From contig CM041777.1 in NCBI GenBank assembly GCA_023374045.1, positions 105,168,046-105,232,045 on the forward strand: DNA of 64,000 nucleotides. The letters are read 5' to 3'. The position numbers were made by a program, and so were the translations under genes. Shown here piece after piece: positions 1-64,000 of the stretch. The notes beneath the pieces were generated by a model. It did no database searches and was not told where the DNA came from. It saw nothing but the letters and a program-made list of their open reading frames with translations. Position 1 is the stretch's first letter; each line of letters begins with the position of its first letter. The stretch is from Limonium bicolor. Taxonomy: Eukaryota; Streptophyta; Magnoliopsida; Caryophyllales; Plumbaginaceae.

Positions 1-2818
1 TCCATAATTAACATGTTTCCAATTCCTAGCTATCCCACTCGATCATTACTGCGCAAGTGCAATACCAAAACACTCAGTCATACAGAGTGCAGAGGCGTAA
101 ACTCTTGACAGTAAATCCCTTATGTGATTGCAGTAGGAATTCACACTGAGTTCCTTATCACATAGTACCGACCATTGGCTTATTGCCCAGTCTGTGTATC
201 ATCACTTGCTTGCATGTCCACTGAGTTTAACTCATAACTGGTCTTATCTGTTACATTATCGTTTAACAACATTTATACAACGGTCGCTTGTTGCGCACCG
301 TGCTCTTACTTATTGTATAACACTAACTTACATGGTATTTACTGTCACACTAACTTCCACACATATACTTACATCATTCGTATTATGGTTCATCACTCAT
401 TTGGATGACTACTGAATGCTCCTTGAGCATTAATCATTCGAGTCACAAGCCGGCATTATTCAGCCAGGTGCTTCACTTTATACACATACTACTAAGCTAA
501 TTGCTCTCTTTCAATAATAACATCGTCCATCCTTAACATATTTCTTGAACTTGATTCACATAACTACCGCTCCTGCGGTCTCACAATGTCGAGAGGTATC
601 CCCACTCTTAATGCAGTGGTTCGTTCTCCACTCTATTCACTTATATAAGATAAACTTTTGCAATCAATCTAATTTATATAACATATCTTGCTTATGGCTT
701 ATAAGCCTTATTTGCCTTGAGCTGGGCTCATTGTAGGCTGTCCACACACATGTACTCCTCTGTACAACATTATATGGTTTGGATATTGTACTGAGCTCCA
801 TGACAAGGTCGTCGCATTCCGTTTCCTTTCATGGGATGCCCCTTAGGTTTGTCAGTCCGTCTCCTGACAACTTATGTCTAAACTGGGTGTTAGTTTCAAC
901 CCTTGTGTTTCTGTCATGCCATTTCGTGCAACAATTGTTGATGCGAACACCCCTCAAGGATTGCTCCTGGGTGTTGCTACGTTATGCCTTACATTTGTTT
1001 CACACTTATTGGTACATTCCATTAGCCACGCCGTTTGCGTTCTTAACTGGTTATTATCATTATCTTCTTCTGTGAAGATCAACATTTCCTGATAGTGTAG
1101 GTACTCATTCTGGGAGTTTCATCCCGTTCATTGCACATTAATGTGTCCACATTAGGCATTTCCTTAGCCATGGACAGGCTGGGTCTCCGTTCCAGCTAAC
1201 ATGTTTATCCCTGAGGATCCTTAAGACGTATACGATGTCTTTACATTACAGTTAGTGCACTTTGCACCTCCTGACTCTTAAGCATTTCCTTGAAAGGAAT
1301 TCACTAATTCCTTTAGTCTCGTCAACTTAACTGAGTTCCTTAACTTCAACCATTCCTTGTAATCTCTAGCTCTTGTTTGATTTATACTGCTGACCGTAGG
1401 CGGAGTCGACTACTTCCCGTGTTTCGGACTCTACTTGTATACATATGTGGGGTACCCTACTGATACATTACTACTTACCCAACTAACCCATAAGTAGGTC
1501 TGTCAGGCCCACAAGCTCCAATCGGAGTGCGGTCGTCCCACAATTCAGTTGGTACACTCGTAGTGTCCGTCACACGCCTAGGTGAAGCATTCTGTTGTCA
1601 ACTCCCTTATATTGTCCCGTGACAATATTCATTCCTTGCTTCCCGAACTTAATCGAGGGAAAGTTTATCCACTTTTGTATCTTTATCAACTACCCTTGGG
1701 TTTTCACTGGTTTGGTTTAAAAGAAGGTTAGAAAGAAGTGTTGGTTTGAAGGAAAATCTGGTTTTGAAAAGAAAAGGGTTTGAATAAATCTGGGTTGAAA
1801 GAAATTTTCATGGTTTCACAACATCTTCTTACCTTAACCAAGTCTAGCTTCTTGCTGACTGGTGTATTTACAATTACAAAGGTTAGGCTACCAAGCCCTT
1901 CCATGGTCATAATGATCCTGTTTAACTTCATGGTACTTTACTAAGTACTCTGTAGTGGTTATAAATTTCCCGAACAGCCCTGTTATAGCAGCACTTGCTA
2001 TGGCAAGTGCGCCATGCTAACTGGCTATCGGTTTAACACATACCGGTTGTGGTATTGTTTTTACCCATACTGTCATCAGTGGCCTTGTTGGCCCTCACTG
2101 ATCTTACTGCCTTGTCAATAACCCTTCTAGGTGACTTCTCACTGTCTTCACATGACGATCATCAACTAGGGTGTTTCCCATTCTGGGAGACCCCTTTTTC
2201 ATAGTCTTGTATTCACTTTGTAGCCCGTTCCACGTATTTGGGCACTACCTTGTAGTCTCCCTTGTCGGTTGGTATACCGTTGGTGTATTATTTATCAACT
2301 GTGGTTCCGTAGACACTCGTCTCGGGTTTCATGAATCCACTTCTTGCCTGTTGCACGGTAGGTGCGTTGCAAGCTGGTTATTCTCGACTGCTCTACATGT
2401 CGACCCAGGTTGTCGGAAATTCTATTCTCTTATACACAAAATCCTTCATTCTTCGCTATTAAATGCGGTTAACATCATTCAGATGGAGACCGTCTCCGGG
2501 ATTCCCAATTTTCAGGATCTACCGTATGACAGGTTCTCCGTACCCTAAAGGTATTTAATAACAGCCAGATCGGGTATTCCCGAGTATGAGAGTGGACTTC
2601 CATCTCTCTGGCGTTCTTTCCCAAGTTATCAAACAGGGATTGTGGAGGGTGGGATGGATATTGTAGGTTTCCAGTAGTCACTGGTAGTTCCTAACTAGCG
2701 TATCTCTCACGCTATCACTCAACCCTTAACCCAAAGTACTTAAATCCTAACTCGGTACTTCCCTCCTAAGCTCGGTAATTCAGTCATCAGAGCGATACTT
2801 CGCTCTGATACCACTTTT
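1..2818 (-). mobile_element. Element C, 5' part of interior (non-coding)
   Basis: Leader and interior of a minus-strand LTR retrotransposon whose 5' LTR lies at 2,819-7,366. The first bases on the minus strand are a tRNA-Met PBS. About 30-300 bases further in, short blocks resemble the interior starts of elements A (from 23,206) and B (31,503-31,660), for example GTACCGAGT and a block ending in CCCGATC-TGGC, so the three share ancestry. No Gag or Pol motif is visible on either strand; the longest open frames (for example 125 codons on plus, 2,171-2,548) show no family signature and look fortuitous. I infer a non-autonomous LARD-type derivative of a chromovirus-like Ty3/gypsy element. It continues off the left edge. 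Confidence 0.65.
2802..2813 (-). other. Primer-binding site of element C (tRNA-Met)
   Basis: Minus strand reads TGGTATCAGAGC, complementary to the 3' end of plant initiator tRNA-Met, five bases inside the LTR end at 2,819. This fixes the element's orientation as minus. The site lies in a perfect 9-bp inverted repeat (2,786-2,794 with 2,801-2,809; six-base loop), so half of the PBS would be paired in the RNA. Confidence 0.88.
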
Positions 2819-2897
2819 TGTAACACCCCATCCAACATTAACACACTTACAATAACTGCAGCGGAAATATAAACCTCATCACATTACTTAACTCGTT

Positions 2898-2932
2898 GGT
2901 GCTACACGCCGTTAGCCACCCACGTGGCTAAC
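2898..2932 (-). other. U5 hairpin and inverted copy of LTR end (C)
   Basis: 2,911-2,932 is a perfect 9-bp stem (GTTAGCCAC / GTGGCTAAC) with a four-base loop. 2,898-2,906 (GGTGCTACA on plus) is an inverted near-copy of the LTR terminus at 2,819-2,827; the only difference becomes a G-U pair in RNA. The same arrangement, with different stem bases, is found in the solo LTR, A, B and H. Confidence 0.75.
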
Positions 2933-4734
2933 AAGGCTAATCCATATACATTGTACCGGTCTGATGGGCTAAATTCCCGAGCAACTACACATTATTATCC
3001 CTTTCCATTAACAACAACAACACAACATACACCTTTCAACTATACCGAGTATTTATAAACTGATGCCGACAACAATATCGGTCTTACTACACCTACTGTA
3101 TATATACACTTAAATGAATACCCATGTACAATGACTACCCCGTCCTACTCTCGAACGGCTTCCAGCTCTCTGTACCTGAAATAGGAAAAGAAGAGAAAGG
3201 GTGGCCCCCAAGGGGCTCAGCACCTTTGCTGGTATGGTAATCCCGCAGCCCACATGCTACCGGGCCACGCACAACTAATTGTCGTCTTAGCATGCGATTG
3301 ATTATATTTAAATCATACATGCAACTGTAAACACACAACACATAACATTCCGCCTCAATGGGCTCAACAAACGGATAATACATCCTTATTTAATAAGTCA
3401 CTCACGGTATTCATTATCCCTAGAGTGTTCCTCCTCTAATGGAGCTACTTCTTTAATAGACGACACTTACCCTTAAATCGGGTTATCCTTAAACGCCTCT
3501 TATCACAAACTGGGAATCATATCCATGATCCACACACTCCACATTATACAACCTATAACATACACTACATACAACACTTAACAACACTTTGCACGTTTCC
3601 ACGTGCACAACATAATACCGCAATAGATATTGCATCACAACAAAAATACATAACATAATGGGAATGGTCCTCTTAGGAACCGACCCAAACATTGCTAATA
3701 CACTGGTGAGCCTAGAGAATGTTGCCAGTCTCATGATAAGCTCGTTACATAACTCGTTACCGTCTCGTTAAATGAACGGTTAACTTAACACAAGGTGTCT
3801 CGGATATAGTGATCCAAGCACACCGAACAAACATAACAATAGTATGCCCTGTGGCCCGACGTGAGTCAGTAATAGCCTTGGTTAAGCTAAAGGGAAGGTT
3901 GGGAACCAAATTGGAAAACAACCATAACATACAGAGAGGATCGAACCTGCTATGACAACGACCCCCATACTCACACGCGTGGCCGGAACAGACCGGACTC
4001 CTCACTCCCCCGTTAGCACTTGTTAGAAGTTCAACTTTGAACTTTATTAAACAATCACAAACATTGGGTTAAGTCTTGTTAGACACACACAAGGGAAGGA
4101 GAGTCATACATTCATACACCAACATCACACACAAACATTACATAACTAACTCACGCATAGCCGTGGTTAGAACGTTCCTTAGGTCGGAAACGTTATCACC
4201 GGATACCGTTCTCCTACGTTTACCTAATAGTGGTCAACTAGCCCTTCAAGCGCATTCGAGGTTACCGGTATCGACACGTAACATACAATAACAATAACGA
4301 CTGTAAACTCGTTTCATGATTTATCTCATAACGTGGTAAACATACAGAAAAACACATTGGCATACAAGCCGGTGTAATCCGGTAGGACACATGTTGCAAG
4401 AAAACCATACCTGTCACCGGAGTCCACTTATCATGTCCACTTATGTTCCTCGAGCAATTCTCGAACAACTGATAACATTACAATTACTTTTATAATATTG
4501 GGGTAACATGTTTGCTTAACGTTTAAAGCGCCCATAGTTTACCCCGTCATTCCCATTACACTTAACTTACTCTGTGATATTAAGTTTACAACTCTCACAT
4601 CAAACCCACACTTGTTTACACATTTTAAGGCCTTTATATGCTATCAAACAAGGCCTAAACATCACCTAAAACCATTACCATTAAATTCCCCATGATTAGA
4701 CATCATTTTCCAACCTTAAACAACATTTTTAGAG

Positions 4735-4917
4735 TGGTCCGGGACTTGGTCCTTACCTTAAGTCCCGGACCAACACATTAGAAACTCTCGGGCGATTTTA
4801 ATAGGGTGGTCCGGGACCTTGTACTTCCCTTAAGTCCCGGACCACAACATGTTACAACTCTCGGCCATTTTAAAAGCTTGGTCCGGGTCTTGAACCATGA
4901 CCTAGGTCCCGGACCAA
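4735..4917 (-). repeat. Three-unit hairpin array, 71-72 bp period
   Basis: Three GC-rich inverted repeats start at 4,735, 4,806 and 4,878. Stems are 13 bp (4,735-4,747 / 4,760-4,772), 12 bp (4,806-4,817 / 4,834-4,845) and 10 bp (4,878-4,887 / 4,908-4,917), all built on GGTCCGGGAC / GTCCCGGACC. The spacers are AT-rich and similar to one another. The array lies at about base 2,450-2,630 of the LTR in its sense orientation. The solo LTR has a four-unit array of the same period at the same place, with different stem sequences. Confidence 0.85.
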
Positions 4918-7366
4918 AGCTATAGAATTGTCAAAATTGCATTTTTCAAGTGTTGTTGCCTAGTTCTCCACCTCCATTAATTGTATAAACTTACCATATG
5001 ATCTTAGGTATATTCTAATGCCAAAATCCACTTCGATTCACCTTAAAACATAGTCCAACTTGTTACCCAATTTTCTTATACATACACCAACACTTATAAC
5101 ATTTGACTCTAGGTTTCTAAATGGTGTTTCTCACCTTTGATTACAACTATCCCAAAATGTTTCCTCCTTACCTTAACATCATCTCCCAAGCATCTTCTCT
5201 TACTAAACAAATCTCCTTTTCTCAACTTCCTAAAAGTTCCTTTCTCAAAACCTTACCTAAACATTATTCCCACCTTGCACATTATCATAATCTAAACCTT
5301 AAACAAACTCCTCCAAGACTTAAATACATCCTCAAAACACACATTGAATTCCTAGAACTTCCAAGATAACACCTAAGTCCTTGCATCACTCTAAATCACC
5401 TTACACATGTTTTCCTTCTCAAGTAAACCTTTATTCACCTTTAACACTTCCTAGTTCACCAAAACTTTCTTAAAACACTTAGAACTTCTCACACATTTCC
5501 CCAAATTTGGCCATAGCTTCTCTTGTATTTACTCACATCCAAACACTTAGGTTTTTACCTTATTTCATTCAAGAACACCTAAAATCCATCAAACACATTT
5601 TTATACACAAGACTTCACACATTTAGCACTACATCACAATATAGTGCATAACTTAAATTGCTTGACACTTAGGCCCTTAAACAACATGGCTCTTAGGCCC
5701 TTAAATTGCATAAACCTTAAACACTGAATTTCCCACATAAGTAATGCCTTTGACCTGCAAATACATACACCAATACATATGTTCTTTTCTAGTCTCCTTG
5801 AGAACACTTTACTAGGTCATTCACCATTTGCTCTTTAGGTAGTTTTAACAAGCATTATAAGCTTATTTCTCCTAAGGCATTAAACCACATTAAGATAGCA
5901 TATTTACCTCTTTTCCTCCCAAATTTCTTTCTTTTTTCCTTACAAAACCGGTAAGGCATTTGGTTCCTTGCCAACTACTAAACATTATACAAACAACATA
6001 ATGAGTATTCAAGCTTTAAGCTTCATCTCATTGTAAACCCTAGGTTTACATTATTTCAAAAACATTAATGTAGTTGTTTTACCTTAATCTTTGAAGGGTG
6101 TTTGAATATCTATGAAGAGAGGACTCCACCTAGTCCTTGAAAGATTCAAATGGAGCTAGAACAAAGCAACACAAGGAGCTCCATCAATGAATATTTTCGG
6201 TCACACACAAAACATGGAGGAAACTTGATTTTTCTTTGAGATTCCTTACCTAGGAGCAAAGGAGATCAATAATATGTGGAAAGACAAGATCAAGCCCCTT
6301 CAATGGTGGAACTCCATGGCACCAAAATGGGGCTCTTGAAGTTTTGAGAAGATAGGAATGAAGAGCTTGATGAGAGGAAGAGAATGGTGGTGTTTGTTTT
6401 TGATTTGGATAAGTGAGCTAGATTTTACAAGAGATCAAAGGTGGACTTCCATGGTGGTGGTGCTGTTTTTACGTGAGAGAACAGCAAGAAGAGAGGTTTA
6501 AGAGAGTGGAGCCATGTGAAATGAAGAGAGGAATGAGAGAAATGAGATAAGTTTGCTTTTTAGAAGATATTTGTGTTTATAAAGCAAATAGTAACTATAT
6601 TAGTCATCTTTATTTCTTTAACAAGTTAACAAGTGAGTGGTGAGTCACCACACTAAAGAAACCGGCCCCCTTTATTATAATGAGGGTGTTTTAGTCTTTG
6701 TTGACCAATTTAATTACTTATAACAACATATGTTACAAACTAGCTTATAAAACTTACTATTCATAAAAACAAGGCACATAGAAGTGAAATTTTGATTTCC
6801 CATTGATATAGACTTCTAAATGTGATACTATATAGTACACATGTTAATTAAAGAATGATGGACATTTAGCCATTCAAAACTCATTTACAAGACAATTTTT
6901 CAAAAACGTGCTTTAAGACTCCTTAAAGCACATTTTGTGTTTTAACTTGTTTTCAAGCTTGGTTTTCTTTGGTAATTGATTTAATATGTTCATTAACATA
7001 TTTATAAAGTATAGGTATGACCATTAGGTCTTATACACATTTATCCCAAGCTTAGAGCACATTTTGCTCATATTGACTTTAAGGTATTTTCTTGTGTTTT
7101 ATTTGGTTTAACTGTCCACCAAAGTTTCCTAAGGACTTATTTAGCCTTATTAAATCATAATTGAATACAATTAAGTCTTGGTAGGCTCTTTGGGTCCTAA
7201 CCAAGTTCACTCATAGCTTAGAGCATGTTTTTGCTCAAACTGTGTCTTAATGCTTTATTGCATTTACTATGGTCTAAATTGTTCACTGATGTTACTAAGG
7301 CACTTTTTAGCCTTTACATACCATAGTTTGATATTTAAACCACATATAAAGGTTTAGGGTATTTCA

Positions 7367-7378
7367 GTGTGGAGTAGT
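7367..7378 (+). other. Polypurine-like remnant before LTR E
   Basis: GTGTGGAGTAGT lies between the end of LTR C and the TG start of LTR E. It resembles the polypurine tract directly before the 3' LTR of F at 55,561-55,573. If it is a real PPT, the LTR at 7,379 also served as 3' LTR of an earlier copy, and C inserted a few bases upstream of it. The first five bases would then be one side of C's target duplication; the other side is outside the window. Confidence 0.45.
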
Positions 7379-9611
7379 TGATAAGTGCGGAATTTATCTA
7401 TATTTCTACGCTTAATATGATTAATATTTTATTGGTTTATATGATAAATTCCTTACTTATGTTATTTTATGTTATATGCGAAGAACTCCCCTTATTTGTG
7501 GTTTATGCTTAAACACGTTAAAAACACTGAAGAAAAGGTCAACAAATGTGTGCCTAAGAGCTTAACATATGCATTCCCGGACCACATATAATGCTCGCGT
7601 TTTAGAAAGGAGATTGAGCTCAACAAACTGTGCGCATGCACGAGCCATGCACATCATCGTACAACGGAGCTGGGCTTGCACTTGACAATTGCACGTCTTG
7701 AATTGTTGCTGGGCTTGAGGCGGCGCCATGCACTCCAATTTCGGAAGTCTGGATTGGCGCAGACATTTTCTTACAGTGGCGCAGACATGGATTAGAGGCG
7801 CAGACTTCTCACCGACATGCGCTGACTTTCACGAGTGCACATTAGCATGACCATGGTTTATCAATATCGGCTGCATGGACTTAAGGACAGACACACTCAT
7901 GACATGTTCTGACAATTTATTTATTCTTTTGGGCAAGGGGCCAGCACGACAAAACAATTGGTGCAGAGCTTCTTCAGGCGTAGACTTTGCCGAGAGGAAT
8001 TGGGCCGCATGGATATACATACATGCACAGCATGCACGACAAGAGAATGGAGCCGCAATGCCATGGACAATATTTGGGCTGCTTTGCTCGACTGATCAGA
8101 GGCGCAGGCTTTTGTTGACCGACATCTAAAATCAGAAGCAGCAGCTCTCGTAGGCTTGCAGGAGTAGCATTGGGCTAATACTATTTTGGAAAGGAACATT
8201 ACATGCACACGTGGACAAGGGGACAACCGAATTGATTGCAAAAGAGATAGCAGACGTTCATTGTTGTCCCTGGTCCGACAAACACACCGAAGCCACATGA
8301 CATGGGCTGCATGTGTTGACATTGGCCACATCAACATCCAATTACGGAATCCAGCACATTCACGAATATTCCACCGCGAGGGAGTATTATTTATGGAGCA
8401 TATATGTATGTATTAGACATGGAGAGATGGGCATAAAGAATCTTGCAGCGCACCACATTCCACATGAAGAATTGTCTCTACACACACATGATGCACACAA
8501 ACATAGGCGCAGAGGTGCAGACATGCTCGTGAATTATTAATTTTGACATGGATCTGCACTTGAAGAGAATTGATTAATAATTTAATCAATCTTTAACAAC
8601 TTGGACCAGCGTGATTGAAGGGAGAAAAGCGACAAAAACCAATTTGGATGGTTTTGATATTATTTTTGTACCGATCATGAGAGCAGCATAAATAGGTATT
8701 CGACACTCGGGCAATGGGAGGGGAGAAGAGAAAGAATTCGAATACATCACATACGAGGAGAAATTCTCAAACCCAAGACAGAGTCGTTCGAGAGCCGCGC
8801 AGCACACCAAGTCAGACAGAGGGAAGCTATCAGTCAGTCATGACAGGCCGGAGCAGAAGGTAGAGAGTGGATTCATCATCGTTCTTCAATTAGATGACGT
8901 TTTATAATCTCTTAATTACTGTTATTATTTCTTTGTCTCCGATGTCTGAGTAATTGTTAGAATTCTGGTTTTATTATGGACAACTAGTTTATTATTTTTC
9001 TTTCTGAGTTGTTAAATATAAATTCTATATAGATTGTAGTTTTGTTCCTAGTTATTCATTGAATTCTCTTGTGATTAATTATTGCTTGAGTTTATTTGGT
9101 ATGAATTGCTTACAAGTGAGAACTGCGGCGTTCATTAGACCATAGGAATATTACCAGTGAAACTACAGATAGTAATTCCTGGGGATTAGCTGACTAGAAA
9201 CCAGATGAACTATTAATGCTACTAGTTAATTTGGAAATTCGTAACGAGAGTTAGGATTTGGGAGTTGCTAGTAAGAATCTATCTTGCGGGAGACCAGTTT
9301 TAGATTAATTTAGATCTGAGGTTGCAATCTAGAATTTAGAAAACACTCAGGAAGGGAATTGATAAACTAGAGAGAAGTAGTAAACCAGGATTCACTTTTT
9401 AGATTTATTAGAAACTCACTTTTAATTGTTTTTATTATTTATTGAATTTCTGCAACCAAACCCCCAAGTTTACTGTTGTTATTTTCCTTAAGTAGATTAA
9501 AGACTCAAACTAGACACAACCTCCTTTGGTTCGATAACCTAGGGAATACTACCTAGGAAAACTTGCTACGACAGACCAGTACACTTACTGCAATACGTTT
9601 AAACTCGAACA
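7379..9611 (+). mobile_element. 5' LTR of element E
   Basis: LTR of 2,233 bp starting TGATAAGTGCGG and ending CTCGAACA, followed after six bases by a tRNA-Asp PBS. Its last 1,873 bases recur nearly unchanged at 40,541-42,412. A TATA-like stretch is at 8,688-8,697. The decanucleotide-like motif GGCGCAGAC recurs at 7,756, 7,778 and 7,797, with variants near 8,101 and 8,506. Open frames of 60-140 codons on both strands between 7,829 and 8,540 overlap one another and have no known motif, so I do not call genes there. Confidence 0.85.
8688..8697 (+). promoter_or_regulatory. TATA-like box of LTR E
   Basis: CATAAATAGG, followed about 30 bases later by a purine-rich stretch that could be the start of R. 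It is unchanged in the other LTR copy at 41,473-41,482. Confidence 0.4.
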
Positions 9612-9617
9612 AGTTTT

Positions 9618-9635
9618 TGGCGCCGTTGCCGGGGA
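9618..9635 (+). other. Primer-binding site of element E (tRNA-Asp)
   Basis: TGGCGCCGTTGCCGGGGA, complementary to the 3' end of plant tRNA-Asp, six bases after the LTR end. This PBS is typical of Athila-type Ty3/gypsy elements and their TR-GAG derivatives. About 490 bases of T-rich leader follow, with no feature, before gag. Confidence 0.88.
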
Positions 9636-10131
9636 GGCACGGTTATTTAGTTTAGTCTTAATCTATTTTTATTTTGTTTGTTTGTTTCATTATTTTTATT
9701 GTGTTGATTATTGATCCGTTTTTTTTCTTTCTTTTTTCTCCTTTTTACGATTTTATTAGGTCAATTCTCGTTTAACATTGTTTAGTTTATTTTTGCTGAA
9801 AAGATTTAGTTTAGTTTGCTTTAGTTCAATTTTGTTTAAACTTATTCTATTTACTTTTGTTTCTTTTACTTAAACTTTTTGTTATTTTAGTTTTTCTTTA
9901 ATTTGATTATTTTTGTCTTGTTCCTTTTTTATTTCATTCGGTTAGTTTTATTTTATTTTGTTTGGATTTGTTTTTTTTGTTTATAGTTGTTTGGTTGGTA
10001 TTATTTTTCTAATTGAGTTTAGTTGTTATTTATTGCTGTTTTTAATTCATTTTATTGTTATGTACATATTTTTAGTTTCTTCTTTTTATGTATAATTTAT
10101 TTTTCTTTTTATTTCAAGGTACTTTGATTTG

Positions 10132-11150
10132 ATGGCTGGATATTACAATCCGCCAGGAGGTTGGCCTGGATATTACAACCAATGGGTTGTATGCGAAAGG
10201 TGTGGAGGAGACCACAAGCGTGCTTATTGTCCAATTGTTTCTTCTAGTTCGGAGGATGCTCTAAGAAGTTTTATATCGTCTAGCCCTCCTGAAGCACGAC
10301 CGTCTCCTGAACACTATTATCCTGCACAAAGTTACAACCAGTGGGTTATCTGCCAAACATGTGGAGGGGATCATGAGAGTTCACAATGTCAAAGTAATCT
10401 ATCTAGCTGGGTAGCTGATCTTGCAGATTTTAACAAAAAACATGGCGAATCAAACCCCGGTTGGCATGAGTCCTTCAGGATGGATATGAAGGAGATACGG
10501 GAAAGTAATGCAAGAAGTTTAGCCCATCTAGACGAAATATCACAAAAGCTTGGATGTGAACCGGTTCCTGAGATCGAACAACCTACTATAGTAGCTGAGT
10601 GGAGTGATACACAGCTTGATCATTCAATCCCTGAAGTTGTAGACACACCTGAGGTGGAGATCATGGAGAGAGCAGAGCTAGAGATTGAGCAATTCGATGA
10701 ATCTACAGAGTTAGAGAATATATAATTCATGAAGCTATACAGTCTATTCCTTCTCCACCTGTACCTGAGCCAGAGAGTCTTCCAGTTGACTTTCTTCCTG
10801 CACCTGTTGATGAGCCATCAGATAAGAGTTACCTCATTGACTTCGATGAGCCTTTGGCTCCTGTTGAAGTTGTTTTCCATGCAAGTTCATCCTTTGAGCT
10901 TCCTCCAGACAATAAGGATGTCTATATCCTTGAATTTGAGAAGGAGGACCCGCCAATTTGTGATCTTCACATTAAGGATCACCCACCTCAGGTCAACCAC
11001 CTAATGAATGATTGGTGGAGTTTACACTTTTACATCTGGAGTGTTGAGGTTACTTTTCCATTTGATCGGGGACGTTTTATGAAGATATATGATGCCCGCC
11101 CCGCCCACCCTTTGGCACCCACATCGACATTCATATTCGATCCTGGTTGA
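10132..11150 (+). pseudogene. Gag-like protein of element E, frameshifted
   Basis: The only coding remnant of E. The frame starts at ATG 10,132 and has two tandem zinc knuckles of form CX2CX3HX4C, near residues 22-34 (CERCGGDHKRAYC) and 68-80 (CQTCGGDHESSQC), each preceded by YNQWV. A glutamate-rich linker follows. A stop is met at 10,723; a frame shift of one near 10,715-10,725 continues the protein to the stop at 11,150. The C-terminal part has the pattern DVYILEFE...PP...WSL...SVEVTFPFD shared with element F. No protease, reverse transcriptase or integrase follows, so mobility would depend on proteins from another element. Family assignment comes from PBS and layout, not from a database match. 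Confidence 0.75.
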
Positions 11151-11198
11151 CCTCAGGGAGGTATGGTCTAGCCAAAGACGTTAAAGAAGGGCAGCTGA

Positions 11199-11214
11199 CT
11201 GGGAGACAACCCAG
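11199..11214 (+). other. Post-gag hairpin, GGGAGACAACCC type
   Basis: Stem CTGGG / CCCAG around the six-base loop AGACAA, 48 bases after the gag stop and inside a block GGTATGGTCTAGCCAAAGAC...AAGAAGGG that element F also has. F's version at 54,386-54,403 pairs different bases around loop AGGCAA. Confidence 0.65.
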
Positions 11215-12290
11215 CGTTACATTTTTATTTTGTTAGTTTTTAATTTCAGTTTTAATTTCATTTTGTAGTTATTTTCCTGGTTTTATTGTTTATTAATCTT
11301 TTAACTCCGTTTGTAGTTTTGGTTGCTTTAGTGTCTTTCTTTCAGATGAATGCTTCACGTGGATGCTGCAACCAGGCTACAACACTTGAGCAACGCTCAA
11401 GTGTGGGGGGGGTCGTTCTACATATTACAACAACAAAATCCAGGGGAGTTCTAGTTTTAATTGTTTTGTTTTTAATTTTTAGTTTTTATTTCTGACTGCT
11501 CTGCTGTGTTTCCTTTGAACATAAATGTTTTTCTGCGAGCTTTGAGTTTTTCACTCCTACCTTGTCACACAATGAGGACATTGTTTAAATTTTAAGTGTG
11601 GGGTAGGGAGTGCTCTTCAATTATCACTTCAGACCACTAGCTTTTGTTTGTTTTCAGGTGATGAATAATATGATTCTCTTTGCCAATAAATGTTGAATTT
11701 TAGGTGAGAATATCTGTGGAAGTTTGAAATTGAGCCTGTTGACAACCTTAAAAATCTTTCTGCTTAAAAGTTGTCAATCCGGAATTGTTTTTCTTAATTT
11801 TACTCTATTTTCACTGAAATTTGATGGACTGACTGATTGTGGAGACTAAATGCGTTTAGCTTTGGACCTTGGAAATGATATGAATGTTTGGAATGAAAGG
11901 ATAAGGCAAGGTACTCCTCTGATCAAAAATTTCCTAAACCGAATCAGGCCTCTTTTATCTGGTTATTAAGTCCTCGGGGTGCTTTATCACCTATCTACCT
12001 AAGGTCTTGTGATCTGGGATAGTTGGCCCAAAGCCGTTACATGGATAAAGAGAAAGTCTGGGTGAAGGAACAACTATGCAATTAATTTTTAAAAAAATCG
12101 TTTGTTTTTTTTCATGACGAAGAAAAGTTTTTGCATACGAAATATTTAATTGCAATTTTTTTTTAGATTTTGATCATGAGTGTGGTGTTGAAAGGTATTG
12201 CGGAATAAGACATTACTTCACACCCCTTGTCATCCAAAGGGTAATGAAATGAAATTGGTGGAAGGTCCTAAGCTAATCTGTGTTTCAGTT
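11215..12290 (+). mobile_element. 3' interior of element E, non-coding
   Basis: No protein is recognisable. Two polypurine-like tracts, at 11,399-11,412 (AAGTGTGGGGGGGG) and 11,594-11,610 (AAGTGTGGGGTAGGGAG), match in kind and spacing two tracts of F (54,681 and 54,862). The rest is AT-rich leader-like sequence with a few short open frames. Element A interrupts E after 12,290; E resumes at 40,314. Confidence 0.6.
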
Positions 12291-12592
12291 TGAAATACCC
12301 CGAATAATTAACAGTCCAAATTCGTGATGGTTAAATTTAATTATGAGTAACCTTTATGATCATACAACTAAACGCGACAGGATTAACCGAAAATAACACG
12401 TATATACATAAGCAGTAACGGGGCATAATAGAATAGTTGTGGGTATATATACATATACGACTAACAATGTGACAAAATAAAATAGTTGCGTATATAACTA
12501 ATAACGCGACATATCATATAGTCGCTCATATATGTACAAGTATACAAAAAATAGTCATGTATATAACTGATACAAGTAAAAAAAAAGAGCAA

Positions 12593-12672
12593 GTGCGCTC
12601 CCGTCGGGGTTTGAACCCAGTACCCTTCGTACCCACTTTGAATGCCTTTACCGATTGAGCTGGTGCTCATAT
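12593..12672 (-). other. Antisense tRNA-like module in LTR A
   Basis: On the minus strand an A-box-like AGCTCAATCGG (plus 12,651-12,661) is followed about 33 bases later by a B box GGTTCAAACCC (plus 12,607-12,617), the spacing of tRNA genes and tRNA-derived SINEs. The D-arm and T-arm are not well formed and no CCA is seen, so this is not a tRNA gene. It lies about 60 bases upstream of the TATA box and points away from it. The sister copy is at 26,617-26,696 and a related one is in LTR B. Confidence 0.6.
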
Positions 12673-12730
12673 TCAATAACATGATGTACCACTTAACTCT
12701 AATGACTCACTACACTACTTACCTGTATAA

Positions 12731-12738
12731 TATAAAAG
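12731..12738 (+). promoter_or_regulatory. TATA box of LTR A (5' copy)
   Basis: TATAAAAG, kept in the 3' copy at 26,754-26,761. Transcription would start near 12,760-12,770. It is the best TATA match in the first kilobase of the LTR. Confidence 0.5.
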
Positions 12739-14049
12739 GATTAACAATTAATCAGCCCCACTCTGGAGGTGTCCGAAACTCCAACCGATCAGCCATGTAT
12801 TACATTGATATATTAAGCTACTCATTAATCTATCCAATTCCTCAACAATGCTAACTTTTCCCCTGTTCCAATCGTTGCCACTTGCTCCTCCATCGCGTGA
12901 GTCTGTAGCCTAGTCAACAGACCACTCCATCCCTTCCATCCTTCCCATGCAAGTTGTCTTCCCTACTCTCCAAACCAATATCCCCATTCCTTCTCGCAGA
13001 TGTGAACTTCGATTTTCTATACCCACGCAACCCCTCACCTTCTCCCAGTGGTTCCCGATGCATGCAAGTCCAGAGGAGGACAGTGAACTCGGGAACATCC
13101 CAATCCAACACCAAGCTTCTACATTGTCAAGCCCAGACCTTACATGCAAACCTACGGGTGGAATATTGGAGGTTCTGGAGCAAGGATTCCCCGTGCCTGC
13201 TCATGTTCTGCGCAAGGTAGGAACTACCGATCACTTTCCTCTTACTTCTGTCCTCTGTTGCGTTGATTTCTTTGTCCAGTTCTGCCCGAGAACTCTGTTT
13301 AATCTCATATTGTTTTTTTTGCGATTCGCACTTGATCCTAGCTGGAGAACCAGCTGGTGGGATCCCTGAAGTTGTGAACAGAATCCTCTACGCAATTCTT
13401 GGAGGCCAGACCGAGAAACCAGTAAGCTGACTGTTTAAACTCCTTCCACCCCCTCAATTGTTTTCCGAAACATCAGTGTTAACTTCCACCTCCTTGTCTA
13501 ACCTGTGCATGCATGAAGTCCACCTGGAAAACCGATGCAATGTTGTGCAAAAAAAAAACACCCAGAAACTGATCCCAAACTGCGATCCAAGGTAAGGTAA
13601 TGAACTGACATATCCTGTGTATTCTGTTCCTGTTGTTTTTAAACACCACTAAAGACAACACCTAATCTGGAATCTTCTCCTTGTGCATGGCCGGTTGTAA
13701 AGCCAAGGTTCCCTAGTCCAACCACAAACCAAAACAGCAAGGAAAACCCAGCTTGAACTACTTAAGGTTGTTGACTAAACTCATAGCTATTTTGTGTTTG
13801 GAAATCTGATGTATTATGTCGATGTGGTAACCCTCAGCTTGTTCTTGGTCGTGTCTGAAAACTAAACTAGGACCTGTTTGATCTGCTATTCGTAGGTTTA
13901 TTGTCCAACATGCCAACAAATGACAAAAAAAAAAAAACTGGTTGAGTAAAAGGATTGATAGGAGAGTCTAAGGGTGGTAATCAGATCAGATCAGAGCCGT
14001 GTAGTGTATATCCCAGTTCTGGAAAGTTTGAATATTTGTGACGTGAGAA

Positions 14050-16151
14050 CTATGATAGGTAAGCTGGTATAGAAATGAGATTCAAATTCTGTAGCTTATA
14101 CCTCTATGCAAACGAGTTCCAGGAACAGTAGTAAGGTGAAATTGATTGAATGATAAGCTTAAGAACTTGATAACAAGTTGAGATAATTGTAAATAAGTCC
14201 GGGATGTGATAGAAACCAGAAAACACATTAGTAAGTGAAAGAAGAAGTAGTGTGCAGGAACATGTTTCAGTCTGCAGTCTTTCCGGTTTCTGTTGTTCTT
14301 CAACATTCAGTTTCCGTATGATAAATTTTCTGTGGCAATAGCAATGCTGCCGTGAGTTTACATTGAGAGCAAAGCTATGTCAAGACTGTTAACTGAAGTT
14401 AAACAAACTGGGGAACATAACAATCAGATTAATGAATGAAAGTAAAAACAGCAGAAGGAAAGGATATCAGTTTTAGTTAGTTTTCAGTTTCTGAAACTTT
14501 ATGCTGTGTGTATTAACTTCCTGAAATAACCTAGACGCTGTAATAACTTAATGACAGTTCTAAGAGATTACTAAAACGTGAGACTAAGCGTAACAACAAC
14601 AAAAAAAAAACTACTCAGGTTGTGTTTCAGTTCTTGGTCAATTTCAGTTTCAGTAATATGAAGTTCAGTGCCTTTAACCAAGCTGTTTTGGGTTGTTTTG
14701 AGGTTGAAAACTTATTTAAAACACTTAACTCAATAACTTGATAATGTGGGGAAAGTAAGAACCAGATCAATGGATGCACAAACAAAAAAAAGTAGAAGAA
14801 GAAAAGAATACAGCAGCTCAGGTTTAAACGTCTGCAAGCTTGGGCCTTTCTGTACAGGGACTTTCCAAAGGCTTAATAACGGTTGTATTATCGGGGAAAT
14901 GAATCTGAACTCATGCTAACCTATCAACCTACATGTAAATAAGATGGGGAAAACAGAAAACAGATAAGGGAGCAGAAAATAATAGACAAGAAACACCAAT
15001 TCAAGAGTTCCTGCTTTCTTGCAGTTTCAGTTTTCTTGTAAGTTCTGGCCAGTTTCAGAATTAGGCAGTGTCAGTAGCGGTAACAGATTTGTATTGGAGT
15101 TAAAAACTTGATTAACACTAAGCTAAGTATTAGGAAATCTAGAGAAAAAACTAGAGGCCAAGTTCTTGAATAGACAGAAGAAGAAGATAAGAGGAGAAGA
15201 TGACAGTTTTAGATTTCGATTCCTGTAGCTGTGTTCTGATTTCTGTTTAAGAGCTTTCAGAGGTTTGGTCCTTGCTACTTGGGATTGTTTAAAGATTTAA
15301 AACTATATCGAGACATGTAACTAAATAGGTAAACAAGCGGGGGGAAACTATCAGTCAGGTTATGCAACAGAAATGGAAAATGGAAGTAAATCTTATCAGA
15401 TTTTTCTGTTTCAGTTTTTCATTGTTCTTGTTTCAGTTTGGTATGACTGCGTACAGAGGATTAGGAGAAGCTGTACTGAGTTGTTAATGACCTTAAAACG
15501 TTACTAATATACCTAAGTCAGTCTATGAGTTTTGGGGAGAAGTTAAGGGGCAGGTGAATAATGAAACAGAAAGAAAACCAGAAGAGCATAACTCACCAGT
15601 TTCTAATATTGGTTTCTGCAGATTTTTGTGTGTTTCAGTATAAGAATGTTTTAGTGGAATTAACAGTGTTGTTTTTGGGTGTTTCTGAGTTGGAAATCTT
15701 GCTAAGACACTTAGCTAGTTGGGTAAACACCTTGGGGAAAATTAGAAGTCAGTTTAACTAACTAAAAGAAGGAATGAAGAAGAAACATACAGATTGGGTT
15801 TTCGGATTTTCTGTAATTTGCTGTCTTTGTATAATGGTAATATAGATGGTATGAGAGGGTTGAAGTGGCCTGGAAAGGAACTTAAAACTGTGATAATACA
15901 TCTATCTAAGAGTTTAAACACTTTGGGAAAATTAGGAATCAATCTAATGCAATAAAAGAGGAGTTGGAATGGAAGTATTCACATGTTTGATGTTTCAGTT
16001 CACTGAAACTTGTGCCTCTGCATGATCGATTTCCAGAGGTGTTAAGAATGGGGTGTTGGTCTAATAATGAACCTAAACCATTACTAGTACACTTAGTTGA
16101 GTTGGTAAAACATTTTGGGAGAGTTAGACATCAGTTTGGCACATTAAAGGT
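14050..16151 (+). repeat. Decayed ~195-bp tandem repeats in LTR A
   Basis: A recurring block (two to four runs of TTTCAGTTT, then a motif like ACTTAGCTGAGTTGGTAAACA, then TTTGGGGAAA and AGACATCAG-TTAA) returns at about 14,740, 14,937, 15,140, 15,333, 15,525, 15,725, 15,915 and 16,105, spacings of 190-203 bases. Units are strongly diverged; the array was found by reading phase, not from identity. The same array is in the 3' LTR (to 30,188) and in LTR B. Confidence 0.65.
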
Positions 16152-18558
16152 TGAAATACCCCAAACCTTGATATGTGGTTTAAATATCAAATTATGGTGT
16201 GTAAGGGCTAAAAAGTGCCTTAGTAACATCAGTGAACAATTTAAACCATAATAAATGCAATAAAGCATTAAGACACAGTTGAGCAAAAAACATGCTCTAA
16301 GCTATGAGTGAACTTGGTTAGGACCCAAAGAGCCTACCAAGACTTGATAACAATTAATTATGATTTAATAAGGCTAAGTAAGTCCTTAAGAACTTTGGTG
16401 GACAGTTAAACCAAATAAACATAAGAAAATACCTTAAAGTCAATATGAGCAAAATGTGCTCTAAGCTTGGGGTGAATGTGTAAGACCTAATGGTCATATC
16501 TATACCTTATAAATATGTTAATGAACATATTGAATCAATTACCAAAGAAAACCAAGCTTGAAAACAAGTTAAACACAAAATGTGCTTTAAGGAGTCTTAA
16601 AGCACGTTTTTGAAAAATTGTCTTGTAAATGAGTTTTGAATGGCTAAATGTCCACATTACTCTTTAATTAACATGTGTACTATATAGTATCACATTTGGG
16701 TGGCCATATTAGTGGAAATCAAAAATTTCACTTCTATGTGCCTTGTATTTGTGAATAGTAATTTTTACAAGCTAGTGTATAACATATGTTATGTTAAGTA
16801 ATTAAATTGACAAACAAAGACTAAAATACCCTTGTTATATTAAAGGGGGCCGGTTTTTGTAGTGAGGAGTCACCAAGTATGTTAACTTGTTAAGTAAATA
16901 ATGTGACTCATAGTTACTATTTGCTTTAAGACTTAAATATCTTCAAAAAGTAAGTTCTATCTTCATTCTCCCTTCCTTCCTTCATTTCCCACGGTTCCAA
17001 ACACCACCACCAACCTCTCTTCTTCATTCTCTCTCGGTAATACCACTACCTCCATTAGAACTCAAGCTTTGAACTCTTGTCAAATCTTGCTCTCTTGTCC
17101 AAATCAAAAACAAACACCACCATTCTCTTAGTTAAGCCAAGCTCTACACTCTTGTCTCTTCAAAACTTCAAAACCTCCATTTCGGTGCCAAGAGAAACCA
17201 CCATGGGAGGAGCTTGAGCTCACCTTTTCACATATTCATGCTCTCCTTTGCTTCAAGGTAAGGAAACTCAAAGAAAATCCATGTTTCCTCCATGTTTTTC
17301 ATGTTGTCCGAAAATTCCCTCACAATGGTGTATTTATCTTGCTTGTTTTAGCTTCATTTGAATCTTATTCCAAGGCTAAGAGGGTCCTCTCTTGATACTT
17401 TTCAAGTTCTCTTCCAATTCCAAGGTAAAACAATTACCTTAATGTGTTAAAACAATATTTTTAACTAGGGTTTACAATGAGATAAAGCTTAAAGCTTATA
17501 TACTCATTTTAATGTTGGTATATTGTTTAGTTTTTGGCAAGGAACCAATACCTTACCTTTTTCAAAGAAACAAGAAAGAAAGTTGTGATGGGAAAAGAGG
17601 AAGAAACAAACTATTCTCAATGTAGTTTAAGTGCCTTAGGAAAATGAGCTTGATTTGCTTGATAAAATAATACCTAAGGAGCCAATGGTGAGTGACCTAG
17701 TAAAGTGTTCTCAAGGAGACTAGTAAAAGAAACATATGTTTTGGTGTATGTATTTGCAGGTCAAAGGCATTATTTTGTGGGAAATTCGTGTTTTTAGGTA
17801 TTATGCATTTTAAGGGCCTAAGAGCCATGTTATTTAAGGCCTAAGTGCCAAGCAATTTAAGTTATGCACTATATTGTGATGTAGTGCTTAATGTGTGAAG
17901 GTGTGTATAAAAATGTGTTTGATGGATTTTGGGTGTTTTGAATGAAATAAGGTAAAAACCTAAGTGTTTGGATGTGGGTAATACTAGAGAAGCTATGGCC
18001 AATTTGGGAAATGTGTAAGAAGTTCTAAGTGTTTGTAAGTGAGTTTTGTGAACATAGGAAGTGTAAAGGTGAATGAATGTTTACTTGAGAGAAAACATGT
18101 TTTAAGGTGATTTAGATTGATGCAAGGATTTAGGTGTTGCCTTGGAAGTTCTAGGAATCCAATGTGTGTCTTGTGAATGTATTAAAGTCTTGGAGGAGTT
18201 GTTTAAGGTTTAGGTAAGATTGATTTCAAGGAACGAGTGATGTTAGGTATGTATGTGAAAAGGAGATTTAGTTAGTAAGAAAAGAAGTTGAGGAATGATG
18301 ATAAGGTGTAGAGGAAACACCTTGGTATTGTGATCATTATAGGTGAAATGCCACCTAGGAATCATAAGGAGAAAACATTGTAAGTGTTAGGAATTTTGTG
18401 GAGCATAAGTAAAGGTTTAAGGAATTAGGAAAAATAGTTTTGTGAGTGTTTAAGAATATCTTAAGGGTGTGTTTGAAGTGCCAAATGGTGTTAGAACACA
18501 TTAAGAGCTTAGGAGAAGTTTGGTGAAGATTTGGCAAAGTTTTGGTAAGTTTAGAAGG

Positions 18559-18800
18559 CGACCGACCCAGGGGCCGACCCAGTTTTTGGTCGGTCGAGCC
18601 TCTGTTAAATGTTAGGAAAGTGTTCGTAATGGTCCGACCCAAAAGGGTGGTCGGACATGGGTCGGTCGGTCAGGTTTTAAAGGAAGGAAAATGTTCGCAC
18701 ATGGACCGACCCAGAATGGTGGGTCGGACGTGGGTCGGACGGGCATGTTTGTAAGGAAGTAAAAGGGTCTGTAATGGACCGACCCAGCTGTGGGTCGGTC
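18559..18800 (+). repeat. Four-unit hairpin array, 71-74 bp period
   Basis: Inverted repeats start at 18,559, 18,632, 18,706 and 18,777. Stems: 9 bp CGACCGACC / GGTCGGTCG (18,588-18,596), 8 bp GTCCGACC / GGTCGGAC (18,649-18,656), 8 bp CCGACCCA / TGGGTCGG (18,720-18,727), and 10 bp GACCGACCCA / TGGGTCGGTC (18,791-18,800). The array occupies the same place in the LTR as the GGTCCGGGAC array of LTR C and has the same period, but the stem bases are different. It is GC- and CpG-rich in AT-rich surroundings. Confidence 0.85.
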
Positions 18801-20600
18801 GGTGGGTCGGACGGACCAAAAAACATGGTTTAAGGTTATGAAATGATTTGTGATGATGGGGATTGGTAGGTAATGATGTTATAAGGATGTTGAGGACATG
18901 TTAGGGGAGTTTTAATGACACCTAAGTGGGTTAAAAGTTGTATTAAAATGTGAGAGTAAACAAGTTAAAAAAAAATGTTTAAGTTATGTAACTAAGTTAA
19001 CGGGAAAAATTAAGCATTGACATTAAATGATCAAGCAAACCCCGATGTTAATGAAAACCGTGTGATGTTAACAGTTGTTCGAGAATTGCTCGAGGAACAT
19101 AAATGGACAGGATAAGTGGACTCCGGTGACAGGTATGGTTTTCTTGCCAACCTTGTCCTAACGGATTACACCGCTTGTATGCCAATGTGTTTTTCTGTAT
19201 GTTTGCCACGTTATGAGATAAATCATGAAACGAGTTTACAGTTGTTATTGTTATTGTATGTTACGTGACGATACCGGTAACCTCTAATGCGCTTGAAGGG
19301 CTAGTTAACCACTATTAGGTAAACGTAAGAGAACGGTATCCGGTAACACGTTTCCGACTTAAGGAACGTTCTAACCACGGCTATGCGTGAGTTGGTTATG
19401 TGATGTTTGTGCGTGATGTTTGTATGTGAATGTATGACTCTCTTTTCCCTTGTGTATGTCTGACAAGACTTAACTCAATGTTTGTGATTGTTTAATAAAG
19501 TTCAAAGAGAACTTCTAATAAGTGCTAACGGGGGGAATGAGGAGTCCGGTCTGTTCCGGCCACGCGTGTGAGTATGGGGGTCGTTGTCATAGCAGGTTCG
19601 ATCCTCTCTGTATGTATTGGTTGTTTTCCAATTTGGTTCCCAACCTTCCCTTTAGCTTAACCAAGGCTATTACTGACTCACGTCGGGCCACAGGGGCATA
19701 CTATTGTTTGTTTTGTTTCGGTGTGCTTGGATCACTATATCCGAGACACCTTGTGTTAAGTTAACCGTCCATTTAACGAGACGGTAACGAGTTATGTAAC
19801 GAGCTTATCATGAGACTGGCAACAATCTCTAGGCTCACCAGTGTGTTAGTGATGTTTGGGGTCGGTTCCTGAGAGGACCATTCCCGTTATGTTATGTGTT
19901 TGTTGTGATGCAAATCTATTGCGATGTTATGTTGTGCACATGGAAACGTGCAAAGTGTTGTTAAGTGTTGTTATGTAGAGTATGTTATATGTTGTAAAAT
20001 GTGAAGTGTGTGGATCATGGATATGATTCCCATTGGTGATAAAAGGCGTTAAAGGATACCCGATTTAAGGGTATGTGTCGTCTATTAAGGAAGTAGCTCC
20101 GTTGGAGGAGAAACACTCTAGGGTGATGAATACCATGGGTGACTTGTTAAGTAGGATGTATTATCCGATTGTTGAGCCCATTGAGGCGAAATGTTAAGTG
20201 TTGTGTGTTCATTGTCACATGCATGATTTAATATAATCAACTGCATGCTAAGACGACATTAGTTGTGCGTGGCCCGGTAGCATGTGGGCTGCGGGATTAC
20301 CATACCAGCAAAGGTGCTGAGCCCCTGGGGCCACCCCTTTCTCTCTTTTCCTATTTCAGGTACGAAGTGCTGGAAGCCGTTCGAGAGTAGGACGGGTAGT
20401 CGTTGTACATGGGTAAACATTTAGTGTATATATACAGTAGGTGTAGTAATACCGATGTTGTTGTCGGCACCAGTTTATAATAAATACTCGGTATAGTTGA
20501 TAAGGTGTGTATTATTGTTGTTGTTATGGAAGGGATAATAATGTATAGTTGCTCGGGAATTTAGCCCATCAGACCGGTACATTGTGTATGTATTAGCCTT

Positions 20601-20635
20601 GTTAGCCACGTGGGTGGCTAACGGCGTGTAACACC
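20601..20635 (+). other. U5 hairpin and inverted copy of LTR end (solo LTR)
   Basis: 20,601-20,622 is a 9-bp stem GTTAGCCAC / GTGGCTAAC with loop GTGG. TGTAACACC at 20,627-20,635 is the exact reverse complement of the terminal GGTGTTACA at 20,704-20,712. Confidence 0.8.
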
Positions 20636-21593
20636 AACGAGTAAGTAATGTGATGAGGTTGTTCTTCGCTGCAGTTTGTTGTAAGTATGTTAATGTTGGA
20701 TGGGGTGTTACAAAGGTGAAGCTAGATAAAGGTTAACACAGATATTGTGTCTCGGATGCGGTAACTTATGGCTTCTGTACACATGTTTTAGGAGTATTCT
20801 AAAGATTATAATTCTATGATAATAGGTTTAAACAGTACTAACCTATATAGCTAAGGGGGGATACGTCTTAGGCGATATAACTCCTTGCTAGTAACCTGTC
20901 ACAAGGTGGTGCGTAAAATACTCTAAACATTTGTTAACGAGAGGACTTAGATAACGTGTAAACGTCATTATAAATGCCCTAGAAGCAAATAAAGTTTAGG
21001 GCTAATACTTGGAAAGTCCTAAGGGCCACTATAAGTTTAGCATCCAAAAGTTCATCTAGGGAATAACACCCGGTATAAATGAGATAAACTAGAACAGTGT
21101 CATCACATGAAATCATGAACTGACACATTATTTTGAATCAACGTTAGGTCCGTAACGAACGCAATCGAGACCCCGTGTGTGAGACGACACATGCTTCTGA
21201 ATAAGGTATGGACATGTGTGGTTCATATGTTGCCGTGTTACACGGCTTGTGTGCTGTGTGCCTTGTTTGTTTATGACCACAAGACTAATGCATGAAATGG
21301 ATGTTTGTTTTACCAGTGCTTATTTGTCTGGTGGGAGCTTGTGTAAGGCTTGTGAATGGATTGATTATTTTCCTTGCTTACCTGCTTGCTATTATTGTGC
21401 ATATTGCTTGCGCGCGTACACAGTAGTGTAGTCCCTTCTCGTTGATGAATCCTTGAGATGAAATATAACAAACTTCGTAAACAAACCAAGGAACTACAAA
21501 GGGAAAAAACTCCTCTTAACTATAGAGGACCTCTAAAGACACCCACTATAGTGTCGAATTATCAAAGGTAATGATAAGCCAATACCTTTAGAA

Positions 21594-22230
21594 ATGAGTA
21601 GGGAGACAGACCCTTTGTATCCGGGGTAGAGACCATTTATCTAAAAAGGAATAGGGAGACGGACCCTTTGTATCCGGGGTAGAGACCATTAATCTAAAAA
21701 AAAGAATAGGGAGACGGACCCTTGTATCCCGGGGTAGAGACCAATAAGATTAAAAGAATAGGGAGACGGACCCTTTGTATCCGGGGTAGAGACCAGAACA
21801 TTGAGAAGGAATAGGGAGACAGACCCTTTGTATCCGGGGTAGAGACCAATAAGATTAAAAGGAATAGGGAGACGGACCCTTTGTATCCGGGGTAGAGACC
21901 AGAACATTGAGAAGGAATAGGGATACGGACCCTTTGTATCCGGGGTAGAGACCAATAAGATTAAAAGGAATAGGGAGACGGACCCTTTGTATCCGGGGTA
22001 GAGACCAGAACATTGAGAAGGAATAGGGAGACAGACCCTTTGTATCCAGAGCAGCGGCTAGTAACATTGAGAAGGAATAGGGAGACGGACCCTTCGTATC
22101 CGGGGTAGAGACCAGAACATCAAAAGGAATAGGGAGACGGACCCTTTGTATCCGGGGCAGAGGCTAGTAACATTGAAAAGGAATAGGGAGACGGACCCTT
22201 GGTATCCGGGGCAGTGGCTAGTAACATTTA
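21594..22230 (+). repeat. 53-bp tandem repeat array in LTR A (5' copy)
   Basis: About eleven to twelve units of roughly 53 bp with core GGAATAGGGAGACGGACCC followed by TTTGTATCCGGGGTAGAGACC and one of two alternating tails (AGAACATTGAGAA or AATAAGATTAAAA). The last units switch to CCGGGGCAGAGGCTAGTAACATT. Long minus-strand frames across it only mirror the repeat. Confidence 0.88.
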
Positions 22231-22734
22231 AAAACAACAGAGAGAGAAAGAGCTATCCGGGAATGGAGGATCAGCTATGAAGAAGACGTTCTCCAAATGG
22301 TGGTGATAAGAGGATTCGCAAATAACCCTTAAAGAAACAAGGAAAGACTAGTACCTACATGAGATGGTCACGGGATCTAAACTATATCCCCAGACCTGGT
22401 ACAAGGAAAGAGAAAGAAAATACACTTTACGGGAACAAGAGAAAAGAAATGAAAACACCACACTCGTATGATCCTATAGTGAGGGTCATGGGTATAATAT
22501 ACCTATGCACACGTTTTATTACTTACATGATTGTTGTTGCTATACTAGCAGCTCGTTGTGCTTGGTTGCGTGTTTGATGTGCTATGATGCCAGCATGTTA
22601 TGCTTGGATGATTGTTGATATTGCTATGCTACCTAAAAATGTGTATGATATCATGATATATTGTGGTGTGCTTTACTGCTTTATTATAGCATGTAAATTG
22701 ACTTAATAATATTCGACCAAGTAGTCGTGTGGCC

Positions 22735-22782
22735 CGGTAACATACGGGCTACACACGTTCATACTCAGCGTAGTTTGCTGAG
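22735..22782 (+). other. Paired dyads before LTR A 3' end
   Basis: GCCCG / CGGGC around a short loop, then CTCAGC (22,764-22,769) / GCTGAG (22,777-22,782), followed by a pyrimidine-rich run and ACAGGTA. The same order (GGCCCGGTA, GGGCT, CAGC/GCTG, pyrimidines, CAGGTA) is seen in the solo LTR near 20,270-20,362 and in LTR B near 38,220-38,300. Possibly an RNA-processing or polyadenylation region; the role is inferred. Confidence 0.5.
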
Positions 22783-23064
22783 TCCTTTACAACCCAATTT
22801 TTACAGGTATTGTGCCGGACGATAACAGAGCGTAGGCGGGATGGCTACCATGGGGGTAGTCCATCAGGGCATGACTTTTAAGTTGTAGTAGTATGTGTAA
22901 TATATGGGTTGATACTAAACCCGAGATGTAATTCTTAGTTTATGATTTGTAATTTTGTTGTAGACACTCGGTAATTGGGAATTGTACTATGTATTGTTTA
23001 TGAGTTTGTATTGAGGGTTGTTTCCAGTCATGCAGACCGTAACTTGGTGTTGGTAATGTGGTCT

Positions 23065-23099
23065 GTCAACCACGTGGGTGGTTGGCATCTGTGACACCC
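23065..23099 (+). other. U5 hairpin and inverted copy of LTR end (A)
   Basis: 9-pair stem GTCAACCAC / GTGGTTGGC (one G-T pair) with loop GTGG, then TGTGACACCC at 23,090-23,099, which pairs with the terminal GGGTGTTACA at 23,179-23,188 with one G-U. Confidence 0.75.
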
Positions 23100-23193
23100 G
23101 AATGATGTTGAGAATCCGCTGCATAGTTGTCTTGTATTAAGGCTAGGAGCTTATTTGTACTACTGGATGTTTATTCGGGGGTGTTACAGAAAG

Positions 23194-23205
23194 TGGTATC
23201 AGAGC
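23194..23205 (+). other. Primer-binding site of element A (tRNA-Met)
   Basis: TGGTATCAGAGC five bases after the LTR end. ATCAGAGC (23,198-23,205) pairs perfectly with GCTCTGAT (23,214-23,221), so the PBS is partly in a hairpin, as in C. Confidence 0.9.
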
Positions 23206-26200
23206 ATAGTTGCGCTCTGATGACTGGAACAGGGAAGTACCGAGTATAGGCAAACCTGAATTCGGGGAACGGGGTTAAGGGTTAGTATGTGAGGCTCGTT
23301 AGTTAGGGTTCCTCCGCAATAATGACAGAATACCTAACCGACACCTAAACCCAACCTCCACGTCCCTAGGGTCCATTCCAATTCATAGGAAAACGCCGGA
23401 GAGGTAGAAAGCCTTCTCACTCTCGGGAAACCCGATCTGGCATCTACTTAATGTTTACTATCAACACGAGAAGAAAAGGCTATACTATACAATAGGCGTT
23501 GCCAAAAGGATAATACCCGTAGAGGGACCAATTTTAGCGACAACTTGGGTCGACATGCTTAGCAGTCGATAGGACCCTACCTCACAAAAAAAAGAGGACC
23601 GAAATACCCTAAAATATATGTAATAAATAAAGCTCAAATAAGCAATTAATTAAGCCAAGGACGGTATTGAGATAAATACCGCAATTCGAACACCTGAGAG
23701 GGTAATTTAAGAAACCCCTCGTAAAACAAGGAAATCAGAGAATATAATTCGAGACGTAATTACACCATAAAATTGGTACGATCTATAATGCTGAATAAAG
23801 CATGACACAATTTTTACACACTAAATCTAATATTTCGGGACTCAATAAATTCCCTGCTTCTTCTTCTTACGTTCTCTTCATTCTCTGACGTAACAAATTT
23901 TCCAAGACACACCGATTACAGTTCCCTGAGAAAAAAAAACACTTGGTAAAAGGTTCATAAAAAGAACTCTCGAACCATGTAAATAGCCATTACCATGGGG
24001 CACTAGTTACCCACCCAAACACAAATCAAACAGATAGGAAATGGCAATGAATAATGCCACTATTGCGAAATAATCCCTCCAAACACACTACATATTCAGG
24101 GACTCTAAACAGGATTTATCAAATCATATATATATACCAATGTACATACATACATACCAGAAAAGACAAGTCACCAATAAAACCCAAGGAGTAAACGGGT
24201 GCAATTAAAGAAGGTCATGATTAGTAAATCAACCATACCTAACTTGAGTTAGCAATACAACCCAACGATCGAAAATAATATTGAGACCATGTAGCGAATG
24301 AACACATATACATACCCAAATGGTACGAGGATTGGAGTGAGAAGAACTTATAATTCAAGAAAATATAGATTGGAAGGAACACCCATATGAAGATGTATAT
24401 AAATCAAGGGATCATTATAATATGAATACGACCCCGCCTTAGGACACATGAGTATGTATTTATGCACACACCTAGAGGTGTATACAGTTGGAGAACTTGA
24501 ACAGTTACTCTAAAGACTTAGACTTGGACATTAGTCCATAAATTGTTTGCCAGGTGACTAGAAACGAATGTGATAAGAACTCAAGTTTGACTAATAAACT
24601 GATTGTTTAAATCGGACGTGCAAGGTTGAACTTGACCCTGGCCAGGTCAAGGAACACTACGCACAAATTGGGGTGAAAAGGTAGTCTGACACTTATGCTG
24701 ATCACGTTAGTGTTGGATGACCCTCGAACCTCCTACAAGTGGACACATGAACTACAGATCGGTGGAAATATTAAAAGTCAAGATTAAGAAATTACCAAGA
24801 AAGCGAGGTTGATGTGGATAATACGAGCTTGTAAAATCCATTGATACAATTCGAAACTCTAAGGGTAAACACATGGGTACACAATTATGTAAAGACTTGA
24901 GATGATGTGGGGTTACTAATAACCTAAAAGTTACCACATAAAATAAATACTATCGAACTCAAGTGCAATATGTAACCGGTAGTAGTCAAACAGTTTACAA
25001 TCCTAGGAACTTCTAACACATATAATTCAGTAACCTTTTGACTGAAACTAATTGAAGTCAACCAGCAGTGTCAATGCCATAATTGGACCGAGAAATAAAG
25101 GTTACCTAAAGATAAAGAAAAGTCTAAGTTGGCGGTACAAATCAAGCTACAAAATAAGTAAAAATGCCAGGAGAGTAAACTAACCGTCGACGTACAATTA
25201 CGATCGGCTATATAAAATAAACATGTTGTTATAACAATGACATGATTATAACATTGAGAAATAATAAGAACTAAATCGTTACTACAGAGAATATATCATA
25301 TAAGCCTGGAAGGCCTCCTGAGTACAGAAAGGGGAAACTAAACCAAAGGTAATCAGAGTAGCATAGCAGAAGCTGGTGGACCGTATCCCCCATGATCCTG
25401 TGGAACAACAAGTGATCTATCGACCAAAACCTTAAACCTAGAGAGCCTAAACCCGAATCCATTTCTAGACCGGTACGGATACCGATAAAAGTCTTTCAAT
25501 ACAGAAACTAAACCCTTAACATGGTCAAGACCTTTGATGAGAATATAGTGTGAGTTACATTGCATAGGAACTAGAGTGCTCAGTGAGAATTAAACATCTT
25601 GAACCAAGGCTCTAGGAGGGTATAATAGGGATTACGTGGGCGTAATCCATTTTTAAGGGGGGTATGCGCGTTGCGTTTCTACTGAGTTATTGCTCGTTTT
25701 ATGGTGTTGTTTTGGTTGCTATGTTTGTGAACTGTGTGTGGATTGGATTGAATGCATGGAAGTCATGAATGAATGACTTGTTCACCTGGTTGATATGAGT
25801 GTAGTACATAAATATTATTGGTACATCGAAATATTATTGATAACTGGGTGAAGCCACAAATGTGGCGTAGTGCTTATAAGCACAAATGTTGAAATAGAAC
25901 GGTGGAACTTGCGGGACATGATCCCTTGGTTAGAGAGAACGAATTTAGGACCTGATCCTTTCACTATGTGTATTCCTACAACCACACGTTGGTTGGTAGG
26001 TCGGTGTGTATGAATTGCGCAGAATTGTGTGTGTATTGCATTGTATGTACACCCTGCTATGAATGAATGTTGTGTACCTGTGATTTACACCTCAGCGTGT
26101 TATATATACATTGCTATGAGAATTTGTGTGTGAAGCCACTAGGGCGGCATAGTGCGTATAAGCACTGAGAATTATAATATAGGAGACTTAATCCTTTGGT

Positions 26201-26288
26201 TATCGCGAATGAATGCGGGACTTGATCCCTAGGAATAACAGGAATGGAAAACATCAGTTAAGGAAGTAACAACTTCGGGACGAAGTTC
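23206..26288 (+). mobile_element. Interior of element A, no coding capacity seen
   Basis: About 3.1 kb between PBS and PPT. Open frames are all under 75 codons and none has a knuckle, protease, polymerase, RNase H or integrase motif. Towards the 3' end the segment repeats itself: a block with GCCAC-GTGGC and GTGC-TATAA-GCAC dyads occurs near 25,850-25,930 and again near 26,130-26,235, each followed by GGGAC-TGATCCC motifs. Related blocks lie in the B remnant (31,960-32,060). Confidence 0.7.
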
Positions 26289-26305
26289 CTTTAAGGGGGG
26301 TAGGC
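26271..26305 (+). other. Stem-loop and polypurine tract of element A
   Basis: AACTTCG / CGAAGTT (26,271-26,287) with a three-base loop, then TTTAAGGGGGGTAGGC up to the 3' LTR. Element B has GACTTCG / CGAAGTC at the same place: the outer pair changed from A-T to G-C. Confidence 0.75.
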
Positions 26306-26616
26306 TAAAATACCCCGAATAATTAACAGTCCAAATTCGTGAAGGTTAAATTTAATTATGAGTAACCTTTATGATCATACAACTAAAACACGACGGGATT
26401 ATCCGAAAATAACACGTTATATACATAAGCAGTAACGAGGCATAATAGAATAGTCGTGGGTATATATATACATATACGACTAACAATGTGACAAAATAAA
26501 ATAGTTGTGTATATAACTAATAACGCGACATATCATATAGTCGCACATATATGTACAAGTATACAAAAAAATAGTCATGCATATAACTGATACAAGTAAA
26601 AAAAAAAAAGAGCAAG

Positions 26617-26696
26617 TGCGCTCCCGTCGGGGTTTGAACCCAGTACCCTTCGTACCCACTTTGAATGCCTTTACCGATTGAGCTGGTGCTCATATT
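26617..26696 (-). other. Antisense tRNA-like module in LTR A (3' copy)
   Basis: Same boxes as at 12,593-12,672: B box at plus 26,630-26,640 and A box at plus 26,674-26,684, minus strand. Both boxes are unchanged between the LTR copies. Confidence 0.6.
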
Positions 26697-26753
26697 CAAT
26701 AACATGATGTGCCACTTAACTCTAATGACTCACTACACTACTTACCTGTATAA

Positions 26754-26761
26754 TATAAAAG
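26754..26761 (+). promoter_or_regulatory. TATA box of LTR A (3' copy)
   Basis: TATAAAAG, identical to the box at 12,731-12,738 in the 5' copy. Confidence 0.45.
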
Positions 26762-28059
26762 GATTAACAATTAATCAGCCCCACTCTGGAGGTGTCCGAA
26801 ACTCCAACCGATCAGCCATGTATTACATTGATATATTAAGCTACTCATTAATCTATCCAATTCCTCAACAATGCTAACTTTTCCCCTGTTCCAATCGTTG
26901 CCACTTGCTCCCCCATCGCGTGAGTCTGTAGCCCAGTCAATAGACCACTCCATCCCTTCCATCCTTCCCATGCAAGTTGCCTTCCCTACTTTCCAAACAA
27001 TATCCCCATTCCTTCTCGCAGATGTGAACTTCGATTTTCTATACCCACGCAACCCCTCACCTTCTCCTAGTGGTTCCCGATGCATGCAAGTCCAGAGGAG
27101 GACAGTGAACTCGGGAACATCCCAATCCAACACCAAGCTCCTACATTGTCAAGCCCAGACCTTACATGCAAACCTACGGGTGGAATATTGGAGGTTCTGG
27201 AGCAAGGATTCCCCGTGCCTGCTCATGTTCTTGCGCAAGGTAGGAACTACCGATCACTTTCCTCTTACTTCTGTCCTCTGTTGCGTTGATTTCTTTGTCC
27301 AGTTCTGCCCGAGAACTCTGTTTAATCTCATATTGTTTTTTTTTGGCGATTCGCACTTGATCCTAGCTGGAGAACCAGCTGGTGGGATCCCTGAAGTTGT
27401 GAACAGAATCCTCTATGCAATTCTTGGAGGCCAGACCGAGAAACCAGTAAGCTGACTGTTTAAACTCCTCCCACCCCCTCAATTGTTTTTCCGAAACATC
27501 AGTGTTAACTCTCCACCTCCTTGTCTAACCTGTGCATGCATGAAGTCCACCTGGAAAACCGATGCAATGTTGTGCCAAAAAAACACACCCAGAAACTGAT
27601 CCCAAACTGCGATCCAAGGAAAGGTAATGAACTGACATATCCCGTGTATTCTGTTCCTGTTGTTTTTAAACACCACTAAAGACAACACCTAATCTGGAAT
27701 CTTCTCCTTGTGCATGGCCGGTTGTAAAGCCAAGGTTCCTTAGTCCAACCACAAACCAAAACAGCAAGGAAAACCCAGCTTGAACTACTTAAGGTTGTTG
27801 ACTAAACTCATAGCTATTTTGTGTTTGGAAATCTGATGTATTATGTCGATGTGGTAACCCTCAGCTTGTTCTTGGTCGTGTCTAAAAACTAAACTAGGAC
27901 CTGTTTGATCTGCTATTCGTAGGTTTATTGTCCAACATGCCAACAAATGACAAAAAAAAAACTGGTTGAGTAAAAGGATTGATAGGAGAGTCTAAGGGTG
28001 GTAATCAGATCAGATCAGAGCCGTGTAGTGTATGTCCCAGTTTTGGAAAGTTTGAATAT

Positions 28060-30188
28060 TTGTGACGTGAGAACTATGATAGGTAAGCTGGTATAGAAAT
28101 GAGATTCAAATTCTGTAGCTTATACCTCTGTGCAAACGAGTTCCAGGAACAGTAGTAAGGTGAAATTGATTGAATGATAAGCTTAAGAACTTGTTAACAA
28201 GTTGGGATAATTGTAAATAAGCCTGGGATGTGATAGAAACCAGAAAACAATTAGTAAGTGAAAGAAGAAGTAGTGTGCAGGAACATGTTTCAGTCTGCAG
28301 TCTTTCCGGTTTCTGTTGTTCTGCAACATTCAGTTTCCGTATGATAAATTTTCTGTGGCAATAGCAATGCTGCCGTGAGTTTACATTGAGAGCAAAGCTA
28401 TGTCAAGACTGTTAACTGAAGTTAAACAAACTGGGGAACATAACAATCAGATTAATGAATGAAAGTAAAAACAGCAGAAGGAAAGGATATCAGTTTTAGT
28501 TAGTTTTCAGTTTCTAAACTTTATATGCTGCTATGTATTAACTTCCTGAAATAACCTAGACGCTGTAATAACTTAATGACAGTTCTAAGAGATTACTAAA
28601 ACGTGAGACTAAGCGTAACAACAAAAAAAAAAACTACTCAGGTTGTGTTTCAGTTCTTGGTCAATTTCAGTTTCAGTAATATGAAGTTCAGTGCCTTTAA
28701 CCAAGCTGTTTTGGGCTGTTTTGAGGTTGAAAACTTATTTAACGCACTTAACTCAATAACTTGACAATGTGGGGGAAAGTAAGAACCAGATCAATGGATG
28801 CACAAACAAAAAAAACAGTAGAAGAAGAAAAGAATACAGCAGTTCAGGTTTAAACGTCTGCAAGCTTGGGCCTTTCTGTACAGGGACTTTCCAAAGGCTT
28901 AATAACGGTTGTATTATCGGGGAAATGAATCTGAACTCATGCTAACCTATCAACCTACATGTAAATAAGATGGGGAAAACAGAAAACAGATAAGGGAGCA
29001 GAAAGGAAATAATAGACAAGAATGCACCAATTCAAGAGTTCCTGCTTTCTTGCAGTTTCAGTTTTCTTGTAAGTTCTGGCCAGTTTCAGAATTAGGCAGT
29101 GTCAGTAGCGGTAACAGATTTGTATTGGAGTTAAAACCTTGATTAACACTAAGCTAAGTATTAGGAAATCTAGAGAAAAAAAACTAGAGGCCAAGTTCTT
29201 GAATAGACAGAAGAAGAAGATAAGAGGAGAAGATGGCAGTTTTAGATTTCGATTCTTGTAGCTGTGTTCTGATTTTTGTTTATAAGCTTTCAGAGGTGTG
29301 GTCCTTGCTACTTGTGATTGTTTAAAGATTTAAAACTATATCGAGACATGTAACTAAATAGGTAAACAAGCGGGGGGAAACTATCAGTCAGGTTATGCAA
29401 CAGAAATGGAAAATGGAAGTAAATCTTATCAGATTTTTCTGTTTCAGTTTTTCATTGTTCTTGTTTCAGTTTTGGTATGACTGCGTACAGAGGGATTAGG
29501 AGAAGCTGTACTGAGTTGTTAATGACCTTAAAACGTTACTAATATACCTAAGTCAGTCTCTATGAGTTTTGGGGAGAAGTTAAGGGGCAGGTTAATAATG
29601 AAACAGAAAGAAAACCAGAAGAGCATAACTCACCAGTTTCTAATATCGGTTTCTGCAGATTCTTGTGTGTTCAGTATAAGAATGTTTTAGTGGAATTAAC
29701 AGTGTTGTTTTTGGGTGTTTCTGAGTTGGAAATCTTGCTAAGACACTTAGCTAGTTGGGTAAACACCTTGGGGAAAATTAGAAGTCAGTTTAACTAACTA
29801 AAAGAAGGAATGAAGAAGAAACATACAGATTGGGTTTTTGGATTTTCTGTAATTTGCTGTCTCTGTATAACGGTAATATAGATGGTATGAGAAGGTTGAA
29901 GTGGCCTGGAAAGGAACTTAAAACTGTGATAATACATCTATCTAAGAGTTTAAACACTTTGGGAAAAATTAGGAATCAATCTAATGCAATAAAAGAGGAG
30001 TTGGAATGGAAGTATTCACATGTTTGATGTTTCAGTTCACTGAAACTTGTGCCTCTGCATGATCGATTTCCAGAGGTGTTACGAATGGGGCGTTGGTCTA
30101 ATAATGAACCCAAACCATTACTAGTACACTTAGATGAGTTGGTAAAACATTTTGGGAGAGTTAGACATCAGTTTGGCACATTAAAGGT
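28060..30188 (+). repeat. Decayed ~195-bp tandem repeats, 3' copy
   Basis: Sister of the array at 14,050-16,151, with the same unit order and small indels. It is uninterrupted here and shows the target sequence CACATTAAAGGTGAAGC that the solo LTR split in the 5' copy. Confidence 0.65.
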
Positions 30189-31074
30189 GAAGCTAGATAA
30201 AGGTATACACATATATTGTGTCTCGGATGCGGTAACTTATGGCTTCTGTACAAACATGTTTTAGGAGTATTCTAAAGATTATAATTCTATGATAATAGGT
30301 TTAATACAGTACTAACCTATATAGCTAAGGGGGGGATACGTCTTAGGCGATATAAACTCCTTCTTAGGTAACCTGTCACAAGGTGGTGCGTAAAATACTC
30401 TAAACATTTGTTAACGAGAGGACTTAGCTAACGTGTAAAACGTCATTATAAATGCCCTAAAAGCAACATAAAGTTTAGGGCTAATACTTGGAAAGTCCTA
30501 AGGGCCACTATAAGTTTAGCATCCAAAAGTTCATCTAGGGAATAACACCCGGTATAAATGAGATAAACTAGAACAATGTCATCACATGAAATCATGAACT
30601 GACACATTATTTTGAATCAACGTTAGGTCCGTAACGAATGCAATCGAGACCCCGTGTGTGAGACGACACATGCTTCTGAATAAGGTATGGACATGTGTGG
30701 TTCGTATGTTGCCGTGTTACATGGCTTGTGTGCTGTGTGCCTTGTTTGTTTATGACCACAAGACTAATGCATGAAAACAGATGTTTGTTTAACCATGCTT
30801 ATTTGTCTGGTGGGAGCTTGTGTAAGGCTTGTGAATGGATTGATTATTTTCCTTGCTTACCTGCTTGCTATTATTGTGCATATTGCTTGCGCGCACACAA
30901 TAGTGTAGTCCCTTCTCGTTGATGAATCCTTGAGATGAAATACAACAAACTTCGTAAACAAAACCAAGGAACTACATAAGGGAAAAACTCCTCTTAACTA
31001 TAGAGGACCTCTAAAGACACCCACTATGGAATCGAATTATCTAAGGTAATGATAAGCCAATACCTTTAGAAATG

Positions 31075-31502
31075 AGTAGGGAGACAGACCCTTTGTATCC
31101 GGGGTAGAGACCATTAATCTAAAAAGGAATAGGGAGACGGAGCCTTTGTATCCGGGGTAGAGACCATTAATCTAAAAAAAGAATAGGGAGACGGACCCTT
31201 TGTATCTGGGGTAGAGACCAATAAGATTAAAAGGAATAGGGAGACGGACCCTTTGTATCCGGGGTAGAGACCAGAACATTGAGAAGGAATAGGGAGACGG
31301 ACCCTTTGTATCCGGGGTAAAGACCAATAAGATTAAATGAATAGGGAGACGGACCCTTTGTATCCGGGTAGAGACCAGAACATTGAGAAGGAATAGGGAT
31401 ACAGACCCTTTGTATCCGGGGTAGAGACCAATAAGATTAAAAGGAATAGGGAGACGGACCCTTTGTATCCGGGGTAGAGACCAGAACATTGAGAAGGAAT
31501 AG
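31075..31502 (+). repeat. 53-bp tandem repeat array, 3' copy first part
   Basis: About eight units of the 53-bp repeat. From 31,166 onward the units, including private variants (TCTGGGG, GGTAAAGACC, GGGATACAGACC), are the same as those from 38,677, so about 337 bp are present on both sides of the B segment. Confidence 0.88.
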
Positions 31503-32130
31503 GGAGAGTACCGAGTATAGGAAACCTAATTTGTGAAACGGTTACGGGTTAGTTTGTGAGGCTCGTTAGCTAGGGTCCATTTCAATCCGTAGGAAAACGC
31601 TACTGGAGAGGTAAGAAGCCTCCTCACACTCGGAAAAACCCGATCCTGGCCGTTTACACAATGGCATATATCATCCGGTAGGACAACTATGTACCCCTTC
31701 TTTTCCTCGATGTTTCGGTTTAGTGTAGGTTACGGTGGCGTACCCCTCTTTAAGGGGGGTAAGCGCGTTTCGTTTTGGATGTGTGGTTGATTTTACGATG
31801 TATTCCTACAACCACTCGTGGTTGTTGGTAGGTTTGTGTGTTTGGATTGCGTGTGAAAATGGGTTATGTACGCTATGTATGATGAATGTTGTGTGCCTTG
31901 ACTTGCACTTTGACATGATATACACATCGTTAGCTCCTTGGTGTACTATGATAACTGGTGTGAAGCCACTGAAGTGGCATGGTCCCTCGAAGCACTGAGA
32001 ATTTTAATTATGGACTTAATTCATTGGGTATCGTGAATGATGCGGGACTGGATCCCTAAGATTTGCTAGGAGTGGAAATATAAGTTAAGGAATAGACTTC
32101 GGGACGAAGTCTCTTTTAAGGGGGGTAAGC
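31503..32130 (+). mobile_element. Element B, truncated interior
   Basis: Starts abruptly with GTACCGAGTATAGG, a sequence that in A lies about 30 bases past the PBS, so B has lost its 5' LTR, its PBS and most of its interior. At the 3' end are the GCCAC-TGAA-GTGGC dyad, a GGGACTGGATCCC motif, the stem-loop GACTTCG / CGAAGTC (32,095-32,111) and the PPT TTTAAGGGGGG (32,115-32,126). An 87-codon frame at 31,735-31,998 has no family signature. Confidence 0.7.
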
Positions 32131-32520
32131 TGAATACCCCTAATATTAAACGCGTGTTATAACTCGGACATATGATAACGTATGACAAATTAAATTTAGT
32201 GCGGGCATATAAATGCCCGAAAACATGGCAACTTATATACTATGTCGGTCACGTACTTATACATGTACATTTATAAAAAATACGTATACGAAACGTATCC
32301 TACTATAACGTCGTACATAATAAATAGTAACGTCGCATCATTATATATATTACTAAAACGCGACAAAATAAAAGGGGGCATATATGAATATACATGTACG
32401 TATAAATGACTAGTGACGTATAAATAAATAACGCGACATATTATATAGTCGCTTATATATATATATATACAAATAAACATGTACATAGCTTATACAAAAA
32501 AAAGGAAAAAAGGAAAAGGG

Positions 32521-32605
32521 AGCAAAGGCGCTCCCACTGAGGTTCAAACCTGAGACCTCCCGTACCTTTCCTGAATGTTTAACCGCTGAGCTATGCTCGA
32601 ATCAG
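32521..32605 (-). other. Antisense tRNA-like module in LTR B
   Basis: Best preserved of the three. On the minus strand, A box TAGCTCAGCGG (plus 32,583-32,593) fits the consensus TRGCNNARYNGG, and 32 bases later comes B box GGTTTGAACCT (plus 32,540-32,550). The flanks GAGCAT and GGGAGCGCC hint at a former acceptor arm. Not a functional tRNA: the arms do not fold properly. Confidence 0.65.
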
Positions 32606-34469
32606 TAATACATACTCACGAATCAAAACTAGTAAACTCTGAGCTGCGCTAACTTAATTAATAACCCATCTTCCTTCCTTGGTATTGCAACAGATCGAAC
32701 AAAAAAAACAACACAGACAGGATTCTCGCTAATTGATTCCCCTTTCAATCCGATTGGCAACTACCACTCCCATGGTGAGAGTTTGAATAACTCGAACTTC
32801 CACGAGCCTCTGGGAACTTGGGAACATTATCTCCCTAGCCTCACCCTGTAACACACCACTGTCCCATGACTAGGAAAACAATAGAGTAAGTTACATCTCA
32901 AGAAATTCTGAAGCCAAGGGAGACAACAATTCAGTATATGCCGTTAAACAAAAGAAAAGGGGAGAAACTGCATTTCAAACCCCTGTAAACTCACGCACGT
33001 TTATGGGAATATAATGCAGTATGTAAAAGCTGGTTCTGTTCAGGAACAATGTCAAGTCCCAGGTGCACTAAGATAAGTTAGTGAACAGTCCCATACAGCA
33101 GAATCTACACCTTGGATTCTGGAAATAAAACGCCACCATTCTCTCTGTAATCTGGGAACCAATACCCTTGTTTTAATGTAGAATACTACATCAGTCACAC
33201 ACATTCATGGTCATGTAGTGGAGCACTTAAAATCTGTCGTGACTCCACCTGAAACAGAGAACCGAGAAGAAGCTATGTCTGAAAAAAAAAAGAAATTTCA
33301 ACAGCAATGGGTATACTGTTGTTGGCTGCTATGTTTGAGGAAATCAGACAGAGAACAATGGCACCTAACTTCCACAACTCCTGCTTGGTAAACTGTGATT
33401 AATATACTTTTTTAATCCCTTCAATTAATAAACTAATCTAGCCCATAACCTCCTCTACTTACTGCACAGTTTGTGCAAGTCAGAGAACAAACTGTCTGCT
33501 CCTCTATTTTCATGCGTGCTCTCCAGATTTCCAGGCTGTTCCTGGTTGAAGTCACTCAACAGATACACCACTAAACCCTGTGCCATCTTGACTTCAGTAA
33601 GAGCATATCGGAACCTACTTTCCTTTCCAAACAGAGTAGACATCAGTTGCTTAACCCTTCTCTTTTCCTTCTGTAGTTATGCCGAGAATAGTTCTCTTCT
33701 GCCTGACTCCTTCCTCCTCATTGTATGTGTGACCTTGTCTGTAAAATAAACCCATGAAGAGTGCCAAAGCTCTCCAGGAAGAACAGCCCATTTCTGTTCC
33801 AAAATGACAGGCCAAGGTGAACTCCCAATCGGTTTCTCAAAGACCTGTTGCATCAGTCTCTGGTGCCCGATAATACCAGCACCACTCATCCCATCTCTTC
33901 TGTTTTATTGTGTCCAAAAAGGTTCTTGCATTTGAATCTTCTTTTCACTCCTGTGTGCATGCGTGAAACCTTGGGAACATCTTCACAAGGTGTGCAGAGG
34001 CTTGCTAAGGAAAACTAGAACGTCCTGGTGAATCAAACCCACTTCACGGTAAGAAAACAAACCATCTCCCTCACATCTCTTCCTTGCTTTCTGTTCTGTC
34101 CTCTAAACTTCCTGTTTTTGTCTCGCAAGAACCCTGCATGCTAACTAAGGGAGCAGCCCTGGAAACTCTGAAACAGAATATCTCCAAGAACTCCTAAAGG
34201 TGAGATTATGAGACCAAAAAAATCTGGTTGTTCGAGCCCCTTTATGCTCCGTTTTGTATCCGACAGTTGGTGAGCTGACTTCCCTTTCTCTCAGCTGTCC
34301 TCTTGTGTGGATTTCCTTGGCAAGACCCTTCTGGGTGAGAGTAAGAGAACCTCCAGGAAACTACCTTCTAATCAAGGTAAGAGAAGCTACCAAGAATCTT
34401 TAGTATACAACTCCTGATATCAAAAAACAAAACTGAAACGACGGCAACAAGAAATTCCTATTCTGTAAA

Positions 34470-36330
34470 ACTTAGTGTTTGTGCAGCCGGTCTCCAGTGG
34501 TGATGTGAAGAGTCGTAATACTTTGTTCAAGTATTAAAAACTGTATTAAAACAAAAAAACTGAGTAACTAAACAGGCCTGGGAAAAAAATAGGTGATAGG
34601 TTAGATAGCAGAAACAAAACTGGAAAAAGAAGAGTAATTAGTTGCACGTTTCTGTTCTTTCCCGTTAGTGTGTGGGTTCTGTAACATTAACAACGTGGTA
34701 ATGGGTCCTAGTGGATAAATGATGAACCTAAAACCACAACTAATACAACCAGGCGGTTTAGTAAATACTCTGGAAACAATGAAGACTAGTTCAGTATAGT
34801 AGAATTGAGAATAGTAGGAGGAATACACCGAAACTGATCTGCATGTCTCATAACAATTGTTTTCTGTATAACTAGGTTCCAGAGGAAATTATAAGGTCCT
34901 CCTTGGTTTAATAATGAACTTAAAGACTAGCTGACACCTTATCCAAGTGGGAACCAATCGGGCAGTGCAATGGAACCAGATCTAGGAACAAACAAAAAAA
35001 AAGAGAGAGAAAAACAGTGTTGTGCAGAAACTCAAAACTAAACTCTGTAAACTTCTGTTCCTGAACACTTCACTTCCAGGGGTGATATGATAATGGTTAG
35101 GCTTGATTCACGTCTTAAAAAAACTGCACCAAAACAATTGTAAACTGCTGTTCATAAGTTATAGTCAAACCTGATAACAAGGAGCTAGAAATAGCTAAGG
35201 AAATTGGGTTGTGAGCTGTATTAGTAAGTTAGTAACAACAAGGAAACTGGGGCATTTGGGTTAAGTCTGATTTTTCCCTAGTATCGAGTGGGAATGAGAT
35301 CTACCCTAAGTTAATAACTATTAAAGCCTTGCTGCAACACATAACTAAGTGGGATAAATACTTTGGAAAAAAATAGAGGTTAATTAATTAACTAAAAGAG
35401 GAGTAGAGAGGAGATGCAGAAATTTGTTTTCAGATTTCCTGCAACACACCACCACTTCTGTAAAATGAGTTTCAGAGTTGTTAACCATGTCACTTTGGGT
35501 TTGGGTCGAAGTCATAAGCTTGGGATACACTTGGCTAGGTGGGTACTCAAATTGAGAAGAAGATTCAAAGACAGATTGTGAACACACGGAAAGAAAACAA
35601 TAATAGGAAATAAGTGTGATCAGATCTGGTTTTAGAATTCTGTGTTGGGTTCTGTTACAGGTGGGATGTGAGTGTCGTATGGGGTCTGTTTAGAGAATTA
35701 AAATTTTGTGTTAAGGTACCTAACGGAGAAGTTATACAATCTAGGGGAACTGAAGTCGGAGTAAGGAACAAAGTAAAGAAATGGAATAGCGAGTTTCAGA
35801 TTGGTGTTTCAGGTCTCTGTGAGGGTTGCTCTCTGTACAACGTATTTCAGAGTAGTTAAGGAAATTGTAGTGGCTTGAAAATGAAATTTACAACATTGCT
35901 AGTGCGTTGATCTTGGTGGGTATATCATTGGGAAACTAGAGGGCAGTTTAACAACATAAAGAAGTAATGCAGAAAAGCTGTTTCGGATTTTGGATAGTTG
36001 ATAGGTTCAGTATAATTGGTTACAGGAGTAATATGAGAGTTGTAATGGGTGTAGAATGGACTTAAAACCTTGCTAATCCATCTACCTGAAAGTGTGAATA
36101 TTGTGGGAGAAATTAGGAGGCAGCTTAATGCATTAAACATTGAGGTTAAATGGAAATTTCACAGGGATGTTGTTACAGTTTTAGATAATCTGTTGCTTCT
36201 GTATGACTAATCTATAGGATTCTAAGAGTGTTGAGTGGGTCTGTAAATGAGCTCAAAGCATCACTATTACATCTACCTAAGAGGGTAAACAATTTGGGAA
36301 GGTTAGACATCAGGTGGATACCTTAAAAGT
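34470..36330 (+). repeat. Decayed ~190-bp tandem repeats in LTR B
   Basis: The marker block (GGTAAAC-TTTGGGAA-TTAG-CAG) returns near 34,765, 34,945, 35,350, 35,545, 35,750, 35,925, 36,100 and 36,290, about 175-205 bases apart with one missing step. Orthologous in position to the LTR A array. Confidence 0.6.
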
Positions 36331-37337
36331 GAGGTTAGATAAGTGGTAACACCGAAATTATGCGATAGTTTTATAAATCTTAGGACTTCTGTACAAACAT
36401 GTTTTTGGAGTCTCCTAAATGTTATATTACTATGATAATAGGTTTAAAACATTACAACCTATTTAGCTAGGAGGGACATACACTCTAAGCAAGTTAAAGC
36501 TACCTTAGTTAAACTTGTTACAATTTAGCGTTTAAAACCCTCTAGAATAATAGCGGGGGAGTACTTATTTAACTCATATAACGATGATGTAAACGTCTTA
36601 GGAGTTAGATAATAATCTAAGGTGAGTACTTGGGAAGTTCTAAGGTTTAAAAATAACCGTACATTCACGACTCACTTATAGAATAACCCCTGGTATAACT
36701 AAGATAAACTAGAATAAAATGTCGTCACATGAAATCATGGACTGACACATTGTTTTTAGTCAGCGTTAGGGTCGTAACGAACGCCGACCAGAACCCGTGG
36801 GTGAAACGACATCTGCCTCTGACTAAGGTACAGCAGTGTCGTGGTCGCCGGTTATGTGTGGTCTAAAAGACAGAAGCAGCATGAAATTGGACTGACTCTG
36901 ATTTCTGATGATATTGTATGATCATTGTGATTCGTATCGCCACTGTAACCGGCTTTGTGCTGTAATCAAGAATTAAAAAGCAAACTGATTTGAACATGTT
37001 ATGTGATAATATATGTGAGTAATGCTACGCATGACAGTAGCTTTCTCGTTATGGAACTTAGACACATGACGACACACTACATAGAAACTTTCATAATGAA
37101 CGAACACTACGACTAGACAAACCAATAAGTGGACTCCTCTCTACCATTGAGGACTACAGGACACCCACTGGTCTATTCATTAATCAGATGAAGAGCAAGT
37201 CTCCTTGGTGAGACATGACGAACCACGTAGACAAAACAAAAGACTATACAAAGAGAAACCCCTCTTAACTATAGAGGACCTCTAAAGACCCCACTATGGT
37301 GTCGAGTTATCAAAGATGATGAATAAGCCAGTAACAA

Positions 37338-37770
37338 TGAGAATGAATAGGGAGACGGACCCTTTGTATCCGGGGTAAAGACCATAACATTGAGAAGGAA
37401 TAGGGAGACGGACCCTTTGAATCCGGAGCAAAGGCTAGTAACATTGAGAATGAATAGGGAGACGGACCCTTAGAATCCGGAGCAGTGGCTAGTAACATTG
37501 AGAAGGAATAGGGAGACGGACCCTTAGAATCCGGAGCAAAGACTAGTAACATTGAGAATGAATAGGGAGACGGACCCTTAGAATCCGGAGCAGAGGCTAG
37601 TAACATTGAGAAGGAATAGGAGACGGACCCTTAGAATCCGGAGCAGAGGCTAGTAACATTGAGAAGGAATAGGGAGACGGACCCTTTGATCCGGAGCAGA
37701 GGCTAGTAACATGGAAAAGGAATAGGGAGACGGACCCTTGGTATCCGGGCAATGGCCAGTAACATTTAGA
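37338..37770 (+). repeat. 53-bp-type tandem repeat array in LTR B
   Basis: About eight units with the core GAATAGGGAGACGGACCC, mostly followed by TTAGAATCCGGAGCAGAGGCTAGTAACATTGAGAA. This subtype differs from the main type of LTR A, so the arrays have been amplified separately. Confidence 0.85.
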
Positions 37771-38550
37771 AACAACAGAGAGAGAAAGAGCTATCCGGAA
37801 TGGAGGATTAGCTATGGACAGGACGTACTCTCCAAATTGTGGTGAAAGAGAATTCACAAGTAACCATTTAAACAACGAAAGATTGGCACCTACTTGATAT
37901 GGTCACGGGATCTAAACTATACCCCCGACCTGGTGCAAGGAAGAGAGAAGAAAATACACATTATGAGAACAAGAGAAAAGAAATGAAAAACACAACGCTC
38001 GTACGAGCCCATAGTGAGGATCATAGGTATTACATACCTATGCACACTTTTATTATGTACATGATTGCTGTTGTGATACTAGCAGCTCGTTGTGCTTGGT
38101 TGTTGTTGCTAATGTGTTACTACTTTAAGTGTGTATGATACTATGATGTACTGTGGTGTGTTTTAACTGCTTTATTATAGCATGTAAATTGACTAATAAT
38201 ATTCGACCAGTAGTCGTGTGGCCCGGTAACATGCGGGCTACACACGTTCATACTCAGTGTAGTTTGCTGAGTCCTTCCCAAACCAAATTTTTACAGGTAT
38301 TATGCCGGACGAACGGAGCGTAGACGGGATGGCTATCATGGGGGTAGTCTATCTGGGCAGGACTTCTGAGTTTGGAATAGTATGTTAGTGTATGGTTGTT
38401 ACTAAACCCGGGTTGTACTTTTCGGTTTATGATTTAGTAACTGTATTGTAGACACTCGGTTCTGGAATTGTACCTTGTATTATATATGAGTTTTGGTGGA
38501 GAGCTGATTCCAGTCATGCAGACCGTAACCTAGTATTAGTGAGGTGGTCT

Positions 38551-38585
38551 GTCAACCACGTGGGTGGTTGGCATCTGTAGCACCC
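38551..38585 (+). other. U5 hairpin and inverted copy of LTR end (B)
   Basis: Stem GTCAACCAC / GTGGTTGGC with loop GTGG, then TGTAGCACCC at 38,576-38,585, which pairs with GGGTGTTACA at 38,667-38,676 with one G-U. Confidence 0.75.
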
Positions 38586-38676
38586 GGATGATATCGAGAA
38601 TCCGCTGCGTAGTTTTATGTAATATGACTAGGAGATTGACTTTGTACTATTGGACGTTTATTCGCGGGGTGTTACA

Positions 38677-40313
38677 ATTAATCTAAAAAAGAATAGGGAG
38701 ACGGACCCTTTGTATCTGGGGTAGAGACCAATAAGATTAAAAGGAATAGGGAGACGGACCCTTTGTATCCGGGGTAGAGACCAGAACATTGAGAAGGAAT
38801 AGGGAGACGGACCCTTTGTATCCGGGGTAAAGACCAATAAGATTAAAAGGAATAGGGAGACGGACCCTTGTATCCGGGGTAGAGACCAGAACATTGAGAA
38901 GGAATAGGGATACAGACCTTTTGTATCCGGGGTAGAGACCATAAGATTAAAAGGAATAGGGAGACGGACCCTTTGTATCCGGGGTAGAGACCAGAACATT
39001 GAGAAGGAATAGGGGACAGACCCTTTGTATCCGGAGCAGAGGCTAGTAACATTGAGAAGGAATAGGGAGACGGACCCTTCGTATCCGGGGTAGAGACCAG
39101 AACATTAAAGGAATAGGGAGACTGACCCTTTGTATCCGGGGCAGAGGCTAGTAACATTGAAAAGGAATAGGGAGACGGACCCTTGGTATCCGGGGCAGTG
39201 GCTAGTAACATTTAAAAACAACAGAGAGAAAGAGCTATCCGGGAATGGAGGATCAGCTATGAAGAAGACGTTCTCCAAATGGTGGTGATAAGAGGATTCA
39301 CAAATAACCCTAAAGAAACAAGGAAAGACTAGTACCTACATGAGATGGTCACGGGATCTAAACTATATCCCCAGACCTGGTACAAGGAAAGAGAAAGAAA
39401 TACACTTTACGGGAACAAGAGAAAAGAAATGAAAACACACCACACTCGTATGATCCCATAGTGAGGGTCATGGGTATAATATACCTATGCACACGTTTTA
39501 GTACTTACATGATTGTTGTTGCTATACTAGCAGCTTGTTGTGCTTGGTTGCGTGTTTGATGTGCTATGATACCAGCATGTTATGCTTGGATGATTGTTGA
39601 TATTGCTATGCTACCTAAAAATGTGTATATATCATGATATATTGTGGTGTGCTTTACTGCTTTATTATAGCATGTAAATTGACTTAATAATATTCGACCA
39701 AGTAGTCGTGTGGTCCGGTAACATACGGGCTACACACGTTCATACTCAGCGTAGTTTGCTGAGTCCTTTACAACCCAATTTTTACAGGTATTGTGCCGGA
39801 CGATAACGGAGCGTAGGCGGGGATGGCTACCATGGGGGTAGTCCATCAGGGCATGACTTTTAAGTTGTAGTAGTATGTGTAATATATGGGTGATACTAAA
39901 CCGAGATGTAATTCTTAGTTTATGATTTGTAATTTGTTGTAACACTCGGTTAATGGGGATTGTACTATTATGTTTATGATTTGTATTGAGTTGTTTCCAT
40001 CATGCAGGTAACTGGTGTTGGTATGTGGTCTGTCACCACGTGTGGTGGCATTGGACTAATGATGTTGAGATTCTGTATTGTCTTGTATGTAGGTTATTTG
40101 TATACGAGTTTATGGGTGTCACAGTCAGGTATTCATTCATTCTTATTGTAACTTGGTAGTTGGTAACAACTGTAGTGCACTGTCACACATCGTAGGGTGG
40201 TTGTTGACAATCACGTTGAATGTTGCTGTTGACCCATGCCTTTAGTGAACCGATTATTGCAGCGACTTATTAAGGCTAGGAGCATGGTATAATCTATTCG
40301 GGGGTACGTTACA
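38677..40313 (+). mobile_element. 3' LTR of element A, resumed; irregular end
   Basis: Resumes in the 53-bp array (about ten units to 39,215) and follows 22,220-23,188 of the 5' LTR closely to about 39,940. Beyond that, many one-base deletions accumulate; an LTR-like end GGGTGTCACA occurs at 40,123, and then a second, scrambled copy of the last 150 bases ends GTACGTTACA at 40,313. Either a local duplication that decayed quickly or a low-quality assembly join. Confidence 0.65.
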
Positions 40314-40540
40314 CAGTAGCAAACTGATCTACAATAATTAGCATTTAGAATATCTTTGCTTGTCACATTATTGTGGTTATAAGCAAACACATTTTATACA
40401 AGCAGAGATGGAGTTAGCCAACGAATGAAAAATGAACGGAGTGTAAGCTGTTGGAGCAGACATTCGTCAAATGGAGCGGGGCAGCATCTTGACGAGGTGC
40501 AAATGGCGAGTGCTTGGACCGCCCAGCTGCAGCATCTCCA
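40314..40540 (+). mobile_element. Element E interior resumed, no PPT or LTR start
   Basis: Sequence after the end of A that fits neither A nor the first 360 bases of LTR E. It should contain the PPT and the TGATAAGTG start of E's 3' LTR but has neither. A deletion with replacement, or a different LTR subtype, could explain this. No gene is seen. Confidence 0.45.
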
Positions 40541-42412
40541 TTTCGGAAGTCTGATTGGCGCAGACATTTTCTTACAGTGGCGCAGATGGATTAGAGGCGC
40601 AGACTTCTCACCGACATGCGCTGACTTTCACGAGTGCACATTAGCATGACCATGGTTTTATCAATATCGGCTGCATGGACTTAAGGACAGACACACTCAT
40701 GATGTTCGACAATTTATTTATTCTTTTGGGCAAGGGGCCAGCACGACAAAACAATTGGTGCAGAGCTTCTTCAGGCGTAGACTTTGCCGAGGGAATTGGG
40801 CCGCATGGATATACATACATGCACAGCATGCACGACAAGAGAATGGAGCCGCAATGCCATGGACAATATTTGGGCTGCTTTGCTCGACTGATCAGAGGCG
40901 CAGGCTTTTGTTGACCGACATCTAAAATCAAAGCTCTCGTAGGCTTGCAGGAGTAGCATTGGGCTAATACTATTTTGGAAAGGAACATTACATGCACACG
41001 TGGACAAGGGGACACCGAATTGATTGCAAAAGAGATAGCAGGCGTTCATTGTTGTCCCTGGTCCGACAAACACACCGAAGCCACATGACATGGGCTGCAT
41101 GTGTTGACATTGGCCACATCAACATCCAATTATGGAATCCAGCACATTCACGAATATTCCACCGCGAGGGAGTATTATTTATGGAGCATATATGTATGTA
41201 TTAGACATGGAGAGATGGGCATAAAGAATCTTGCAGCGCACCACATTCCACATGAAGAATTGTCTCTACACACACATGATGCACACAAGCATAGGCGCAG
41301 AGGTGCAGACATGCTCGTGAATTATTATTTTGACATGGATCTGCACTTGAAGAGAATTGATTAATAATTTAATCAATCTTTAACAACTTGGACCAGCGTG
41401 ATTGAAGGGAGAAAAGCGACAAAACCAATTTGGATGGTTTTGATATTATTTTTGTACCGATCATGAGAGCAGCATAAATAGGTATTCGACGCTCGGGCAA
41501 TGGAAGGGGGAGAAGAGAAAGAATTCGAATCACATCACATACGAGGAGAAATTCTCAAACCAAGACAGAGTCGTTCGAGAGCCGCGCTGCACACCAAGTC
41601 AGACAGAGGGAAGCTATCAGTCAGTCTTGACAGATCGGAGCAGAAGGCAGAAAAGAGTGGATTCATCATCGTTCTTCAATTAGATGACGTTTTATAATCT
41701 CTTAATTATTGTTATTATTTCTTTGTCTCCGATGTCTAAGTAATTGTTAGAATTCTGGTTTTATTATGGACAACTAGTTTATTATTTTTCTTTCTGAGTT
41801 GTTAAATATAAATTCTAATAGATTGTAGTTTTGTTCCTAGTTATTCATTAAATTCTCTTGTGATTAATTATTGCTTGAGTTTATTTGGTATGAATTGCTT
41901 ACAAGTGAGAACTGCGGCGTTCATTAGACCATAGGAATATTACCAGTGAAACTACAGATGGTAATTCCTGGGGATTAGCTGACTAGAAACCAGATGAACT
42001 GTTAATGCTACTAGTTAATTTGTAAATTCGTAACGAGAGTTAGGATTTGGGAGTTGCTAGTAAGAATCTATCTTGCGGGAGACCGGTTTTAGATTAATTT
42101 AGATCTGAGGTTGCAATCTAGAATTAGAAAACACTCAGGAAGGGAATTGATAAACTAGAGAGAAGTAGTAAACCAGGATTCACTTTTTAGATTTATTAGA
42201 AACTCACTTTTAATTGTTTTTATTATTTATTGAATTTCTGCAACCAAACCCCCAAGTTTACTGTTGTTATTTTCCTTCAGTTTATTAGTTAAGTAGATTA
42301 AAGACTCAAACTAGACACAGCCTCCTTTGGTTCGATAACCTAGGGAATACTACCTAGGAAAACTTGCTACGACAGACCAGTACACTTACTGCAATACGTT
42401 TAAACTCGAACA
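40541..42412 (+). mobile_element. 3' LTR of element E (5'-truncated)
   Basis: Matches 7,739-9,611 nearly base for base and ends CTCGAACA. No PBS follows, so this is the outer end of E. It contains the same TATA-like box (41,473-41,482) and GGCGCAGAC motifs. Confidence 0.82.
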
Positions 42413-42885
42413 TGGTGGTCGGAACAAGAGCTTGGTTGTGGCCTTATCAAGAAACTCTCTCTCCTTTTTTGGCAACACCAGAATAAGAGTTCTTCTATTT
42501 CTTTCTTTAAAAACCATTTCAACCTTACCTATATTTTTGGACATTTGGACTCTGGCTATATTTTTGGGCGGTTGAAGAAGATAAGCTTTGATGGATTCAG
42601 GTGGTACACGAGACCAAAATGTTGAGCGACTGGTAAGTAGATGGGATGGGGCCACTATGTTGCTAGGGGGGGGGTCAATTTTGGAGCTAGATGGCACAAG
42701 TTATGTATTCAGGGTTTGTTTAGGTCTAGCTTTGGAATTATAGGTGTTGTGCTTCTAGTGGGTGTTCAATTAACTTTGCAAATAAAGTGTGGTGAACTAG
42801 TTAGCCAAAGAGAGTATGGTTGCCAGAGAGATCATACCTTAGTACTCAGACTCTGACTCCAAGAGGAGAGGAGATACGACCATCC
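42413..42885. other. Unassigned segment between E and copia remnant
   Basis: A 103-codon minus-strand frame covers 42,386-42,697; it overlaps the E LTR end and has no motif I recognise. The rest has no gene I can support. Probably old transposon sequence that was the insertion site of E. Confidence 0.3.
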
Positions 42886-44904
42886 TCAGTCAGAGCGAGT
42901 CACGCCAAGGTGTGTGTGAAAGAACTCAAATGTAGCATTGGGTAATGCCATGGTGATGATTTCAACAAGCGGGAGTCTGTGGAAACATAGTTTAATAAGA
43001 TTAAGAGCTTCTCCACATAATCTTGTTAAAAAATGAGAACTCATGTCTATATGGATAAAGATTTCACGTGTGAGACTGCTTTCATTTCGCACAAGATCCA
43101 CAAACGAAGTCTGCTTGAATATTTATATCTAAAGGCCCGCATGATATCCAACAATGTACAATGAGCAAGACCATGCCTAGCATGCCAAAGATTTGATTTT
43201 GGTACTGCACGCGTAGGTAGATTCACCTGTATCATGGAAAGAATTAGAGTGCTAAGCAAATACAGGCGTCCAACTCGAAGTCCAATGGCCTTCAAATTTC
43301 CAGATTTGTATTAATTAAGAATGTGACAATCGACATGAAAGTAAACGTACTAGATTATAGAGATCATAAATAAGAGAGATGCACCATTTTTGATATTACC
43401 GACAAAGGAAGTGGAGGTGCTACCAGCGAAAGCAATTCGAATGATTTTACCTTGTTTATCATTTCTGAAAGTGACTGGACCTCCATTGTAAGAAGAAAGT
43501 GAAGTGAACTTCTTCTGGTTTATGTGGCATGTAGCATGAGTTCACCTTCACTTCCCCATGCAAAACTATCATTTGTTAGCTTTAGGGTCCCATATATAAT
43601 GGGGTCCCTTTTCGAACCTGACTTACGCAATTTTTCTCTAGCATCTAAGATTGTAGAAATTCGAATCATATTAAACAAAAGATGATGACTCAGTTTATCA
43701 CAAGCAAAGTCTTGATGACCATAACTGCCACAACAACCATAAATTTTTGGTGAAGGTATACGAACATATTTTTGGTTCCCTTTGAATTTGTTGGCAAACT
43801 TCTTCTTCTGGAAAGACCGACATCTAGCATCATTTGGTCGCGAGACTCCTTTTGCAAAGTCTATTTTTCCATTTAACACTTAGGAGTCTTTAATGGTTGA
43901 CTGAAGCCTGGCATGACAGACTCTAGCTCTTTGGCCAGTCTGCTCACTCTTTTCTAGAGCTAGAGTTTATAAGCTCAAGTCTCTTCAAGCTTAGTACGAT
44001 CCCACTCAGGGACTTTTTTTTTCAGGACTGACCTCTTTGACAAACACCATTGGTTTGGATGGGAGAGCAGGTGGTTTCTCTTTGCACTTACCTTTGAGCT
44101 CAGTCAACTGGGCGGTGAGTCTCTTGACAGTGATTTGTGATTTGTCTAGTTCAGTCAAAGTCTGACTGACTGAGCCGTAAGTTTCTCATTCTCCTTGTTG
44201 AGAGACTCACATTAGGCAGTGGACTAAATCAGTTAACTTACTTGAGCTATAAGTTTCTCATTTTCCTCCTTGAGAGACTTGCATTAGGTAGTGGACTCCA
44301 TCTTTTCCTTATGAAGCTCTTAATAGAGAATTTCGTAGTGCTCTAGTTCTGCCCGAAAGTCAAAAATTTTATGCCTGGCCTCCTCCAAGAGAAGTTTAAC
44401 GTATGCAGTCTCTTCTAGACACCCTTTTCTCCTTTATTGCTTATCTTCCAATTTTATGAATTAATATAGCAAAACCCATAGGAGTGATATTGTAAAGGTC
44501 AGATTCAAGGTGTGAAAGAGTTACCTCATTGTCAGGGATGGTCTGGCTGCATGACTCATTCGCCATAAGGCACACCATTCTATGGTGTTGAAGTCTACAT
44601 CCTCAACGTGTGATTTTGAGTCTCCCTGTGCAGTGTTTGCTAAGAATGACTTATGGATCTCTTTTCCTTTGTTCATTTTGATTGGAGAGTCTCACAGAAA
44701 GTGACCCACTTTGTTGCATTGGAGGCAGACTCTGCCTTCTGAACTGTGCTCATAATCATTTCCTTTGTGGACCAACTGTCTCAAATGGAAGTTAATGGAC
44801 TACAAATGAAACTTTATTTTGTTTTCCCATTGTGCATAATTTTTGAAGTTAAACTTTGGATTCCTAAAATGAGCATGAGAGATTTGAGAGTAGAAATCAG
44901 ACAT
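42886..44904 (-). pseudogene. Ty1/copia gag-pol remnant, heavily decayed
   Basis: Read on minus: start MSDFYSQISHAHF at 44,904, then a Gag fragment (FKNYAQWENKIKF), a knuckle CLQCNKVGHFL with its last half damaged by a stop (about 44,690-44,730), a region rich in leucine and glutamate resembling a coiled coil (44,040-44,450), a second knuckle-like CCGSYGHQDFAC (about 43,720-43,735), a protease-side block near 43,380-43,540 (KKFTSLSSYNGGPVTF), and a Gag-pre-integrase fragment SNLWHARHG (about 43,180-43,200) ending CEMKAVSHVKS. Stops and frameshifts are frequent and most of Gag is deleted. The integrase core, reverse transcriptase and RNase H are not seen. Confidence 0.7.
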
Positions 44905-44934
44905 TGTGTGAAGTGAGTGATTCTCAGCCAACAA

Positions 44935-44947
44935 GGCTCTGATAACA
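44935..44947 (-). other. Primer-binding site of copia remnant
   Basis: Minus strand TGTTATCAGAGCC, a one-base variant of the tRNA-Met PBS usual in copia elements, 30 bases before the gag ATG. Confidence 0.65.
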
Positions 44948-44949
44948 CA

Positions 44950-45300
44950 TGTAGGAGCGGATGAGGGGCTGATTCAGGCAGACTCTTGTTGTTACACAAG
45001 AGTAGCCCTCTCATCTTCCTTCCTAGTTCATTTTAGGTTAAACTTGGTGGAGACTCTAGTCAATTTTCTAGCTATAGGGCATAAGTCTGTGTAGAGCCCA
45101 ATGAGAGGGGTGTGTAGTGCTCACTAGCATTTCCTTTATGCTTTTTGGGAAGGCGGACAATAAAGTAGGTATTTGAGGGATGCCAAGATAACAGGTTTTC
45201 ACCCTCTAAAGAATAGGAATTTTAGGATCTAGGCTTTTCAGTCAAGAACCATTTAGATAGACCTCCTCATGCTGAAAAAATCACCCTCCACATTGTGAAC
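44950..45300 (-). mobile_element. Putative copia LTR (outer end uncertain)
   Basis: On minus, sequence ending CGCTCCTACA directly before the PBS is the expected place of the 5' LTR. I could not find the other end or a second copy, so 45,300 is only a guess limited by the plant-mobile-domain fragment that starts soon after. Confidence 0.35.
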
Positions 45301-45339
45301 TCCTAACGATGAGGCACTAGGAGTCACGAGACATGGTCG

Positions 45340-45841
45340 AGATGAATGGACTTGGTCATCTGGCCTAGATAGCGCATGGTAGCTTTGACCTTGCGCTCCT
45401 TTCTACGTTCGTGGAGAGATGGGAGACAGACACGAAGTCCTTCCACATGCCATTCATATAGATGACTATTACTCTCCATGACGTTTACCACATCCTGAAG
45501 ATTCCCATCACCGGTTTAGCGGTTGCGTACATGCCGGGTGCGATTGGCGTCTACCCCACTGATTGTGCCCCACCGTTGAAGGTTCTTTTCCTGCACTTGG
45601 CATAGCTGTTTGGGGTGAGGTTGAAGAAGGACTTACTGGAGTGTAGGTTCTTGGACAAGAACCAGGTATCGTACATAACGCTTTGCGATATGTGAGGGTG
45701 GTGAGTACTGCGATGTTGAGCAGGAGACAAAGGCCTACTTGTGGTACTTAGTGGGGAACACGATCTTGATTGACAAGGGCAACGATTGTATCATGTCCTA
45801 CTCCTTCTGACCCCTCCGTGACCCTTTCCGCGTGGACTTAT
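45340..45841 (+). pseudogene. Plant mobile domain (PMD) fragment
   Basis: One frame gives STFVERWETDTKSFHMPF, a stop, then MTITLHDVYHILKIPITG (45,399-45,510), the usual start of the plant mobile domain found in transposon-related proteins and the MAIN family. After a frame change KAYLWYLVGNTILIDKGND (about 45,730-45,790) matches a later part of the same domain. Several stops make it non-functional. The fragment ends where LTR-like sequence G begins. Confidence 0.7.
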
Positions 45842-46439
45842 TGTAGACACCAAAAATTCTCACCCCGTAAAGTAAATTCTAGAATAAAATAAGAGGGTCA
45901 TCACCTTTCTTTTTCAAAAGGTATTAACGTGCGTGCCAAAACAAAAATATCTTTTACGATAATTTTTAAAAATCAATAAGCATTTCACAAAAACACGGTT
46001 CTTTGAAAATGAATTTCACACAATAACCCAATTTCAAACCCACCCCTTTATTTGTTTGTTTGTATCTCATTTTACATCTAAAACACTTTAGTTTTATTCG
46101 ACGTTTTCATTTCAAAACGTTATCGTTTTGGGAATTTATTCAGATCGAGCTCTAGCTTATTTTCTATTTCCCATGTTTTTTTATTAGGATTATTCACTAG
46201 TTTAGTTGGTACATATGGGATGAGAGGGGAAAAAAGTTCACCGGGGCTTCGGTCGCCGGCTCCCCTGTCATCAGGTCACCGACTTTGTTGGGTTCGATTC
46301 TTAAGTTACGCCCTTAAAGGTAATTTTTAAAACTTTTTTTCCATTCCTTTGTTTGCTTTGCTCGAACCAAACAAGAATTGCCCACCTAAATCTGCTCTAT
46401 AAATACCAACAACACAAAACCCAAAAAAAGAGGCAATAG
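45842..46439 (+). mobile_element. LTR-like sequence G, left part
   Basis: Begins TGTAGACACCAAAAATTC, a typical plant LTR start, abutting the broken PMD. It has a TATA box at 46,398-46,405 and is split at 46,439/46,440 by element F; the target AATAG is duplicated (46,435-46,439 and 56,475-56,479). No PBS or second LTR is seen. Confidence 0.55.
46398..46405 (+). promoter_or_regulatory. TATA box of LTR-like sequence G
   Basis: TATAAATA. The F insertion lies about 35-40 bases downstream, at the expected transcription start. Confidence 0.5.
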
Positions 46440-46733
46440 TGATAAGTGGTGAAAATATATACTTTCAAGGGTTATTCTTACATGTATTTTACATGGCTTA
46501 TGACATAGTTTCACCACTTTATAGAGTATTTTATTTATATTAGTAAGCTTACATATTCTTATTATATTTTAGGTAAATGCCCCAAATTGACATTGTTTAC
46601 CGCCTAAACAAGCAAGCAAGCATGCAGCCTGCTCACCATTAAAACATGCACATAAATTGCCCCAGCCATGCTAGCATACCCTGCAGCATGCATGTACAAA
46701 TTGAACATCATGCAAGTATGAGCAGCCTCATAC

Positions 46734-49700
46734 AGATTTAACAACTACAATCATGTCTATGTCTTTCCGTCCTCTCTCTTCTTCCGTCGCCACCCCCCCT
46801 TCTCGTCCCTGGTCTAGTCATGTCTAACCGCCGAATCTACCTCCGCCTAAACCAAGACCAGCGTCAAAGCCCAGCCAAAACTGACAGTCACAGCCTAGCC
46901 AGAAACACCAAAGACCAAAACCTCTCAGATAGCCACAACCCTCGTACCACCACAAAAAAGCCGCTGATAACCGTGTACCACCACAAAATCCAGAAAGCCA
47001 CCATAGCCCACTGCCGTCTAATCCAATATGAGGAGGGAAGGTAGACCAACACTAAGGGGCCGCAAGTATGTTCGATATAAGCATGAAGCAAAGGTGAACA
47101 GAAAAATGAGGACGCTAGGACGCTGGGATAGCTATGACTCCTCGCCAGGAAGAAGGCAATACAGTAAGCCGCAAAGAAGAGATTCGGACCAGGTATACTC
47201 AAGGGGAGGAAAACTAAACAAGGGGGCTGGACAGTCGGAGAGACCGTCACGTTACAGAGGTAGTTGGAAGGAAAAGGCACCCATTACGATTTTCATAGAC
47301 AACATCAGCCGTGATGTGTCCGAATATCAACTGGGGAAAATAGTCAGCAGATTCGCCAGTTGGACTCACATCTACATATGTAGAAAGGTGAGAAAATGGT
47401 CCCATAAAGTTTTCGCCTTTGTGGATGTTAGGCATGTTAAAGATGCAGGAAGAGTGATAGAAGTTATTAAAGCTGGGCAATTAACGGGAGTAAACTCTGG
47501 GCTAGATTGGAATATCAAGGTCCTAAGGATAGAGGAGAAAGGAGCATATCGAGGTCTGAAGTAAGATCAGAGAAGTTAGGTGGAGCTAACAAATGCTGGG
47601 GAACAAGGAGAAGCGGGAGCAGTACAGAGAAAAGTTCAGCACTTTCTAGACTATCATTAAACATCAAGGCGGATGCTGAGATGAAAACGTGCCTAGGGAG
47701 ATGCGTCATTGTTGCCACCATCCAAGAAGAGATGACTGCCCAAAATGCTCTGAACCTAATGCATGATCGTTGGCCTAACATCTACGGTTTGTTAGCCCTT
47801 TCTAGAAAAAAATTTCTCATTGTCTTTAATTCAGCCAATGATGTAGATATTATATTAAGTAAGGCGCAAGAAAAGGGAAGGGTCCGTGGGGACATAGATA
47901 TTCGTCGATGGACGGTTCATGATCAGGTTGAAAAGCGCAAAGCCTGGGTAATTATTCGGGGCATCCCTCTGCACGCCTGGAATAGGGCTAACGTGCAAAA
48001 ATCGCACAAACAATTGGGGAGGTTATCAAGATTGAAGACGATGATAACATTTCTATGGAAAATGCAGAGGTGCGAATCCGAATTGAGACGACCACACTCC
48101 AAATGATAAACTTGAAGATCATTGTCAAAGTTGAGGACCAGCGGTTCCCGGTGAGTATTGTTGAAGTCGATGGTCAGGCTATCCATCACATGGACAAAGA
48201 CCCCTCTAAGAGTATCATCCAGCTAATGAGAGACAACGATCCACAAAGTCAACATAATTCAAAAATGATGACCAGTTGCTACTGCATAAAGGTGAGGAGC
48301 AGAATAGTCACAATTCTTGCGCTTCTAGTTCAAATGGCAATATTCCTATCGAACAGCAAAGGCCACATAAAGTTGCGTCTGGTAATGTGGAAATCGAGAC
48401 GGTTCCTATAACTAATATCAATGTTAATGGGAATGATGCCATTAATTTAGAAGGGAGAGCGGTTTTCGGTCGGCGCATTATTCGAATCCCAAGGGCCAGC
48501 TGTTGTGTCTCCTTTAAGCATGCCGCTGCATGGAGGGAATGATGACCGTCAGATAACAAATAATACAGGCCCCAATAATGTTGCTTCGGGCCATGTGTTG
48601 CATAAAGACTCAGCAACTGTTGTTGCACAGAATCCCATCCATGTGGAAAGTAGTAGTGCCCCATTAATCCCGGAAATTGTCCTCGATCAGTAGGGTGATG
48701 CAGCCCAAAATGACAGACCGGTTGGTGATGGGGCGCAGTAGTAGTGTTGTCGATCCCTTTAGCTCCCTGACACAGCAGGCCCATGCAGAGATAGAGGAAG
48801 AATGTGTAATTATTCTAGATACGTTCTTCCAAGAGTCACCGAGGCAGCAAATATCTGATCGTTGTGGGACCGACAAAAGCCCATTAGTGTCGGATGTGGG
48901 CCCGAACTCTGGGGCGCAGGGGAACCATTTATCCGTGGAAGATGCTTCACAGACTTCTTTTCAGAGAAGAGAGTTTAAGCCCATGGGCACAGCGGGGAAC
49001 TTCTTTTGTCTCGGGCCAAAAGGAGCGGGCAGACTGCAACACCAGTAAACATCCGGTTAACAAAGATGACCTTAACCTAGCAGTTGAGCTTGGGCATAAT
49101 ACATCACCATCGTCGAGCCCCAGCAAAGACATCCCAGCGACGGGATGACATACCAGCGGTGGGATGAGATGGGAAAAAATCATCAACACAGAAAAAGAAG
49201 CAGAAGAATGTGTTGATCTGTTAATAAAATTGGGGTGCCAAGTCCCTAATCCTAGTCTAACAAAGGCTAACATCCTTAGTCGGATTAAGTCTCAGATAGA
49301 GACGCACAAGACACAAAGAAAGAAAGTAATTCTCAAAGCTCTTTTGGTTAAGCCTTAGTGGGCCATGGAGGACTTGGATCGTTTTGCTGGGCCGCGGTGC
49401 GCTCTGGTAGGAGGCCATGATAGCATAATTTGAATGGTAGATTTTCTCCTTTTATCTAATGGGGTGGAAGTGTAGGTGGCTGCATGTTTTGTTCTTAGTT
49501 TTATTCAGGGGCCAATGTGTGATGTTTGTGCGGTCGATACCTCTAAGTCTTTTGTTGTTGGCTTGGTGAAAGTATCTAGAAGGGCTCATAAGTTGTAATG
49601 GATGTGGTGGGCACTCTTTTTCCTCCTAGGCTTTTTCCCACTGGGTTTTACTTAGGATGGTTTTAACGAGGCCCAATCTCACACCCATCCTCTTGTTACT

Positions 49701-49744
49701 TTAATAATATGGCTATATGCTCAAATTATCAAAAAAAAAAAAAA
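46734..49744 (+). mobile_element. ORF1-only LINE (L1-type), nested in LTR F
   Basis: 3.0 kb, flanked by ATGAGCAGCCTCATAC at 46,718-46,733 and 49,745-49,760, and ending in a poly(A) run directly before the right duplication. The uninterrupted site is visible at 55,857-55,872 in the 3' LTR of F. It carries an ORF1 remnant and a 3' part with the plant-LINE-like run GTTTTAACGAGGC (about 49,650), but no trace of ORF2 (endonuclease, reverse transcriptase). Both ends are intact, so this is not 5' truncation. Confidence 0.88.
47028..49358 (+). pseudogene. LINE ORF1 (RRM and DUF4283), frameshifted
   Basis: A basic N-terminal part rich in Arg and Ser leads into an RRM-like fold beginning APITIFIDNISRDVSEY (about 47,278-47,330) with FAFVDVRHVKDAGRVIEVI as the RNP1 region. 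The next frame (47,507-48,106) has a DUF4283-type block: KKFLIVFNSANDVDIIL, then IDIRRWTVHD, then WVIIRGIPLHAWN (about 47,945-47,985). A shift near 47,995 moves into the frame that continues EVIKIEDDDNISMENAEVRI and IVKVEDQRFPVSIVEV. Later frames shift several times to the last stop at 49,358. No CCHC knuckle is seen. A 74-codon frame at 46,820-47,044 overlaps the start and may be the true N-terminus in another frame. Confidence 0.75.
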
Positions 49745-50676
49745 ATGAGCAGCCTCATACACTTCACTCAAGTGCTGCAGCCACCAGCTCATGTTCACGT
49801 GCTCAACAGCTATGAAGAGCTTGCACGCATTGACTTTGTATGCGCAACAAAACTAGAGTAGTGTGCATATTCTATTATGTGCAACATATGCACGTAAACC
49901 ACACACCACATGTGCACGTACAATGTACCCAGCCTACATGCACGTATTGATCGACATGAATTTCCAGCATGCATGTAAAGCTCATCTCTTCGGCATGTAT
50001 CCCGCACTCCCACTCACATGTAGCAGCAGGAAACTCAATTCACAAAAGTCTATTTACAAGTCCATACTCATGCAACCTATCTCCAGTATGCACGCAAATG
50101 TACAAACATATACACGTGGATAGCTGGATGTCTCTGACGCGCACAAAACTTAAGAAGAAAGGGAGGCATGTGAGAGCAGGGATCACTTTTGCTATATTTG
50201 TACGGTGGTGTAAAAAGAATAGGGCCGCGACAGATAAAAATACAATGCTTTTATGTCATAAAAGCGTCACTTTTGTGAAGAGAGGGCAAAGGATTTTACG
50301 GACGGGGGCATTACAACACTTTCGGAAGAAGCGTTATTTTTGAAACATAAATAAAAAGAGAATCAGACAGATTCGAAGAGGGGCAGACAGAGACGGACGC
50401 GAACGAACACGAAAAGAGAGAACAGAGGCGGGAGTAGAGCAATAGCAAAAGGCACTTCGAACATAGCGCTTACGCTATGTTAGAACGTGGCGAGCGATTT
50501 TTTTTTTTTTAATTTACAAAGTTTTAAAATGTTATATCTTATATATATAAGTCCAAATAATATAAATTTTATACCATTGTTTATCATAATTCGAGCTCTT
50601 CAAATTAAGACTAAACATGAATATGTTTTGATAATTTTTTGTTTATTTTTTGTATGTACATGTTTTAAGATTCATT

Positions 50677-50976
50677 GGGTTCGTTTGGGGACAGCTGCTA
50701 GGGGCTGCTGTTGTGTCTTGCTGCTAGAAAATGAGAAGTTGTCTGCTGATGGTTTTGCAGAAGCTGTTAGCTGTTGGTTTTGGTGTTTGGTGGAACGTCT
50801 ACTGATGGTTTTAAAAAGCAGAGACATTGTTAGGTCCTGCTGCTGAAAATTGAGAAGCTGCCTGCTGATGATTTTGCAGAAGCTGTCAGCTGCTGATTTT
50901 GGGTGTTTGGTGGAAGTCTGCTGATTTTAGAAATTGAGAAGCTGCCGCTGCTGGAAGTTGTTCCCCAAACGAGCTC
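50677..50976. mobile_element. MITE-like insert
   Basis: About 300 bp with terminal inverted repeats GGGTTCGTTTGGGGA and TCCCCAAACGAGCTC. Flanks are TCATT (50,672-50,676) and, depending on where the right end is set, TCATT at 50,975-50,979 or ATT at 50,977-50,979. The interior has many CTGCTG and CAGAAGC copies in both orientations. No coding. Likely a hAT- or Harbinger-derived MITE; the superfamily is uncertain. Confidence 0.55.
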
Positions 50977-51049
50977 ATTGTGAATCTAAAGTTAGGAAAA
51001 GTGAACCAAGGGTTGTTAAAAGGTGAACCAAAGGTTGAAAAAGTGAATC

Positions 51050-51770
51050 AAAGGTCATTAAAATGCCTTTGACATTTTAGCATTCATAGGTTGATTTTTA
51101 GGGTGTTTGGGGGTAGGGTAATCTTTTTGGCATCAGTTCTACACTTTATATTGTTATTATTGACTCGATAGTAACACCCTAAACCCTACACTACAAACCA
51201 TAAAAACGCCTTCGACATTTTAGCATTCCTAGGGTGGTTTTTTGGGTGTTTGGGGGGTAGGGTAATCTTTTGGCATTAGTTATACGCTTTATATGTCGTC
51301 ACTGACTCGACATCTTTTTAGGTTTGTGGCTAACGACCCTAAACCCTGTACTACAACCATAAAAATGCCTTTGACATTTTTAGCTCCTAGGGTGGTTTTT
51401 AGGGTGTTTGGGGGTAGGGTAATCTTTTTGGCATTAGTTCTACGCTTTATATTGTCGTCATTGACTCGACAGTTTTTTTAGGGTTTGTGGTTTAGGGTTT
51501 AGGGTCGTTAGACCCTAAACCTGTACTACAAACCCTAAAAATGCCTTCGACGTTTTTAGCTATCCTAGGGTGGTTTTGGTGTGTTTAGGGGGTAGGGTAA
51601 TCTTTTTGGCATTAGTTCTACACTTTATATTGTCGTCACTAACTCGACAATTTTTTAGGGTTTGTGGTTTAGGGTTTAGGGTCGTTAGACCCTGCACTAC
51701 AAACCATAAAAATGCCTTCGACGTTTTTAGCATTCTTAGGGTGGGTTTTTAGGGTGTTTGGGGTAAGATT
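51050..51770 (+). repeat. Telomere-like tandem repeat in LTR F
   Basis: Five units beginning TAAAAATGCCTTYGACATTTTAG near 51,058, 51,200, 51,358, 51,533 and 51,708; unit length grows from about 142 to 175 bp as TTTAGGG-type runs lengthen. Two units carry GTTTAGGGTC-GTTA-GACCCTAAAC-like dyads; the first, at 51,494-51,519, is a perfect 11-bp stem with loop GTTA. The short frames here only follow the repeat. Confidence 0.8.
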
Positions 51771-52941
51771 CATTTTACAAATGAATATGGTTCATTTTAT
51801 TATTAAAGAAGATTCATTTTTCTAATGAGTAAGATTCACTTTAAAAATACCTAATATATACTCATTCTAAAAACATAAAATTTTAAGTTTATCAAAACAT
51901 ATTCATGATGCATCTTGTTTTGAAGAACACGAAAAATGATGAACAGTGATATAATTTTTTTTATTTTTTGCAGTTTATATTTTATAAGTTATGACATTTT
52001 GAAAAAAAAATATTTCTCTCTCCTACCCTTAACAACTCACGTGCATGTGAATCTTCTTCTTTTTTTTTCCCTTTCATTTATTCTCCAATCAAATATTGAC
52101 AAGTGGATAGTCTCCACCTTCTACTATGGCACAATCTCTACCTTCTCCATACCCATAGCAAAAGGGGAAAGATGAAGACAAAGGAGAAGGAACCCATCTC
52201 CATAAAAGCTTTTTAACCACCTCTGGTTATTTCTTATACTTTTCCTCTTTATTTTTTTAATGTCTGAGTAGTTTTCTCTGTACTCTAGGATGAGGGTTGA
52301 CCCCAAATCCCTAAAATTGGCTTGTAATTTTATTTCACTTAAATTAGTTGTTTTTTTTGAATTATTGAATGTTCGAGACTGGTCATCTCTATGCATTTAT
52401 GGTAATCTCTAATTTCTTACATACTCGATTTAGGGATTTAGACCATGAGAGAGAAACCCTAGTATTGCCTTCTTTAATTAGTTGGTGAGTTCAGTGCTAT
52501 GTTCATAACTTGTGCTTAATGCTACTTAGGGACTTTAACCCAAACTGGTTTTGAAGGGTTAAAATAAACTAAGTAAGATTTAGCTTATTCTAGGATTCTA
52601 GAGAGACATTATCTTAGATCTATTTGACAACTATAGTGAATGGGATTAAGGTCATGTTTGGGTGCATTTGGACGATTCCCTCACTCCCGCAGTACACCTA
52701 TCTTAGATTAGTTAGCTTAATTTTATTGCTTTATTTATTTTCCATTAATCAACCTAAAAACCCAAAACCCATAATTACATTTTACACTTTTATTTGTATT
52801 ATTGCACATTTACTAAGCTTATAAATTAATTAGATAGTTGCGAAGTCTCTATGGATACGACACTTGTTGTACTACTTTGACTGGGTACTCTGCCCATTAG
52901 TTTGCAATTTAGTTTCACTACTATTTTGACCAACAAGTTTT

Positions 52942-52960
52942 TGGCGCCGTTGCCGGGGAC
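52942..52960 (+). other. Primer-binding site of element F (tRNA-Asp)
   Basis: TGGCGCCGTTGCCGGGGAC, seven bases inside the LTR end, the same class as in E. Confidence 0.9.
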
Positions 52961-53073
52961 TTCGGTCCAACTATCTGATTAATTCAAGTTTTAGTTTTCG
53001 TGCATATTTTTTAGTTTACCTATATGCCCTTTGTGTTAATTTTTTTTCTTTTCTTTGTAGGAACTTTAAGCTG

Positions 53074-54373
53074 ATGGATGGTTATCATGATCCAGCTGGA
53101 GGTTGGAATGAGTACTGTTATGACCAAGAAAATCTACAATCAATGGTTTGTGTGTGAGATATACGGAGGAAACCATGACCGTTCTCAATGTCAAGTTGGA
53201 AGCTCTAGGTTGAAGGACATGATGGCAGATTTTTATCTCAAGATACCAACCAAATGGGAGTAGACCAACCATATTGGAGGACTATCATGAGTTTACACAA
53301 ATCACCAACCCATGGATTGTATGCCAAGAATGTGGAGGACACCATGAGCATTCTCAATGTCCGGTTGCAATGTCAAGAATGGAGGCTCTCATGAAGGATT
53401 TCACCACTTCCATCAAGTCTGCGCACCAAGCAGTAGAGTCAAAGTTTGCTGTGCAAGAAGCCATCAACATGAACCAGCTAGAATTCAATGCAAAAATTCA
53501 AGCTAAGATCATATATCGTAAGAACTTAAGAGCGAAAGAGTTCATGAGATGGAGTAGCCTTCTGAAGATTTGAGTTTCTCTCCTTCTCTCCCTTGTTTAA
53601 GCCAGATAGTACACTGCCCAACAACCACCAGCTTGATTATGAAGACAACTTGTCAAAAGAGAGTTTCTACTTCGACCTCATTGAGTTTCCTCCCTCTGAG
53701 GTCAACCACCAATTCGTCTCCCCTCCCTTTTTCATCAAGACAATGAGGGTGATCACATCCTTGATTTTGAGAAGGATGAGACACCGCCTCCCTCTGAATC
53801 ATCAGAGAGTGCCACCATCGACTTCAAGGAGTCAAATCTCTCTGAAGTTGATGTCCATCAAGGCTTCCCATGAGCCTCGCCAAGAAGATGAGGATATCTA
53901 CATCCTCAAATTTGAGGAGGATGAGCCATCAAACATTGATCTTCATCTGGAGGATCAAGGCATTTCCCCACTGTGCACAAATGAAGTAAAGTGGAAGCTC
54001 CAAGCCCACCCGCTAAGTGTGGAGGCCACCTTTCCATTTGATCCTGGACCGGAAATAGAAGACAAAGTCTGCCCAGAGTTCTCCCTGAACCGCTCAATGA
54101 AGATAAGGATATATTTATCCTTAAATTCCAAGAGGAGTCTCCACCAAAATTTGATCCTCAATCCAAGGGTCAACAACCTCAACACTCCCACCTTAAGAAA
54201 GATCGGTGGAGCTTATTTTATCAAATCTTCAGTGTTGAGGTAACATTCCCTTTTGATCCGGGTCGACCTTCAGTGATTTATGATAACTGCCTAACCACCC
54301 GTTGAAGCCAACTTCAACGTTTATATTCGATCCGGATGACTTCAAGGTGGTATGGTTTAGCCAAAGACCTTAA
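53074..54373 (+). pseudogene. Gag-like protein of element F, multiply broken
   Basis: Start ATG at 53,074 (MDGYHDPAGGW, aligning with E's MAGYYNPPGGW). Two knuckles follow in shifted frames: CEIYGGNHDRSQC (second Cys replaced by Tyr) and CQECGGHHEHSQC (about 53,319-53,360), again CX2CX3HX4C. Stops at 53,261 and 53,571 and shifts near 53,140 and 54,100 break the frame. The C-terminal module, DIYILKFEEDEPS...SVEATFPFDPG (about 53,900-54,045), occurs a second time as DIFILKFQEESPP...SVEVTFPFDPG (about 54,100-54,260), so F has a tandem copy of the domain that E has once. It ends with FIFDP near 54,335, as E does. No Pol follows. Confidence 0.78.
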
Positions 54374-54385
54374 AGAAGGGTAGTT

Positions 54386-54403
54386 TTCGGGAGGCAACCC
54401 GGA
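54386..54403 (+). other. Post-gag hairpin of element F
   Basis: Six-pair stem TTCGGG / CCCGGA (one T-G pair) with loop AGGCAA, following the block GGTATGGTTTAGCCAAAGACC and AAGAAGGG shared with E. Confidence 0.65.
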
Positions 54404-55573
54404 TTTCATTTCATTTCATATCATGTCTTTTAAATTTCTTTATTTTACACTTGCACAATATTTAGAACTCTTGTGAGCTAACGGGCTTTATGAGCATTCT
54501 TCGGAATTGCATTTTTGCGCCCAATTTGGTGTTGTTTGTGTTGTGAATATTTTGGAAATAGGTGTGCCCCTCTAAAAAAGGGATGGATTTGGAACAATTT
54601 CAAAGGAAACTCTGGTGAAATTTTTCCAAGAACCTTCATCTCCAACGATCGAAGGCTGCGCTTAATGACCCTGGACACTCTCAAGTGTGGGGGAATCCCA
54701 TCTTCAGTCTGCACCTTATCAGGAGAGTACTAGTTTCACCCTTTTTTTCGTTTTGTACAATACAAATTATACACACTTTTTGTTAACTCTATGCTAGTGC
54801 TTCGAAAAGGTCATTTGTTCTTCCTTAATTCTTCCTTGAACAATGATGACATTGTCCCTTTTAAGTGTGGGGGAGATGACCTTTTCTTTTTGTGCACTGC
54901 TCGATTTCCTTATGCTTATCTATTGCTTCCACCTAGGAGTTACATTTAGAGTAAGCAAGTTTTCATTGAATTCTTGGAATTTCCATCCAAAAATTTCAAA
55001 AAAATTCTCTCTTGAGGAGCATGTATATGCGGTTCAACCATATAACCTTATCTTGGTGAATTTTTATTGCTTAGGGGTTCTTTCTATCTTCTCTCTTAGG
55101 GATTGCTAAGGGGTGATTCTTTGTGAAAATCTAAAAAGGGACTTGTGAGACACCATTGGTAACCAACAAAATGAGAGTTGAGTGTTCTTTAATGCAAAGG
55201 CTAAAATGCCCAAATACATCTTCCCATCTCTTATGCAAAAGTGAAACAAATGCATAAATTAATTTTCCTTTTGTTTTTTCCTCAATGCCCATTCTTGAGA
55301 GAAGTTCACCATGGTAAAAGTTCTTCAAGTTTCCAAATTTTTTAAACTTTGAAGCACTCTAGATCATACCCCAAAACTCTATCCTTTTATTTTTCCCTAA
55401 GCACACCCATGTCACCATGATGAGGTTGGTTTGCACTCCTCATGAGTCTTCCACCATTTTGTTCACTAAAATCCGAGAATTCATTAAAAAAACTTGCTTG
55501 CTTTAAATATTCCTCCTTCTTATGGGTCCCTAGCTTTGCCCGAGGACAAGCAAAAAGATAAGTGTGGGGGAGT
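54404..55573 (+). mobile_element. 3' interior of element F with three PPT-like tracts
   Basis: Non-coding as far as I can see. AAGTGTGGGGG occurs near 54,681, 54,862 and 55,560; the last directly precedes the 3' LTR and is the working PPT. A hairpin TTTGC / GCAAA (55,535-55,554) with loop CCGAGGACAA lies just before it. Frames of 60-90 codons here have no motif. Confidence 0.65.
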
Positions 55574-56474
55574 TGATAAGTGGTGAAAATAAATACTTTT
55601 AAGGGTTATTCTTACATGTATTTTACATGGCTTATGACATAGTTTCACCACTTTATAAAATGTTTTATTTATATTAGTAAACTTACATTTTTTTTATTAT
55701 ATTTTAGGTAAATGCCCCAAATTAACATTGTTTATCACCTAAACAAGCAAGCAAGCATGCAGCCTGCTCACCATTGAAACATGCACGTAAATTGCCCCAG
55801 CCATGCTAGCATACTACTGCAGCATGCATGTACAAATTGAACATCATGCAAGTATGAGCAGCCTCATACACTTCAGTCAAGTGTTGCAGCCACTAACTCA
55901 TGTTCACGTTTTTTTTTTGAATATTTGCTACTACCACCAAGATCTGCACCGACAGCCGCTCCCACCTAGCTCACGCCACATGTTTTGCAGCGACCACCAC
56001 ACCCTCCTACTCATCGGGGCCTAGCACTTGCCTCGACAGCCGGGTATAGGTCACGCCCTCCTACTCATCGGGGCCTAGCACTTGCCTTGAGGAGCATGTA
56101 TATGCGGTGCAACCATATACCTTATTCTAGGATTCTAGAGAAACATTATCTTAGTTCTATTAGTCAACTATAGTGAATTGGGATTAAGGCCATGTTTGGG
56201 TGCATTTGGACGATTCCCTCACTCCCGGAGTACACCTATCTTAGATTAGTTAGCTTAATTTTATTGCTTTATTTATTTTCCATTAATCAACCAAAAAACC
56301 CAAAACCTCTAATTTACATTTATGCACTTTTATTTGTATTATTGCACATTTACTAAGCTTATAATTAATTAGATAGTTATGAAGTCTCTATGGATACAAC
56401 ACTTGTTGTACTACTTCAACTAGGTACACTGCCTATTAGTTTACAATTTAGTTTTACTACTATTTTGACCAACA
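55574..56474 (+). mobile_element. 3' LTR of element F, internally rearranged
   Basis: 55,574-55,908 matches the LTR start; 56,126-56,474 matches the LTR end. Between them lie about 217 bases of foreign patchwork: a T-run, an unknown stretch, a 32-bp sequence present twice (56,002-56,033 and 56,056-56,087), and 41 bases (56,086-56,126) copied from F's own interior at 55,011-55,051. Confidence 0.82.
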
Positions 56475-57753
56475 AATAGTAGCCGACCTCCACCCTCGAG
56501 CGTCAATCATTTTTCTTCAACCAGCAACAGTAGCCGACATCTTTTTTTAAGACCATCATTATCAATCCCTTAACAGACACGCTTACCATCATCGTCATTC
56601 TCTTCACTTTGGGCAATTCAACTTGCGTACAAAAAATATACATACCCTCCTTTTCCATTCTGCCCAATCTCAGTAATTTTGTAAAAAACTGGCGGACAAG
56701 GAGCAAGTCATCCCTGCACCTCTTTTCATTTCTGTTCACCACGGTAATTTGCAAAAACAAACCGGCAAACAAAACATCCATCTCTTATTCTTTTCAGTTT
56801 CGGTAATCTTTCACACCCAACATGCGATCAAGAGACATCCATGCTCTGCCCTCCAACCTCTTTGATTTCGGAAGCCAGCCGACACACAACCTGACCTCCA
56901 TGTTTTAACTTCATTACCGACGATTTTGCAACCCAAAGAAACTGACAAACGAAGGAATTACATGCTTTGCGCCTCCTTCCTCCACCCCACCTTCACCTCC
57001 CATGGCTGATATTCTATTCCTCATCGATCAAAACCCCACTGATAAAACGGAATCCATCGTCCTTTCTGTATAATCTCCCAGTGGAGAACCCTAATGTTGA
57101 TGGCATTGTTCATCTTCCACAACAGCTACCTTCACTTCTTCCACTTCCTAGTCGACCTACAACTACCTTCATCCACTGAAACAAGAAGAAAAAAAAATCG
57201 ATCGAACTCCTCACCTCATTCGCACACTGCTCTCCCATTGATGTCTATCCCTCTTCGAAGGCTTGAATCATTATTGTCTCGACCGGAGGCTGCCCTGAGC
57301 CACATTCGACATTTCTTACGATTTGTAACACATGGAATCGCTCTTTTGGTTTAATTTTTATCTTCATCCCTGTTCTGAATGTTCGAATTTCTAAGTCTCC
57401 ATTTGAGGTTTGGTTATGCATCCTCCTTATCAATGTCAATCTTCTCACGCTAGAGACTTGTGTTTTGTTTTAAAGATGGAAAATATATCTATCACCTGAG
57501 ATTGTTGTTCGATTTGTGTTATGTTTCATTTCTGGGTTTGTGTCTGATGTGTTTGGGTAATTATGAATCTGCTGGTGTAAGGTCTCTCACCTTCCCAGAC
57601 TTACAGTTTGATTCACGGTTTGATTGTCTTCTGATTTTATCATTTTATTACTTGTAGAGTTCGGAATTACTTTTGACTACTTGGTTGGGATCTTAACATT
57701 CGATGTACTCTTTTTCGGCGATATGAATCGTTCGCTCTGCTAACAAGGAATTT
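56475..57753 (+). mobile_element. LTR-like sequence G, right part
   Basis: Continuation of G after F, starting with the second AATAG. Pyrimidine-rich, leader-like sequence with short frames (60-92 codons) lacking motifs. Ends where element D starts. I found no splice-supported gene, although the content would also fit a 5' leader; confidence that it is an LTR is low. Confidence 0.4.
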
Positions 57754-59232
57754 TGTAGGTATGAAGAATGTACAAAATGAATAAAAGAATTAAAGAATCC
57801 TATAACTCTACTACGGGTAGCAAAAATCCCAGTCGGAATATAGTGTAAGTAGATTACGACCAAGAGTATCGAACCCTAGGGACTTAGTAGAAAATTAGTC
57901 CTAATCCTGGTAAATTGCCTATTCTAAATAAGGGGGGAAATAAACATTAAATCAAATTAAGAAACTAACTAAGAATCTATCTAAATAGAGTATTTACAAT
58001 GATTTGTTCAAGGCTTGGAATTCAATCGACCTAAGTGCCAATATGATCCCAAAGTATAATCATAAGACTCAAATTTAACCAAACCTTTGAACGTGCCGGA
58101 TGTCCTGTCGGACATCAGATGCTAGGTACATTCACAGACTTTGAATGCCCTGGACACCAGACACCCGACGCTCCACCCGACAGGGCCAATTTATCAATTG
58201 TATATCCAGTTTCGGGTCTGATAACAGGAAACTCACCACATATTATCGAATCGAGCATGTCATGCCACGAAACAAACAAGATAGCGGGGAAAGATGGGTT
58301 AATTCTCAATCTTATATGCTAACTCTAAATCATAGATGAAAACATTAAAGACCATTAAGATTGTCTAACCCATTCTACTATTGGGCTTTTCTTCCTCATG
58401 TAGAATTTGCACAAAAAGAACAAGTGGCCAACTATATTCACTTGCAAGAAGAACCAAATCTTAATGAACACTTGAAATTATATTGAAATAATCATATTGT
58501 TTACAAGGAAGAAATCATTCCTAACTAAGAACAACAAGGAATTCTACTTCACCATCTACCCAAATAAAGAAGAAATACAAAGAGGATAAGAAGATTGATC
58601 ATATCCTTTACTGATAGAGATCTTCTTCTCTTCTTCGTAGATGGTTGCGCTGAATCTCCTTGGACACCAACAGTGGGATGATGTGGAATTGAAGTGTGAA
58701 TGGAGTGTAGGGATGTGTTGGAATGTGTGAAATTTTGTAGGCTCTCAGCCTATTTGTAGAATTCCATTTCTCCTTTGTGCCGGGTGCCTTGCCTGGTCAT
58801 TATCACCCATCATCGAATAACACACGTACTTTGGTTTAACGGTTGAAACCGCCAAATCTGAGTAAAACGATGCTTGTGTCATACAGGAAATGTCCGGCAC
58901 CATACCCGACATCATGTATTTTGTTAACGGTAATTAACCGTTAACTCTTGGCAAATCGAGACAACTTTTCACTTGTGCCGGCTACGGGATACCCGGCATT
59001 GCATCCGGCCTGCCTCCTGGCCGCTCCACTGCTGTCGTGAGTTGTGCATCCGGCATCACGCTCGGCGTCAATTGATCAGAATTTATTCCTTGTATAAAAC
59101 ATAGAAAATATTAGTCAGTCTATATAACAGACTTTATACATAATATAACATAAATAATGGTCTTTATAACCTTATTTGACTCTTATATCTATAATTCTAG
59201 AATATAATATATGATAAGTCTGAGGCTGATCA
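57754..59232 (-). mobile_element. 3' LTR of element D
   Basis: 1,479 bp; minus strand starts TGATCAGCCTCA directly after the PPT and ends CATACCTACA. Contains clusters of CCGG/CCCGAC motifs (58,090-58,190; 58,775-59,060), among them hairpins GATGTCC-TGTC-GGACATC and TGCCGG / CCGGCA (58,976-58,998), and a MYB-like palindrome (58,923-58,945). No gene is seen; frames of 64-67 codons at 58,115-58,339 overlap on both strands. Confidence 0.75.
58923..58945. promoter_or_regulatory. AACGG palindrome in LTR D
   Basis: GTTAACGGT-AATTA-ACCGTTAAC, a perfect 9-bp inverted repeat. AACGG is the core of plant MYB/MSA sites, and another (TTTAACGGTTG) lies near 58,838. A regulatory role is inference. Confidence 0.4.
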
Positions 59233-59270
59233 AGGCCCTACACTTACCTTTTGCTAGTCCTCGAGCAAAA
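59233..59270 (-). other. Polypurine tract and hairpin of element D
   Basis: Minus strand: TTTTGC / GCAAAA (59,249-59,270) with loop TCGAGGACTA, then TAAGTGTAGGGCCT up to the LTR. Matches F's 55,535-55,573 in order and loop core. Confidence 0.7.
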
Positions 59271-60507
59271 CTTAATTAGGAAAGAATAACTACATGTGCA
59301 CAGAACAGATAACCATAATAATGACAGCTAGATCAATTCCAACTACCTGACTCTGATTCAGAAACATCACTTAATCATCCTTATTCTATCAAAAACATAC
59401 TAATGGGTATAAAATAAAAACATTCAATTTCAAAAACCGATCAAAGACCTTTGGGCTATTTTGTATAAGAGATTTTGTAGTCTTTCCTTTTTTCGGTTTC
59501 CAGCATTCAGCCCTATTTTTTCAAGGGTTTCTGAATGTGGCCAAGACCCTCATAAATGGATTTCATGATTCAGCCCTATATTTCAAGGGTTTCTAAATCT
59601 GACCATGATTTTTTTTATTAAGAACGGGGAATTTAGGAGAAAAACAAAAGGAAAAACTCTCGATTGTTACTTTATCCGGAGGCACTTTTTTTTGCAACCT
59701 CATAGAATAGTGCTTCAGATTTTTTTGTAAGAAGATTTTTTTCTTTTTATTCTTCTTCTTTTATACTTTTTTTCTTCTCTTTTTTATCTTTTTTTTCATA
59801 CACAATCCTTATTTAAGATTTTCACCCAAAAGAATTTTCACCATTTTGAAAAGAAAAGAAAATATTACCCAGAAGTAAATCAAAGATAAAAATAGGAGTA
59901 TGGTCATATACTCATGAAAATAAAGAGAGTCATGAAGTTAAAATAGAAATCCAAAAGTCATTAGAAAGCTTACCTCTTGAGAGAACAACCATTTACTCTT
60001 CTCTAATCTCACTTTGTCAAAGAACATGCAAAAAGCTTAGGAAAACATTAATAAGACTCTCAACTTATAACATATAATTTATATACATATACTCGTTTTG
60101 TTTTATATATATTTTAAATAAAATAATTTGAAAGGGGGACCCCTGCCATACACTTGGCAGGAACACTATTCCCAGTGTTCAAGGAGAAAAATAATTGAAC
60201 AAAGATTTTAAAGAAAAAGAAAAATAACATGAAAGAAAATACTCCCCTTATTATGGAGGGACCAGGGTAGGAACGCCCAACACTTGTTATGTGCCAAGGT
60301 AACAGAAGTGCTCACAACATAGTCAACTAAAAAAAAAACAACTGAAACCAGAAACTCATAAAAGTTCCAAGCTTCCATAAGGAGAGATTCAAATAAGTAT
60401 CCATTAGTCATACATTGAAAGTGAAAAGAAGAATAAGATAAAATGAAATAAAAAGAAAGAAAAAAAGAAATGAAAGTAAAATAAGACAAAGAAAGAGATA
60501 GAAAAAA

Positions 60508-62362
60508 CTAGATAGCTGCTGCTGGTGTGGAGGAGGGTGGCGGTGGAGAATCTGATGAAGGGTCAGGAGAAGTGTCTAGAGAATCGGAGAAGCTAGATGA
60601 GCTAGGGGTAGGGAGCCCCTTTTTCTTCGCCTCCCGGCACGCCTTCCTCTTCTTCTTGTCCCGACGAAGGAGGCTCTTAATCAAAGCAGCCATAGAACAC
60701 TCCACCGTCTTCTTCATCTCCTTTCTGGCCTTCTTTCTATCGGTTGCCATGGTCTTGTTCATCTGATCTACATCCAGCAAGAGACGGTCCTCAACCCACC
60801 TCTCTGCTCATCCTAACACTGAGTAATGCGCTCCTCAAAGGCCTGCTGTCTCTGCCTAACCTCCAACTGATGCTGCTCAATGGAGTCTACTCTAGTAGTC
60901 AGCTCAGTGTGCATACCCTCATAACTCTGCCTAAAAGTCTCAAAATCACCCCAAGCAGCTTGCTGAGCTGCCTGGAAGGACTCCATAGAGTGACGTTACT
61001 GCTGGAGCTCCTGACGGAAGTGGTCGAGCTCTGCAGCCACTCTAGAGTCTGCATCTGAAGTAGAGGCATGGGGTGGTCCAGTGGAAATCGAAGATGGCGG
61101 AGGTAGTAAGAGCTGAGTACCTCTCCTTGATAGCTAGGGTATCCTGTGCAGTAGCGCTGGACCTAGGCCTTTGATCGGGGGGAAACATACAGGAACTCCC
61201 CGGAAGGTGACTCTCTGAAGCACCAGCGTCTCAAGAGAGCATGGTCAATAGGGGTAGACTTAGGATGGAAGTACAGAACTCTAGGAATCTGAGTCTTCCC
61301 TAGTGTTTGAATGATGTGCTGGTGGATGAGCATAGGAAAGATGGGGCGCTGCCCCTCGCGGTTCAGGATGGCGCGAACCAACTGCGCAAACATCAATCTC
61401 TGGACTGGAAACTGTGTCTCAACTCTCAACTGCTCCCTGGGCCGGCCTGAGAAGATACTGAAGCAACGCGCAGTCCATATCATTCAGCTCATCATGCTTA
61501 CAAGGCCGAATGTTATGGCGGATAACCTCCATGACCATGCGTAATTGGAGGTTGGTGATGAAAGTAATAGGGATCACGTGTCACTCTCGAGTGTGGGCTC
61601 TATCCATATATCAGACACGTGATCCGAACCGAGAAAGGATAGCGCTCTGGGACTCTGCTAAGGTCTTCCTGCTGAATGCCCACTGTCGTCGATCGTAGTC
61701 AATACCCAGAGTCTATGCTATACTCTCGGTAGTGATGATAATGTAACGTGTCAAGGTGAAGGAACGGATCTGAACTCCTGAAGCCTGGGGCGGCCCACGG
61801 TACTCGGCGTTGGCATAAAGTCATGCACCAATCCTGGGTAAAAATGTCCATGGCCGATGTCTAGTATCCCTAGCCAACCATGTCGCATAAAGAGTTTAGA
61901 AATCCTGGAGAGCTGGAAGACATCTGGATGTACTTGTCTCTCTAGAACCCACTTACCTTCATCTTGGAATGATGAAAGTACTGAGCAGCGGAAGGGTTAA
62001 CGAAACCTTCCCTATCAAATTGGGGCTAATTAGGAATGCGGGAGGGTGGAGGGAGGGGTACCAAAATCATCCTACTCTGGTGTTGAAGAAGTGGATCCAG
62101 GTCCACTTTGAGTCTCTGGGGATGCCCTCTTCTTCTTCTTCCCCGTCTTGGCTTTCTTGGTAAGTTGTGCGGCATTGCTGGAAGCGGGTTCCTTGCCTGC
62201 CCATCTGGTGGAACGGCGAGGCGGCTCGGGTGCAGGAGGAACCTCCTCCTCCTCCATGGTGGCATTTGCTGGGGTAGCCACAACTTGATCAAAGAGCTCA
62301 TCCTCCTCGGAATCAAAGCATGAAGAGCATGGAGGAGTAGTGGTGGATTTTCTACGAGGCAT
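60508..62362 (-). pseudogene. Plant-transposon-type ORF of element D, broken
   Basis: Starts MPRRKSTTTPPCSSCFDSEE at 62,362 (minus), with an acidic, Pro-rich and then Lys-rich N-terminus. After the stop at 62,072 related sequence continues in shifting frames: FVNPSAAQYFHH (about 62,000), VLERQVHPDVFQL, GHFYPGLVHDF, then YANAEYRGPPQASGVQI, HVIPITFITNLQLRMVMEVI, and QRPIFPMLIHQHI (about 61,310-61,350). This resembles the putative plant transposon protein domain found in Athila-like and related elements. The end at 60,508 is a basic segment (KKKRKACREAKKKGL) with a Ser/Pro tail. At least five stops or shifts are present. The family call is from pattern recall. Confidence 0.6.
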
Positions 62363-63085
62363 CTGAAAAAAAAAAGAAAAGAGAAGGATACCACCAGGCA
62401 GACCATTAATGTTAGCTCATTAATTCAAGAGAAAATTTTAATTCTTGAAGAATCTGGAGCCGAATCAAGAGGTGTCATATTCCTATAAATTATACCTAAA
62501 TAAAGAATAATGTGAACAGATTATATCCTAGGCACTAATTCGGAAGCATGGAGTCAAAAGTAGACAAAAAAATCAACCATAGAGTCGTGTTGTGTGCGGT
62601 GCTGGACAGAAGCAACCTGACATGTGCAACCACAAGTGTGCCAGACAGAATGCCGGCTAGAAATGACCCGACACATTCAACATTCAATCATGGTCATGCC
62701 GAATGTGTGACACCCGGCACATTCATCTGGCACTGCTTAGAACCCAGTTCGAAAAAAGAATCTCCAGAATCACAGAAAGCATGCAGAAGAATAAGTTCAC
62801 AAATCTTAAATCAGATACCTACCATCCCTAATCCCGTTCTTCAACTACATAAATCGTATAAGCCAGACATTGCTGAAGATATTTGAAATTGATAACACTA
62901 AAAAAACGAAAAAAATGCAAGTAAAGAGAGGGAAGAAGGTGGAACCTGTTGGAGACTGAAGCAAATAAACAAAAAGAACAACCCATGAGATTTGGTGTTT
63001 GAGAAGTGAAGGAGAGAGTTGTTTGTGGTGTTAGGAGGCACGGCGGCTCTTGCTTGCTGGTTGTGGCTCGAAGTGTGAGGGTAAA

Positions 63086-63088
<3 letters not shown>

Positions 63089-63140
<52 letters not shown>
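63089..63140. repeat. (GA)26 microsatellite
   Basis: Perfect 52-bp GA run in the leader of element D (CT-rich in D's sense orientation), about 730 bases upstream of its ORF start. Confidence 0.97.
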
Positions 63141-63143
<3 letters not shown>

Positions 63144-63182
63144 GACTTACCCAGTTATACTTTTTTTTTGAATTTTACGAAG

Positions 63183-63217
63183 TGCCGGATATGATGTCGG
63201 GTGGTTGGGATCCGGCA
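63183..63217. other. CCGG hairpin in leader of element D
   Basis: TGCCGGAT (63,183-63,190) and ATCCGGCA (63,210-63,217), 8-bp perfect stem. More CCGG/CCCGAC motifs surround it (63,236-63,300; also 62,620-62,735) and resemble those of D's LTR. Confidence 0.6.
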
Positions 63218-63839
63218 TTTGCAACTTTATCTTACCGGGTAGGGTGCCGCTTATTGGTACCCGACATATCCATTTCTAGTGGGCCGGATGTATCCCATCT
63301 GGCTCCATACACAGAATTCTGAATTTTTCTTACCTCGTATCTGTAGCAGTTAAATCACATATCCAAGAAAAATAAAAGTAACATATATCTATAATAATTC
63401 CCTGCATTGGACTTCCTCCGAACCTGCCGGGTTACTACTATGTACGCCATATATAAATGAATTAAAAAGGAGAATAAATAAATCAATGAAAAAAGTAGAA
63501 ACTTAAAATGAAAAGAATGAATCAAAACAAGTCAATGGATAAATTATGTACAAAATAATTAGAAGACTAAAGAATACAAAATAAAAGAATGAATTATATA
63601 TGAATCTAACATTTTACGAAAATAAATAAAAAAGGAAATAAATTTGAACGTGTCAGGCTGAGTGTCGAAGATAGTTGGTTCAGCATTGGACTTCCTCCGA
63701 ATGAGCCAGATGTATTGTACCTGACATTACGCACGACACATTCAACTAAATAAAAAATGAACGAATTGAATTAATGAATAAAGAATTAAAAATAGGGCGA
63801 TCACCAATTTTAGGACTTAGACTATTTCCAAGTCCCCGA

Positions 63840-64000
63840 TGTAACACCCCTAATCCTAAACCTGTAATAACGTCGCAAGTCGTAGCATAATAAATAACAT
63901 TCGCAGCGGAAAATAAAACTATCTAACTTTGGTGTTACACGCCGTTACTCACCCTTGTGAGTAACAAGGCAACCTTACTCCATCCACCAACTTCAACTCC
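63840..64000 (-). mobile_element. Edge of C-like LTR H
   Basis: Plus strand begins TGTAACACCCC, the reverse complement of a GGGGTGTTACA LTR end. It contains GGTGTTACA at 63,931-63,939 (perfect inverted copy of its terminus) and the hairpin GTTACTCAC / GTGAGTAAC at 63,944-63,965. Related in layout to C but clearly a different family. It lies next to the remnant of D's PBS region, so it inserted there; the rest is outside the window. Confidence 0.7.

Follow-up and report, generated by a model that had tools for sequence, protein, structure and literature searches.

Arrays of inverted 10-bp words differ as sets between subfamilies of a long-LTR element in Limonium bicolor

Long-LTR elements and word arrays in the window

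The window analyzed here, a 64,000-nucleotide stretch of the Limonium bicolor genome (2.92 Gb; C2:105168046-105232045), contains two LTRs of one long-LTR family, LTR C and a solo LTR, together with copies of a second long-LTR family (Table 1). LTR C is adjoined by the primer site TGGTATCAGAGC, which we take to match the initiator tRNA-Met (a tRNA-Met-type primer site), and is therefore the 5' LTR of its element, which extends leftwards beyond the window edge. On the same strand, 23 kb to the left of LTR C, a C-type copy of nearly identical sequence (C2:105149522-105149921) may be the other LTR of this element, with nested insertions. The solo LTR is a clean insertion, since AAGGT stands on both sides of it and a second copy of its target is empty. 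Its TATA-like stretch and AATAAA would place the transcription start about 1.6 kb downstream of the array, which would then belong to U3.

Table 1. Positions of the features in the window
Feature	Position	Strand	Remarks
Internal region of the LTR C element	1..2814	minus	No coding domain in the pieces scanned
Primer-binding site adjoining LTR C	2802..2813	minus	Read from sequence
LTR C	2819..7366	minus	4548 bp, TG...CA; basis, ends and homology to the solo LTR
C-type array	4735..4917	minus	Word GTCCGGGACT; three inverted word pairs, 4735-4772, 4807-4844, and 4879-4916
Direct repeat pair	7733-9611 and 40536-42412		97% identical
Second-family LTR	12291-23188		About 6.3 kb once the nested solo LTR is subtracted; followed by TGGTATCAGAGC
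Target-site duplication AAGGT, left	16147..16151	plus	From sequence
Solo LTR	16152..20712	plus	4561 bp; nested in the second-family LTR
S-type array	18560..18813	plus	Four units; words GACCGACCCA and GTCCGACCCA
TATA-like stretch in the solo LTR	20427..20434	plus	Sequence read by eye; AATAAA at 20479
Target-site duplication AAGGT, right	20713..20717	plus	From sequence
53-bp arrays of the second family	21592-22211, 31070-31507, 37330-37771, and 38686-39217		8, 5, 8, and 6 CGGA-N(4-12)-TCCG palindromes, respectively
Empty copy of the solo-LTR target	about 30183-30188		Without insertion
Insertion in the second copy	31508-38665		About 7.2 kb; older copy inside
Two overlapping open frames	47022-48103		RRM match and weak DUF4283 match

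The LTR ends (TGAAATACCC...GGGTGTTACA) and primer site of the second family are the same as those of the first. The second-family LTR that surrounds the solo LTR contains a 53-bp tandem array with eight CGGA...TCCG palindromes, and the solo LTR showed no match at E 1e-3 to two pieces taken from that family's second copy, indicating that two LTR families without detectable similarity in the pieces compared both carry palindromic CCG/CGG arrays. The insertion listed in Table 1 apparently splits the 53-bp array belonging to the family's second copy. Elsewhere in the window lie a direct repeat pair and two overlapping open frames, which are probably a LINE-type first frame.

The word pairs of LTR C are spaced 72 bp apart and have arms of GGTCCGGGAC, with GGTCCGGGTC as the third-pair arm at 4879. 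Units of the solo-LTR array are 72 to 73 bp apart, with two reverse words in three units and two forward words in the first. Folding is far better for both arrays than for their dinucleotide shuffles (z -5.96 and -5.45, with 0 of 200 shuffles as good), and both lie between homologous parts of their LTRs, so the hairpin arrays that the initial annotation described are real and do agree in LTR position and period. A search of the window against Rfam gave no match. Of two short patterns compared with IMG/VR, one matched nothing and the other matched two contigs that lack LTR homology and were dismissed as chance.

Aligned end to end and scored in 100-column windows, LTR C and the solo LTR are 87 to 100% identical over the first 700 columns and 64 to 96% identical over the next 1,400, where several windows fall at 64 to 77%. 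A low-identity block (38 to 67%) then extends for about 900 columns around the array and is wider than the array itself, and identity is 88 to 98% from there to near the 3' end. By local alignment with 300 shuffles, homology between the two LTRs is clear downstream of the array (z 12.1) and weak upstream (z 1.9), and none is detectable between the C and S arrays, spacers included (z 0.7). The initial annotation had taken the spacers to be homologous and had named unrelated arrays, with nonhomologous spacers and different insertion points, as the contrary case; for this pair, spacer homology is undetectable, but the LTR position is equal. Because the two LTRs are so distant and the low-identity block so wide, array-specific change is inseparable from divergence of the block in this pair, and closer subfamilies were therefore compared across the genome, which settle that array-specific change occurs.

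Word types at one LTR position across the genome

As an anchor we used 28 conserved bases of the LTR that lie downstream of the array; with up to 2 mismatches they occur at 10,322 places in the genome, as opposed to 0 for the reversed control. Word types were tallied in 90 copies (L041 to L130), all on contig C1 and drawn from the first 100 of the 10,322 anchor places; copies fetched by similarity (L003 to L040 and L132 to L138) were left out of the tally. A second anchor, which excluded the common type, had 227 places, and 12 copies (L139 to L150), chosen partly for variant anchors, were examined among the 100 of them listed.

At least six word types occur at this one LTR position: GTCCGGGACT, GACCGACCCA, GTCCGACCCA, GTCCGAACTT, GACCGACCTT, and GACCGCCCCT. 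The S type, GACCGACCCA with some GTCCGACCCA, accounts for 78 of the 90 copies, variants L050 and L111 included. The remainder are four S2 copies with GTCCGACCCA throughout, three N copies (GTCCGAACTT), three M copies (GACCGACCTT mixed with GACCGAACTT), and two C copies (GTCCGGGACT), which have five units (L065) and three units (L074). The 12 copies chosen outside the common type comprised 6 N-like, 1 M, 1 S2-like, 2 L111-like, and 2 of type G (GACCGCCCCT). Each word has the form G(A or T)CCG followed by five variable bases, such that the GWCCG half is constant and the other half switches with the subfamily. Several types are separated by one to three bases, and the C word may be read as the inner site of N with one G added. 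Agreement within an array can be nearly complete; in an S2 copy (L085), 12 of 13 core matches are the identical 10-mer, and the 13th is a spacer match of other sequence. Some arrays are mixed and look like intermediate steps: those of M combine ACC with AAC words, and those of S combine GACCG with GTCCG. The sequence RCCGAC, which we take to be the dehydration-response core, was rejected as a common explanation, being present in S and M words and absent from N, C, and G.

The array comprises two to five units, most of which consist of one 10-bp word in forward and reverse orientation, with starts 23 to 29 bp apart. In six fully measured arrays and in L118, the outer forward and reverse starts are 23 to 28 bp apart and unit starts are 63 to 74 bp apart, mostly 70 to 74 (leaving out the gap at a missed unit in L118). 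When pairs with identical variable halves were scanned at separations of 8 to 60 bp in 105 copies (the 90 and 12 above plus LTR C, the solo LTR, and L137), they occurred only at 13 to 18 bp (inner) or 23 to 29 bp (outer), most often at 16 and 27 bp. A search by core only, for GWCCG...CGGWC at 24 to 28 bp, recovered 361 pairs in 100 of the 105 copies, mostly related S copies; this range misses type G, whose pairs are spaced 23 bp, as well as the L111-like copies, and the copies without a pair are L111, L140, L141, L146, and L149. The variable halves of these 361 pairs, which the search left free, were perfectly complementary in 313 cases and off by one to three bases in 48, and none differed by four or more. 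From type to type, the loops differ in size and the reverse words in number. The wider sample thus bears out the earlier claim that arm sequences differ between arrays and that both arms have changed together.

Nine pairs of copies were aligned, with the division into upstream, array, and downstream parts and the sums set by us. Between an M copy (L119) and an S2 copy (L085), identities are 282/319 upstream, 187/314 in the array, and 264/289 downstream; between the S variant L050 and an N copy (L076), they are 359/402, 99/198, and 263/304. In these two close type pairs, flank identity is therefore 87 to 91%, as opposed to 50 to 60% for the array, and, going from M to S2, corresponding positions change in the forward word and the two reverse words of the last unit. 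Different behavior appears elsewhere: upstream of its array, the C copy L065 gives a poor alignment to L076 and, in part, to L074, and in two N copies (L076 and L118) the first half of the array agrees better than the sequence just upstream. These contrasts indicate that change in the array can outpace change in the flanks, and that a word type can in turn persist when the flank upstream of it has changed.

One further copy (L137; C8:60903500-60904130) combines parts of two subfamilies. Its array and upstream flank are 98% identical to the C-type copy L074 over 455 bp, and its downstream flank is 96.5% identical to the N-type copy L076 (172 aligned positions), as against 90% to L074 over only the first 52 positions. 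A C array has thus joined the LTR of another subfamily, and the chimera would most simply have arisen by recombination near the array end. A similar partial-match pattern appears in 14 of 40 among the matches listed (L137, the one whose sequence was examined, and 13 others).

The internal regions of C and S elements are related: the 2.8 kb in the window is 89 to 91% identical over about 1.2 kb to a 2-kb piece of an S-type element (L131). In 16 neighboring same-strand pairs checked, anchors are spaced 9.2 to 9.5 kb apart, with one exception at 7.9 kb, implying an internal region of about 4.85 kb. Ten stop-to-stop pieces, drawn from about 3.6 kb of this estimated length, contain no Pfam domain scoring above the cutoff, and on that examined portion the element looks like a large retrotransposon derivative (LARD). 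At C2:369853245-369929147, eight same-strand anchor matches follow one another with six of seven steps of about 9.5 kb and one of about 18.9 kb, perhaps a tandem run of elements with common LTRs.

Changes in words and their possible causes

The inheritance of substitutions was compared in 76 plain S copies by counting those present in a single copy against those common to at least three. The counts are 55:9 in words, 49:43 in the remainder of the array, and 111:109 in the flanks (Fisher P = 1.5e-5 for words against the array remainder and 1.4e-7 for words against the flanks, both optimistic because the copies are related and include LTR pairs of the same element). Substitutions in exactly two copies, of which there were 4 in words, 23 in the array remainder, and 49 in the flanks, were left out. 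Single-copy substitutions mostly arose after insertion, with sequencing error added, and their frequency is similar in words (55 in 120 columns), array remainder (49 in 137), and flanks (111 in 319). A substitution common to three or more copies must have passed through a source element.

Differences between units were counted in the six arrays in which all units were found, leaving out N2 (L118, three of four units found). The arms were defined by position, since a site mask defined by regular expression favors identity by construction. The core of the arm differs at 11 of 410 positions and its variable half at 41 of 410, for 52 of 820 in the arms as a whole, compared with 347 of 791 in the spacers, so that units of one array do mostly agree, as the initial annotation had stated. 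The depletion of inherited changes, along with the uniformity of the words, agrees with purifying selection acting on words as lineages amplify. Part of the depletion could also arise, without functional selection, if word copies within a source element convert one another.

Whether selection sees a hairpin or a word can be asked from the arms of individual units. There is no pairing signal at the unit level: variable halves differ at 12 of 125 positions within units and at 45 of 410 between units, with two of the six arrays uniform and hence uninformative. Since two arms from the same unit resemble each other no more closely than arms taken from separate units, recognition of the word is favored over pairing of the hairpin. 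At its second base the word has A-A or T-T across the dyad, hence no match, in 139 of the 361 pairs, mostly from related S copies; the other 222 match, somewhat above the roughly 195 expected from base frequencies by our calculation. Permuting the distinct variable-half combinations gave a mean of 2.44 matches and a maximum of 7, against 4 of 26 observed, in a list dominated by mutation variants. The balance favors a word recognized in both orientations, but only modestly, given that two arrays of the six show no variation. Of the selection for hairpins proposed earlier, selection finds a sign in the depletion of inherited changes in words, and the hairpin as the selected entity finds no support, there being no pairing signal within units.

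We see about an even chance that the words are sites for a DNA-binding protein whose recognized sequence has changed between subfamilies, within an array of two to five units held at a fixed place. This reading starts from the observed position, geometry, word types, agreement of units, scarcity of inherited changes in words, and one array with a foreign downstream flank. Selection would act through protein-DNA recognition in the U3 promoter region, a new word might spread through the array as units are duplicated and converted in the course of reverse transcription or recombination, and the reverse-complement arms would form a dyad of sites, with the hairpin as a by-product. Because the internal region examined yielded no domain, a self-encoded binding protein was not seen. 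The regular forward/reverse geometry speaks against this reading in that it is also expected of structured RNA or DNA. The hairpins themselves could be selected, through pairing in single-stranded DNA or at the 3' end of the transcript, where U3 precedes R, with effects on RNA stability, packaging, or dimerization; the folding of both window arrays, the correspondence of forward and reverse words in every type, the recurrent forward-then-reverse order and spacing, and the slight excess of second-base matches would all follow. This is nevertheless unlikely given the lack of excess complementarity at the unit level, the A-A or T-T second bases in over a third of the (mostly related S) pairs, and the differences in loop size and number of reverse words between types.

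A mutational process alone, in which slippage duplicates units, fold-back template switching copies arm to arm, and the words drift without function, would account for word differences that are array-wide, for the mixed arrays, and for the variable number of units, and reverse transcription permits template switching. We consider it quite unlikely, since words are homogenized and the spacers of the same units are not, since word length, core, and spacing are nearly constant across types, and since inherited variants are depleted specifically in words. Escape from silencing, with the array as a source or target of small RNAs and new words spreading by evading the existing ones, agrees with the turnover of words in this LTR family and with maize Sireviruses, whose palindromes are described, in the portions of the sources available, as highly variable small-RNA hotspots (PMC5311732, PMC10760457). 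It appears improbable, however, in that evasion alone would not be expected to leave a constant GWCCG half and near-fixed spacing. Going beyond the binding-site reading, it is conceivable, though doubtful, that the array is a subfamily identity code in a noncoding retrotransposon, built of paired 10-bp sites with a constant and a switchable half and rewritten as a set when a trans-acting factor, from the host or a partner element, changes. If so, subfamilies would evade control or acquire it word by word.

Relation to known systems

LARDs have LTRs of about 4.5 kb around a noncoding internal region. The present LTRs, at 4548 and 4561 bp, are alike in length, and the internal region of about 4.85 kb differs. 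To our knowledge, no switching U3 array is known for LARDs, and a literature search, covering best-ranked titles and the openings of abstracts, returned no description of LARD-like elements whose word arrays switch set-wise. With about ten thousand LTR places, a single genome holds a natural record of the set-wise replacement of regulatory words, and the array is a substrate for asking whether control regions turn over through selection by binding proteins, silencing, or copying errors.

Sireviruses (Ty1/copia) have LTRs with multicopy palindromic motifs of CGG-CCG core upstream of TATA, which were reported, in the part of the article available to us, as Sirevirus specific (PMC2829016); the accessible portions of later accounts describe palindrome-rich regions of maize Sireviruses as small-RNA hotspots of high sequence variability (PMC5311732, PMC10760457) and place palindromic cis-regulatory repeat arrays in other transposable element families as well (PMC10760457). 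As far as these sources extend, the present array is similar in having many short palindromic motifs with a CCG/CGG core upstream of a TATA (here read by eye), with high identity within an element and different sequences between elements. Unlike the Sirevirus repeated motifs, LTR C has only six outer words, compared with the eight reported, and compact CGG-CCG palindromes of 10 to 20 bp are replaced by CCG...CGG dyads of about 33 to 38 bp; only the N-type inner site, GTCCGGAC, resembles the CGG-then-CCG order. The CGGA-N(4-12)-TCCG core of the second family in the window also resembles the Sirevirus motifs. At the 3' LTR, Sireviruses have clustered polypurine tracts and a distinctive attachment site. 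They carry a copia-type gag-pol (often with env), whereas no Pfam domain was found here in the ten pieces from about 3.6 of about 4.85 kb, and six word types occupy one site in one LTR family.

In VANDAL elements, motif arrays change rapidly and are recognized by the VANC protein that the elements encode (PMC5735166, PMC10398659); this protein also removes silencing. Like the motifs of VANDAL21 in Arabidopsis, as described in the parts of these sources available, the present words are short, noncoding, and tandem, change together in an array, and diverge quickly between relatives. Unlike them, they are paired as inverted words, an arrangement that those parts do not describe, and no coding domain, such as the VANC protein would provide, was seen in the part examined. 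Subfamilies of Tnt1 and Retrolyc1 have most of their sequence in common and differ in the U3 regulatory region (PMC1838419). The subfamilies here are likewise similar outside a U3 that was assigned by eye, both in the LTR flanks and in the internal region (89 to 91% over about 1.2 kb between C and S), but the difference is concentrated in an array of constant frame, whereas the available part of the Tnt1 account describes no word pairs at fixed spacing. By analogy, the present array would work in outline like the Sirevirus, VANDAL, and Tnt1 systems, while departing from the Sirevirus motif order. The array also suggests that palindromic CCG/CGG arrays, reported in 2010 as specific to Sireviruses, occur in other long-LTR elements.
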